A stretch of DNA of 43,967 nt, from positions 1 through 43,967 of IMG/VR virus record IMGVR_UViG_3300035698_001761. One strand, 5' to 3'. The stretch is from a virus. The notes beneath the pieces are model-generated. The model had not been told where the DNA came from, searched no databases, and saw only the letters and a program-made list of their open reading frames with translations. The translations under genes and the position numbers were made by a program. Positions 1 through 43,967 of the stretch are shown here, piece by piece; position 1 is the first letter of the stretch, and each line of letters begins with the position of its first letter.

Positions 1-378
1 AGACTCGCTGAATGTCATCAGGACTTACAGACGATTTTCCACTACGTAATTAAGTACTTCGACAACACGATAGTTTGTGGGCACCGAGAGGAGGAAGCAC
101 AAGAAAGGGCTTATGCTGATGGTTTCTCAAAAGTTAAATTCCCCAAGTCTAAGCATAACTCAAAGCCTAGCATGGCTGTCGATGCAATACCATTTCCCGT
201 AAACTGGTCTGATATAAACAGGATGAAGTACTTTGCGGGCTACGTGATGGGGATAGCAAAGATGCTAAAGAGGTACGGCACTATTTCACACGACTTGGTT
301 TCGGGACTTGACTGGAACTCGGACACCGAATTAAAAGATACTACCTTTTTCGACCACCCTCATTTCGAGCTTAGATGA
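1..378 (+). CDS. Endolysin, M15-type peptidoglycan peptidase (5' partial)
   Basis: The frame is open from the first base, so the start lies outside the window and an internal ATG at 172 is not the real start. The visible 125 residues carry the peptidase M15 (VanY / L-Ala-D-Glu endopeptidase) zinc signature: SKHNSKPSMAVDAIPF supplies the first His and the Asp, and the C-terminal DHPHFELR supplies the last His. Enzymes of this family cut the peptide stems of peptidoglycan and act as phage endolysins, releasing virions at the end of infection. A small membrane protein follows, as expected of a lysis module. The class is confident; the exact bond cleaved cannot be told. Confidence 0.88.
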   Translation, partial: RLAECHQDLQTIFHYVIKYFDNTIVCGHREEEAQERAYADGFSKVKFPKSKHNSKPSMAVDAIPFPVNWSDINRMKYFAGYVMGIAKMLKRYGTISHDLVSGLDWNSDTELKDTTFFDHPHFELR

Positions 379-446
379 ATGATAAATCATACACTAAATA
401 GTATAATACGGGTTAATGTATGAAAAACAACGCATAAACATATAAC

Positions 447-689
447 ATGAAAGTATCAGCCATATATAGAATTTTGTTCTTCCTGTTTGTCGGGTGTACA
501 CTTGGCTTCGCTTCGGGAGCATACATAACCACGAAAGTAATACTGAAGAACATGCCTCCCACTCAGGAGATAAGCATAGGCAAGCAGAAAATTAAGGGCA
601 GGGGGAATACTCTTGAGTCAGCCATAACACCTACCCTCGAAACCACAGACAATTCTACACGTAGAGAAAGGCGAAAATTGCGAAAGTAA
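447..689 (+). CDS. Small single-pass membrane protein, possible lysis accessory
   Basis: 80 residues. One hydrophobic segment (about residues 8-28, ILFFLFVGCTLGFASGAYIT) follows a short basic N-terminus; the rest is polar and ends in a very basic tail (RRERRKLRK). It lies 68 bases after the endolysin, so a role as holin or spanin-like helper is plausible from position alone. No family motif is recognised. The C-terminal length is too short for a usual coiled-coil spanin. Confidence 0.7.
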   Translation: MKVSAIYRILFFLFVGCTLGFASGAYITTKVILKNMPPTQEISIGKQKIKGRGNTLESAITPTLETTDNSTRRERRKLRK

Positions 690-708
690 TCACTTTAAAA
701 CAAAAATC

Positions 709-1701
709 ATGTCAAGCGAAACTAAACTTACAGGTGAGATTGTAAAGTCCTACTTAAAGAAGTTCCCAGACACAGCCTCACACACACTATCACGAAAGAT
801 TTTCAATGAGAACAAAGAAGCCTTTAACACACTAGAGGCCGTACGTTCTGCAATACGTTATTACAAGGGTAACATAGGGGATAATAACCGGAGGTGTATA
901 AGAGAAGATACAATAGTAAGCAAGAATAACAAATACAACATTCCAGAGACAGACGCACTGACCTACCCTATTTTTAAGTTCCCCAAAGCACAGAACAGAA
1001 TAGCCATACTAGCTGATGTCCATTGTCCTTATCACGATGTAGGTGCTTTAACAGCAGCAATAGACTGGTGCAAGGAACACGACATAAATACTTTTCTTCT
1101 TAGTGAGTGGATGGATGTTCACTCTCTGAGTAGGTGGGTTAAAGATCCACGTAAAAGGAGGTTCGTTGAAGAGAGAGAAACGCTGTGGCATATCCTGGAT
1201 ATAGTACAAAACGAGTTCCCTAATGCCTTGTTTTATTATCGTGCCGGCAACCACGAAATGAGATATGAAGACTATATGAAAACCCACTCACCGGAGCTTT
1301 TCGATGTCAAAGAGTTTCAATTTGACATACTAATGAAGTTTGGCGAAAGGGGAATACACTACATAGGTGATAAGATCCGCTTACAAATGGGTAAACTATT
1401 CTCTTTGCATGGACACGAGTTCTCACGCGGAATGATTGGGCCAGTAAACCCTGCTCGTGGACTATTTATGAGAGCCAAGCAGAGTGCTATATGTGAACAC
1501 CACCACCAGACCTCGGAACACTCAGAGCCATCCTTAGACGGTACGGTAATAACATGCTGGAGTGTGGGGTGTCTCTGTGAACTACATCCTGAATACATGC
1601 CCATAAATAAATGGAATCACGGATTCGCAAGAGTGAAGGTTTCTGACGATGGTTCTTTCGAGGTTGTCAACCTTCGAATTGATTCAGGCAAAGTCCTCTA
1701 A
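709..1701 (+). CDS. Calcineurin-like metallophosphoesterase with N-terminal DNA-binding-like region
   Basis: 330 residues. Metallophosphoesterase motifs appear in order: ADVH (about D102, H104), GNHE (180-183), HGH (234-236) and a late HHHQ (264-267). The second family motif, normally GDxxD/H, reads SEWMD (132-136), so the bridging Asp is replaced by Glu, which may alter metal binding. The first 70 residues look like a separate helical, basic domain (KKFPDTASHTLSRKIF...). Such proteins occur in many phages and may act as nucleases or phosphatases on nucleic acid; the substrate is unknown. The gene starts 20 bases after the previous stop and is followed by the palindrome at 1704. Confidence 0.85.
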   Translation: MSSETKLTGEIVKSYLKKFPDTASHTLSRKIFNENKEAFNTLEAVRSAIRYYKGNIGDNNRRCIREDTIVSKNNKYNIPETDALTYPIFKFPKAQNRIAILADVHCPYHDVGALTAAIDWCKEHDINTFLLSEWMDVHSLSRWVKDPRKRRFVEERETLWHILDIVQNEFPNALFYYRAGNHEMRYEDYMKTHSPELFDVKEFQFDILMKFGERGIHYIGDKIRLQMGKLFSLHGHEFSRGMIGPVNPARGLFMRAKQSAICEHHHQTSEHSEPSLDGTVITCWSVGCLCELHPEYMPINKWNHGFARVKVSDDGSFEVVNLRIDSGKVL

Positions 1702-1703
1702 TC

Positions 1704-1720
1704 TTATTTAGACTAAATAA
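1704..1720. promoter_or_regulatory. Perfect 17-bp palindrome, candidate operator
   Basis: TTATTTAGACTAAATAA is an 8+8 inverted repeat around one central A, directly after the metallophosphoesterase stop. Variants lie at 3742-3756 and 27993-28009, also just after stop codons and ahead of the next gene. The one-base centre and all-A/T stem ends make a protein-binding site more likely than a terminator. Confidence 0.5.
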
Positions 1721-1788
1721 CAATTACCTCGTTTGCTTGTTTGTTAATTAATTTAATTATACTTTAGTGGAACATTAAAACCAACACA

Positions 1789-2061
1789 ATGAAAGACCCG
1801 ATGTTATTTTGCAACTGCGCTAAATGCGAAGGCAAGCGAGATGAACACTTTGACAATATGCTAGACATAGAAGGCGATTGTATTTCCAGGCATTGTGCTG
1901 ACATAGTTTTCTTAGAGGATTGGTATATTGAAGTACTGAGCCACGAGAAGAGAAAGACTAATGCAGACTTTGACTTAAAGGTACTTGGGCCTGAAGAGTT
2001 CTTTAAAAGGAATCACATACCTCACACGTTAGAAGTATTAACCGATTGTTTAAGACCATGA
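1789..2061 (+). CDS. Hypothetical protein with N-terminal Cys cluster
   Basis: 90 residues, not recognised. The first 40 residues hold CNCAKC and two further Cys/His pairs (CISRHC), which could bind a metal ion; the rest is acidic and without motif. It is the first gene after a leader (1702-1788) that resembles the leader at 3749-3826 in palindrome, spacing and a CATTAAAAC box before the start, so it probably begins a transcription unit. Function unknown. Confidence 0.65.
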   Translation: MKDPMLFCNCAKCEGKRDEHFDNMLDIEGDCISRHCADIVFLEDWYIEVLSHEKRKTNADFDLKVLGPEEFFKRNHIPHTLEVLTDCLRP

Positions 2062-2071
2062 GAGAGATAAA

Positions 2072-2102
2072 TTTGATATTAATTAAATATTCACTATATT
2101 TG
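2072..2102 (+). promoter_or_regulatory. Bacteroidota-type promoter
   Basis: TTTG (2072-2075), 19 bases, then TATATTTG (2095-2102). This matches the Bacteroidota consensus TTTG / TAnnTTTG. It lies 17 bases before the HNH gene start and may be the private promoter of that mobile gene. Confidence 0.65.
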
Positions 2103-2118
2103 TATAAAATATAACGAT

Positions 2119-2571
2119 ATGAAATTAATTAAAGATTTAGGTATGATAGGAACTCCAGGTAAAAGGAGTTATAGATTTGGTTTATTCTTTTGTGAGTCAT
2201 GTAAGAAAGAAGTAGAAAAGATGACAAGGGATGGATTATCTGCTAATTATTGTAGCCATAAATGTTACGCTAAAAATAGAGAGAAGAGAGGGCCGTATAA
2301 AGGGAAGATAGTAAATAAAAAATATTACTACATATATATCCCCTCTCATCCTCACGCAATAGGAACAAGAAAATTATACGTTGCCGAACATAGGCTTCTT
2401 ATGGAGAAAAAGATAGGCAGATATTTAACAGATAAAGAAATCGTACACCATGTAAATGAAAATACCCTAGATAATAGGATTGAAAATCTACAATTAATGA
2501 CAGCATCAGATCATGTGAAATATCATAAACAAAAAACTAAAAGATTAAAAAATGGAAAATTCACGGTATAA
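2119..2571 (+). CDS. HNH homing endonuclease
   Basis: 150 residues. An N-terminal treble-clef-like zinc finger (CESC ... CSHKC, about residues 35-58) is followed by an HNH_3-type nuclease core: EHRLLMEKKIGRYLTDKE, then VHHVNENTLDNRIENLQLM and a closing DHVKYH. Free-standing enzymes of this class cut at a specific site and promote spread of their own gene. The gene is visibly more A/T-rich than its neighbours and has its own promoter (2072-2102). It overlaps the next gene by 20 bases. These traits suggest recent insertion. Confidence 0.88.
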   Translation: MKLIKDLGMIGTPGKRSYRFGLFFCESCKKEVEKMTRDGLSANYCSHKCYAKNREKRGPYKGKIVNKKYYYIYIPSHPHAIGTRKLYVAEHRLLMEKKIGRYLTDKEIVHHVNENTLDNRIENLQLMTASDHVKYHKQKTKRLKNGKFTV

Positions 2572-2944
2572 ATTCAGAGCATGGGAGCCAGAAGAAAAAC
2601 AAATGATATACTTTGGGTTATTTGGTACTGACGAAGGATACCATATTCAAAGCAATGACCAATATACTGTGATGCAATACACCGGACTAAAGGACAAGAA
2701 CGGGAAAGAGATTTATGAGGGTGATGTACTGAATTGTATTGAGAAAAGTGAACACGTTACAGATAAAGAGTGGGGACCGATTGAAGTTGTATTCACTCAC
2801 GGATGCTTCAATGTTGTAAATAAGAAATGTTGTGAACATTGTCGTGATGGGTTTGGTATTATCTGTTCAGTTTACGAATGTGTAGCAATGTGCGAAACTG
2901 AAATCATAGGAAACATTCACGAAGATAAACACCTATTAAAATGA
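2552..2944 (+). CDS. YopX family protein
   Basis: 130 residues with the whole YopX pattern: N-terminal KFRAWEPEEKQMIYF, central MQYTGLKDKNGKEIYEGD, and C-terminal EIIGNIHEDKHLL. This family is widespread in phages of Gram-positive and Bacteroidota hosts; its role is not known. An extra Cys-rich insert (CCEHC, residues about 93-97) lies in the second half. It overlaps the HNH gene upstream and the next start by 4 bases (ATGA). Confidence 0.87.
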   Translation: MENSRYKFRAWEPEEKQMIYFGLFGTDEGYHIQSNDQYTVMQYTGLKDKNGKEIYEGDVLNCIEKSEHVTDKEWGPIEVVFTHGCFNVVNKKCCEHCRDGFGIICSVYECVAMCETEIIGNIHEDKHLLK

Positions 2945-3285
2945 CACCACTTGGAATCACAGCGGTAATCATCTACGGAATAGTATTAATTCTCGCTTTC
3001 TTGATAGCTGGGGTGCGTTCTAAGCGACTCAGACGGGAAAATGACAGAATCTATCGAGAAGCATACCGTGAACGCTTAGAGGCGAAGGAAAACAAAAACC
3101 TTAATTCAGAGATTACCTACATAGATGAGTGGAATATTGAAGGTTTAGACTGCCTTTATTTTTTCGATAAGTCAACCAGGGAAGAGGCTTTAATAAATTG
3201 GGTAGAACCAAAAGAAACCGATATAACCTACAAAGATTTAACAGACATTGACGATGCTATGTTCTACGGAAGGGATGTATTATGA
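2941..3285 (+). CDS. Hypothetical membrane-anchored protein
   Basis: 114 residues. A single hydrophobic segment (about residues 5-24, GITAVIIYGIVLILAFLIAG) is followed by a basic, probably helical stretch (RSKRLRRENDRIYREAYRERLEAKE), so the body probably lies in the cytoplasm. The C-terminal half is acidic and unrecognised. ATGA overlaps link it with the genes on both sides. Confidence 0.65.
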   Translation: MTPLGITAVIIYGIVLILAFLIAGVRSKRLRRENDRIYREAYRERLEAKENKNLNSEITYIDEWNIEGLDCLYFFDKSTREEALINWVEPKETDITYKDLTDIDDAMFYGRDVL

Positions 3286-3542
3286 CAAAGCACCTCATAA
3301 CAATGGGAACGGTAGCCAGCCATTTAATTAACTTTGCAAGGCTTAATATAATCCAGCAGCACGTATTATTAGATAAGTGGAACTGGAGAGGCTTATATGA
3401 TTTCGCATCTATCACTAAAGTATATCTCATACCGGAGATAACAATGGAGTGGAACAAACTATATATGTTAGTGGCTTTTGACTTTCTCCCAGCGGAGGAA
3501 TACAATGTAAAATCATTTCCAGAACGAATATCATTAAATTAA
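3282..3542 (+). CDS. Hypothetical protein
   Basis: 86 residues, not recognised. It overlaps the previous gene by 4 bases and is followed 5 bases later by the HTH gene, so it is part of the same operon. The sequence has no membrane segment or clear motif. A long antisense frame over the same region is judged to be a shadow. Confidence 0.55.
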   Translation: MTKHLITMGTVASHLINFARLNIIQQHVLLDKWNWRGLYDFASITKVYLIPEITMEWNKLYMLVAFDFLPAEEYNVKSFPERISLN

Positions 3543-3547
3543 CAACC

Positions 3548-3748
3548 ATGAAAACAGAAAGCCAAAACAAACAGATTCTTAACTTCCTAGAGTTAGGGAG
3601 AACACTCACGGCATACGATGCTTTGGTAAAGTTCGGATGTATGAGACTTGCCAGCAGGATAAATGACCTCCGAAACCAGGGACACAACATTGAATCTACG
3701 AAGGAGCAACTGAGCAACGGGAAGTACGTGGCTAGGTATTCTATTTAG
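3548..3748 (+). CDS. Small helix-turn-helix DNA-binding protein
   Basis: 66 residues. The order is a helix (SQNKQILNFLELGRTLT), then AYDALVKFGCMRLASRINDLRNQGHNI as turn and recognition helix, and a short beta wing (GKYVARYSI). This is the pattern of small winged-helix proteins (HTH_55-like) common in phages, where they are probably transcription regulators. It is the only obvious regulator-sized HTH protein in the window. A copy of the 1704-type palindrome (3742-3756) overlaps its stop codon, so self-regulation is possible. Confidence 0.75.
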   Translation: MKTESQNKQILNFLELGRTLTAYDALVKFGCMRLASRINDLRNQGHNIESTKEQLSNGKYVARYSI

Positions 3749-3756
3749 ACTCAATA
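3742..3756. promoter_or_regulatory. Imperfect copy of the palindrome
   Basis: TATTTAGACTCAATA differs from a perfect 7+7 palindrome by one base. Its centre lies 78 bases before the next start codon (3827), against 77 for the 1704 copy. Both leaders also share CAATTAC and CATTAAAAC, so they look like paralogous control regions. Confidence 0.45.
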
Positions 3757-3826
3757 CAAACTAACTCAATTACTTACATTTCTGAATTATTTTAATTAAA
3801 TTGCATTACATTAAAACTCTAAAATC

Positions 3827-4339
3827 ATGTGCCAATTTTTATCAGCTATTTGTTTTAAAAACGGGGATGTCATTTGTGATCTCTCCATTGATTCTCATGA
3901 AACACTAATCGAAGCTAATAACCTTAAAGAATCTAAACTCAGAAATTGGGTAAGGGCAGAATACCACCCTGATGATAATAAGGATTACACCGATTTGAAA
4001 AAGTACAAGTTTCACTTAGATGATTCCGATTTCGATTGGATCACCGAAGATTTGAAAGAGAAGTGGATACGTAAGTTTAATGTAAAGCTCAAAAAGATCA
4101 TCGTCCTTGAGGATAAGAAGTACCTGCCTTGTGGTAATTGGATTCTCGGCAAAGTGAATATAGGGCAATTAACTTACGGAAGAGTGGTTTATGCCGGGTA
4201 TGCCACAATCAAGGATGCCGGGTATGCCACAATCGAGTATGCCGGGTATGCCACAATCGAGTATGCCGGGTATGCCACAATCAAGAATGCCGGGAATGCC
4301 ACAATCATAAACAAGCAGAACGCAAAAATATCTAAATAA
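3827..4339 (+). CDS. Protein with C-terminal octapeptide (beta-solenoid-like) repeats
   Basis: 170 residues. The first 120 residues are unrecognised and acidic. The C-terminus holds about five copies of an eight-residue unit of the form AGYATIEY (about residues 122-160), of the kind (GSATVxAY-like) expected to form a beta-solenoid. The repeats are almost identical at DNA level (24-bp units at 4191-4310), which points to recent expansion and likely length variation between relatives. Role unknown. It starts a unit behind the palindrome-bearing leader. Confidence 0.72.
   Translation: MCQFLSAICFKNGDVICDLSIDSHETLIEANNLKESKLRNWVRAEYHPDDNKDYTDLKKYKFHLDDSDFDWITEDLKEKWIRKFNVKLKKIIVLEDKKYLPCGNWILGKVNIGQLTYGRVVYAGYATIKDAGYATIEYAGYATIEYAGYATIKNAGNATIINKQNAKISK
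4191..4310 (+). repeat. 24-bp tandem repeat, five units
   Basis: Units begin at 4191, 4215, 4239, 4263 and 4287, each starting ATGCCGGGTATGCCACAATC (the last has GGGAATG). The second and third units are identical. They lie in frame and encode the octapeptide repeat of the surrounding gene. Confidence 0.95.
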
Positions 4340-4344
4340 ATATT

Positions 4345-4530
4345 ATGAAAAAACACATAAGCGTAAACGCTGACCTAGAGACTCACGACTGGCTTGAGAA
4401 AGTGCAGATGTCAGAGAAAACAAAGTTTAGTTATCTAAACAAGCGGAGGAAAGAAGACCTCGCTGCTGACATCCTGAAGATAGGGATAGCGGAGTTTATC
4501 AAGTTACATAACCTCAACATAACATTATGA
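4345..4530 (+). CDS. Hypothetical small protein
   Basis: 61 residues, charged and probably helical; begins MKKHISVNADLETHDWLEKV. The beta-strand-then-helices order recalls ribbon-helix-helix proteins but no clear motif confirms it. It overlaps the ERF gene by 4 bases (ATGA), so its product is likely made together with the recombination protein. Confidence 0.55.
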   Translation: MKKHISVNADLETHDWLEKVQMSEKTKFSYLNKRRKEDLAADILKIGIAEFIKLHNLNITL

Positions 4531-5153
4531 AAGAATTATTAACCAAACTAGCAGACTTCCAACAAGACTGTCCTCCAATATTAAAGGACACCGAAGCCTT
4601 TAACTACAACTACGCAGACCTCCCTGCAATCCTGGAGGTTATCAATCCTCTACTCAAGGCACACGGACTCATGTTCACTCAACCTCTAGAATACGACCAG
4701 GAAGTAAGGTTCATCAGGACTATACTATTTCATATTGAATCAGGCGAGACACTTGAAAGTAGGGTAGACATACCGGAAGTTACACTCAAGGCTATGAATG
4801 ACTATCAGGCTTTAGGTTCAGGGATAACATATATGCGAAGGTATGCACTCTCTTCTATGCTTGGTATCGTTACAGACAAGGATACGGATGCTCAGGGAAG
4901 CCAAGCGAAAAAGGAGAAGAAGTCGAATACCGATAAGCGACCCTGGCTCAGTGAAAAGCAATTCTACTCAGCTTCAGAGAGAATTAAGGCAGCTAATCCA
5001 TACGTTACAATAGACGATGGTGACGACCAGTTATCGCTAACACCGCAGGAATTTCTTGACAAGCTATGCAAGGAGTACCTTATGAAGAAAGCCTACAAAG
5101 AAGGATTAGAGACAGACATAGAATTTCAACTTACCTTAATTAAAAAGCCATGA
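4527..5153 (+). CDS. ERF-family single-strand annealing recombinase
   Basis: 208 residues. The ERF signature is clear: FNYNYADLPAILEVINPLLKAHGLMF (residues about 25-50), then MNDYQALGSGITYMRRYALSSMLGIV (about 89-114) and an acidic DKDTDAQG. ERF proteins anneal complementary single strands in phage recombination and may help circularise the genome. The variable C-terminal part is probably used for partner binding. It sits with NinG and the replication genes downstream. Confidence 0.9.
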   Translation: MKELLTKLADFQQDCPPILKDTEAFNYNYADLPAILEVINPLLKAHGLMFTQPLEYDQEVRFIRTILFHIESGETLESRVDIPEVTLKAMNDYQALGSGITYMRRYALSSMLGIVTDKDTDAQGSQAKKEKKSNTDKRPWLSEKQFYSASERIKAANPYVTIDDGDDQLSLTPQEFLDKLCKEYLMKKAYKEGLETDIEFQLTLIKKP

Positions 5154-5293
5154 AACAATACACCGAATACGACATGATAATGTTTGCGTGTGAATACGCG
5201 CAGGAGGTACTTAAAAAATTCAGAGACAAGCGAGCACCAGACCCTATGATTGCTTTCAAGAAGTGGAAAGACGATTTTGATAGTAAGCCATGA
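5150..5293 (+). CDS. Hypothetical 47-residue protein
   Basis: A short frame beginning MKQYTEYDMIMFACEYAQEV, joined by 4-base overlaps both to ERF upstream and to the lipoprotein gene downstream. The perfect tiling supports it as a real gene. Helical and charged, with no recognised family. Confidence 0.6.
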   Translation: MKQYTEYDMIMFACEYAQEVLKKFRDKRAPDPMIAFKKWKDDFDSKP

Positions 5294-5598
5294 AAAAACT
5301 AATAGTATTTTTATTCGTGCTTTCAATTCTTTCGTGTGAAAGACAAACCACACTAAAGATAAATAACCGAGCCTTTGATGGAACGCTGTACGTTGATAAT
5401 AGTACGTTCCCCTTTAAAGCAGGACAGTCCAAGACGTTTGAGCTTACTCCTGGCTTCTATGATATATGGTTACTAAAGCCAATTGAAGGAGATAGGCTTG
5501 CGGACTCTGTCGGACTAGCTGAAAGCGTAATGGTGATGGATGGATATAATGAACACACCATTAAGAATAGAACGCTAAACATTCGCACACGATTTTGA
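5290..5598 (+). CDS. Small lipoprotein
   Basis: 102 residues. A signal sequence MKKLIVFLFVLSILSC ends in a lipobox (SILSC, Cys16), so the mature 87 residues should be lipid-anchored in the envelope. The mature part is beta-rich with a PEGA-like feel (LKINNRAFDGTLYVDNSTFPFKAG; GFYDIWLL), not firmly assigned. It is embedded between recombination and replication genes rather than in the lysis module, so a role in the early infected cell, such as blocking superinfection, is possible but not shown. Confidence 0.75.
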   Translation: MKKLIVFLFVLSILSCERQTTLKINNRAFDGTLYVDNSTFPFKAGQSKTFELTPGFYDIWLLKPIEGDRLADSVGLAESVMVMDGYNEHTIKNRTLNIRTRF

Positions 5599-5624
5599 TA
5601 GTAAGGAATAATTGACTATATTGC
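5594..5624 (+). promoter_or_regulatory. Promoter of the replication unit
   Basis: TTTG (5594-5597), 19 bases, TATATTGC (5617-5624). The -7 half has two departures from TAnnTTTG, but the AATTGACTATATT segment recurs exactly at the promoter near 10012. It stands just upstream of the leader ORF and hairpin before the replication gene. Confidence 0.5.
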
Positions 5625-5647
5625 AACTAGATACAATTTGCAATTCA

Positions 5648-5746
5648 ATGAAAAAATTTAAAAATCTGGGGTTCTCGGTGTTCTGTATTCCTTTATTGGA
5701 TTGCGGTTGTATCTCACCGACTACCCCTTTTTTTATTACACAATGA
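5648..5746 (+). CDS. Putative 32-residue leader peptide
   Basis: ATG at 5648 opens a frame MKKFKNLGFSVFCIPL... whose TGA overlaps the ATG of the replication gene (5743). It covers the hairpin at 5668-5727, so ribosomes translating it would stop that hairpin from forming. Three Cys codons lie in the hairpin region. It could be a regulatory leader, a real small protein or a chance frame. Confidence 0.4.
   Translation: MKKFKNLGFSVFCIPLLDCGCISPTTPFFITQ
5668..5734 (+). terminator. Terminator-like hairpin (candidate attenuator)
   Basis: GGGGT (5668-5672) pairs with ACCCC (5723-5727) and TCGGTG (5675-5680) with CACCGA (5715-5720), with two mismatches between and a 34-base loop; seven T follow (5728-5734). 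It lies downstream of a promoter and inside a leader ORF, 8 bases before the next gene's start, so it could terminate transcription conditionally. Confidence 0.5.
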
Positions 5747-6438
5747 AATACTTTCTACATGATACAAGTTCATTCGATGACGAAAAGATAACCTTACTTT
5801 ATTTGAAGTTTGGATATGAGGGTTTAGGATTATTCTATACTGCACTTGAAAAGATAGGGAAACAGGAGAAACCGATTAACACAATGGCATTAAAGGCTCA
5901 GTTAAAAATAGGTAAAAGGCTTGACAAATGCTGGAACTTTATGGAAGAAATAGAGTTAATTCACTCAAAGAATAGTGAAACTTTCAATGAACAACTACTA
6001 AACATTAGTGAAAAGTACCAGATAAAAAAAGAAAAAAACAGGATAAAAGTTTCTGAATGGCGTGATAAACAGAAGGATGCAAAAACTGTAACCGGTAACG
6101 AACCAGTACGTAACCGCCCTAAAGTAAAGGAAAGTAAAGTAAAGGAAAGTAAAGTAAATAATATAGTACTCCCTTTTAAGGATGAAAAGTTTATTGATGT
6201 ATGGGACTTCTGGAAAAAATATAAAAAGGAACAGCATGGTTTTTCATATAAACAAATAGGGGAACAAGGAGCATTAAGCAAACTTGAAGAACTTTCCGGT
6301 GGCAAAATTGAGACAGCAATGTTAATAGTTAAGCAGTCTATACAGAATGGATGGAAAGGATTTTTTGAATTAAAGGGAGATAATAAAACACAAGAATATG
6401 ACAGAGAACAAATCTTTAAAGACTTACAACAAAGCTGA
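5743..6438 (+). CDS. Replication initiation-like protein (Lin1244/DUF4373-type N-terminus)
   Basis: 231 residues from ATG 5743; a TTG at 5701 would extend the frame but would run through the hairpin. The N-terminus (MKYFLHDTSSFDDEKITLLYLKFG... GYEGLGLFYTALEKIG) matches the Lin1244/Lin1753-like domain of phage replication proteins. A low-complexity linker (KVKESKVKES) follows, then a C-terminal domain (FWKKYKKEQHG...NGWKGFFEL) like those that meet the helicase or loader. The linker DNA is a 15-bp direct repeat (6121-6159) that could serve as origin iterons, as in lambda O. The last 41 bases overlap the next gene. Confidence 0.75.
   Translation: MKYFLHDTSSFDDEKITLLYLKFGYEGLGLFYTALEKIGKQEKPINTMALKAQLKIGKRLDKCWNFMEEIELIHSKNSETFNEQLLNISEKYQIKKEKNRIKVSEWRDKQKDAKTVTGNEPVRNRPKVKESKVKESKVNNIVLPFKDEKFIDVWDFWKKYKKEQHGFSYKQIGEQGALSKLEELSGGKIETAMLIVKQSIQNGWKGFFELKGDNKTQEYDREQIFKDLQQS
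6121..6159 (+). repeat. 15-bp direct repeats inside the replication gene, possible origin iterons
   Basis: AAAGTAAAGGAAAGT occurs at 6121-6135 and 6136-6150, followed by a partial third copy AAAGTAAAT (6151-6159) and an A/T-rich stretch. They encode the KVKES linker. Position inside an initiator gene is like the lambda origin, but the pattern is also a common low-complexity linker. Confidence 0.6.
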
Positions 6439-6847
6439 AATAGTAAAAGTTGTAAAGGATCAGGTTGCACGAGTTAGTACGTCTTACGACTTGGTGCGAT
6501 TACAAAATGTTATAATAGTCTCCGAGGATAACAAAGAGGTTATAGCCGAAATGCTTTTAGAGCTTAATGAGTTTTCAAATGTTTCGCGTAAGATGAACGC
6601 AGGCCAGATAATAGAAACCGTGAATATGCTGATGAATGGTTATCCACGTTTGAGCCTTCAGGAATACCAGGCATTTTTCAATAAGATAAAGAACGGGTAC
6701 TTCGGACAACTATACGAGAGCTTAGATGGAATTAAGATAATGGCTTTTATGAGCGATTTTTATAAGGAGATTAACAACGCTTATAATGAAATGATAGAAG
6801 AGAATCACCAGAATTTAAAACGGATTGAAAACCATAGAGACTTATGA
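6398..6847 (+). CDS. Hypothetical replication-associated protein
   Basis: 149 residues, helical, without recognised motif. Phrases such as NAGQIIETVNMLMNGYPRLSLQEYQAFFNKIKNG suggest a compact helical domain; similar small proteins follow initiator genes in Bacteroidota phages and prophages. It overlaps the initiator gene by 41 bases and the next by 4, so a replication role (for example helicase loading) is inferred from position only. Confidence 0.6.
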   Translation: MTENKSLKTYNKAEIVKVVKDQVARVSTSYDLVRLQNVIIVSEDNKEVIAEMLLELNEFSNVSRKMNAGQIIETVNMLMNGYPRLSLQEYQAFFNKIKNGYFGQLYESLDGIKIMAFMSDFYKEINNAYNEMIEENHQNLKRIENHRDL

Positions 6848-7173
6848 AAAAAAGATGGTACGAAGAAATCAAAGAACATCAACCTAATTACGATGAATTA
6901 CTTAATACTTATGATTGGAGTATTATGAGGTTTAAGGTTTTAAGGAGGGATAAATTCAAATGTTCTAAATGTGGACACACGAATAGTAGTAGATTTTTGC
7001 ACGTTCACCACACTGAATATATTAAAGGTTTGTTACCCTGGGAATATGATACCGAATTTCTAATTACTTTATGTGATGAATGTCATGCAGATGAACACGG
7101 CCTAGAGAACCCACAAATTAGCTTCAGAAAAGGATTATCAGAATACATTAAATCACTAAATATACAAATATGA
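6844..7173 (+). CDS. HNH endonuclease
   Basis: 109 residues. After a short helical lead (YDWSIMRFKVLRRDKFKCSKCG) comes the HNH core: CSKCG, HVHHTEYIKG, LCDECHADEH. Two CxxC pairs hold a structural zinc and HVHH gives the catalytic His. Unlike the enzyme at 2119 it tiles exactly into the operon with ATGA overlaps on both sides, so it may be a resident recombination or packaging nuclease rather than an intruder. The function is not certain. Confidence 0.8.
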   Translation: MKKRWYEEIKEHQPNYDELLNTYDWSIMRFKVLRRDKFKCSKCGHTNSSRFLHVHHTEYIKGLLPWEYDTEFLITLCDECHADEHGLENPQISFRKGLSEYIKSLNIQI

Positions 7174-7385
7174 TTCAATTACAAATTGACGTAACAAAGA
7201 TAACCAAGAGCAGGTTATACGAAGGCAAGAAAGGCACATACCTGGATGCAGTATTAATTGAGACACCTGACAGTGAGTATTCCGACTACATGATAGTAGA
7301 GGCTACGAGCAAGCAGGAACGCGAAGAGGGGAAGAGGGGAGAGATAATAGGGAACGCTAAGGAGTTTAAACCTAACAACGAATAG
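7170..7385 (+). CDS. Hypothetical conserved-looking phage protein
   Basis: 71 residues, starting MIQLQIDVTKITKSRLYEGK and ending IIGNAKEFKPNNE. The beta-rich layout with KGTYLDAVLIE and KRGEIIGNA is one I associate with small proteins in Bacteroidota phage replication regions; no function is known to me. It overlaps the HNH gene by ATGA. Confidence 0.6.
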   Translation: MIQLQIDVTKITKSRLYEGKKGTYLDAVLIETPDSEYSDYMIVEATSKQEREEGKRGEIIGNAKEFKPNNE

Positions 7386-7387
7386 CC

Positions 7388-7741
7388 ATGATGATAATTT
7401 CTGCATACCTGGAGAGCTTTCGAAGCTTGAAGGATCGAACCTATAAAATTGTATGGGAGAGCAACGAATTAACACCAGAGCAGATGGTAGGACTTAACGA
7501 GTCTTTAGGTGAATTTGGTTACGTAGCATTTAAAAAAGATGCTTTTAAGCAGTCAGAGAAGGACATGATGGATAAGCTGGAGTCAGATTTCGAAGATCGA
7601 GGCAAGACACCGGGACAAAGGCTTCGGGGTGTGCTGTATCGTAATTTTGAGCAAACACCAGAGGGATTCACTGATTTTACATTATACTATCAGGCGAAGA
7701 TGGACACTTTAATCGAACATTTCAAAAGCAAACTCGACTAA
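7388..7741 (+). CDS. Hypothetical protein
   Basis: 117 residues. The first 28 residues (MIISAYLESFRSLKDRTYKIVWESNEL) resemble the opening of many phage proteins that measure out a beta strand followed by helices; the rest is acidic and helical (KQSEKDMMDKLESDFEDRGKTPGQRLRGVLYRNFEQ). It ends on the A of the NinG start codon (TAATG), so the two are probably translated together. An accessory role in recombination is inferred from its place only. Confidence 0.6.
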   Translation: MMIISAYLESFRSLKDRTYKIVWESNELTPEQMVGLNESLGEFGYVAFKKDAFKQSEKDMMDKLESDFEDRGKTPGQRLRGVLYRNFEQTPEGFTDFTLYYQAKMDTLIEHFKSKLD

Positions 7742-8121
7742 TGGTACTTAAAAAAGCAGACTATCAATTCTCTCGGTTCATTCGTTTAAGAGATGCAGAT
7801 GAAAATGGCATGGTAAAGTGCTGTACTTGTCCTACCGTCAGACATTGGAAAGAGATGGACTGTGGACACTTCAGGTCGAGAAGGCACTTAGGCACACGCT
7901 GGCACTCTCAAAATGCTGCACCGCAATGTAGAGAATGTAACTCTGAGAAGCAGGGCAACTTAGAAGAGTACGCTTTATTCCTGATAGACAAATACGGCAA
8001 TGATATTTTAGCTTACTTGGTACAGAAGAGTCAGGACACCGAGAAGATGATGCAGTGGCAAATCGACCAGTATGAGAAATACTACAAATTTGAGGCTAAC
8101 GAACTAGAAAAACTATTATGA
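7741..8121 (+). CDS. ninG: NinG (Rap)-like recombination protein
   Basis: 126 residues. The NinG core is plain: CCTCPTVRHWKEMDCGHF, then SRRHLGTRWHSQNAAPQCRECN. The Cys and His residues form an HNH-like zinc site. Lambda NinG/Rap is a structure-specific nuclease that acts on recombination branch points, and here it fits with the ERF annealing protein upstream. The protein is shorter than lambda NinG (about 200 residues) and keeps mainly the core. ATGA overlap with the next gene. Confidence 0.85.
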   Translation: MVLKKADYQFSRFIRLRDADENGMVKCCTCPTVRHWKEMDCGHFRSRRHLGTRWHSQNAAPQCRECNSEKQGNLEEYALFLIDKYGNDILAYLVQKSQDTEKMMQWQIDQYEKYYKFEANELEKLL

Positions 8122-8570
8122 GACTTGTAAACCTTCACAACGTATTACCAGAGAACCTAAGATTTATGATTAACGAATTTGTCAAAGATTATGTCAAGGG
8201 TGAGAGCTATGAGATATTCCTAGGACAGGTAAGGGTAGGAGGATACGGGAAGAGTACACCTGCGATAGTTGACAATGACAGGGTGGTTGAAGAGATACTG
8301 GCAACAGTCACGGACTATTTCACGGTTCTTAAAAGAGACATCTTCCCAGAGGTACGAAACCGCAAACACCCATACGCTGAATACAGGCAGATAATTTTTT
8401 ATTTGACACGCAAATACACAGATTTAAACTTTAAAGAGATAGGTGCGATATTCGGGAATCACCACTCCATGATAGTTTACTCGGTAAAGACGATTACAGG
8501 AAGGTTAGAGATAGACAAGCATTTAAGATACACGATGAGCAAGCTAGAGGCTAATTTAAATTCATTCTAA
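8118..8570 (+). CDS. DnaA domain IV-like DNA-binding protein
   Basis: 150 residues. The second half matches the C-terminal DNA-binding domain of DnaA: YAEYRQIIFYLTRKYTDLNF, then KEIGAIFGNHHSMIVYSVKTI (about residues 95-135), the equivalent of the RDHTTVxHAxxKI signature. There is no AAA+ ATPase domain. It could bind DnaA boxes of host or phage and so act as an origin-binding protein or as a competitor of host DnaA. The N-terminal 85 residues are unrecognised. Confidence 0.82.
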   Translation: MRLVNLHNVLPENLRFMINEFVKDYVKGESYEIFLGQVRVGGYGKSTPAIVDNDRVVEEILATVTDYFTVLKRDIFPEVRNRKHPYAEYRQIIFYLTRKYTDLNFKEIGAIFGNHHSMIVYSVKTITGRLEIDKHLRYTMSKLEANLNSF

Positions 8571-8595
8571 ACACATTTTTAACTAAGTTTATATC

Positions 8596-8799
8596 ATGGA
8601 AGACAAAAAACCAATAGACATTATTAAAGGACTTACCGAGATCAACATGGAGTTGTTTGAGGTAGCCGACAAGCTAAAGATCTATAACCTGGATTTTGGA
8701 TTAGCGTTTCAGAACATTCGTGATGCCACGATAAACATTCAGCGTAGTATGGCCTGTATTGTTGATGATATGGGAAACGAGAAAAAGGAAACACCATGA
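8596..8799 (+). CDS. Hypothetical small helical protein
   Basis: 67 residues, acidic and probably helical throughout, starting MEDKKPIDIIKGLTEINMEL. No family recognised. The gene lies 25 bases after the DnaA-like gene and overlaps the next by 4 bases. Its place at the head of a run of six tiny genes suggests accessory early functions, but nothing more can be said. Confidence 0.6.
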   Translation: MEDKKPIDIIKGLTEINMELFEVADKLKIYNLDFGLAFQNIRDATINIQRSMACIVDDMGNEKKETP

Positions 8800-9023
8800 C
8801 AAAAGAAAAGTTTATAGAAAAGTGGTATTCATACGGAGGTGTTCGCCCCTCAACAAAGTTTGAATCCGACCTTGATGAGTTACTGAGAGAGACAGCAGAA
8901 GCACAGAGAGCAGCAGACCAAAAAGAAATAAAAGATTATTTTGGGATGGAAAAACATTCTGTAATCGGATACATTAATCAAGTACCATTAGTAACCTCCC
9001 CTAACACCGGGGATAAAAAGTAA
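8796..9023 (+). CDS. Hypothetical small protein ending in TGDKK
   Basis: 75 residues, with a charged helical middle (LLRETAEAQRAADQKEIKDYF). The last codons overlap the CACCGGGGATAAAAAG repeat also present near 9304 and 9457, giving the same GDKK ending as the next gene. Function unknown. Confidence 0.6.
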   Translation: MTKEKFIEKWYSYGGVRPSTKFESDLDELLRETAEAQRAADQKEIKDYFGMEKHSVIGYINQVPLVTSPNTGDKK

Positions 9024-9027
9024 AAGG

Positions 9028-9321
9028 ATGAAAGAAGCAATATCAATCCACGATTTTAAGACCGCCAAACTTAAAAATTATTACGGAGCTTCAAGAAGGG
9101 TGTACAGACAATCCCATGTAGATAGGTTATTATCTATGTGGAGCGACCTACATTATTTAAGTAGTAAGTTTACCCTAACGAGACTTGTTCCACATAATGC
9201 TGAATTTCTAAACAAAAAGGCAATTCCTATTTATAATAGTACGCTGAGAGCAATGCAACTAAAATACCCCAATATTATAGAATTTCAACATTACAAACCA
9301 GTTGCCGGGGATAAAAAGTAA
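9028..9321 (+). CDS. Hypothetical protein ending in AGDKK
   Basis: 97 residues, basic, starting MKEAISIHDFKTAKLKNYYG. No family recognised. The gene is preceded by the A-rich initiation sequence ATAAAAAGTAAAAGG, and its own end repeats the same CCGGGGATAAAAAGTAAAA block ahead of the next ORF. Confidence 0.6.
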   Translation: MKEAISIHDFKTAKLKNYYGASRRVYRQSHVDRLLSMWSDLHYLSSKFTLTRLVPHNAEFLNKKAIPIYNSTLRAMQLKYPNIIEFQHYKPVAGDKK

Positions 9322-9325
9322 AAGT

Positions 9326-9469
9326 ATGAATACAGTAAAGAAACAGATGGAGGAAATACTGAGACTTGTTCCTAACAGCTCAGACCAATTTGGACAAGCA
9401 AGGCTCAAAGAAGCAATATTGAAACTTGCACAAGCTATTGATGAGATTGATTTTGAACACCGGGGATAA
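9326..9469 (+). CDS. Hypothetical 47-residue protein
   Basis: Short frame MNTVKKQMEEILRLVPNSSD..., helical, with the third copy of the CACCGGGGATAAAAA block at its stop. The start follows ATAAAAAGTAAAAGT, the same A-rich leader as its upstream neighbour. Unrecognised, but the spacing and shared leader support it as a gene. Confidence 0.55.
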   Translation: MNTVKKQMEEILRLVPNSSDQFGQARLKEAILKLAQAIDEIDFEHRG

Positions 9470-9480
9470 AAACAAATAAC

Positions 9481-9693
9481 ATGAAAACTTGTATAGAATG
9501 TAACAAAGAATACCCAGAAGAAAACTTCCACGTTAAGAAGATGCTCAAGTCAGGGAAGGTATATAGGTATCCGAGATGCAAAGAATGTCATAACAGGGTA
9601 TGCCTAGAGAGACAGAAAAAGAACTACAAGCGCAAGGAACAGCAGAAGCTAAAGATAGACAAGTTCATCGTAAACGGAATGGTATTCTACTAA
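9481..9693 (+). CDS. Small zinc-ribbon-like protein
   Basis: 70 residues. CIEC near the N-terminus and CKEC at about residues 38-41 form a likely zinc site (KTCIECNKEYPEENFHVKK ... YRYPRCKECHN), followed by a very basic helix (RQKKNYKRKEQQKLKIDK). Such small proteins resemble the zinc half of HNH nucleases but here no catalytic HNH residues follow. DNA or RNA binding is likely. Confidence 0.65.
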   Translation: MKTCIECNKEYPEENFHVKKMLKSGKVYRYPRCKECHNRVCLERQKKNYKRKEQQKLKIDKFIVNGMVFY

Positions 9694-9694
9694 T

Positions 9695-9904
9695 ATGAAA
9701 ATGAAAGAGCTATTGGAATACGAGGGATGCTCATGTAGGGTGAAGTTTGATGTTAAGTCGAGGAAAACAAAGCTAGGCAATGAGCAGAATAGAACGGGAT
9801 TTGTGAGAGCAATAACCATGAAAGTGTTAGTCCTCTGGCCCTTAGAATGTGATGACGAGATACACATACCTATTGACGATGTAAACGAGATAGAATACTT
9901 ATAA
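9695..9904 (+). CDS. Hypothetical beta-rich protein
   Basis: 69 residues, starting MKMKELLEYEGCSCRVKFDV; the strand-rich layout (TGFVRAITMKVLVLWP, HIPIDDVNEIEYL) suggests a small SH3-like barrel. It is the last gene of the early block, with a strong terminator 63 bases downstream. Function unknown. Confidence 0.6.
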   Translation: MKMKELLEYEGCSCRVKFDVKSRKTKLGNEQNRTGFVRAITMKVLVLWPLECDDEIHIPIDDVNEIEYL

Positions 9905-9966
9905 CATTACATAGATAGGAATTAATTTTGTATATTTACTTGGTTTTTGTGTTTAATGGGTTTGGC

Positions 9967-9999
9967 GAGGCTCTCCGTTCTGGGGGGCTTCGTTTTTTT
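9967..9999 (+). terminator. Rho-independent terminator of the early block
   Basis: GAGGCTCTCC (9967-9976) pairs with GGGGGGCTTC (9982-9991), allowing G-T pairs, around a five-base loop, and is followed by seven T (9993-9999). It separates the replication block from the structural genes. Confidence 0.85.
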
Positions 10000-10024
10000 A
10001 ATAGGATAAAATTGACTATATTTA
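9994..10024 (+). promoter_or_regulatory. Promoter of the 10052-10482 unit
   Basis: TTTT of the terminator tail (9994-9997), 19 bases, TATATTTA (10017-10024). The region between carries TAGGATAAAATTGAC, close to TAGGCTAAAATTGCT in the next promoter at the same distance from the -7 element. Confidence 0.55.
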
Positions 10025-10051
10025 TAATCTCTAATTTAAAATCAAATCATT

Positions 10052-10390
10052 ATGGCAGGAGCAGGCCCTTATCACCACGCAATGTCTAACCTAGATGACA
10101 ACAGAAGAATGTTATCTGATCCAACGGTGGGCTCACCAAGGTTTTTCATCATTCCTCAATCAGTACCAGTAAACGAACCTTTCCACGTTTATTGCACAGC
10201 TAATCCAGACGGACTCTACGAGTTTACTGCTGACGATGCAATAGTAGAACACGCTTCAGGAGAGAACCACGCACTTATCACCCCCGAATCAACAGGAGAT
10301 TGTCATGTCTCTGCACGATGGTTTAAAAACGATGGGGCGGAAGACTGTCTTTATGGTAGTGCTAAACTAGCAGTAGTACCTGTATCGTGA
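10052..10390 (+). CDS. Hypothetical protein, possibly structural
   Basis: 112 residues, beta-rich, starting MAGAGPYHHAMSNLDDNRRM. The middle (FFIIPQSVPVNEPFHVYCTANPDGLYEF...) looks like an Ig-type beta sandwich, and the end is YGSAKLAVVPVS. It has a promoter and terminator of its own, so it could be made at high level and may be a decoration or accessory virion protein. That role is inference; no family is recognised. Confidence 0.65.
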   Translation: MAGAGPYHHAMSNLDDNRRMLSDPTVGSPRFFIIPQSVPVNEPFHVYCTANPDGLYEFTADDAIVEHASGENHALITPESTGDCHVSARWFKNDGAEDCLYGSAKLAVVPVS

Positions 10391-10482
10391 AATTCTGGGA
10401 TAAGCACAAGCTAACCATTGTATTAGTAGTGGCTTTAGTTGCTTTAGTGGCTAATATAATAGGATTAATAATAGTGTTCTGA
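10387..10482 (+). CDS. 31-residue transmembrane peptide
   Basis: GTG start overlapping the previous stop (GTGA). The sequence is a short basic head (MKFWDKHK) and one long hydrophobic helix (LTIVLVVALVALVANIIGLI). The coupling and the terminator right after it support expression. It could be a tiny membrane toxin or holin-like peptide, but the role is unknown. Confidence 0.55.
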   Translation: MKFWDKHKLTIVLVVALVALVANIIGLIIVF

Positions 10483-10502
10483 TACACTCTTTCTGTATTA
10501 AG

Positions 10503-10528
10503 CCCACTTAGAGATGAGTGGGTTTTTT
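10503..10528 (+). terminator. Rho-independent terminator
   Basis: CCCACT (10503-10508) and AGTGGG (10517-10522) form the stem around an eight-base loop, with six T after (10523-10528). It closes the short unit 10052-10482. Confidence 0.82.
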
Positions 10529-10554
10529 AATTAGGCTAAAATTGCTTACTTTTG
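10524..10554 (+). promoter_or_regulatory. Promoter of the GIY-YIG/terminase unit
   Basis: TTTT (10524-10527, in the terminator tail), 19 bases, TACTTTTG (10547-10554), which fits TAnnTTTG fully. The start codon at 10560 is only 6 bases further, so the message would be leaderless or nearly so. Confidence 0.6.
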
Positions 10555-10559
10555 TTAGA

Positions 10560-11057
10560 ATGGAAAATCCCGGATGGATTTATATCATCGCAGACCCAGA
10601 GCTTCATCTAGTAAAGGTGGGAAGAACAAAAGATGTCATCAAGAGGCTCATGTATTATAAAATATCGTCTCTATATCCTATTGCATTTATAGGGGCGTTC
10701 AAAATTAACAATTACGATAAGGTAGAAAAACAAATACACAGAGAATTTAAAAAGGATAAATTCAAAGGAGAATGGTTTGTATTAGATACCGAGGTTGTAA
10801 TAAATCATATTTTTGATAATTATAAGGATGATATGATAGAATGGTTTAAAGAAGACTTTGAAAACATGGCATTTAGAATGTTACAAACAAGAATAGATTG
10901 TGAGAAAATACGTAAGCTAAGAGACGGGATAAATCCCATAGTAAATTCAAGCATAGAATTAAAATGTGGGGATAATATAATTAATACAGCTGAATTAATA
11001 AATGAGTTTAAAGATAAGTTTAATAATATCCTAACCAATCATGAGCAGCACAGGTAG
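10560..11057 (+). CDS. GIY-YIG-type (MUG113/T5orf172-like) nuclease protein
   Basis: 165 residues from ATG 10560; an upstream GTG at 10518 lies inside the terminator and is not used here. GWIYIIADPELHLVKVGRTKD with IKRLMYYKISS gives the GIY-YIG-like strand pattern (YII ... KVGRT), and EKQIHREFKKDKFKGEWFVL supplies the catalytic-type Glu region of the MUG113/T5orf172 group. The C-terminal 90 residues are helical. The gene is much more A/T-rich than the terminase genes and overlaps the small terminase by 17 bases, which suggests a mobile insertion ahead of packaging genes. Confidence 0.75.
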   Translation: MENPGWIYIIADPELHLVKVGRTKDVIKRLMYYKISSLYPIAFIGAFKINNYDKVEKQIHREFKKDKFKGEWFVLDTEVVINHIFDNYKDDMIEWFKEDFENMAFRMLQTRIDCEKIRKLRDGINPIVNSSIELKCGDNIINTAELINEFKDKFNNILTNHEQHR

Positions 11058-11415
11058 ACCTCCTGTATTCGACTCCCCGGGAAAGCTAGAACAGAAAATA
11101 CAGGATTACGTAGATAAGACAGAAGGGGATAAGAAGCCTTTAACCATAACGGGGCTTTGTTTATTCCTTGGGTTTGAGTCCCGGCAATCGTTTTATGACT
11201 ACGAAAAAAACAAACCTTTTTCTTACACAGTTAAAAGGGCAAGACTAGCAATAGAGGAATCGTATGAAAACAATCTCTCAGGAAACACAGTAGCCGGATC
11301 TATATTCGCACTAAAGAATCTCGGATGGTCAGACAAGCAAGAGATAGCAGTAAGCACCACAGACCTTCCATTTAGCATAAAAATTGAAAGTAGAAACAAA
11401 GCTGATACTGAGTAA
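11041..11415 (+). CDS. terS: Terminase small subunit
   Basis: 124 residues. GRPPVFDSPGKLEQKIQDYV at the start and TITGLCLFLGFESRQSFYDYE (about residues 36-56) form the helix-turn-helix region typical of small terminases of Bacteroidota phages; FSYTVKRARLAIEESYENNL and SIFALKNLGWSDKQE complete the pattern. It recognises phage DNA and starts packaging with the large subunit encoded next (32-base overlap). Confidence 0.87.
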   Translation: MSSTGRPPVFDSPGKLEQKIQDYVDKTEGDKKPLTITGLCLFLGFESRQSFYDYEKNKPFSYTVKRARLAIEESYENNLSGNTVAGSIFALKNLGWSDKQEIAVSTTDLPFSIKIESRNKADTE

Positions 11416-12826
11416 GCCACAGAGGTACGTCCTGGAGAGTCCATGTAAGATAAACCTTTTCATGGGGGGAACAGGATCGGGAAAAACTTTCTTAGAAGCT
11501 ATCATAGCGGCTAACTTTGTCAAGCACTTCCCCAGTGTAGACGGATTCATAGGAGCTAACACCTACGAACAGCTCAATACTTCGACTCTAAAGCGTATAA
11601 GGGACGTTTGGAGGGACTTCTTCGGATTAGTGGAAGGTTTACATTACGTGGTAGGGCAGAAGCCTCCTAGCGGCTTTAACACCGAGGGTCACAACTTCGA
11701 CAGATACGACTCTATAATCTCATTCAGGAATGGGGCGGTGATATACAAGGCTTCACTAGACAATTACAAGGCCCACGAAGGTAAAGAGTTTGGGTGGGCT
11801 ATCATTGACGAGACAAAAGACACCAAAGAGGAAGCGGTAAAGGAGGTAATAATCCACAGGCTCAGACAGACGGGGCTAAAGATGAACGGTAAAGACTTCA
11901 ATCCTCTGTACATAGGCACTACTCCGGCAAAGGTAGACTGGATAAACGACTGGTTCAGGCTTGACGAGTACGAGATAGAGATACAAAAGAAGATATACGA
12001 CAAAGACGAGTTCTTTAGGAAAGAGTTTGACGATATGTGTGTGAGTATCTGCTCTACGTACCACAATAAAGAGAACTTGCCAGAAGGTCACATCGAAGGG
12101 CTGCTTTATGACCACTCTGACAGAGAGGGCAAGCTAAAGGAATCGGGGAAGAGGTTAATATTCGCCAATCCTTTCGTAAAAGCAGGAGGAGAGTACTTTT
12201 CTTCATTCGACAGGCTGAGACATATAGGGGAGATAAAGCACGTAGACAAAGAGCCTATACACATAACCTACGACTTTAACGTTGTTCCTTATATGACTCT
12301 TCTGTGCTGGCAGATAATCAAGAAAGAGAAATACTGGGAGCTAAGATGTTTCGATGAGCTGTGCCTTCCCTCACCACAGAACAGCACCGAGGCGGTGACG
12401 CTGGAGTTCAGGCGTAGATATAAAGACAAGCTCAAAGACGGGCTATTCTTCTACGGTGATCCTTCGGGGAAGAACAGAAGTACACGCGACAGGCGTAATG
12501 ACTTTGACATTATCGAAGAGGTGCTACGGGGGTTTGTGAATAACTACTCAAACAGGGTGCTTTACTCTGCTCCTTCGGTGATACGCAGACGGGACTTCAT
12601 GAACAGCCTTTTAGATGAGAAGTATGATGTTCGTATCTTAGTGGATCGCCAATGTAAAAATATGATAGCGGACTTTGAATATCTCAAAGAGGATGCTGAC
12701 GGTAAGAAACTAAAAGTACGCACCACGAACCCGGACACGGGGCAGAGCTATGAGAAGTATTCGCATTGTGCCGACGCCGCGGAATACCTTATCGTAGAGG
12801 CTTTTGCACACTATTTTAAAACTTAA
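11384..12826 (+). CDS. terL: Terminase large subunit
   Basis: 480 residues. Walker A GGTGSGKT lies at 28-35 and the Walker B-like WAIIDE at about 138-143, followed by the coupling-type IGTTPAK. The nuclease half shows YDFNVVPYMT (about 295-304), FYGDPSGK (about 354-361) and a late HCADAAEY, giving the acidic residues of the RNase H-like fold. It drives DNA into the prohead through the portal and cuts the concatemer. The only start ahead of the Walker box in a sensible place is TTG 11384, inside the small subunit gene. Confidence 0.95.
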   Translation: MKVETKLILSKPQRYVLESPCKINLFMGGTGSGKTFLEAIIAANFVKHFPSVDGFIGANTYEQLNTSTLKRIRDVWRDFFGLVEGLHYVVGQKPPSGFNTEGHNFDRYDSIISFRNGAVIYKASLDNYKAHEGKEFGWAIIDETKDTKEEAVKEVIIHRLRQTGLKMNGKDFNPLYIGTTPAKVDWINDWFRLDEYEIEIQKKIYDKDEFFRKEFDDMCVSICSTYHNKENLPEGHIEGLLYDHSDREGKLKESGKRLIFANPFVKAGGEYFSSFDRLRHIGEIKHVDKEPIHITYDFNVVPYMTLLCWQIIKKEKYWELRCFDELCLPSPQNSTEAVTLEFRRRYKDKLKDGLFFYGDPSGKNRSTRDRRNDFDIIEEVLRGFVNNYSNRVLYSAPSVIRRRDFMNSLLDEKYDVRILVDRQCKNMIADFEYLKEDADGKKLKVRTTNPDTGQSYEKYSHCADAAEYLIVEAFAHYFKT

Positions 12827-12830
12827 TAAT

Positions 12831-14624
12831 ATGGATGACTTATTTTTGATGATTCAATGGCTGGCACAGGTAGCAGCCAATAAGATTACGCACACCTACT
12901 ACGACAGGGTGACGCAGTTAGCTACCGATTACAGAGCCTACATAACAGGTGAGGGACTTGATGACATGATGCGTCAATTTGTGATGCGTGAGACAGACGA
13001 AGCCTTTGCACAGCGAAAACAGATAACTCAGCACATTATCCCCTCGGTGGTGGGTAATATCGTATCTGTTGAGAGGAAAGTACCTCGCTCCAATGGTAAG
13101 CGCAGAGTGCTGGGGTATAAGAACGATAACGAGTTTGAGAGAGCCGAAAAATTACAAGACATCTTAGATAGGTATTGGGGTAATATGTCCCTCGATGACT
13201 GGATGTCTACACGGTGGTTAGAGCTTAACGACACAGATCCTAACACCTTTACGGTTATAGAGTGGGACACCTTTGACGGAGATAAAACAAGAGCGTTGCC
13301 TTATCCTTATGAGTCTAATTCATTTGAGGCGGTGATGTTTGAATATACTAACAACATCCTTCAGTACTTAATAGACCACCAAGATGACAGGTACACTCTC
13401 TACGGGCTAAACCAGACCATCTCGGCAGTGAAGCTAACAGAAGACGAGGCAAGGCTTATATTAAGGATTTTCAGGAACGAAGAGGTAGGCATAGCTAAAG
13501 AGGTTGACGGAGTGTGGTATTTCAGGACTGACGATAAGACGGTTTATGAGGTTATAGTGTTTGACCCTCACGACCTGGGGTTTGTCCCGGCATTTAGAGC
13601 AGGTTATAAAAGGGACGAGGTAACAGACGGTAATACGTTTGTTAGTCCCTATAATGATTGTGTTCCATATCTCAAGAAGAGTATAAAGGCTAACTCTGAG
13701 TTAGACCTCACGATGGCTCTCCACGCCTTCCCTCAGAAGATTATCACGGCTCGTAAGTGTGCTGGAGAAGGGTGCAATGGAGGATATATATACAAAGACG
13801 GTGGGAGCATTCAGTGTGGTGTCTGCGGAGGGACGGGCTTCGCTGTTGCCACCTCAACGCAAGACATCATTTATGTACCTATCCCAAGAGGCAAAGAGGA
13901 GCAGCTTAGCCTTGAGAACCTAGTGCAGTATGTCACTCCAGAGGTGGCTCTGTTGGAGTTCCAAAGACTGTACATTGAGTACCTGACAAATGAGTGTATG
14001 CAGGCGGTGTTTAACTCCGAGATATTCACTCAGGATGATATAGCTACGACAGCCACAGAGAAACGTATAGACCTTGACAATATCTATGACACTCTTTATC
14101 CTTTGGCTATGATGTACGGAAGGGGCTGGGAGTTCCAGGTAAAGACGATAGCTGTAGTAACTAACTTACTTGAGAACTTGGTTGCCTCGCTGACGTTTAA
14201 CAAGGATTTCAAGTTCAAGAGCAAGGATGACTATATCGCAGACCGCAAGGGTGCTTTGGATGCAGGCGCACCAGATGCTATCTTGAGGAATATTGACGAT
14301 GACATAATGCGTATAGACACCTCGGATAATCCTCACGAGTTTGTCGTTTATAAGACGGTGCAGAGCTTCGATCCCTTTTCAGGGAAGAGCGATGAAGAGA
14401 TAGCTACGGCAATGGCAAGTAACACCGTTCCTTTCAGTGTGAAGGTTTTGTATAACAACTTAGGATGGATCTTCGATGCTATCTTCTTGGAACATCCCGA
14501 CTTCTTTGTGTGGAACAGGGACAAGCAGGCGAAGACAGTAAAAGAGGCAGTAGATAAGATCGTTGAAGAGCTAAAGACGGGCGATACACAAAAGGCATCA
14601 TTCGAGGATGGCGAACCAGAATAA
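12831..14624 (+). CDS. Portal protein with inserted zinc-finger-like motif
   Basis: 597 residues from ATG 12831, 4 bases after the terminase stop; a frame extension to 12804 has no good start. Position between the large terminase and the MuF-like gene, the length and the long helical pattern (YRAYITGEGLDDMMRQFVMRE at the start; EAVDKIVEELKTG at the end) mark it as the portal ring through which DNA enters. A CAGEGC ... CGVCGGTG block (about residues 308-334) looks like a DnaJ-type zinc knuckle and is unusual for portals. Confidence 0.85.
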   Translation: MDDLFLMIQWLAQVAANKITHTYYDRVTQLATDYRAYITGEGLDDMMRQFVMRETDEAFAQRKQITQHIIPSVVGNIVSVERKVPRSNGKRRVLGYKNDNEFERAEKLQDILDRYWGNMSLDDWMSTRWLELNDTDPNTFTVIEWDTFDGDKTRALPYPYESNSFEAVMFEYTNNILQYLIDHQDDRYTLYGLNQTISAVKLTEDEARLILRIFRNEEVGIAKEVDGVWYFRTDDKTVYEVIVFDPHDLGFVPAFRAGYKRDEVTDGNTFVSPYNDCVPYLKKSIKANSELDLTMALHAFPQKIITARKCAGEGCNGGYIYKDGGSIQCGVCGGTGFAVATSTQDIIYVPIPRGKEEQLSLENLVQYVTPEVALLEFQRLYIEYLTNECMQAVFNSEIFTQDDIATTATEKRIDLDNIYDTLYPLAMMYGRGWEFQVKTIAVVTNLLENLVASLTFNKDFKFKSKDDYIADRKGALDAGAPDAILRNIDDDIMRIDTSDNPHEFVVYKTVQSFDPFSGKSDEEIATAMASNTVPFSVKVLYNNLGWIFDAIFLEHPDFFVWNRDKQAKTVKEAVDKIVEELKTGDTQKASFEDGEPE

Positions 14625-15528
14625 GATAAAGGATATATGGAAGCGTAAGGACGACTATATAACCTCACGCCTTGACTGGCTTTCTCGTAAGGTAGATGCC
14701 TCACAGAACCAACTTCTAACGGCTATGGTAAGTGATTACTTCGGGCGGTTCTCTACCGATGACGCAGGGAACTTAAAGCCAACAGTAGGGAATATGAGGT
14801 TAGCGATGAAGATAGATAGGCTCTTTGATGCTCTCGACAGAAAGACCCTTCGTGCTGTCAATACTCGCTTTGGTGAAGACATGCTCAAACTCACTCCCAT
14901 CTCCGGGAAGTATTATTCTGCTATGGGTGAGCCTGTTGATATAGTGAAGTCAATAGGTGAGAAAGTAGGATTTATAGAGCAGGGCATAGGACTAAAAGAG
15001 GGGAAGATTATCGAAGGTGGTTATCTTGATACTATCACGAAGACTCCCGAAGTGCGCCAGAAGCTAAAAGACTACGTTACTACATCGGTGGCCAATAAGA
15101 AAGGCTTTGACGAGTACCTAAAAGGAATGAAAGAGTTAGTCATAGGTACGAAGATCCGTGACGGTGCTTTAGAGAAGTACTACAAGCAGTTTGCCTACGA
15201 TACGTTTAACGATACCGATGCAGCGATAAACAAACACTATGCAGACTCTTTAGGATTAACGTGGTTCGTTTATGCCGGGAGTATCATAGACACCTCAAGA
15301 GAGTTTTGTCGTAAACGTGCAGGGAAGACCTTTAACACCGAAGAGACGGAGAAGTGGAAGTGTGATCCTTACTTGATAGGGAAGCCCAAAGGTAAGCGGT
15401 GTGATGACTCGTATAACCCCTTGATTGAGCGAGGGAGATATAATTGTCGCCACAGCATCCGTTATATATCAGCAGACCTGGCCTGTCAGAATGGGCGTAA
15501 GGACGCATGCAAAGAAGCTGAACTATGA
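14608..15528 (+). CDS. MuF-like minor head protein
   Basis: 306 residues. The C-terminal third has the MuF signature: WFVYAGSIIDTSREFCRKRAGK, then NPLIERGRYNCRHSIRYIS. The N-terminal part is helical. MuF-type proteins sit inside the head near the portal and help morphogenesis. It overlaps the portal gene by 17 bases, and its stop overlaps the start of the first glycosyltransferase gene (ATGA at 15525), tying the head module to the sugar gene block. Confidence 0.85.
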   Translation: MANQNKIKDIWKRKDDYITSRLDWLSRKVDASQNQLLTAMVSDYFGRFSTDDAGNLKPTVGNMRLAMKIDRLFDALDRKTLRAVNTRFGEDMLKLTPISGKYYSAMGEPVDIVKSIGEKVGFIEQGIGLKEGKIIEGGYLDTITKTPEVRQKLKDYVTTSVANKKGFDEYLKGMKELVIGTKIRDGALEKYYKQFAYDTFNDTDAAINKHYADSLGLTWFVYAGSIIDTSREFCRKRAGKTFNTEETEKWKCDPYLIGKPKGKRCDDSYNPLIERGRYNCRHSIRYISADLACQNGRKDACKEAEL

Positions 15529-16130
15529 TCTCAATAATAATGCCCTCCTATCTCGGTCCTTACAAGAGTGCAGCTAAGAACAGGGAGCAGAAGATAGTAA
15601 GGGCTATACGGAGCGCACAGGCACAAACCTACGAAGACTGGGAACTTATTGTTATCTCCGATGGATGTGATAAGACAGTACAGATAGTACGCGAGATTCA
15701 CGACTCACGAATCAGATTATACAAGATTCCCAAGCAACCTACATGGAGTGGTGAGGTAAGAAATTCAGGAATAAGACTTGCAATGGGTAATTATTGTTTA
15801 TATTTGGATATTGATGACGCTTTTGCACCTGAGCATTTAGCTGAGATAGCTCCCCACTTGAAGGGTAAAGCATGGTACTGGATGGATGACTGGGTGTACA
15901 GGAAAGAGAGTAAGGACTTCAGACACAGGAAATGTGACATTAACAAAGCAGGGAAGTGTGGGACAAGTAACATTATTCATAAGCCAGCCTTTGCGCTGTG
16001 GCAATCTAAGGACAACTACGCCCACGACTGGAACTTTATTAACAACCTAAAAGGAGCAAGTAAGGACTATGGATATATTAAAGCAGGAAGGTATCTTGTC
16101 TGTCACGTACCCGGGAGGTGTGACATTTGA
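15525..16130 (+). CDS. Family 2 (GT-A) glycosyltransferase
   Basis: 201 residues. MISIIMPSYLGPYKSAAKNR with WELIVISDGCD is the nucleotide-sugar-binding half of a GT-A fold; YLDIDDAFAPEHL (about 91-103) holds the DxD metal site. No membrane segment, so it should be soluble. It is the first gene of the 12 kb sugar block and is translationally linked to the MuF gene. The donor and acceptor are unknown. Confidence 0.87.
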   Translation: MISIIMPSYLGPYKSAAKNREQKIVRAIRSAQAQTYEDWELIVISDGCDKTVQIVREIHDSRIRLYKIPKQPTWSGEVRNSGIRLAMGNYCLYLDIDDAFAPEHLAEIAPHLKGKAWYWMDDWVYRKESKDFRHRKCDINKAGKCGTSNIIHKPAFALWQSKDNYAHDWNFINNLKGASKDYGYIKAGRYLVCHVPGRCDI

Positions 16131-16186
16131 AGCACCTGACAGTATTTACGATGTTCAATTAATATACACTTTTAAACCTAATCAAG

Positions 16187-16306
16187 ATGGCGTGCGGCTG
16201 CAACAAGAAAAAGAAGACTAAACCAGCTACCACTAGAGGATCAACAAGACCCTCAGTGAGTAAGCATATACCTGCTTCGGTTAAACAGACAAGTGACAAG
16301 AAATGA
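16187..16306 (+). CDS. Tiny Cys- and Lys-rich protein
   Basis: 39 residues, starting MACGCNKKKKTKPATTRGST; overlaps the next gene by ATGA. Small basic proteins with this opening are common beside head genes of Bacteroidota phages, so it is probably an original head-module gene stranded inside the sugar block. Function unknown. The 56 bases before it hold an A/T-rich stretch with a weak promoter-like TACACTTTT. Confidence 0.65.
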   Translation: MACGCNKKKKTKPATTRGSTRPSVSKHIPASVKQTSDKK

Positions 16307-16968
16307 TCTCCATTATCACACGCTGTCGCAACCGCTTAGAATACACAGCACAAGTATTAGATGCCGTCAAGCGCAGAACTCATATACCTTATGAGCATAT
16401 AATAATAGACAACGCTTCAAGTGATGGTACAAAGGAGTGGTTTGCGTGGATGAACAAGAATAGTTGGTACACGAATGTCAAATATGTGCGCATGGATAGG
16501 AACTGTGGTGATTGGGGAGGCATGTTAGTAGGTGCTTCGATAGCTAAAGGGGATTTCATAGTACAGCTAGACAATGACGTTATCCCTTGTGATGGATGGC
16601 TCTCGGCTCTTCATTCGGGTTTGGTGGGTACTAAGTTTGATGTTGTAATGCTTCGCAGAGAGAACGTTTACGGCAAGTGGATATTAAAGCCCTTGAGTAG
16701 TCCTGTGAGAGTGGCAGGATTAGAGGTGGTGAAGGTAGAGCGACCTGTGGCATGTTACATGATAAGCAAAGAGAACTTTAGCAAGGTGCATGTCCCTGAA
16801 TCTAAGGGCAAGGTAAGCAAGTACGCTTTAGGCAAGCTCTTCAGGGTAGGCAAGATAATGAATAAGACCTGCATAGAGATAGAAGCCTTTAAAGATATGT
16901 TAGATAACAAGACAGACCAGAGGCACAAATACAGACCTGACAATTCCGAGATATGGGAGAAAGTATAA
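16303..16968 (+). CDS. Family 2 (GT-A) glycosyltransferase
   Basis: 221 residues. SIITRCRNRLEYTAQVLDAV and HIIIDNASSDGTKEWF (about residues 31-46) are the textbook opening of family 2 enzymes; DFIVQLDNDVIPCDGWL (about 85-101) contains the DxD-type metal motif. The C-terminal part should hold the acceptor site. Soluble. It overlaps the small gene before it and the next gene by 16 bases. Confidence 0.9.
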   Translation: MISIITRCRNRLEYTAQVLDAVKRRTHIPYEHIIIDNASSDGTKEWFAWMNKNSWYTNVKYVRMDRNCGDWGGMLVGASIAKGDFIVQLDNDVIPCDGWLSALHSGLVGTKFDVVMLRRENVYGKWILKPLSSPVRVAGLEVVKVERPVACYMISKENFSKVHVPESKGKVSKYALGKLFRVGKIMNKTCIEIEAFKDMLDNKTDQRHKYRPDNSEIWEKV

Positions 16969-17621
16969 TATTTACTTCCTATTTTAATAGACTCAGCGAC
17001 CCTCAGCGTGAGCGTAAGTGGGAGAGCAATGACTTCACTTGTATAAAGCCTCTCTACGATAGCGTAAAAGAGCTAGACCTGTCGATGATAATATTCTACG
17101 ATAGGCTAAGTGATAAGTTCATAAAGAAACATTCAACAGACAAGATTAGGTTCGTGAATTACAGACCCACAAGAATACCTACACACGCTCGGTTCTTTTG
17201 TTACAAAGAGCATCTTATGAAGAACCGCTACGACAAGGTATTGTGTTTGGATTGCAGCGACCTGGAGCTATACAAAGACCCATTCCCACTGATAGAGGAT
17301 AAGATAATCATAGGCTCTGAGGAGGGGTTGATAAAAGACAGCGTATGGATGTGCGATGTATTCCGCAAGGCATACGGTAAGACATTCTACGGCAATAGCA
17401 AGATGTTAAATTGTGGTATATTGGGAGGTAGATACGACCTCATCCTTCCTTTGTTGATATTCTTCGTGTGCGATGTAGCCGATAAGAAGGAGAATATTGA
17501 TATGGCTATCTTCAATAAGATAATATACGAGGACTTTGAATATAAGACGGGTTATCCCATACACACAGTCTTCGGGAAAGAGGAGGGCGTGGATTCGGGA
17601 TGTTACATACGGCACAAATGA
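16953..17621 (+). CDS. Glycosyltransferase-like protein (GT-A, GT8-like features)
   Basis: 222 residues. IIFTSYFNRLSDPQRERKW, KVLCLDCSDLELYKDPF (about 94-110, standing for the DxD region) and MLNCGILGG followed by NIDMAIFNKI are in the order seen in GT8-like hexosyltransferases. The metal-binding motif is CSDLE rather than a clean DxD. Probably a soluble sugar transferase; donor unknown. Confidence 0.72.
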   Translation: MGESIIFTSYFNRLSDPQRERKWESNDFTCIKPLYDSVKELDLSMIIFYDRLSDKFIKKHSTDKIRFVNYRPTRIPTHARFFCYKEHLMKNRYDKVLCLDCSDLELYKDPFPLIEDKIIIGSEEGLIKDSVWMCDVFRKAYGKTFYGNSKMLNCGILGGRYDLILPLLIFFVCDVADKKENIDMAIFNKIIYEDFEYKTGYPIHTVFGKEEGVDSGCYIRHK

Positions 17622-18280
17622 AAGATAGCATAGACCTAGTATTCGTAGCGAACAACCTCAAGGGTAGTCTATGGGAGATGACCCGAAACGCTGTTAGAAC
17701 GGCTGCAAAGCATGCTAGTATGCCTGTGGGGGATATTATCATTGTTGAGCAGTCCCGGTATGCTCGTGAGCAGCCACTAGGCAAGACTTTCTATTATGAC
17801 TTCGAGTTCAATTATAATAAATGTCTCAACTTAGGGATGTCAGTATGCAAGAGCAGGTACGTAGCTTTCTGTAATAACGACCTAATGTTTGAGGCTAATT
17901 GGGCGATTAATGCTGTGAAAGCTATGCAAAAGGGGGACTATCTATCTGCCAGTCCTACAAACAAACACATCTTTGCCGGGATAAGAGAGGGACATACAGT
18001 AGGTAAGATGGTTTTGGGGTGGTGCATAATCACCGACAGGGCGGTATTCGATAAGATAGGCAAGTTCGATGAGCCTGTAACATTCTGGTACTCTGATGAC
18101 GTATATGCAGACCAGCTAAAGAGAGCGGGGGTTAAGCATATCTTAGTAGGTAACTCAAGGGTAAGACATCTGGGTAATGGAAGTGTAACGCTCACGAAAA
18201 TAGCACCCAAGATAAGGGGTGAATATATGTCAAAGCAGAGGAAGGTCTTTGACGAATACATACTAAGCAAAAGTGTTTAA
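17618..18280 (+). CDS. Family 2-like glycosyltransferase
   Basis: 220 residues from the ATG that overlaps the previous stop (17618); a frame extension to 17600 is not needed. SIDLVFVANNLKGSLWEMT and DIIIVEQSRY open the domain; VAFCNNDLMFEANW (about 85-98) stands for the metal motif, and VTFWYSDDVYADQLKRAGVKH (about 165-185) is the late acidic pair of family 2 rhamnosyl-type enzymes. VRHLGNGS near the end adds the usual His. Confidence 0.85.
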   Translation: MKDSIDLVFVANNLKGSLWEMTRNAVRTAAKHASMPVGDIIIVEQSRYAREQPLGKTFYYDFEFNYNKCLNLGMSVCKSRYVAFCNNDLMFEANWAINAVKAMQKGDYLSASPTNKHIFAGIREGHTVGKMVLGWCIITDRAVFDKIGKFDEPVTFWYSDDVYADQLKRAGVKHILVGNSRVRHLGNGSVTLTKIAPKIRGEYMSKQRKVFDEYILSKSV

Positions 18281-18839
18281 GCATTACATACAGACCAAAT
18301 TCAATGTAGGTATCTACAAGCGCAAGGATGCAGAGGAGTGGATGAAGCACCGCATAGCCTTATTCGAGAGATATACGTATCCAAGTGTTATGAATCAGAC
18401 GGTACAAGATTTCACATGGCTGGTACGATTTGACAAGGACACACCGGAGGAAATATATAAAAAATATAAGATTACCCCCATCTTTTCGTCTTTTATTGAG
18501 TACATTAGGACTGTGAAATCAAAATGGATAATCACCTCGCGCCTCGATAGTGACGATTACTATGAGTCCAACTTCGTTAAGCGCGTACAGGCTGTCTTCG
18601 AAGAAAGGGAACAAGTGATAGATACGTTTGGGGTTAAGTACTACCATAAGACGGGCAAGGTTATTCGTGCGCCACAACTTCGGGGGAGTGCCTTTATTTC
18701 ACTCATAGAGAAGTGGGAGGGAGCAAAGACGGTGGGACAGTTAGCACACAGGGGGATGCCTGAGCGTTATCCATTCACCAGGATTCCAGAACAGCTATAC
18801 GGACAAGTTATTCACGGTAAGAATATTTTAAATAGTTAA
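18273..18839 (+). CDS. Putative rhamnosyltransferase-like GT-A enzyme
   Basis: 188 residues, GTG start inside the previous gene. TKFNVGIYKRKDAEEWMKHR, LFERYTYPSVMNQTVQDFTW and LVRFDKDTPEE match the order of the 'putative rhamnosyl transferase' family, and ITSRLDSDDYYESNFV (about 87-102) carries the DxDD metal site. It is shorter than usual family members (about 230-280), lacking much of the C-terminal part. Confidence 0.8.
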   Translation: MFKHYIQTKFNVGIYKRKDAEEWMKHRIALFERYTYPSVMNQTVQDFTWLVRFDKDTPEEIYKKYKITPIFSSFIEYIRTVKSKWIITSRLDSDDYYESNFVKRVQAVFEEREQVIDTFGVKYYHKTGKVIRAPQLRGSAFISLIEKWEGAKTVGQLAHRGMPERYPFTRIPEQLYGQVIHGKNILNS

Positions 18840-18841
18840 TT

Positions 18842-19189
18842 ATGTTAATTCACGTATTGAAGTCTAAGTTAAAGTGTGTAACCGTTACAAGTGCAGACGT
18901 AGAATATGAAGGAAGTATAACTTTAGATCCTCTCTTAATGCTAGAGGCTAACATCTTCTGGGGTGAGAGGGTAGAGGTGAACGCTAAGAACGGCACATCG
19001 CGGATAGTCACTTATGCCATACCTAAACTAGAGGGTGAAGGTACGGGATGTGTAGAGCTGAACGGTGGGGCTGCTAACTTCTTCAATAAGGGTGATAAGA
19101 TTCACATAAACTGCTTTGCGATAGTTGAGGAGAACGAGATAGAGCCTGCCATAGTTGTTAAGACTGACATAAACAACAAAGTGATATGA
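18842..19189 (+). CDS. panD: Aspartate 1-decarboxylase (PanD) homologue
   Basis: 115 residues, close to the usual 115-130. It aligns end to end with pyruvoyl-dependent aspartate decarboxylase: MLIHVLKSKLKCVTVTSADV, then YEGSIT with the self-cleavage pair Gly24-Ser25, Lys9, Arg54, Thr57 and Tyr58 at the positions known from E. coli, and the LNGGAA loop (Asn74). The enzyme would cut itself to form a pyruvoyl group and turn aspartate into beta-alanine. A panD gene in a phage, surrounded by glycosyltransferases, is surprising; beta-alanine could go to a glycan decoration or to coenzyme A. The next gene overlaps by ATGA. Confidence 0.93.
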   Translation: MLIHVLKSKLKCVTVTSADVEYEGSITLDPLLMLEANIFWGERVEVNAKNGTSRIVTYAIPKLEGEGTGCVELNGGAANFFNKGDKIHINCFAIVEENEIEPAIVVKTDINNKVI

Positions 19190-19431
19190 AATGTAAAGCA
19201 ATATTACAGGACGGAGATATGGAAGCTATCGAGAACGCTCGTAATTTAGGGCTTAAAGAGCCTGAATTATCAGAGGTTAAGATAGACTTCTATTTCGTTA
19301 TGGAGTCTGTTCATGCTTCATACATAAGTCCAGATGGTAATATAGTACTATTTCTTCCTTCCGGCCCATGGCTTTTGACTTTCGATAAGGAGCTTTGGGG
19401 ACAAATTAAGAGTTATCTAAACAAGGAATGA
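19186..19431 (+). CDS. Hypothetical protein next to PanD
   Basis: 81 residues, starting MKCKAILQDGDMEAIENARN; beta-rich C-terminal half (IVLFLPSGPWLLTFDKELWG). Not recognised. It overlaps both PanD and the next glycosyltransferase by 4 bases, so it is likely to work with one of them. Confidence 0.6.
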   Translation: MKCKAILQDGDMEAIENARNLGLKEPELSEVKIDFYFVMESVHASYISPDGNIVLFLPSGPWLLTFDKELWGQIKSYLNKE

Positions 19432-20129
19432 ACATATCCATCATAACAGCTACATGGGGAAGAGAAAGGTTATTTAGAGTCTTTCTAAATAGTATCAAAA
19501 GATACTATCAAGACTTCGGAATACAGACTATGATAGCTGGTAGTGAGGGCGTGAAGACTAGGGATATGTGTTTAGATGCCGGAGCTGGATATGTAGAAGT
19601 ACCCAATAGTCCTTTATCGGGGAAGTTCAATGCGGCTATTATGGCAGCTCACGTGAACTATAAGCCTGATGGGTTTATGATACTAGGCTCAGATGACTTT
19701 GTAAACGGTGCAGTCATTAAGCTATACCAATACGCTCTTAAAAACGGTGTTGATGTTGCCGGATTTAAAGATTGCTATTACTACAATGCTAAGATGGGGG
19801 AGGCTGTTTACTGGCCAGGATATACTGTTGCTCACAGAGTAGGTGAGTCGATAGGCATGGGAAGGTTACTTTCGTTAAAGGCTTTTCGTGCAGTCAAAGG
19901 CAGACCCTGGAGCGAGGCAAATAGAGGGCTAGATTGGTTAATGAACCAGAGGCTAAAGGGACATAAGACTTTAAAGCGTGCTACATATACGATGAAGGGA
20001 AGCAATTGCGTTATGGTAGACATCAAGGGCTTTGGGGGGATTTCAAGTCTAGGCTCTTATGACACCGAGCCTGTTGATATTAATGTGTTTGATACGATAC
20101 CTGAATTTGAAGATATACTGAAGTTATGA
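19428..20129 (+). CDS. GT-A type glycosyltransferase-like protein
   Basis: 233 residues. NISIITATWGRERLFRVFLNS opens a family 2-like nucleotide-binding domain, LSGKFNAAIMAAH and DGFMILGSDDFVNGAVI (about 83-99) give the central acidic metal site (SDD). WSEANRGLDWLMNQRLKGHK near 165-185 fits the acceptor half. The sequence is diverged from standard family 2. Overlaps neighbours by 4 bases on both sides. Confidence 0.75.
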   Translation: MNISIITATWGRERLFRVFLNSIKRYYQDFGIQTMIAGSEGVKTRDMCLDAGAGYVEVPNSPLSGKFNAAIMAAHVNYKPDGFMILGSDDFVNGAVIKLYQYALKNGVDVAGFKDCYYYNAKMGEAVYWPGYTVAHRVGESIGMGRLLSLKAFRAVKGRPWSEANRGLDWLMNQRLKGHKTLKRATYTMKGSNCVMVDIKGFGGISSLGSYDTEPVDINVFDTIPEFEDILKL

Positions 20130-21025
20130 AAATAACTATGCTCTCGGAGATTGACTATGCCGGATCAGGGCATAAGCTGTGTGAGGCAATAAACACTTAC
20201 ACTAACCATGATATTAAGCTCTACTCTGGGAAGTATTACAATCCTTTCGGTCATCCCGATAATTCAAAGTGGAACAAACAAGAGGCGCAAGCAAGGATAG
20301 ACACATCTGATGTAGTACACTTAAAAGGTGATTGGCCTCCTGCAAATGGGTACTTAGGACTGAAGATTATGCACAAGCCTATTGTAGTGACAGTCTCAGG
20401 GAGTCACTTCAGGAAGAAGGGTTGCGGAGGGTATGCCAAGTATAACCTGGATATGTACAGGCCTGCTGTGATACGTACAGCCTTCACTCCTGACTTATGC
20501 TACAAAGGTTATTCGGATATATGGACACCTCACCCGATAGACTGCGTAGAGAAGCCCGTAACATTCAAGAGACAAGAGCCGCCACTACTTATTCACATGC
20601 CTTCGAGAAGTGAAGTAAAAGGGACTGACTTTGTGTACGACATTTTCTCAGCACTAAAGAGCGAAATAGATGTAGAGACAGTAATAGCAGGTAAGATGTC
20701 ATTCGATACAGCTCTAAAGGTGCGCCAGAGGGCTACTATATTCTTCGACCAGTTCACGGTAGGCTTCTATGGCAACTCAGCAATAGAGGCTATGCAATAC
20801 GGAATACCCGTAGCTACGTGGATACGCCCAGAGGCTAGGCAAGAGGGTTGCCCTGTTATCACTACTGAAAGGAAAGTACAGTCGTGGGTAAAGCTAATTT
20901 TAGAAACCTTAGAGGACGATATGGAAGAGGCTAGTCTAGCTTCACGCCTTTGGTGCTTACAGAAACACAGCTATCAGGAGGTAGCTAAACAATGGGATAA
21001 TATTTATGACCTCGTTACAATATAA
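20126..21025 (+). CDS. GT-B glycosyltransferase (family 4-like)
   Basis: 299 residues. SEIDYAGSGHKLCEAINTYT at the start is the acceptor-side Gly-rich loop; SDVVHLKGDWPP and PIVVTVSGSHF follow; the donor-side domain has PPLLIHMPSRSEVKGTDFVY and GFYGNSAIEAMQYGIPVATW (about 214-233), the E-x7-E-type region of family 4. It is related in layout to the enzymes at 22069 and 24711, and like the first of those stands directly next to a PP-loop gene. Confidence 0.85.
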   Translation: MKITMLSEIDYAGSGHKLCEAINTYTNHDIKLYSGKYYNPFGHPDNSKWNKQEAQARIDTSDVVHLKGDWPPANGYLGLKIMHKPIVVTVSGSHFRKKGCGGYAKYNLDMYRPAVIRTAFTPDLCYKGYSDIWTPHPIDCVEKPVTFKRQEPPLLIHMPSRSEVKGTDFVYDIFSALKSEIDVETVIAGKMSFDTALKVRQRATIFFDQFTVGFYGNSAIEAMQYGIPVATWIRPEARQEGCPVITTERKVQSWVKLILETLEDDMEEASLASRLWCLQKHSYQEVAKQWDNIYDLVTI

Positions 21026-22100
21026 CTGGAAATACCGCAAGTATTCATGTCAGGGGAAGGTATCTGACAGCTTTGATGCCGTTGTTCCCAGTAGTGTAAG
21101 TGTGAATATCACTAAGGATATGTACCAGTCGATACATTATCCTGTTGCTTGTGGTGCGTGGAGTACACCATTTAAGCAAGTACACATTATGCCGTATAGC
21201 GATCCTCCTGATCTTGCTGCATATACCCCACCCAAGCTAAGGTCACATAGCATATTCGAGGAGCTTAAAAAGGCTATCTTCGAGGGGTGGATGCCTGATA
21301 AGATTCACGTCATAGGCTCTTCTTCAGGGTACGACTCCCGGCTTATAGCCAAAGCACTCCAGGAGCTAAGGCGCAAACACGGCAGCGAGTGGTTCGGAGA
21401 AACATGCTTTGTAGAATGTGGAGGCGAGGCGAAGGGATTTAAGCAGGTAATGGAGGCACTAGATTTCACCTCTAAGGATTATATTATATGGACTCCCGAA
21501 TACGATTTTGAATACTTCCAGGATATACATGAACGATTTAACGGGCTTTGTGCTTATCCTATGAATCAGTGGTATGACTATTATATAAAGAACTGGAATG
21601 AGGAAGACATACAATACATCTCAGGCTATGGTGGTAATGTCTCTGATGCTATAAGGGAAAAAGGGTATTTTCTCAAGCCTCTGAAGTCAAATCTAAATGC
21701 CAGGCAGCGTATAAGCCTGTTTTTCAACTGGAACTACAACTACCAACTAGCAGCTTTTAAAGAGCCTAAGTATTCCTTCCACCCATTTTGGACATGGCGA
21801 TACATAGATGCTATATATATGCTAGACCACAAAGAGCATAAGACGAGCATGTATTTATGTAAGCACTTTGTCCCCGAGTGTAAAGATATTAGAAGGATGA
21901 CTATCTTGGGCGATGTGACAGGGGCGGGATTCAGGACTGTGGGAGCTAAGGATCTTAAAAAGCTGTATGAACAGTTCAAAGGAACGAGATACGGGAAGAC
22001 GAGCAATGTTGTTCCGAATCCACAAATAGAATATAACCAATGGTGGTTAGAATATTGTATAGCAAGCTATGTCGAGAAAAATAACATTAACCTGCGTTGA
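21006..22100 (+). CDS. Asparagine-synthetase-like PP-loop enzyme, copy 1
   Basis: 364 residues. KIHVIGSSSGYDSRLIAKAL (about 99-118) is a PP-loop of the SGGxDS type used to adenylate a substrate with ATP, and ISGYGGNVSDAI (about 200-211) stands where asparagine synthetases have GEGADELF. There is no N-terminal Cys2 glutaminase domain. Relatives in sugar clusters make amides or attach amines to carboxylates, so it may modify a sugar acid or link an amino group; this is inference. It is paralogous to the protein at 22980. Confidence 0.75.
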   Translation: MTSLQYNWKYRKYSCQGKVSDSFDAVVPSSVSVNITKDMYQSIHYPVACGAWSTPFKQVHIMPYSDPPDLAAYTPPKLRSHSIFEELKKAIFEGWMPDKIHVIGSSSGYDSRLIAKALQELRRKHGSEWFGETCFVECGGEAKGFKQVMEALDFTSKDYIIWTPEYDFEYFQDIHERFNGLCAYPMNQWYDYYIKNWNEEDIQYISGYGGNVSDAIREKGYFLKPLKSNLNARQRISLFFNWNYNYQLAAFKEPKYSFHPFWTWRYIDAIYMLDHKEHKTSMYLCKHFVPECKDIRRMTILGDVTGAGFRTVGAKDLKKLYEQFKGTRYGKTSNVVPNPQIEYNQWWLEYCIASYVEKNNINLR

Positions 22101-22983
22101 TGCAGTAGGCGGTCATGCCTGTGGCCTAGCCATAGGACTACGTAAGTACGGTGATCTCACTGTGGTATGGAAGAATATTAATAAGCATAAGCTGGATTAT
22201 CTTAATCCTGATGCTAAGTTCGGGTTCAAACATCTACCCAAAGGAGGTGATGACCTTATCATAGTTAGCTGCATAACGTATGACTATCTAAAGATTCACT
22301 TCGGGGATGCCGTGTTCGCTCGTATACTAAGGGGATATAAGCGTGTTCATGTCGTAGTCACCGATGGACGGCTGGCAACAAACCCTGACTATTATAACAA
22401 GGTGTTTGATGGTTTCGATGTTCTCACTACGGCATGTAAGAGGCACTTCCGTGAGCCTTATCCGGTGAAGACGTACTACCAACCTTTCGACTTATCTTTA
22501 TTTAGTCTAAATAAAAATAAGGTATTAACTATCTCACACAGTCCCTTTGGACAGGGGAAGTTTAGAGAAAAGGGTACACAGCAGATAATAGAAATCACAA
22601 AAGGATATAACTTCGACCTCATTACAGGGGTGTCCTGGGACGAGTGTTTAAAAAGAAAGGCAAAAAGTCATATCTTTGTGGATCAGGTAGATCATTATGA
22701 CAGGAAGAAATTTAAGTTTAAGAATAAAGAATATGTATGGCCTGCTCTCGGAAAGTCTGGGATCGAAGCTCTGCACCTTGGGTGTCTTGTTATTACTTAT
22801 GGCAAAGGGTACGATACTGAAATACCTGCGCCTCCTGTGGCGTGGTGTAAGGGTAATTTTAAAGAGGTTTTAGATTACTATATTAAGAACGAAAAGGAAC
22901 GAGTAGAAATGGCAGAGGAGGGGCGTAAGTGGGCTTTGAAGTATGCGACTTATGACTATGCTGCACAAAATGTACTAAGATGA
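22069..22983 (+). CDS. GT-B glycosyltransferase-like protein, copy 1
   Basis: 304 residues. ITLTCVDAVGGHACGLAIGL opens the fold; QPFDLSLF, ISHSPFGQGKFREKGT and YNFDLITGVSWDECLKRKAK lead to WPALGKSGIEALHLGCLVIT (about 224-243), the donor-binding family 4-like segment. The same sequence steps recur in the protein at 24711, so the two are paralogues. The middle of the gene carries a perfect 9+9 palindrome (22497-22515). It overlaps the PP-loop gene by 32 bases. Confidence 0.82.
   Translation: MSRKITLTCVDAVGGHACGLAIGLRKYGDLTVVWKNINKHKLDYLNPDAKFGFKHLPKGGDDLIIVSCITYDYLKIHFGDAVFARILRGYKRVHVVVTDGRLATNPDYYNKVFDGFDVLTTACKRHFREPYPVKTYYQPFDLSLFSLNKNKVLTISHSPFGQGKFREKGTQQIIEITKGYNFDLITGVSWDECLKRKAKSHIFVDQVDHYDRKKFKFKNKEYVWPALGKSGIEALHLGCLVITYGKGYDTEIPAPPVAWCKGNFKEVLDYYIKNEKERVEMAEEGRKWALKYATYDYAAQNVLR
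22497..22515. promoter_or_regulatory. Perfect 19-bp palindrome inside a gene
   Basis: TTTATTTAGTCTAAATAAA, a 9+9 inverted repeat around T, is the longest match to the 1704 palindrome (on the other strand the centre is A). It lies inside coding sequence, so it may be a chance match or an extra regulator-binding site. Confidence 0.35.
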
Positions 22984-24089
22984 CTTTCGATAGGGATATA
23001 ATATTCATAGGTGACGGGCAGTCGAAGGACTTTTATGATGTGCTACCACAAACGCTCACCCTTCGTAAACCAGTGCCGGGGCATATCTTCAAGTCAGACA
23101 TGAAGTATCACCACGACACAATCTTTAAAGAGGTATCTTTTAACCGATATAAGCAATCAGATGAGACAGCCGCGTTTCTTAACACACCACATAAGAGAAT
23201 AAATAGCGTATGGGAGTTATACGAAGTGCTTAAAAGAGTTATCGAGAGACAGTGGGATACATCAAAGGTTCATGTTATAGGACACTCTTCAGGGTACGAT
23301 AGCCGGATTATATCTAATGCTATCAAAGAACTGGGAGAGAAGAACGGTAAGGAGTGGCTCGGTGAGGTGATATGTATAGAGGTGCTTGGTGAGGGTAAAC
23401 AGTTTAAGAGGATAATGGAAATCCAAGGACTCAAAGGAATAGTATACAAAGATGGATGCGAGAAGTCAGAGCAGCACCGCGAGAGCTTTGAGTTCAATAC
23501 TTTCTATAAGAAGTTTAACGGTGTTACATCGTTCCCGGTGAATCAGTGGTATGATGCTTATGCTCATTTAGAGAAAGATGGTGTTTTAGACAGCTCGAAG
23601 ACTCAGTGCTTTACAGGCTATGGGGCTAATGAGACTATGGAGATAGCACACAAGGGATATAAAGGAAGGGACTTCGCGTGGTATTTCCGGTGGCATCACT
23701 ACCTCCAGATACAGAACTTCAAACTATGGGGAGATAATTGGGTACATCCGTTCTGGGACTACGAGTTTTTAAATGCTCTGGCCGGGTTTAATACAGCGAA
23801 GAAATGGAAAAGTAGGATAGCAAGTGTCATGGCTGCTAAAGTAACGCCTCACCTTTTACACATACCCAATATGTTTACAGAGCTTGGAAACATGAAACCC
23901 GTAAGAACGCTCAATGATGACTTGTTGATATACGCCATAGATAGTTATAACAACTCATGGTATGGCAAGCATATAAGAGTACCCATGAAGAATGACTTTA
24001 TGAATTATCGTAGCTGGTGGGGACACTATTGTGCTGCCTCGGTGTGTGAATATCTTTTAAAGAAAGGACATAAAATAAATGGAGTTTGA
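22980..24089 (+). CDS. Asparagine-synthetase-like PP-loop enzyme, copy 2
   Basis: 369 residues. VHVIGHSSGYDSRIISNAIK (about 98-117) and CFTGYGANETMEIAHKGYKG (about 208-227) repeat the PP-loop and the later ATP-site motif of copy 1; MNQWYD and FPVNQWYDAY and a C-terminal WWxxYCxAS are also shared. It is thus a duplicated and diverged partner, perhaps acting on a second substrate or forming a heterodimer. Again there is no glutaminase domain. ATGA overlap with the GT-B gene before. Confidence 0.75.
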   Translation: MTFDRDIIFIGDGQSKDFYDVLPQTLTLRKPVPGHIFKSDMKYHHDTIFKEVSFNRYKQSDETAAFLNTPHKRINSVWELYEVLKRVIERQWDTSKVHVIGHSSGYDSRIISNAIKELGEKNGKEWLGEVICIEVLGEGKQFKRIMEIQGLKGIVYKDGCEKSEQHRESFEFNTFYKKFNGVTSFPVNQWYDAYAHLEKDGVLDSSKTQCFTGYGANETMEIAHKGYKGRDFAWYFRWHHYLQIQNFKLWGDNWVHPFWDYEFLNALAGFNTAKKWKSRIASVMAAKVTPHLLHIPNMFTELGNMKPVRTLNDDLLIYAIDSYNNSWYGKHIRVPMKNDFMNYRSWWGHYCAASVCEYLLKKGHKINGV

Positions 24090-24714
24090 TTATCAATGGA
24101 AGAATCTACCGTCTGAATTTATCGAGTATAATGAGTCGAGGGTAAGTGAGTTTATGAAATTTACAGGACTGCCTGAAGATTTCTTGAAAGATAAGGATGT
24201 GCTAGATGCTGGCTGTGGCAATGGGAGATATACGTATGCTATGCAAGAGCTGGGAGCAAGGGTGACGAGCATAGACATAAGCACTGAAGCCGTAGAGGCG
24301 TGTAAGAAGATAAATCCCAATACACGAAAGATGAGTATACTAGACATAGAGGGTGAGTACGACTTTATCCTGTCGTGGGGTGTCCTGCACCACATGGAAG
24401 ATCCTCATAAGGGATTTACTAAACTTATCTCCGTATTAAAGGAGGGCGGTACTATACATCTTATGTTATATAACAGAAACACTCAGAACGTATACATAGA
24501 TTTACGCAAAGAGTTTAAGTCCAAGACCCAGGAAGAAAAAGTAGCGATGTGCAAGGGACTAGGTAAGAATGTTCACGGATGGTACGATGCACTTAACCCT
24601 GAGTACAACTTTAGCTATGAGCCTAGCGATATTGTTAAATGGTATAAGGATGCGAAGATTAGTGATATTCATATTGCCGATACAGCAAGTATAAATATAA
24701 ACGGAGTAAAATGA
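24079..24714 (+). CDS. Class I SAM-dependent methyltransferase
   Basis: 211 residues. VLDAGCGNGRYTYAMQELGA (about 41-60) is motif I, VTSIDISTEAVEACKK holds the acidic ribose-binding residue, and YDFILSWGVLHHMEDPHKGF (about 94-113) motif II/III of the Methyltransf_11/25 type. It most likely methylates a sugar or a small acceptor in the glycan, given its place between PP-loop and GT-B genes. Overlaps neighbours by 11 and 4 bases. Confidence 0.9.
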   Translation: MEFDYQWKNLPSEFIEYNESRVSEFMKFTGLPEDFLKDKDVLDAGCGNGRYTYAMQELGARVTSIDISTEAVEACKKINPNTRKMSILDIEGEYDFILSWGVLHHMEDPHKGFTKLISVLKEGGTIHLMLYNRNTQNVYIDLRKEFKSKTQEEKVAMCKGLGKNVHGWYDALNPEYNFSYEPSDIVKWYKDAKISDIHIADTASININGVK

Positions 24715-25625
24715 AGGTAACACTTGTATGTGTTGATGCTGCCGGAGGACATGCTTGCGGTCTTAGCTTGGGGTTACGCAAACATTGTGAACTAACAACG
24801 GTGTGGATGAATCACAACCTTCATGGGCTGGATCATATAGAGCCTAAAGCATTATTCGGGTTTGAGAACTTACCACCACAAGGAGATGTTTTAATAATCG
24901 TCAGCGTAGTAACGATATACTGTCTTGAGAGGTATATGGGCATTAAAAAATACAACAAGTTTTTGAGTGGGTATAAAGAAATAAAGGCAATCATTACAGA
25001 TGGGAAGATAATAGAAGATCCCGTCAGGGCCAATTCCAAGATGATAAATATGGATGTGTTTGCCCATCTATGCAAGATAGCCTTTCGTGGCGATCTACCC
25101 ACAAAGGAATATTATCAGCCTTTTGATTTATCGCACGTAGAGATAAAGAAAAATGATAAGCTGACCATTGCACATTCGCCATTTGTAGCTATGAAAAGAG
25201 TAGAGAAAGGGACGGACGAAATAGAAAAAGGGATAGAGAAATATGGTGATAGTATAATCTTCGACTTGATTACAGGAGTGACATGGGAGGAGTGTCTTAA
25301 AAGGAAGGCTCGCTCACATATGTTCATCGACCAGTTGTATAACCCGACAGACACATACGGAATAAGTGTAGACCACCACAGCATAGGTAAGAGTGGCATA
25401 GAAGCTATGCTCTTAGAGTCGCTGGTTTTCACTCGTGGTGAATATACGGGGAGAGAGATCCCTGCGCCCCCGGTGGTGTGGATAGGTCGCAATAACCTCA
25501 CGGATCTTATAGATTATTATATAGAGCATCCCGAAGAAAGGGACGAAAAGATAAAAGAACAAAAGACATGGGCTTTAAAGTATACCACTTACGATTTCGC
25601 TGCACGTAACGTACTTGGACTATGA
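24711..25625 (+). CDS. GT-B glycosyltransferase-like protein, copy 2
   Basis: 304 residues, the same length as its paralogue at 22069. VTLVCVDAAGGHACGLSLGL, FDLITGVTWEECLKRKARSH, GKSGIEAMLLESLVFTRGEY and REIPAPPVVW follow the same order. It lacks the insertion around the fluctuating middle (DQLYNPTDTYG against DQVDHYDRKKF). The pair suggests duplication of a PP-loop plus GT-B unit, with the methyltransferase gene placed between the second pair. Confidence 0.82.
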   Translation: MKVTLVCVDAAGGHACGLSLGLRKHCELTTVWMNHNLHGLDHIEPKALFGFENLPPQGDVLIIVSVVTIYCLERYMGIKKYNKFLSGYKEIKAIITDGKIIEDPVRANSKMINMDVFAHLCKIAFRGDLPTKEYYQPFDLSHVEIKKNDKLTIAHSPFVAMKRVEKGTDEIEKGIEKYGDSIIFDLITGVTWEECLKRKARSHMFIDQLYNPTDTYGISVDHHSIGKSGIEAMLLESLVFTRGEYTGREIPAPPVVWIGRNNLTDLIDYYIEHPEERDEKIKEQKTWALKYTTYDFAARNVLGL

Positions 25626-26263
25626 TAGGAGTAATAACATACGATGTACCACATAAGAAGACGCAGGACGTTCTCTTCAGGCTCAAAGCACATGGATATA
25701 AGGACGTAGAATGTGTAGCCTTCCCGTTTGTTAAGAGGAAGCAATTTATCCCACTAGTGAGACATCGCATGGTGAATGAATTGAACATCCCTCCGCGTAA
25801 CTTCTGTGAAGCTATGGGATATGGATATACCGAGGAGGTAGATTTTGATAAGTACGATAAGATACTAATAGGGGGATGTAATATCCTTCCCGAAGAAATG
25901 ATAAGAGGGCATGAGATAATAAATGCACATCCAGGCTACTTGCCTTATGTCAGGGGGCTAGACTCTCTCAAGTGGGCTATCTTTGAGGGACTACCCATAG
26001 GGGTGACATCACATACCATAGACAAAGAGATTGACATGGGGTTATTAATAGAGCAGCAATTTATTACGATAGACTATTTTGATACCATACACAGTCTGGG
26101 ATATAAGACTTATCAGCTAGAATTAGATTTGTTGATTAGAGCCATAACGAATACCAACAGGGAAAAGATGAAATCAGGCAACCAGCCTAAGCGCAGGATG
26201 CCACATAGATTAGAGGTAAAGATGTTAGCTAAACTAGAATTATTAAAGACTAAAAGATTATGA
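25622..26263 (+). CDS. Formyltransferase-family protein
   Basis: 213 residues. INAHPGYLPYVRGLDSLKWA (about 99-118) with GVTSHTIDKEIDMGLLIEQQ (about 127-146) is the formyltransferase core: the catalytic Asn and His are in NAHPG and the Asp in the HTIDKEIDMG segment. Sugar N-formyltransferases of this class use formyl-tetrahydrofolate to formylate amino sugars in surface glycans. The formyl-donor loop at the N-terminus is not obvious, so the exact acyl donor is uncertain. Confidence 0.83.
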   Translation: MIGVITYDVPHKKTQDVLFRLKAHGYKDVECVAFPFVKRKQFIPLVRHRMVNELNIPPRNFCEAMGYGYTEEVDFDKYDKILIGGCNILPEEMIRGHEIINAHPGYLPYVRGLDSLKWAIFEGLPIGVTSHTIDKEIDMGLLIEQQFITIDYFDTIHSLGYKTYQLELDLLIRAITNTNREKMKSGNQPKRRMPHRLEVKMLAKLELLKTKRL

Positions 26264-27159
26264 AAGCAATAGTAACAGGAGGGGCAGGATTTATAGGAAG
26301 TCACATAGCACGAAGGCTCTTAAAAGACGGGCATAAGGTTATAATACTCGATGACTTATCGGCAGGTAATATATCAAATATACCCCACAAGGCCACATTT
26401 AGACAGGTAGACATATCTAACTGGGACGAGCTGGGAACGGTGGAGGATGCCTTTGAGGGGTGCGATGTCATCTTTCATAACGCAGCGAGTAAGAAGAATA
26501 TATGCCTGAGAGATCCTGTGAGAGACTTACAAGTAAATGGAGGGGGTACGCTCATGCTCTTACAGCTTGCCAAAAAACACGGAGTAAAGAAGTTCGTTCA
26601 CGCCTCTACGGGTTCAGTCTACGGGAATGTGATTAAGGGGCAGATAAACGAAGAGACACGCCTGCTCCCGGTGAGTTATTACGGTATATCTAAGCTGGCA
26701 GGGGAGAGCTACGTGAGGCACTTCAGGTATGCTCACAATATGAACATCACTATCTTGAGGTATTTCCATGTCTACGGAGCAGGACAAGAGAATGATCCCG
26801 ACCTTGGGGGAGTGGTGGCTATCTTTAAGAACCAAATAGAACACCGAAGGGGGATAACTATTCATGGCGACGGTGAGCAAGAGAGGGTTTTCACTCACGT
26901 TGATGACATCGTGGAGGCTAACATGAAGGTATGGAAAGAGTACCGTACGTATGGGCAGGTTTACAATTGCGCCTCCTCGGAGCAGACAACAATAGGACAA
27001 TTAGCAGATACGTTGATGAATGAATACGGTGATGTAGAGATAGAATATACCGACCCTTTGGAGGGTGACATATTCTGGTTTGATGTAGACGCTGGTAAGA
27101 TGCAAGAGTTAGGAGTTAATTTCAGAGGATTTAAAGAAGGTATAAAAACATTATTATGA
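26260..27159 (+). CDS. NAD-dependent nucleotide-sugar epimerase/dehydratase (SDR)
   Basis: 299 residues. TGGAGFIGSHIARRLL (6-21) is the NAD-binding GxxGxxG; DDLSAGNISNI follows; HASTGSVYG and YYGISKLAGE (about 145-154) give the Ser/Tyr/Lys triad; VFTHVDDIVEANMKVW and YNCASSEQTTIGQLAD complete an extended-SDR UDP-sugar 4-epimerase-like fold. It would make the activated sugar used by the transferases encoded upstream. The substrate cannot be read from the sequence. Confidence 0.92.
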   Translation: MKAIVTGGAGFIGSHIARRLLKDGHKVIILDDLSAGNISNIPHKATFRQVDISNWDELGTVEDAFEGCDVIFHNAASKKNICLRDPVRDLQVNGGGTLMLLQLAKKHGVKKFVHASTGSVYGNVIKGQINEETRLLPVSYYGISKLAGESYVRHFRYAHNMNITILRYFHVYGAGQENDPDLGGVVAIFKNQIEHRRGITIHGDGEQERVFTHVDDIVEANMKVWKEYRTYGQVYNCASSEQTTIGQLADTLMNEYGDVEIEYTDPLEGDIFWFDVDAGKMQELGVNFRGFKEGIKTLL

Positions 27160-27755
27160 AACTAATCTTAGCAGCAGGCGAACAGACACGCTGGAATCAC
27201 GGGGATATTGTAGGGCTACCATCTATTAAGCAGTTAGTAGACATAGACGGTGAGCCTTTAATAACCAAGATTCAGGGACAGTTTGAGGACTCGATAGTAG
27301 TAACTAAAGACAAGCAGATAAAGAAGCACTCTAGGAAGTGGTTTGAGCCTGAGCAGTCGGAGGTAACTCTAGCAACGCTATTCTCTACTCGTGACCTGTG
27401 GGGTGACTGGACAACAATCCTCTTAGGTGATACTCTCTATGGAAGGAACACACGCAAGATGATAAAAAAGCAGGAAGAGCCTATAATGTTTTATGGAGAT
27501 CAGGGTGAGATATACGCTATAAAGTTTCACCTCAGCGTGAGTCACCTGGTGATTTACGCTATTAACCAGGTCGTAAGCTCACCAAACTTTCATAAGCGTT
27601 ATGGTAAGCTATGGAACTTATATCGCCAGATGAACGGCTTTGACTTCCGCGAACACCTCATAGGTGAGCATTTCACCTTCGTTAAAGATACTAGAGATTT
27701 TGATAACAAGGAACAATACTTAAAATATGCCAAAAATAAAACCGTACGAAGGTAA
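27156..27755 (+). CDS. Sugar nucleotidyltransferase-like protein
   Basis: 199 residues. KLILAAGEQTRWN (2-14) followed by GLPSIKQLVDIDGEPLI is the LAAGxGTR...PKxLxxI signature of NTP transferases that activate sugar phosphates; TILLGDTLYG (about 88-97) is the acidic metal site. It is shorter than usual enzymes (about 230-290), so it may be a trimmed version. It ends the sugar block; its last 29 bases overlap the next gene. Confidence 0.8.
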   Translation: MKLILAAGEQTRWNHGDIVGLPSIKQLVDIDGEPLITKIQGQFEDSIVVTKDKQIKKHSRKWFEPEQSEVTLATLFSTRDLWGDWTTILLGDTLYGRNTRKMIKKQEEPIMFYGDQGEIYAIKFHLSVSHLVIYAINQVVSSPNFHKRYGKLWNLYRQMNGFDFREHLIGEHFTFVKDTRDFDNKEQYLKYAKNKTVRR

Positions 27756-27981
27756 GATACCAGCGTTCTACCGTAGGAGCGCACTAGACTTGATGTTATT
27801 CAGTCATGTTACTGCTCTGTGTGAGCGTGAGAAGATGTCCCTTGAGGATGCCATAGATAACTTCTTTGAGGTTGACGGTATCTCGGATGATGACTTCCCG
27901 ATAGAGAGTGCGCTAACTACTTATAACAGGGTTCGCAATAATTTTATATGGACAAAATTGCAAGAAAAAGATTTCAATTAA
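27727..27981 (+). CDS. Hypothetical protein
   Basis: 84 residues, starting MPKIKPYEGKIPAFYRRSAL; helical, acidic second half. No family recognised. It overlaps the nucleotidyltransferase-like gene by 29 bases and is the last gene before the promoter and palindrome at 27990, so it marks the end of the sugar operon and may belong functionally to either side. Confidence 0.55.
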   Translation: MPKIKPYEGKIPAFYRRSALDLMLFSHVTALCEREKMSLEDAIDNFFEVDGISDDDFPIESALTTYNRVRNNFIWTKLQEKDFN

Positions 27982-27989
27982 CACGCTAT

Positions 27990-28020
27990 TTTTTATTTAG
28001 ACTAAATTAACTTAAATTTG
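27990..28020 (+). promoter_or_regulatory. Promoter of the capsid block, overlapping a palindrome
   Basis: TTTT (27990-27993), 19 bases, TAAATTTG (28013-28020), a full TAnnTTTG match. The spacer carries the palindrome copy TTTATTTAGACTAAATTAA (27992-28010 region). The start codon at 28026 is 6 bases beyond the -7 element, so the message would be nearly leaderless. Confidence 0.6.
27993..28009. promoter_or_regulatory. Palindrome copy between -33 and -7 elements
   Basis: TTATTTAGACTAAATTA has a perfect ATTTAG-A-CTAAAT core with one mismatch at the edge. It fills the spacer of the promoter at 27990-28020, the classic place for a repressor or activator site. Confidence 0.5.
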
Positions 28021-28025
28021 TAACT

Positions 28026-28424
28026 ATGAAGACAAAGTATTTCAAAGACGGCAATCCAGACATTTATAAATATTTCAATGACGTTATCTGGAAGAGGCTA
28101 ACAGACGCGGAGAAAGCTAAGTGGACTCCTTATTCAGAAGCGGAGCAAGCACCCATTCCTCAGGAGGTTTTAGATTTCCAGGAAGAGCGCAAGACACTAG
28201 AGGCAGAGTTAGCAGAACTCAAAGCACAGGTTAAGGCTAATAAAACCAAGGTAGAACCAGAGCCAGTTGATGAACCCGAACCAGAGTCAGTCAACGAACT
28301 TACATTAGAACCAGATCAGGAAAGGGTGCTACTTTTAGAAGAGTGCCGGAAAAGAGGAATTAAAGTCACTCACAACATGAAGCTAGAAACTCTCAAAAAG
28401 AAGCTAGAAGATGCCAACGATTGA
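28026..28424 (+). CDS. Head-module protein with coiled coil and HeH/SAP-like C-terminus
   Basis: 132 residues. A helical charged region (EVLDFQEERKTLEAELAELK) predicts a coiled coil, a Pro/Glu-rich linker follows, and the last 30 residues (LLEECRKRGIKVTHNMKLET and onward) look like an HeH/SAP helix-extended-helix domain. The next protein ends in a similar domain. It is the first gene of the capsid unit; function unknown, perhaps DNA or scaffold contact during head assembly. Confidence 0.65.
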   Translation: MKTKYFKDGNPDIYKYFNDVIWKRLTDAEKAKWTPYSEAEQAPIPQEVLDFQEERKTLEAELAELKAQVKANKTKVEPEPVDEPEPESVNELTLEPDQERVLLLEECRKRGIKVTHNMKLETLKKKLEDAND

Positions 28425-28728
28425 AAGCAAGAAATACGGTAACATTCAGTTCGTAGATATTGAGACATGGAACAACTTTAAGCGGCTGGGCAAGGATAGA
28501 TCCTTTAAGATTATTGATGACGGTGACTTACAAGAGACTGTCATACCCTCCCCTGAGAGCATAACGGACTTCAGGCAACCGGACATAGTTCCTGAGCCTA
28601 TCGTTATCGAGAAGATAGAAGCTGACATGCCTCGTGAAGAGATAAAGGCTAAGTTAGATGAATTAGGCATAGAGTATAACACTCGTGCAAATACAGATAG
28701 TTTAATTAAATTACTTAATAAAGAATAA
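28411..28728 (+). CDS. Head-module protein with C-terminal HeH domain
   Basis: 105 residues. The beta-type N-terminus (YGNIQFVDIETWNNFKRLGK) is followed by an acidic linker and a clear HeH/LEM-like end (PREEIKAKLDELGIEYNTRA with DSLIKLLNK). Similar small proteins sit upstream of capsid genes in other phages. It overlaps the genes on both sides (14 and 1 bases). Confidence 0.68.
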   Translation: MPTIESKKYGNIQFVDIETWNNFKRLGKDRSFKIIDDGDLQETVIPSPESITDFRQPDIVPEPIVIEKIEADMPREEIKAKLDELGIEYNTRANTDSLIKLLNKE

Positions 28729-29627
28729 TGGACGAGAAAACATTATTGACCGGGGTCTTGACGAAGACCTTAAATATGACGGATGAGGAGGTTTCAGCTC
28801 TTCTTTACACCAAGGCTGAAGATTCAGAAGAGATAACACTGAATGAGGACGCACTAAACTTGGTTCTTGATAAGGATGTGACGCGAGTCGAAAGTATTAA
28901 AAAGGGAGTTAAGCCTGATAAAGATAGGCTGACAAACGAATACAGTCGGGGAGCAAAGGAGACTATGGAGAAGTTCGAGCAACAGCTTAAACAGAAGTAC
29001 ACAGTCGACAGCACAGCCAAAGGTCTTGACCTTGTACAAGCTGCCGTAGATACGGTATCAGAGTGCAACACAGAGGTAACAGATGACACAGTGAAAGCGC
29101 ATCCGTTATATCGTGCCTTGGAAGAAAATAGTGTACTTAAAGACACTTATCAGAAAACTCTGGACGAATATGAAGATTTTAAGTCTAATCAAGACAAGAT
29201 TTCACGTTTCGGCAAAGTAAAGAATGACGCATGGAGGATAACAGACGAACTGAATCCGATAGTAAGCGACAATAGCATCGTAGCTCAAACTCGAAGGGAA
29301 GATTTCCTAAATAAATTTGAGAGCTATGACTATGAGCTTCAGGATAACGGTAATCATTTCGTTATGAAAGAGGGTAAGAGGTGTGAAGATGCGCATGGCA
29401 ACGCGATAAAGTTTAACGAGCATGTTTCTAATCTGGCATCTATGTATTACGAATATAAAGTAAGTGATACCAAAGGCCAGTCAGGTAACAAAGGAAGTCA
29501 AGGAACAAGGGTAGACATCCCCAAAGATGAAAAAACATATCTCAAGAAGATGTCAGACTACATGCTTAGTGGCGATAAAGATGGAGCTATTGCTTTGCGG
29601 CAGGCGTGGGTGGAGTCGCAAAAATAA
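28728..29627 (+). CDS. Probable capsid scaffolding protein
   Basis: 299 residues, strongly helical, acidic and rich in Lys and Glu, directly upstream of the capsid gene, as scaffolds usually are. The middle (EENSVLKDTYQKTLDEYEDF) looks like a coiled coil; a low-complexity SGNKGSQGTR stretch near residue 255 splits off a basic C-terminal tail that could bind the capsid shell. No protease motif is visible. The call rests on position and composition. Confidence 0.6.
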   Translation: MDEKTLLTGVLTKTLNMTDEEVSALLYTKAEDSEEITLNEDALNLVLDKDVTRVESIKKGVKPDKDRLTNEYSRGAKETMEKFEQQLKQKYTVDSTAKGLDLVQAAVDTVSECNTEVTDDTVKAHPLYRALEENSVLKDTYQKTLDEYEDFKSNQDKISRFGKVKNDAWRITDELNPIVSDNSIVAQTRREDFLNKFESYDYELQDNGNHFVMKEGKRCEDAHGNAIKFNEHVSNLASMYYEYKVSDTKGQSGNKGSQGTRVDIPKDEKTYLKKMSDYMLSGDKDGAIALRQAWVESQK

Positions 29628-29633
29628 AATAAA

Positions 29634-30656
29634 ATGAGTATAACAGCAGGCGTATTTAGTGAATCAGCCTTAGTGGATATACAGGTAAAAGCCGATTCGA
29701 TTTGGGCAGACCGTATCCAGAAAGAGGACTATGTTCCTGAAGCCAATATAGCAAAATGTATTATTAACCAGACCACAGCTCAGTTCGGAGCATTAACAGG
29801 TAAGAAAGACCCCACCGTACAGGTAGGATGGGTAAATGCTTGTGATGTATCGGCTGCAAGTTGTACAGACTGTACTATTACAGGTACAGAACTCTCAACA
29901 AACGTAGAAGACTACGCATTAAGTAGAACTCAGTGTGCTGAATTTACAGTATGCGAAGAGGATTTCCGTCAGAACTTCTTTAACATAGAGGATGTTGTGG
30001 CTAAAGGATTTTTGAAGGCTTCACTCGCTCTCGATGAGTATTGGGCAGGACAGGCAGTAGCCGTTCTCAATGCTAACGTAGGAGTGAATGAACTCGGAGA
30101 TTCAGGAAAAGGCAATGTATCAGGAACGAATACTTATATTCTTCCTGCTTACTGGGATGCTAACCTATTCGGATATTTCGCAAGGGCAGCTATGGTGAAC
30201 AGGTTTAAAAGACCTATGCTTATCTCTGGGGCTAATCTCTTTGAGAGTAAGTTCATTGCAGACTTTGAGAGCTGTTGCGAGAATAAGTCAGGTAAATTTG
30301 GTACTTTGGATGTATGCTTCGATCTATTTAACATAGATTCGGCAAACACCCCAGACCTTATGACCTATATGCTTAATAAAGGTGCTTTAGCCTTTGTTAC
30401 CAAAGCATACTACGAAGGAAATTCGGCAGCTAATCCTGTTAAGTATATGGATCAGCATCGTTGGGCAATGCCTTCTTTCTATCTTCCCGGTGTGATGTAT
30501 GACGTACACTATGATAATGAGTGTTCAAGCCAAAAATGTGGTGACTTTATGACACATAACTTCAAGGTTAAAACCTTTGGAGATATATTTGTCAATCCCG
30601 TAGGATGTACAGCTACCAGGACTGGTATTCTGGAGTTCCAATGCGGTGAAGAGTAG
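29634..30656 (+). CDS. Major capsid protein
   Basis: 340 residues. Order after scaffold and before connectors, length and layout (long helix QNFFNIEDVVAKGFLKASLA, then ALDEYWAGQAVAVLNA and a beta-rich second half) fit an HK97-fold shell protein of Bacteroidota phages. It has an unusually high number of Cys (about 14, including SCTDCT and a CC pair), which may form disulphides or simply be tolerated. It is the likely most abundant virion protein and so the most likely target of the glycosyltransferases encoded upstream. Confidence 0.8.
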   Translation: MSITAGVFSESALVDIQVKADSIWADRIQKEDYVPEANIAKCIINQTTAQFGALTGKKDPTVQVGWVNACDVSAASCTDCTITGTELSTNVEDYALSRTQCAEFTVCEEDFRQNFFNIEDVVAKGFLKASLALDEYWAGQAVAVLNANVGVNELGDSGKGNVSGTNTYILPAYWDANLFGYFARAAMVNRFKRPMLISGANLFESKFIADFESCCENKSGKFGTLDVCFDLFNIDSANTPDLMTYMLNKGALAFVTKAYYEGNSAANPVKYMDQHRWAMPSFYLPGVMYDVHYDNECSSQKCGDFMTHNFKVKTFGDIFVNPVGCTATRTGILEFQCGEE

Positions 30657-30660
30657 TAAT

Positions 30661-30703
30661 AACATTAAGTTTTTCGTTTTGAATGATTAATGATATAAAT
30701 TTA
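30661..30703 (+). promoter_or_regulatory. Two-box late promoter, copy 1
   Basis: AACATTAAGTTTTTC (30661-30675), exactly 20 bases, TAAATTTA (30696-30703). Both boxes and the spacing recur identically at 41041-41083. It stands just after the capsid gene stop. Confidence 0.6.
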
Positions 30704-30732
30704 GAGGGTGTAATATTATGCACCCTCTTTTT
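30704..30732 (+). terminator. Rho-independent terminator after the capsid gene
   Basis: GAGGGTG (30704-30710) and CACCCTC (30721-30727) form a seven-base stem around a ten-base loop, followed by five T. It would stop capsid transcripts, though it also lies directly behind the promoter-like boxes. Confidence 0.78.
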
Positions 30733-31458
30733 ATGTATATGAACGCAGAAGACATACCGGGAATTTATGCCATTACTAATTTAGTGAATGGTAAAAGATA
30801 TATTGGTAGTTCTATTAATGTAAGAACAAGAATAGAGCATCACGAGAGACAACTCGTGGGTGATAGACATGAAAATAAACATCTTCAAAGGGCATGGAAT
30901 AAATATGGGGGGGATGTATTTGTATTTGATGTTATTCAGTTATGTCTCATAAATGAACTTTTAGATAAAGAACAGAAATGGATAGACGCTGGAGATAATC
31001 TATATAATATTTGTCCCTATGCGGGATCTGCACTAGGAAGAGTTTGCACTGAAGAGCATAAAGAGAATATTAGAAAAGCTCAAATAGGACACCCCGTTTC
31101 AGATGAATCCAGAGAGAAGATGAGTAAAGCAAAACTCGGAAAGCCTAATTGGTTCGTAAATAGCAAAAAAGGTGATACTGAATACTGGGAAAGCATAGGA
31201 TTTACACAGAAGGGGAGGAAGCATACTGAAGAATCAAAAAGAAAAATATCCGAAGGCAGAAAAGGCAAAGGAATTGGATTAGCTAATTCAGCAAAACTAA
31301 AAGAAGTTGATGTCTATAAAATAAAAGCACTATACAGAACAGGAGAATATACTCAATGTGATCTTGCTAGCAAATTCGGAGTAAAACAAAGTGCTATATC
31401 TGATATAGTAAATAATAAATCTTGGAACAATTATAAAAATATAACACCATGTCACTGA
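30733..31458 (+). CDS. GIY-YIG homing endonuclease with NUMOD repeats
   Basis: About 241 residues from ATG 30733 (30739 is also possible); an earlier ATG at 30718 lies in the terminator loop. GIYAITNLVNGKRYIGSS is the GIY-YIG core with IEHHERQL following; LQRAWNKYGGDVFVFDVIQL and ELLDKEQKWID give the catalytic Glu region. Three NUMOD3-type repeats follow (EEHKENIRKAQIG, ESREKMSKAKLGK, EESKRKISEGRKGK), then an HTH (YTQCDLASKFGVKQSAISDI). It is A/T-rich and sits directly beside the capsid gene; its last 10 bases overlap the next gene. Confidence 0.92.
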   Translation: MYMNAEDIPGIYAITNLVNGKRYIGSSINVRTRIEHHERQLVGDRHENKHLQRAWNKYGGDVFVFDVIQLCLINELLDKEQKWIDAGDNLYNICPYAGSALGRVCTEEHKENIRKAQIGHPVSDESREKMSKAKLGKPNWFVNSKKGDTEYWESIGFTQKGRKHTEESKRKISEGRKGKGIGLANSAKLKEVDVYKIKALYRTGEYTQCDLASKFGVKQSAISDIVNNKSWNNYKNITPCH

Positions 31459-32582
31459 TTATAAGTACATTATATGACTGTTACGATTACATAGTAGGAC
31501 TTTCACAAACCACTTGTACGTGCGAAGATCCTAAAACTAACTTTACACTAGACTATAACACAAGCTACTCAGGGCTGTTCATTGACGAGCTAGAGCCGCT
31601 GAACGTTCTCTCAGGGCTTGAGAACTGCACAGACGATGTGTGGGATATAATGAACCGCTCACGGGATAACGCTATAAAGAACTTCGTGAGTGATGGCACA
31701 CGAGAGCTAATAAAACACAACAAGCTACGCACACAACCTTGGAAGGGCGTGATAGGACGTAGGACGAACAAATCAGACAGGACACTATCCACCACTTATG
31801 CAGGGCTTCACATTATCTGTAAAAGGATAGTAGGAGGTAAGCTAACTATTAAAAAGCTATATACGGCCTTTAACTTTACGGGGAACATTACCGCTACGGT
31901 GGTCGATAACATGGGAACTACGTGGGGGACGTATATTCTTAACACCACACAAGACACATGGGTAGAGAACGACATCACCGATTTAGAGCTTCCCCTGTGG
32001 AACGATCTGGTAGATAACGTAGAGTACTTTATTTATTACACAAGGGGCGCAAACCAGCCAAGAAATAACGACCTCTGTTGCAATTGTCATAAGCTAATGG
32101 CCTTCAATCCTAACAGACCGTATTATTTACGAGGACATGATGACGCTTATCGGTGGGCAGACAGCATAATGGTAGGAGGCTTCGACACCAATGACATAAC
32201 GAGATTTGAGGAGATGGACTTCAACTACGGAGGCTCTAATTTCCTAAACGGCCTTTCTATGAGTGCGGATGTAGACTGCGATATAGGTCTTGCTCTGTGT
32301 AAGGACTCTATGAACTTCCTCAGCGACCCCCTGGCTATTGCTACGGCCTATGCTGTACTGTATAAAAGTGGGGAGATATTGGCTAACTTCATTCTCAACT
32401 CTAAGAATATGTCCTTTACTAAGCTCGTGAACAGGGAGAACCTTTCGCGTGAGATGTTAGTATGGGCAGCTAAATACTTCGAGCTGATAGAATATATAGG
32501 ACTAAGCACAGACATTACCAAGTCTGACTGTTTGAAGTGCAAGGACAATTTACAGATTAACCAAGGAACGATATTCTCGTGA
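31449..32582 (+). CDS. Structural protein, probable head-tail connector region
   Basis: 377 residues, starting MSLIISTLYDCYDYIVGLSQ. Cys-rich (CTCEDP; CCNCHK near residue 210). The C-terminal third (SREMLVWAAKYFELIEYIGL; SDCLKCKDN) is helical. Place between capsid and the tail-completion-like gene points to a head-tail joining or neck role, but no family motif is recognised. The start was probably disturbed by the homing endonuclease gene, which now reads over its ATG. Confidence 0.65.
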   Translation: MSLIISTLYDCYDYIVGLSQTTCTCEDPKTNFTLDYNTSYSGLFIDELEPLNVLSGLENCTDDVWDIMNRSRDNAIKNFVSDGTRELIKHNKLRTQPWKGVIGRRTNKSDRTLSTTYAGLHIICKRIVGGKLTIKKLYTAFNFTGNITATVVDNMGTTWGTYILNTTQDTWVENDITDLELPLWNDLVDNVEYFIYYTRGANQPRNNDLCCNCHKLMAFNPNRPYYLRGHDDAYRWADSIMVGGFDTNDITRFEEMDFNYGGSNFLNGLSMSADVDCDIGLALCKDSMNFLSDPLAIATAYAVLYKSGEILANFILNSKNMSFTKLVNRENLSREMLVWAAKYFELIEYIGLSTDITKSDCLKCKDNLQINQGTIFS

Positions 32583-33184
32583 CAGCAGATGAGGCAGCAA
32601 ATAGATTTAGGGAATTAGGACGGATTATAAAGCGCGAGATTCCTGAATACATCCAAGAGATTATAGCGCATAATGCTGTCCAGATGATTCATGACAGAGT
32701 AGTGAACAGGCAGAAGAACTTTTTAGGAGGCAGCTTTTCTACATATAGCAGAAAACCAATGCTAACGAGCGGAAAGACACCAAAGAGTAAGAGAGTATGG
32801 AGAGCATTAGCTGCAAGTAAGAGGAAACGAAAGCAACTAGACTGGGTAACGATACGAAGCGGAGGGAAAAATGTCCATCTGTTTGAATTACCAGGAGGAT
32901 ATGCTGAACTAAGAAGCTGGGAGGGGTTCACTAATATACATAAGAGCTTTGAATTTACAGGGCAGATGTGGCGAGGGTTCGGAGTAAAGAGAACACGAAA
33001 GACAGCTAATGGCATAATAGTTACATTAGGAGGTAGGAATATTGAATCGCAAGAGAAAATAGACTGGAACTCTAAAAAGGCAGGTGTTTCAATAATCAAA
33101 ATCTCAGACAAAGAGCTAGAAATATTAGCTGATATGGTAGATAAAGAGATACAGCGGTACGTTAAAAAAGCAGGACTTAAATAA
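32579..33184 (+). CDS. Tail completion/neck protein-like (HK97 gp10-like)
   Basis: 201 residues, very basic, GTG start overlapping the preceding stop. The helical N-terminus (RELGRIIKREIPEYIQEIIAHN) and the segment RSWEGFTNIHKSFEFTGQMW are in the style of HK97 gp10-like and virion-morphogenesis proteins that close the head-tail joint. The family assignment is tentative. Confidence 0.62.
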   Translation: MTADEAANRFRELGRIIKREIPEYIQEIIAHNAVQMIHDRVVNRQKNFLGGSFSTYSRKPMLTSGKTPKSKRVWRALAASKRKRKQLDWVTIRSGGKNVHLFELPGGYAELRSWEGFTNIHKSFEFTGQMWRGFGVKRTRKTANGIIVTLGGRNIESQEKIDWNSKKAGVSIIKISDKELEILADMVDKEIQRYVKKAGLK

Positions 33185-33211
33185 AGAAAATCAGACATAA
33201 AAAGTAAAAAG

Positions 33212-33376
33212 ATGAAAGAGATACCACTATCGCAAGTATTATTTGCTAAGTCATCAAGGGATGAGGATACAATACATCTTATTAAATCCCATCTATCAGG
33301 CAGGCCCTCCACTGAGGTTATAGAAGGGGAACTAATGGTGTACTTAAATAAAGAAAACAGGGTAAATTTTAAATAA
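33212..33376 (+). CDS. Hypothetical 54-residue protein
   Basis: MKEIPLSQVLFAKSSRDEDT...; no match known. It is preceded by ATAAAAAGTAAAAAGATGAA, the same A-rich initiation sequence as the genes at 9028 and 9326, which supports it as translated. Confidence 0.58.
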   Translation: MKEIPLSQVLFAKSSRDEDTIHLIKSHLSGRPSTEVIEGELMVYLNKENRVNFK

Positions 33377-33405
33377 GATAATGGAAAACATAATGGACTG
33401 GTAAA

Positions 33406-34740
33406 ATGATATACAAGATAGCAGAACTTTTACGAGACGAGATTTCAGGCTTAAACTTCGTGGAGATAGCCGCAGGGTTAGCGAAGCCTCACATTTTACG
33501 GAATAACGCTACCGAGATAGATGCCGATGAGCCGGGGATGGTAGATAATGTAGTACCTATGGCTTATAACGATCTAGGATTAGTGTGTGAGGAGGGTGAT
33601 CTTTATGCTTTAGTCCCCGACACTAAGAAGAAGTCAATAGTATGGTGGGAGGATTTAGGTGTAGAGATGGTCGAAGAAACAACGTATTACTATCAGTGCA
33701 GAGCTAATCTTATGTGTGTAGGGTGGTGGAATCTACCACTAATTAACGAGACATTAAAAGACCCTTCTTTGATTGTGGCTAATATCATACAGGCTATCCC
33801 TGAGAGGCTTGCAAATGTGGATTACATCTCGCAGATACGAGTATCTTTTGCAGGTGAAGAGCCTAGTGGCTCAGACGTAGTAGGCAAGTACACATTTAAC
33901 GAGGCAGAGAACCAGTTTGCTACTTATCCTTATGCGGTAACGGGAATAAATTTCTCAGTAGACTTCGCCTTTGGAAAGAACTGTGTTGACTGCATGCCTA
34001 TTATAGCATCTACATGCCCTCCTGCGATGAATGTATCTGAAGAGTTTGAGCTTCTTGATCTCGTTGTTGTGGGTACGAGGAAGATCACTATATCCCTAAG
34101 ACTCCCTGCGGGTAAGAGCGCACGTATAATCTGGGGAGATGACGATTGTACAGTAACAGAGGTTACCGGAGGGACTGCCGTGAGTAATATAAGCCCAGAA
34201 TATGCTACCGGGACGCACGAAATAAGATTAGTTGGGGATTATGAAGATATAACATACATCTCTTTAGGTAATAACGCTGGAGCTGGGACGTACGTCTTTA
34301 CTAAAGACATCTCTACATGGGTAATATTCACAGACCTCACGGACTTGAGGGTTATTAATGGCGTTCCCTCGGTAGGGCTTACGGGTGATGTTTCTTTATT
34401 GGCATCATTTCCTCTTTTAGAAGATTGTTTTATATGGAATACAGGACTCACGGGGGACATGAATGTAATAAGTAATTTCGCTAGTATCACACAGTGGAAC
34501 TCTTCTAATACGGATTTAGCTTATACTACGGCAGTACTCTTAGATTATAACGACGGGGTGTCTTTTGAGATAACCAACATGGGACTAACCACAATAGAGA
34601 TAGACCAGTTCTTTATTGACATGGATACAGGGCTTGGAGATAACGGTTTTATTGTTTATTCGGTAGGTAACTCTGCTCCCTCTGTGGCTTCGGCAGCAGC
34701 GAGGGCATCATTAGTATTAAAAGGATGGGGATTATTTTAG
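33406..34740 (+). CDS. Tail-associated protein with PKD-like WGD region and leucine-rich repeats
   Basis: 444 residues. The first 190 residues look structural (MIYKIAELLRDEISGLNFVE at the start). From about residue 215 a new part begins: ISLRLPAGKSARIIWGDDD is like the WGDG strand of PKD/Ig-type surface domains, then irregular leucine-rich-type steps follow (ITYISLGNNAG; LTDLRVINGVPSVGLTGDVS; SFPLLEDCFIWNTGLTGDMN). Such add-on domains in phage proteins often bind surface carbohydrate. It could be a tail completion protein carrying a host-contact domain. Confidence 0.62.
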   Translation: MIYKIAELLRDEISGLNFVEIAAGLAKPHILRNNATEIDADEPGMVDNVVPMAYNDLGLVCEEGDLYALVPDTKKKSIVWWEDLGVEMVEETTYYYQCRANLMCVGWWNLPLINETLKDPSLIVANIIQAIPERLANVDYISQIRVSFAGEEPSGSDVVGKYTFNEAENQFATYPYAVTGINFSVDFAFGKNCVDCMPIIASTCPPAMNVSEEFELLDLVVVGTRKITISLRLPAGKSARIIWGDDDCTVTEVTGGTAVSNISPEYATGTHEIRLVGDYEDITYISLGNNAGAGTYVFTKDISTWVIFTDLTDLRVINGVPSVGLTGDVSLLASFPLLEDCFIWNTGLTGDMNVISNFASITQWNSSNTDLAYTTAVLLDYNDGVSFEITNMGLTTIEIDQFFIDMDTGLGDNGFIVYSVGNSAPSVASAAARASLVLKGWGLF

Positions 34741-35018
34741 AATATAGCGTATTCATAGCAGTCTTCGCAGTAGTGTTCTCGTGCATCCTAATGGACGAGG
34801 GTATGATATTCGGCTGGTACAGCAAGTTAATAGGTAGGCTCCCAGAGTGGCTTAGAAATCCTCTAGGAAGGTGTGCTTATTGCTTCGGTGGGCAGATCGC
34901 TTTATGGTATTATTTCTTGTTGGAAGACTATAACTTTTTCAGGCATATTATTTTTATCTCGATGACTATTTTTATTATTCATATAACAATGTTTATTTAT
35001 GAGCGAACAATCAGTTAA
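34725..35018 (+). CDS. Small multi-pass membrane protein
   Basis: 97 residues with about three hydrophobic segments (VFIAVFAVVFSCILM; GGQIALWYYFLL; IIFISMTIFIIHITMFIY). A CAYC pair lies just before the second one (LGRCAYCFGGQ). It sits in the tail module, overlapping the genes on both sides, so it is probably produced late. A holin-like role is possible; a role in tail or injection is also possible. No family recognised for certain. Confidence 0.62.
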   Translation: MGIILEYSVFIAVFAVVFSCILMDEGMIFGWYSKLIGRLPEWLRNPLGRCAYCFGGQIALWYYFLLEDYNFFRHIIFISMTIFIIHITMFIYERTIS

Positions 35019-35517
35019 AAGACTGCCCCTCGATGCCAAGTACTTCGAGGCTAACGGTAAGAAGTACCACGTATCTAAGATGCTCTCCGTAGAGAGGTGG
35101 AGGCAGTACGAAGACTTGCAACCGCTATTGGGATTCGGGCGTAACTTCCAGAGTCTTTTTGATTCAGTAAAGAAAGCATACGAGGCTCTGCAACATCCTA
35201 AGATAGCAGATGCTTCGGTTACTTTGCATAATATCCTCTTAGGGATTAAGGAAAAGCTAGACCAGAGGCACGACCCAGCCTTGCAGATATGTGCCTTGTT
35301 TGTGAATGCTGAAGGTGAGAACGAGAAAGTATATGACGAGGAGGTAATGAAATCCAAGATAGATGACTGGCAGAAGGAGGGCTATGCCATACAGGATTTT
35401 TTTACATTGGCTTGGAACTTAGTTCCAGGCTTTATAGACATCTACAAGGACGATTTGAAAGATATTTCGAGCCATACGAAGGAGAAGAAACCTACTGGAT
35501 CGAAAAGCAAAAAATGA
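34999..35517 (+). CDS. Tail assembly chaperone (G-like)
   Basis: 172 residues, helical, directly upstream of the small T-like frame and the tape measure gene, the usual place of tail assembly chaperones. Its tail is basic (SSHTKEKKPTGSKSKK). The gene ends in AAA AAA TGA, and the following frame is in -1 phase, so a fraction of ribosomes could slip at 35509-35514 to make a longer G-T fusion. The function rests on order and size. Confidence 0.7.
   Translation: MSEQSVKRLPLDAKYFEANGKKYHVSKMLSVERWRQYEDLQPLLGFGRNFQSLFDSVKKAYEALQHPKIADASVTLHNILLGIKEKLDQRHDPALQICALFVNAEGENEKVYDEEVMKSKIDDWQKEGYAIQDFFTLAWNLVPGFIDIYKDDLKDISSHTKEKKPTGSKSKK
35508..35517 (+). promoter_or_regulatory. Candidate -1 frameshift site
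   Basis: C AAA AAA TGA: six A in the 0 frame directly before the stop. A one-base slip back continues as ATG AAA CGT in the downstream frame. The -1 frame is open from about 35412. Confidence 0.45.
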
Positions 35518-35657
35518 AACGTGACTTGTTTTGGACAGGTCTTCTGACGAGGATAGCCAAGCAGGGAGCAGTAAGTTACATGGAGTTAAAGATTTTACCG
35601 ATAGAAGAATTTTTCTTGTTGGTTATGGAGTATGAAAAAACAATGAGCGATGGCTAA
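35514..35657 (+). CDS. Tail assembly chaperone T-like frame
   Basis: 47 residues from ATG 35514 (MKRDLFWTGLLTRIAKQGAV), overlapping the previous stop by ATGA. The frame extends upstream to 35412, as expected of the T part of a G-T frameshift product. The tape measure gene starts in its last codons. It is either a separate small protein or the C-terminal part of the fusion. Confidence 0.6.
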   Translation: MKRDLFWTGLLTRIAKQGAVSYMELKILPIEEFFLLVMEYEKTMSDG

Positions 35658-37608
35658 TGTAGAACTCAATATAAAAGCGCAGGTAGCAGGTCTTAATAAG
35701 GGACTCACTAAGACGCAGAAGCAAATGAAGGACTTGCAAACTCAGTCTAATAAGACGAGCAAAACCATGCAGACCAATATGCAACAGACTTCTAAGGTTG
35801 CTGGTGACTTAAAGGGTGCTTTGGCTGGAGTCTTCGCTATCGGTACGGCGGTACGGCTAGGTAAAGAAATAATTGCAGTAAGGGCAGAGTTCGAGAAGTT
35901 TGATGCTATATTAAGAGTGGCATTAGGCAGCGCAGAGGCAGCAAGTAGAGAGTTTGATAAGATTAAACAATTCGCAGCTACCACACCATTTTCAGTTAGG
36001 GAGTTAACGGAGGCTTTTGTTAAGCTGACTAGCTTTGGGTTAAAGCCAACAACAGAACAAATGAGGTCTATGGGTGATGTGGCCGCTTTAGCTGGGAAGG
36101 ATTTTCTTTCTCTAGCACAAGCCATAACAGGAGCAGCGACAGGCGAGTTTGATATGCTCAAGCAGTTTAATATTCTGGCTAGGAAAGAAGGCGATAAGGT
36201 TAAATTATTATTCAAGGGAATAACACAAGAGGTTGATTTTAATGGAGCAGCAATCAGGGATGCTATTGTGGAATTTGGGGAGATGGAAGGTGTCATGGGT
36301 ACGATGAAAGAAATTTCAGAGACTCTCGGAGGACAGTTATCTATGTTGGGTGATAGCACTACCCTTCTAGCAAACGCTTTGGGCGAGATGTCTGGGGATA
36401 CTGTAGGCGATGGGATTGCTGTTATCAAAAATCTCGCTGATATTCTGAGGGAATTAACCGAATTGCGGGAGAACGATAGTGGTGCTTTAAAGATACTCCA
36501 ACAATTAAATCTAAGGGTAGCACAGTTTGTACCGTTACTTAGGCCCATACAAGCCCTTAAACTAGGACTTGAGAGCCTTGGAATAATTACAGGAGAGATT
36601 GCAGGTGCATTTGCAGATGGAGATGACTCAATGGAAGACTCAATGAGTAGGTTTAATAGAATAATAGAAGAGACTAATAAGAACACCGAGGATGAAGTAG
36701 AGACTATTGGTACATTACAGGAGTCACTGAAGGGATTACAAGAAGACCTTAAAAATACAAGCACAGAAGACGAAGCCGGGATAGCTATAATAAACAGAAA
36801 AATAACAGCTCTTAAAGAAGAGATAGCGGCTCTGTTAAAGTTGGGAGAAGTACAAAAGATTACCCAGATTAAAGAAAAAGATGAGCCAGATATTGATGCT
36901 CAATTAGCTAAAGATAATGCTGATTTTATCTTAGGAGTAGAGAAAGAGTCTGCCGATAAAATGAAAGTCATTGATAATGAGATTGCGCAAAGTAAAGAAA
37001 ACGAGATAAATCAGACATTGGATTTAGAACTAGCCGCAAATCAGGCAAAGATAGACTCAGCTAACTCGGTCTTTGATATATTTAGCACACTCGCTAAAGA
37101 CAATGCAGAATTACAACAGGCTATACAGATAGGACAGGCGATAATGAATGGAGCGTTAGGGATAACAAAGACAGCCGGAGAGCTGGGTTATCCAGCAGCT
37201 ATACCCTTCCAGATTGCTTTAGCACTTCAGACACTTGCCCAAATAGCTATTATAAGGTCAGAGAAGTTTGAGAGTGGTGGCTTTGACGTACTCTCAGGGC
37301 GCAGACATGCACAAGGTGGAGTAATGATAGGAATGGGCGAAGAGGCAGAGGACGGTGAGGGGCGTTCTATCTTCTCACGAAAAGCGATGAGAAAGTATGG
37401 CAAGTTTCTACCCGCTTTCACTAAAGAAATTAACGAGGGTAACTTCGATGTCACAGACGGTAATGCTTATGCCTTTAACTATGATGACTCACGAAGCGTA
37501 GGTAAACTGGAAGCTATAAGAGAACTCCTTTCCAAACCCGATACAACATACGAGAACGGCTACCGGATAGAGACACGCAAAGGACAAAGGACAAAGATAA
37601 AAGTATGA
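35650..37608 (+). CDS. Tape measure protein
   Basis: 652 residues. Helical N-terminus (LNKGLTKTQKQMKDLQTQSN), a conserved-type tape measure stretch (FDAILRVALGSAEAASREF, KQFAATTPFSVRELTEAFVK, LTSFGLKPTTEQMRSMGDVA), and a hydrophobic C-terminal region (YPAAIPFQIALALQTLAQIA) before a Gly-rich end (SGGFDVLSGRRHAQGGVMIG). It sets tail length; at about 0.15 nm per residue the tail would be near 100 nm. The protein also goes into the host with the DNA in many phages. A 340-codon antisense frame here is a shadow. Confidence 0.92.
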   Translation: MANVELNIKAQVAGLNKGLTKTQKQMKDLQTQSNKTSKTMQTNMQQTSKVAGDLKGALAGVFAIGTAVRLGKEIIAVRAEFEKFDAILRVALGSAEAASREFDKIKQFAATTPFSVRELTEAFVKLTSFGLKPTTEQMRSMGDVAALAGKDFLSLAQAITGAATGEFDMLKQFNILARKEGDKVKLLFKGITQEVDFNGAAIRDAIVEFGEMEGVMGTMKEISETLGGQLSMLGDSTTLLANALGEMSGDTVGDGIAVIKNLADILRELTELRENDSGALKILQQLNLRVAQFVPLLRPIQALKLGLESLGIITGEIAGAFADGDDSMEDSMSRFNRIIEETNKNTEDEVETIGTLQESLKGLQEDLKNTSTEDEAGIAIINRKITALKEEIAALLKLGEVQKITQIKEKDEPDIDAQLAKDNADFILGVEKESADKMKVIDNEIAQSKENEINQTLDLELAANQAKIDSANSVFDIFSTLAKDNAELQQAIQIGQAIMNGALGITKTAGELGYPAAIPFQIALALQTLAQIAIIRSEKFESGGFDVLSGRRHAQGGVMIGMGEEAEDGEGRSIFSRKAMRKYGKFLPAFTKEINEGNFDVTDGNAYAFNYDDSRSVGKLEAIRELLSKPDTTYENGYRIETRKGQRTKIKV

Positions 37609-39116
37609 ACTATTCATATACATTAGGAGGCATAGACGTAAATCCAAGAGGTGAGTGGACAATATCTAACGAGCAGGGTGTAGGACAGATATTCTTCCGC
37701 AGGAAACTTCAAGGGGATTTAACCTTTATAGGTGCTGACTATGACCTGATAATGGCTTCGAGTGATTGCGATGTTCTGGAGTTTAAGATATTTTGCGGTG
37801 TTACTGAGTTCTGGGAAGGTAAGTTTAAGTTCCCCTACGACTTTGACATAGACCTAGACTCGTGCGTGTGCGTGGGTACGCCTGAAGTGGTTGATGAGTA
37901 TTCATGTATTATGGATAACTACTTAAAGGAATACCCGATAGCTGTTGGTGCTGCTGGGGTGCAACCTATTATTAATGACTGTGCCGCAGGTCCTTTACAT
38001 ACCCTCCCCTTTTCCTATCCACTAGGGACACCCGGCAACGGCTCAACAGATGGACACTTAAACAGCCTCCTAAATAGTGCTAGGATGAGCTGCGCTATAA
38101 ACCTACGTAGTTCTTTTTTGTGGCGTGAGGCTTTTCCTAACGGTACGGCTTATCCTTATGGGGTGAACAACTACGTCACGGCTGCTGCAAATAGACTCGA
38201 ATATATTTATATATGTACAAATACTTCAATGCGTTTAAGCCTTGGGGGTACTCTATGCGAGGGGGATAATTATTTTACCTTCAAAGAGTATGAGGATTTA
38301 TTAAGGAATTGGTTTAATGCTTACTGGTACATCGACCAAAATGGTGATTTCCGTATTGAGCATATCAGCTTTTTCGATGCCGCCTTTCCTCATAGTGATT
38401 TTGAAACGGGGATAAACCTCAAAACATTAATAGCAAACAATAAACTAAGTTACGCTTTCAGGAGGAATAAGTACACTTACGAAACGGGTATGCTCTACGA
38501 CCAGGAAACGTGGTCTATGCAACATTACTACGGAGATGGAATACTGACAGGCTTGGAGGGTGGTGCTGCTCACGATAGGGATTTTCAGGGAGTACCTATT
38601 TTTTACGGAGCGGCAGTAGATCAGAAGTCAGACTGTGTGCCGGGGGTATTTAAAGAGGCTGAATTAGCTACGCCTAAATTTTGGTCAGACATTACATGGG
38701 CTTGGGGCATAGCTACTCCGGCAATTAATGCCGCAGGATCAGGAGAGCCAGATACATTAGGCTGTCCGGGGATGTGTTTATTAGATGTCGATACTGCCGG
38801 AGCGAATCACATAGTCTGTGAAGCGCAGATAATAGGGGCTGTTGGGAATATGATGAACCGACACCACAGCATAGCCAAACTACAAGACTATTACATGCAA
38901 TATAACCGGATATTCTTAACAGGGAATATGAATGAGGGGGATGTTACGACCTTCCTCACAGAGATACGTAAGAAGCTGCAAGAGGCGATAGAATTTGAGA
39001 GGTGTTGCTCAACAGAGTTTGATCCTTTAGACTTCGTAGAGACAGAGCTAGGCAGCGGAAGAGTGAAGGCAGCAACAGAGAAAATGAGAAGTATTGAACT
39101 AGAACTATTATACTAA
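37605..39116 (+). CDS. Distal tail/baseplate protein
   Basis: 503 residues directly after the tape measure gene (ATGA overlap), the usual place of distal tail proteins. The start MNYSYTLGGIDVNPRGEWTI and later FRIEHISFFDAAFPHSDFET resemble tail proteins of Bacteroidota phages. It has many Cys (CVCVG, CCSTEF) and a beta-rich middle. The exact family is not recognised. Confidence 0.7.
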   Translation: MNYSYTLGGIDVNPRGEWTISNEQGVGQIFFRRKLQGDLTFIGADYDLIMASSDCDVLEFKIFCGVTEFWEGKFKFPYDFDIDLDSCVCVGTPEVVDEYSCIMDNYLKEYPIAVGAAGVQPIINDCAAGPLHTLPFSYPLGTPGNGSTDGHLNSLLNSARMSCAINLRSSFLWREAFPNGTAYPYGVNNYVTAAANRLEYIYICTNTSMRLSLGGTLCEGDNYFTFKEYEDLLRNWFNAYWYIDQNGDFRIEHISFFDAAFPHSDFETGINLKTLIANNKLSYAFRRNKYTYETGMLYDQETWSMQHYYGDGILTGLEGGAAHDRDFQGVPIFYGAAVDQKSDCVPGVFKEAELATPKFWSDITWAWGIATPAINAAGSGEPDTLGCPGMCLLDVDTAGANHIVCEAQIIGAVGNMMNRHHSIAKLQDYYMQYNRIFLTGNMNEGDVTTFLTEIRKKLQEAIEFERCCSTEFDPLDFVETELGSGRVKAATEKMRSIELELLY

Positions 39117-39235
39117 TGGCAAAAGGAACACCTAAAAAAGACGGAAGCGGCAAAGGAACGAGAGCCAATCAGGGTAGGGAAGGATGTAAGAAACCTAATC
39201 CTAGAGGCTGTGGACGTAATATAAATAAGAAATAA
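39116..39235 (+). CDS. Tiny Lys/Gly-rich protein
   Basis: 39 residues, MAKGTPKKDGSGKGTRANQG..., with two Cys near the end. It starts on the last base of the previous stop (TAATG) and is followed by the next ATG one base after its own stop. Small proteins with this MAKGTPK...GKGTRANxGR wording are common in Bacteroidota phage tail modules. Function unknown. Confidence 0.72.
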   Translation: MAKGTPKKDGSGKGTRANQGREGCKKPNPRGCGRNINKK

Positions 39236-39236
39236 A

Positions 39237-41036
39237 ATGGAAAAAGGAGCATTATTACCATTGAGATTTTATCCGGCTTTGAACCGGACAGATTACGAAA
39301 GGTACACAAATAAGTTAAGTGCGGATGCTGTTATTCCGAGAGAGCATAAGATATATGCGCCAGCCTTTCAGATGGTGATGCCTGACGTTGGTAGACATTG
39401 GGGATTTCTTGATTTTCAAGCCCCCGGAGTGTGGGAACTTGTTAATTATGATACTGGAGTTAATTTAAGCATGTGGAACTATGATGCAGCTGGACAGAAT
39501 GGTGTATATGTAAGTGCTGGAAGTCATAGAAACTTTGTACACAATAGATTCCCACTTTATAATTATGTACCAGCAACATTGCCTGACGGATTATATTATT
39601 ATCATTTAGTAGACCAATTTGATGAGACACATTGGTATTCTGATATATTTGAGTATTGCGATTTAGGTCTGAATGCGATGACTGAGGTGTGGACAGATGG
39701 CGGTGGGTGGGCAGCAACCACCTTAGTTTATAATGCAACGGAGGAATATAATGAACTACGTGGGTGTAAAACTGGCGCAGCGGTAGCAGAGGTTTATACT
39801 CCTGTTGATGTATTCTTAGAAGAGGAATTAGATTTGTATATCTTAGGAAGGGGTTATCCCGGGGGTTGTGGGGCTGGTGACTGGAACGACCCCTTATATT
39901 TTGAGTTAAGAACATTGGACGGGCAGGTAGTATCTGACACTGTTTCCGTATCTGCGTCAGAGGGGTATCATTTTACTCTGACCGCGCAGGTAGGTGGAAC
40001 GGTAAGATTATACGCCTATGTTTTAGCTGCTGATACTTCAGCGGTATCTGTATTTGTATACTTACAGCGTAGATATTCAGAGAATAATATCCAATTAAGG
40101 TACTCTAATGAAGTAAGTACTTGTAAGGTTTTCTATGAGATAGGATATGAAAATGTATGGTTCTTAGACTCCAAGCAAGTGATAGACCAGCAAGTAATAA
40201 ATGAGAACGTTGTAGAGGATGACCTTGCGAACAAATACCGGATAGTGGGGAGTAACCAAAAATGGAACTCTTTGCAGTTTGCAAGTGGGGAGGCTATGCT
40301 AAATGCTATGAGCCTTTTAAGACTTCACGATGAGATAAAGATAATCCGAGAGACAGGCGAGGTGATGGATGTCGTAGAGATATTAATGGAGCAGTCTGTT
40401 ATAGACTATGAGGCTTCAACTGTTAAATTGGTCTACCGTGAGGCTAGTTGCGGAGTGGAGGCTTGTGGCTTTGAGAATTGCTGTCCTACACTAGACACTC
40501 CTATTATGCAGGATGTTTATTCATCTCCAGCAGCTCTTCCAGCAGCAGCAGCAGCAAATAACGACTGGTATGCTATGGTTTGGGTAGCTGGAGACCAGTA
40601 CCAAATTTATCTAAGTAACGGAGTGGCATGGGCGGTAGATAATACCTATGATGTAGCTGATGACTGTATAGAGGCACGACAAAATACGGTTTCTGGTGGA
40701 GAGCAGAGATTCTTCTGGTTTGAGGCAGCAGCAGTTAATAGGTGGAGAATATTTATAGACCTCCCAACAGTAAATGATAATGCAGACGGTACGGCCGATC
40801 TTGTCACGGATGTAGAATATAGAGATGGATTGACAGTAAGGGGTGAGTATGAAGATGCTGACGGGGTATGGAATGAGTGTACTGATGCTAAGTTATTAGT
40901 TGTTGGTGGTGGAGCTATTACACTAATCACCTATTCTAGTATACCAGGTGTGGGTTTGTGGAACTTCAGGCTACATATTTATGATGATAGTTGCGATTAT
41001 GGCTATTCTCAGACAGTGGCACAAACAATAACGTAG
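39237..41036 (+). CDS. Tail protein, probable host-contact or baseplate component
   Basis: 599 residues, beta-rich. MEKGALLPLRFYPALNRTDY, then LPDGLYYYHLVDQFDETHWYS and DIFEYC are in the style of Bacteroidota phage tail proteins that carry several beta-sandwich domains. The C-terminal 170 residues (NDWYAMVWVAGDQYQIYLSN; VNRWRIFIDLP) are another such domain set. It lies where receptor-binding or tail tip proteins are expected. Confidence 0.68.
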   Translation: MEKGALLPLRFYPALNRTDYERYTNKLSADAVIPREHKIYAPAFQMVMPDVGRHWGFLDFQAPGVWELVNYDTGVNLSMWNYDAAGQNGVYVSAGSHRNFVHNRFPLYNYVPATLPDGLYYYHLVDQFDETHWYSDIFEYCDLGLNAMTEVWTDGGGWAATTLVYNATEEYNELRGCKTGAAVAEVYTPVDVFLEEELDLYILGRGYPGGCGAGDWNDPLYFELRTLDGQVVSDTVSVSASEGYHFTLTAQVGGTVRLYAYVLAADTSAVSVFVYLQRRYSENNIQLRYSNEVSTCKVFYEIGYENVWFLDSKQVIDQQVINENVVEDDLANKYRIVGSNQKWNSLQFASGEAMLNAMSLLRLHDEIKIIRETGEVMDVVEILMEQSVIDYEASTVKLVYREASCGVEACGFENCCPTLDTPIMQDVYSSPAALPAAAAANNDWYAMVWVAGDQYQIYLSNGVAWAVDNTYDVADDCIEARQNTVSGGEQRFFWFEAAAVNRWRIFIDLPTVNDNADGTADLVTDVEYRDGLTVRGEYEDADGVWNECTDAKLLVVGGGAITLITYSSIPGVGLWNFRLHIYDDSCDYGYSQTVAQTIT

Positions 41037-41040
41037 AAAT

Positions 41041-41083
41041 AACATTAAGTTTTTCATAAATAGATAACGAAGTATTAAATTTA
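41041..41083 (+). promoter_or_regulatory. Two-box late promoter, copy 2
   Basis: AACATTAAGTTTTTC (41041-41055), exactly 20 bases, TAAATTTA (41076-41083), identical in both boxes and spacing to 30661-30703. The next gene starts at 41100. Confidence 0.65.
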
Positions 41084-41099
41084 ATAAAATTTTAGAACT

Positions 41100-41648
41100 A
41101 TGAGTTTACCAACTATTACTTGTCCGACAGGATGCCAGAACGATGTTCCCGTTGTATCATTTGACGAATGTAATCCCACAGTCGACTTTTCAGAAGTGGA
41201 TAAGCTGTATCTTACGGCTATCAACAACCCTTTGGCAGACTGGACAGATGCCGCTGAGTGGGGAACGAGGATAGACAACACGGGGCTATTGGCTTCAGAC
41301 ATTAGAGAGCTATGGGTATCCGGGGAACTACCAGAGCCGGAGCGCACGAACACGGAGATAGATAACGAGAGGGATGTATGGAGTCCCATGAAGTTTACTA
41401 TGCCTCTAGTGGTGTTTGAGAATAACCTTACTAACTATGACTTCATACGCACCCTTCAGTGTGGTGGTGAGTTCTTAGCGTGGTACTCAGCAGGTGAGAA
41501 TATGTACGGAAGCACAGCGGGCATAGAGGTTAATGTTAAGGCTTCGGCTTTAATCACCAAAGGAGCAAAAGAGGCTAACACCCTTATGTTAGAAGTAACG
41601 TGGGATGCCAAGCACAATCCAGAAAGAATTACTAATCCCTTAGTATAA
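41100..41648 (+). CDS. Structural protein, possibly major tail tube protein
   Basis: 182 residues. MSLPTITCPTGCQNDVPVVS opens with a Cys pair; the remainder (SPMKFTMPLVVFENNLTNYD; GIEVNVKASALITKGAKEAN) is beta-rich, and the size fits a tail tube or fibre-base protein. It has its own strong promoter, which suits an abundant virion part, but it lies downstream of the tape measure gene, unlike most tube genes. The next gene starts on its last base. Confidence 0.6.
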   Translation: MSLPTITCPTGCQNDVPVVSFDECNPTVDFSEVDKLYLTAINNPLADWTDAAEWGTRIDNTGLLASDIRELWVSGELPEPERTNTEIDNERDVWSPMKFTMPLVVFENNLTNYDFIRTLQCGGEFLAWYSAGENMYGSTAGIEVNVKASALITKGAKEANTLMLEVTWDAKHNPERITNPLV

Positions 41649-41935
41649 TGAGTACATTTACACTTTGTATAGGATGTTTAACTCCGATAACCATACCGGA
41701 GGCACTGAAGATGGTTATGCGGCAAGATGCTGACGGCTCGGTGTATATTAACCTAAAGTTTAATGAGAAGGAGCAATGCGATGACTACGAGACGGCTTTT
41801 GAGTGTCTTCAGGATGCTACTATCGAAGAGGTATTAAAGCTCCTTATCGTAGAGGATGACTGCGGCAAGTGTTCTATAAATTTTATAGCTAACATTTGCG
41901 ATGTGTGTGATTTTGTTACAGTACCACAAAAATAA
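41648..41935 (+). CDS. Small Cys-containing virion-type protein, paralogue A
   Basis: 95 residues. MSTFTLCIGCLTPITIPEAL, then MVMRQDADGSVYINLKFNEK and EEVLKLLIVEDDCGKCSINF. It is clearly related to the next protein over its whole length (shared LNLKFNEKEQCDDYE-type and VEDDCG motifs) and more distantly to those at 42213 and 42506. A chain of adaptor proteins or one exchangeable fibre-base set is possible. Confidence 0.65.
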   Translation: MSTFTLCIGCLTPITIPEALKMVMRQDADGSVYINLKFNEKEQCDDYETAFECLQDATIEEVLKLLIVEDDCGKCSINFIANICDVCDFVTVPQK

Positions 41936-41946
41936 AATAAATTGAT

Positions 41947-42213
41947 ATGAGTACATTTACAGAGTGTATAGGATGCGCAACAGACGTAACGTTAGAGACA
42001 CTATTTAGGCTAACAGTAGTTAAGGATAGCGATAATAGCTATTATCTTAACCTAAAGTTCAATGAAAAAGAACAGTGTGATGACTATGAGCCTGCGGTGG
42101 ACTGTGGCAGTCACGTCACTGTTGAGGAGCTTTTGCGTAGGCTTGTCGTGGAAGACGACTGCGGCAATTGCGCCTGGAATATATTAGCAAATATTTGTGA
42201 TGCCTGCGACTAA
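41947..42213 (+). CDS. Small Cys-containing virion-type protein, paralogue B
   Basis: 88 residues: MSTFTECIGCATDVTLETLF, YYLNLKFNEKEQCDDYEPAV, EELLRRLVVEDDCGNCAWNI. It is a near duplicate of the protein at 41648, with the same spacing of the CIGC, CDD and DDCGxC motifs. It overlaps the next start by one base. Confidence 0.65.
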   Translation: MSTFTECIGCATDVTLETLFRLTVVKDSDNSYYLNLKFNEKEQCDDYEPAVDCGSHVTVEELLRRLVVEDDCGNCAWNILANICDACD

Positions 42214-42455
42214 TGAGTTTAGTTATAACATGCGACCTTGGGGATTTATCTCTTGATGACATCTTTAGACTGGTAACGGCTGTCGATGCTTCGGGGAATG
42301 TGTACATACGTATTTACGATGACGGCACAGACCCCGACACACTTTCAGACCTAGCTGATTGCGCTGATGGCATAAGGATGTTGGATATTTTGAGAGGTGC
42401 TTTGGTAACCAATCTCGATGGCGAGTACGCCTTGAATGTAGTAAGCCTAACATAA
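42213..42455 (+). CDS. Small virion-type protein, paralogue C
   Basis: 80 residues: MSLVITCDLGDLSLDDIFRL, TAVDASGNVYIRIYDDGTDP, then ILRGALVTNLDGEYALNVVS. It follows the same two-part pattern as the two before it but has lost most Cys. A terminator hairpin stands 24 bases after its stop. Confidence 0.6.
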   Translation: MSLVITCDLGDLSLDDIFRLVTAVDASGNVYIRIYDDGTDPDTLSDLADCADGIRMLDILRGALVTNLDGEYALNVVSLT

Positions 42456-42478
42456 ATGAAATATTAAACTAAATATAT

Positions 42479-42503
42479 AAGCCAGGGATACTTGGCTTTT
42501 TTT
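42479..42503 (+). terminator. Rho-independent terminator abutting the next start codon
   Basis: AAGCCA (42479-42484) and TGGCTT (42493-42498) form the stem around an eight-base loop, within a T run to 42503. The next gene's ATG is at 42506, so the hairpin would also cover its ribosome-entry region. Confidence 0.72.
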
Positions 42504-42505
42504 AT

Positions 42506-43009
42506 ATGAGTATAATAAGTTTAACAAGTTTAGTTAAGTGTGGCGCAGATTACGACTGTGATACGCTTATAAAGATGCTCTTAGCGGAGTTAGACTGTGC
42601 TAGTGACATTACTGTTTGCGAGGCCCTGAAGTCTGCCGTGAAGCAAGATGCTAGTGGGAATATTGTTTTAGACATTCCGATAAGCATAAAAGCAACATCT
42701 TTTTACGGCGATACCCTGACGATAACCACGCTGGTAAATACAGCCACCTACACTCTTTTATCTGCCGATGACATTCTTTTAGTGTACTATACGGTGACGG
42801 GGGCGGTAGCTATCACTCTTCCTACGGCACTAGCCACAGACGGGTACACGATAGTTATAAAAGACTCTGGGGGAAACGCAACACTAAACAACATTACCGT
42901 CTCTAGTGAGGGCGCAGAAACGATAGACGGGGCAGCTACGGCAGTTATCTCGACAGATTACGATAGTATTTCACTTGTTTCAGACGGCACAGATTGGTTT
43001 ATTTATTAA
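42506..43009 (+). CDS. Tail fibre-type protein with paralogous N-terminal adaptor
   Basis: 167 residues. The first 60 (CDTLIKMLLAELDCASDITV, EALKSAVKQDASGNIVLDI) repeat the motif of the three small proteins upstream. The rest is a phage fibre end domain: YTLLSADDILLVYYTVTGAV, TLPTALATDGYTIVIKDSGG, then TIDGAATAVIST and SISLVSDGTDWFIY. So it looks like an anchor joined to a beta-rich fibre domain. Confidence 0.72.
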   Translation: MSIISLTSLVKCGADYDCDTLIKMLLAELDCASDITVCEALKSAVKQDASGNIVLDIPISIKATSFYGDTLTITTLVNTATYTLLSADDILLVYYTVTGAVAITLPTALATDGYTIVIKDSGGNATLNNITVSSEGAETIDGAATAVISTDYDSISLVSDGTDWFIY

Positions 43010-43012
43010 GAT

Positions 43013-43967
43013 ATGAGTTATATAAGTTTTAAAGACAGTTTACTAGGGATGCCCACAATAGGGCGTGCAGCTACGGCTACACTATACGTATCACCCAATG
43101 GGGACAATTCTAACGGCTCTTCGTGGGCAAAGGCATACCAAACCATACAAGGGGCTTTAGATGTCGCTAGTGTGGATGTGAACGATTGTACACTAATACT
43201 TATTGGCATAAATACAGGAGCTAATAATTACGATATAAACACTACGGGCGATCCTACATACGCAGGGAATTACATCTTAAAAGGTACTCATAGAAATTGG
43301 GCTAAGATTAAGAACACCCACGATACTGCCACTTCGATATTTAAGTTCACCGGGTACATATCACTTCAGGATTTGAACATCAACTTAGGTGCAGGAGCGG
43401 CTGGAGTAAATGGTGTGATAGTTACTAAGGGCGGATTCAGGATTGATGACTGTATGTTTGTCGGTGAAGATTTGACGGTTGCCGCTGCGGCTACTGCTAT
43501 CCACGTAGACGGTGCTGCTGCTCTCAAAAATGGCAAGATAAGAAACTGTGATATTAAAGGAGAGGCTACTGGAACTCACATGACAGGGATATTACTAGAT
43601 AATGCTGAATGTGCCGAGCTTAAAGATTTAAGGATAGGATACTGCTCAAGTGCTGTACAACAGGTAGGAGCTAGTTCGGCTTTAAACAAATTAGATAATG
43701 TAGAATTTTGTTCAAATACAATAGGTGTAGATATAGATGCAGGAAGTGGGATGCTGTTTGAGAACATTCATTTTCTAGGCAATGATTTAAACTTTGATGA
43801 CGAGATAGGAGGAAATTCGTTTAGTAATATAGAAGGAGCTTTTCCAATAACAATAGAACCAGTTACGATACCTAATTATGATGGTGTGCAGGTTGATGCA
43901 GGTGAAGACGCCTATGGTGCTGATACCGAGTTACGGGCTGCTGTAACATCCACTAAGCCGTTTAAGG
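43013..43967 (+). CDS. Beta-helix tail spike (3' partial)
   Basis: The frame from ATG 43013 is open to the end of the window (318 codons so far). LYVSPNGDNSNGSSWAKAYQ with TIQGALDVAS is the standard opening of right-handed beta-helix (pectate-lyase-like) proteins, and repeated rungs follow (LQDLNINLGAG; FRIDDCMFVGED; KIRNCDIKGEA; LKDLRIGYCSS; LDNVEFCSNT). Such spikes bind or cut surface polysaccharide at host contact. It starts 3 bases after the fibre gene and is cut by the window edge. Confidence 0.83.
   Translation, partial: MSYISFKDSLLGMPTIGRAATATLYVSPNGDNSNGSSWAKAYQTIQGALDVASVDVNDCTLILIGINTGANNYDINTTGDPTYAGNYILKGTHRNWAKIKNTHDTATSIFKFTGYISLQDLNINLGAGAAGVNGVIVTKGGFRIDDCMFVGEDLTVAAAATAIHVDGAAALKNGKIRNCDIKGEATGTHMTGILLDNAECAELKDLRIGYCSSAVQQVGASSALNKLDNVEFCSNTIGVDIDAGSGMLFENIHFLGNDLNFDDEIGGNSFSNIEGAFPITIEPVTIPNYDGVQVDAGEDAYGADTELRAAVTSTKPFK

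Follow-up and report, generated by a model that had tools for sequence, protein, structure and literature searches.

What does a row of soluble sugar-handling enzymes do among the head genes of a phage? The question is raised by a small tailed phage, known from environmental DNA alone, whose record of about 44 kb (IMGVR_UViG_3300035698_001761; 43,967 nucleotides, all of which we analyzed and refer to as the window) carries such a row, about 12 kb long and flanked by phage head genes.

Limits and packing of the block

Upstream of the block lie the genes for the terminase large subunit (TerL, 11384..12826, identified by tblastn to annotated phage terminases), the portal (12804..14624; PHROG 7376, E 1.5e-17) and a MuF-like minor head protein (14608..15528). 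Downstream, the block is bordered by g18 (27727..27981), a small head-region protein also present in relatives without glycosyltransferases (GTs), and then by a scaffold-like protein (28728..29627) and the putative major capsid protein (29634..30656); all of these genes are on the + strand. The tape measure protein has a PHROGs match. The MuF-like, scaffold and capsid proteins matched no Pfam or PHROGs model and are named from their position and their conservation in relatives, and the putative capsid protein has no close relative in the annotated phage collection.

Between these limits (15525-27755), all on the + strand, are 17 open reading frames of at least 60 amino acids, and 18 when a 39-amino acid frame at 16187-16306 is added, in agreement with the first-pass annotation of this DNA, which had placed 18 genes in one direction between the MuF-like and capsid genes. 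Neighboring frames overlap at 17 of the 19 junctions from the MuF-like gene to g18, and the reading frames of the block are translationally coupled to both; the MuF-like gene itself overlaps g1 by 4 bases. The same annotation had stated that most genes overlap by 4 bases, and although the overlapping was borne out, that figure was slightly generous, since exact 4-base overlaps number just 10. The arrangement is found again in contigs independent of this one and is therefore real, not a product of chance.

Enzymes encoded in the block

Nine of the proteins are likely GTs (g1, g2, g3, g4, g5, g8, g9, g11 and g14), matching the earlier estimate of about nine. The Pfam cut-offs were exceeded by two GT2 enzymes, g1 (15525..16130; PF00535, 2.9e-19) and g2 (16303..16968; PF00535, 8.2e-18), and by the putative rhamnosyltransferase g5 (18273..18839; PF11316, 1.4e-16), whereas g3 (16953..17621; PHROG 1579, 4.7e-17) and g4 (17600..18280; PHROG 22332, 1.9e-24) were assigned by PHROGs GT families. 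The weaker calls are g9 (20126..21025; PF00534, 8.6e-4) and g11 (22069..22983; PF13524, 0.0012), both probable GT-B enzymes with weak matches; g14 (24711..25625), assigned by its predicted GT-B fold (pLDDT 86, pTM 0.83); and g8 (19428..20129), a probable GT-A enzyme recognized only by sequence resemblance and a GSDD motif invariant in six aligned sequences. No Pfam or PHROGs family matched g8, for which a PDB profile search gave weak, irrelevant matches only; the family profiles of g9 and g14 found no PDB sequence match, and g14 has no close relative in the annotated phage collection. The g11 and g14 proteins form a paralogous pair (53% identity), and g9 is 51% identical to a homologue in the unrelated phage L003. 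In g1, residues D95, D97 and D98 are invariant across 11 aligned sequences. A homologue of g1, lacking annotation, is also present in a 735 kb phage record.

The remaining genes encode mainly sugar-modifying and related enzymes. Aspartate 1-decarboxylase (PanD; g6, 18842..19189; PF02261, 1e-28), a SAM methyltransferase (g13, 24079..24714; PF13489, 2.9e-18), a sugar N-formyltransferase-like protein with its NxH...D residues present (g15, 25622..26263; PF00551, 3.3e-11) and an SDR nucleotide-sugar epimerase/dehydratase (g16, 26260..27159; PF01370, 4.9e-56; PHROG 540, 1.5e-65) had all been proposed from the letters, and all four scored above their Pfam cut-offs. PanD reached 100 bits against a gathering score of 25 and has the Y-E-G-S self-processing site at residues 22-25, with 70.6 bits to NCBIfam TIGR00223, under the cut-off of 106. 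The enzyme is rare in annotated phages, mostly in records resembling bacterial fragments; it is annotated in Gordonia phage Jace, and we rejected the idea that it is unique to this phage. The best NCBIfam match of g15, below its cut-off, is dTDP-4-amino-4,6-dideoxyglucose formyltransferase. The nucleotidyltransferase-like call for g17 (27156..27755) holds by motifs only (LILxAGxQTRW, KQL and LLGD, conserved in three phages), with no family match in Pfam, PHROGs or NCBIfam and none in a PDB profile search. The small protein g7 (19186..19431) is kept in the relative L085, where it adjoins the SDR gene.

Two paralogues, g10 (21006..22100; SSGYDSR) and g12 (22980..24089), share the PP-loop motif S-[SG]-G-x-D-[ST]-R, in which S103, G105 and D107 are invariant in five sequences. 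The top PDB matches of the g12 model are to the beta-lactam/asparagine synthetase family (best E 7e-5) at low confidence (pLDDT 55, TM 0.34-0.44); the two PP-loop enzymes of the first reading are retained on the motif and this low-confidence model. Asparagine-synthase-like phage proteins exist in a viral structure library searched with the model, with weak scores. The motif is common to g10, g12 and this superfamily, and the predicted core fold may be; unlike asparagine synthetase B proper, however, both proteins lack the glutaminase Cys2 (N-termini MTS/MTF), and neither was matched by Pfam, NCBIfam or PDB sequence searches (family profile included) or has a close relative in the annotated phage collection. 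The g10 protein is 55% identical to its L002 homologue. A recent tandem duplication is unlikely, because g12 shows about 40% identity to its L003 homologue versus about 30% to g10.

The 39-amino acid frame (16187..16306, +; MACGCNKKKK...) encodes a small CxC peptide, overlaps g2 by 4 bases and is conserved at the same spot in L085, L061 and L006. Its pattern, M[AG]CxCxKK, was found nowhere else across 1.13 Mb of loci. The peptide is 35-41 amino acids long across phages, and the copy in this phage is Ser/Thr-rich and basic.

Every protein of the block has at most one hydrophobic segment, in line with the first-pass annotation; g1 and g2 have none. The annotation's statement that an initiating transferase, flippase and polymerase are missing likewise stands: PF02397, PF01943 and the GtrA family PF04138 were not detected in the record, and the hydrophobic-segment scan revealed no multi-membrane polymerase of the Wzx/Wzy type among the block proteins. 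The record, which may be incomplete, also contains no thymidylate-synthase-family hydroxymethylase (PF00303), and it contains no tyrosine integrase.

A conserved core within a variable shell

Comparison with relatives revealed two layers, a core of g1-g2-g4 and a variable shell around it. In seven relatives the core lies close to the portal/MuF-scaffold junction, and it keeps its position between portal/MuF and scaffold/capsid as TerL identity falls from 72% to 47%. One relative (TerL 72%) retains a 9.4 kb version of the block; in others the shell enzymes have been exchanged. Portal and scaffold are both in view in 26 relatives, and in 21 of these no GT is recognized in the interval between them, so that virions of this lineage assemble without the block. 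The head-operon position is not absolute, as L032 and L053 have a g1 homologue upstream of terL.

Mantel correlations with TerL were 0.72 for g1, 0.80 for g2 and 0.90 for g4, compared to 0.80 for the portal and 0.76 for the capsid, and the shuffles speak for a common history of the core GTs and TerL only, not for a common function. The core GTs have diverged in parallel with TerL, and as closely as have the portal and capsid. Phages with a GT after the MuF-like gene group together on the TerL tree, with 2 changes where shuffling gave a mean of 7.3. In an unrelated phage, a PP-loop/GT/methyltransferase/SDR cassette adjoins that phage's own terminase and portal. No relatives of the PP-loop proteins or TerL were found in bacterial genomes, which therefore supply no host or prophage context. 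The two-layer layout, the PP-loop and GT paralogue pairs, the amide-synthetase relationship and the CxC peptide go beyond the first-pass annotation.

Possible targets of the proposed glycan

The core enzymes have changed in parallel with the genes for packaging and the capsid, and on this ground a glycan assembled by the phage on its own particle is the probable product. We put at about one in two the probability that the block encodes a viral glycosylation system, free of membrane proteins and produced together with the late head genes, that modifies a virion (head) protein in the cytoplasm. Host-derived nucleotide sugars would be adjusted or activated by g16 and g17, as their families and motifs suggest. 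The first sugar would be placed on the virion protein by a core GT, probably g1, since no other core GT is as widespread and its gene comes immediately after the MuF-like gene; g2, g4 and then the lineage-specific GTs may lengthen the chain sugar by sugar, in that presumed order. Judging from the enzyme families, g13 could add a methyl group and g15 a formyl group, and the amide-synthetase-like PP-loop pair could join an amine, with beta-alanine made by PanD as a candidate. Swaps of outer enzymes among related phages would alter the glycan coat and leave the core unchanged.

The kept position of the core, its co-divergence with TerL and the coupling to MuF and g18 would favor a virion target, as would the lack of any detected multi-membrane protein, initiating transferase, flippase, GtrA, hydroxymethylase or integrase and the placement of the unrelated phage's cassette; the mycobacteriophage and chlorovirus precedents point the same way by analogy. 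Against it stand the 21 GT-free intervals and the displaced g1 homologues of L032 and L053, and late expression alone would equally suit host-surface modification. Of the first-pass proposal of a glycan on virion proteins, the soluble enzyme set within the head operon is upheld, now with a core that co-diverges with head genes, and the virion acceptor stays a candidate. It had named the capsid protein as most probable, but an alignment of 25 capsid sequences from phages with and without GTs contained no GT-linked insertion, Ser/Thr enrichment or Asn sequon, a result that lowers only the capsid-specific claim. The many cysteines of the capsid protein were rejected as a GT-linked feature, as they also occur in relatives without GTs. 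A C-terminal extension of the gene at 33406 is present in L085 and missing from the GT-carrying L061, and thus does not track the GTs.

The main rival, to which we give roughly a one-in-four standing, is that the enzymes act from the cytosol on a host surface glycan, lengthening or re-decorating lipid A-core or a host lipid-linked oligosaccharide that host machinery exports, sparing progeny from loss to debris or making the cell resistant to other phages. Loci for O-antigen and capsule typically encode peripheral GTs, SDR enzymes, N-formyltransferases, methyltransferases and nucleotidyltransferases, and this is the set found in the block. Since the cytosolic enzymes that lengthen lipid A-core or lipid-linked sugars are in many cases peripheral and able to borrow the host carrier and flippase, the absence of membrane proteins is compatible with a host target. 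The capsid alignment yielded no virion acceptor, and the GTs of pelagimyophages have been interpreted as acting on the host glycan (PMC7029224). The GtrABC seroconversion cassettes likewise employ phage GT2 enzymes, and g1 and g2 have weak PHROGs matches to GtrB-like families; those cassettes, however, have GtrA and a membrane-anchored GtrB, and this record has neither, nor an integrase, initiating transferase or flippase that we could detect. A host target also fits poorly with a core that has stayed at the head junction and diverged in parallel with head genes, and with an expected late operon, active at a stage when altering the surface should bring the least benefit.

Other readings appear much weaker. 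Accidental cargo genes (morons) stacked at an insertion hotspot without joint function would explain the strongly variable outer shell and the GT-free relatives, but are unlikely given the g1-g2-g4 order in seven relatives, its head-gene-like divergence, the intact catalytic motifs of g1 and g8 and the coupled reading frames. We consider it similarly improbable that the glycan is assembled on the CxC peptide and then packaged or released. The peptide is conserved at one spot, only in GT-block phages, and is Ser/Thr-rich and basic here; other small CxC frames adjoin GT genes in L013, L017 and L030, and the g1 profile has a weak match (E 3.6e-4) to SunS, which S-glycosylates a small peptide, a match outscored by those to many generic GT2 enzymes. 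Some core-GT phages nevertheless lack the peptide (L025, L026 and L068 have no room at that spot), its Ser/Thr content varies, and small basic proteins of the CxC kind may instead bind metal or belong to the head, with no relation to the GTs. A more specific version, in which an amide-bearing glycan (PanD beta-alanine joined by the PP-loop paralogues) would be carried by the CxC peptide and displayed on the head without membrane steps, is a long shot. Glycosylation of phage DNA is the least probable, even though some viruses are known to attach diverse glycans to DNA with GTs of their own, according to Pyle et al. 2024 as cited in PMC12619734. The record has no hydroxymethylase of the thymidylate synthase family, and the GTs sit among late head genes and not among replication genes. 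To our knowledge, moreover, neither a formyltransferase nor PanD has a place in DNA hypermodification.

Modification of the virion has precedents. In mycobacteriophages, one or a few GTs are known to take part in virion glycosylation, whereas here nine likely GTs are joined in a head operon by sugar-modifying and amide-synthetase-like enzymes, and the glycan is a predicted one. The likeness lies in a tailed phage with its own GTs, a virion-protein acceptor (proposed here) and no need for membrane machinery; PMC12363180, citing Freeman et al. 2023, states that the GTs of Che8, Corndog and Myrna glycosylate capsid and tail tube. In chloroviruses, virus-encoded enzymes add glycans to the capsid protein in the cytoplasm (PMC5408694), and there too the virus encodes most of a multi-enzyme system outside the secretory pathway, with glycans built on a common core. 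A chlorovirus is a giant algal virus, whereas the present genes form a single uninterrupted operon in a phage record of 44 kb, and the comparison is of likeness, not descent. Pelagimyophages also carry several GTs within a structural region, in GT-rich host-recognition clusters with a proposed role in O-chain modification (PMC7029224), but those lie beside tail-fibre genes, whereas the present block lies between portal/MuF and scaffold/capsid and its core co-diverges with the head genes.

These findings give a likely glycan context to several anonymous families, namely the PP-loop proteins, g9 and the g11/g14 GT-B enzymes, families that are also present as a cassette in the unrelated phage. 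With a core, a variable shell and relatives with and without the block, the target of phage GTs becomes testable by comparison. If that target is the virion, the system would be far more elaborate than the few-enzyme mycobacteriophage examples known to us, and would be the equivalent, in a phage, of the capsid glycosylation of chloroviruses.

Organization and enzymes of the block

As the first-pass annotation had described, a gene block lies on one strand between the MuF-like gene and the capsid gene, and it comprises 17 ORFs (g1–g17; 15525–27755, plus strand) and a 39-aa ORF (16187–16306). Most of its genes had been said to overlap by four bases; from the MuF-like gene to g18, the small head-region gene bordering the block, overlap was found at 17 of the 19 junctions, but by exactly four bases at just 10. 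In GC content the block is not distinct from the flanking head genes. The count of about nine glycosyltransferases (GTs) agrees with the nine likely ones identified here: g1, g2, and g5 scored above Pfam GT cut-offs, g3 and g4 matched PHROGs GT families, g9 and g11 gave weak matches to GT-B families, g14 was modeled as a GT-B protein (pLDDT 86), and g8 carries an invariant GSDD motif. Pfam cut-offs were also exceeded by PanD (g6), the methyltransferase (g13), the formyltransferase (g15), and the SDR protein (g16), and g17 was assigned as nucleotidyltransferase-like from motifs alone. Each block protein has at most one hydrophobic segment, in agreement with the annotated lack of multi-membrane proteins.

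Pairwise alignment shows the two PP-loop enzymes, g10 and g12, to be paralogues (33% identity) with the motif S-S-G-Y-D-S-R. The top PDB matches of a low-confidence g12 model (pLDDT 55, pTM 0.56) were beta-lactam synthetase and asparagine synthetase, both of which make amide bonds via an adenylate. Unlike asparagine synthetase B, g10 and g12 lack the glutaminase cysteine. Beta-alanine from PanD would be a plausible amine for such a step. PanD is present in both phages with an A-type PP-loop protein (the window and L002), and none was seen adjoining the other PP-loop types in L003 and L061; this comparison, two phages against two, is only suggestive of a pairing. Where other relatives have a PP-loop enzyme, L020 (8151–8993) and L022 (10971–11708), which carry g1, g2, g4, and g8, encode a protein without a Pfam match that we read as ATP-grasp-like, possibly an alternative amide-forming solution.

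The 39-aa ORF, easily overlooked by gene callers owing to its length, is kept at the g1–g2 junction in the four closest phages, and its M[AG]CxCxKK pattern had no further occurrence in 1.13 Mb of fetched sequence. Other small CxC ORFs adjoin GT genes in L013, L017, and L030, and in loci that lack GTs these patterns revealed no comparable small protein in the head region. Possible roles for the peptide include glycan acceptor, metal-binding helper, and minor head component.

Relatives and genomic setting

A version of the block, whose gene order the first-pass annotation had proposed seeking in related phages, occurs in IMGVR_UViG_3300005613_000454 (one contig comprising L002, L004, L005, and L085; TerL 72% and capsid 75% identical to the window). 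Its block occupies the window's position within a MuF-to-scaffold interval of 9.4 kb and lacks g3, g5, g12, g13, g14, and g15. Between its g11-type GT and SDR genes, a 91-aa protein with two hydrophobic stretches and no window counterpart is encoded (L085, 12519–12794). L061 (TerL 70%) has g1, g2, g3, g4, g8, a methyltransferase, g17, and a PP-loop protein that differs from the window's (SGGYDSR). In L025, L026, L030, and L068, the core GTs lie between portal and MuF, not downstream of MuF, and the g2 counterparts are distant (about 21% identity in L025 and L030). Fibre-like Ser/Thr-rich proteins, one with a weak Mtd_N match, lie between portal and g1 in L025 (4307–5623), L026 (6560–7720), and L030 (13219–13905); in this branch they may be head fibres and might serve as acceptors. 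Another group of sugar genes precedes terL in L030 (4725–9075; GT2 homologue, methyltransferase, radical-SAM-like protein, and SDR). Both portal and scaffold were visible in 26 relatives, of which 21 lack a recognized GT in the portal–scaffold interval; their MuF-to-scaffold distance is mostly 0.6–1.4 kb (maximum 4.1 kb), and two of them (L032 and L053) have a g1 homologue upstream of terL.

The window is an entire IMG/VR record of 43,967 bases, classed as linear, and may be a fragment. TerL (11384), portal (12804), and tape measure (35650) were recognized by similarity, and the names MuF-like, scaffold, and capsid were given from position and a gene order kept across dozens of relatives. Upstream regions are A-rich without clear Shine-Dalgarno sites and the top TerL match is a Bacteroides phage, which together suggest a Bacteroidota host. 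The capsid-like protein (29634–30656) has unusually many cysteines (13 in 340 residues), a richness common to relatives without GTs. Immediately 3' of its gene lies a GIY-YIG homing endonuclease-like gene (30718–31458); at the corresponding position in L085 there is only a match of 29 aa (62%) that resembles a remnant. Three adjacent small tail-region proteins with similar Cys-containing N-termini (41648–42455) look like tandem paralogues, and an early-region protein (8118–8570) has a DnaA C-terminal DNA-binding domain.

Target of the glycan system

The annotation had proposed that the glycan is built on virion proteins, most probably the capsid protein. Position, coupling, co-divergence, and precedent favor virion glycosylation, to which we assign a probability of about one half. 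Mycobacteriophage GTs are reported to glycosylate the virion proteins capsid and tail tube (PMC12363180, citing Freeman et al. 2023), and chloroviruses glycosylate their capsid protein in the cytoplasm with their own enzymes (PMC5408694). The emphasis on the capsid found no support in sequence: an alignment of 25 capsid sequences showed no feature tracking the GTs. Another possible acceptor, an extension of the gene at 33406, was rejected because it did not track the GTs either.

Searches of the window record, which may be incomplete, each backed by positive controls in named genomes, detected no GtrA, initiating transferase, flippase, thymidylate-synthase-family hydroxymethylase, or tyrosine integrase; the annotated absence of an initiating transferase and flippase thus stands for this record. 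These absences lower the probability of a GtrABC seroconversion system (no GtrA), of a complete Wzx/Wzy polysaccharide system (no initiating transferase or flippase), and of DNA modification by the block GTs (no hydroxymethylase). The same absences are compatible with peripheral GTs whose substrate is a lipid-linked sugar of the host. Modification of the host surface by the block enzymes is given roughly half the weight of virion glycosylation, and the other readings less.

Evolution of core and shell

Outside these relatives, the unrelated phage L003, in which the window TerL had no match, has consecutive genes for g8, g9, a g11-type GT, a g12-type PP-loop protein, a methyltransferase, and an SDR, directly preceding its own terminase and portal genes. 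Its 1113-aa terminase ORF (13856–17197) contains a mid-protein stretch that looks like an intein. Pairwise identities of the core GTs correlated with those of TerL (Mantel r of 0.72 for g1, 0.80 for g2, and 0.90 for g4), compared with 0.80 for portal, 0.72 for MuF, and 0.76 for capsid, and phages with GTs after MuF required 2 changes on the TerL tree versus a shuffled mean of 7.3. By these sequence comparisons, the g1-g2-g4 core behaves as if long established in the head region; the remaining, variable shell enzymes behave as exchangeable modules.
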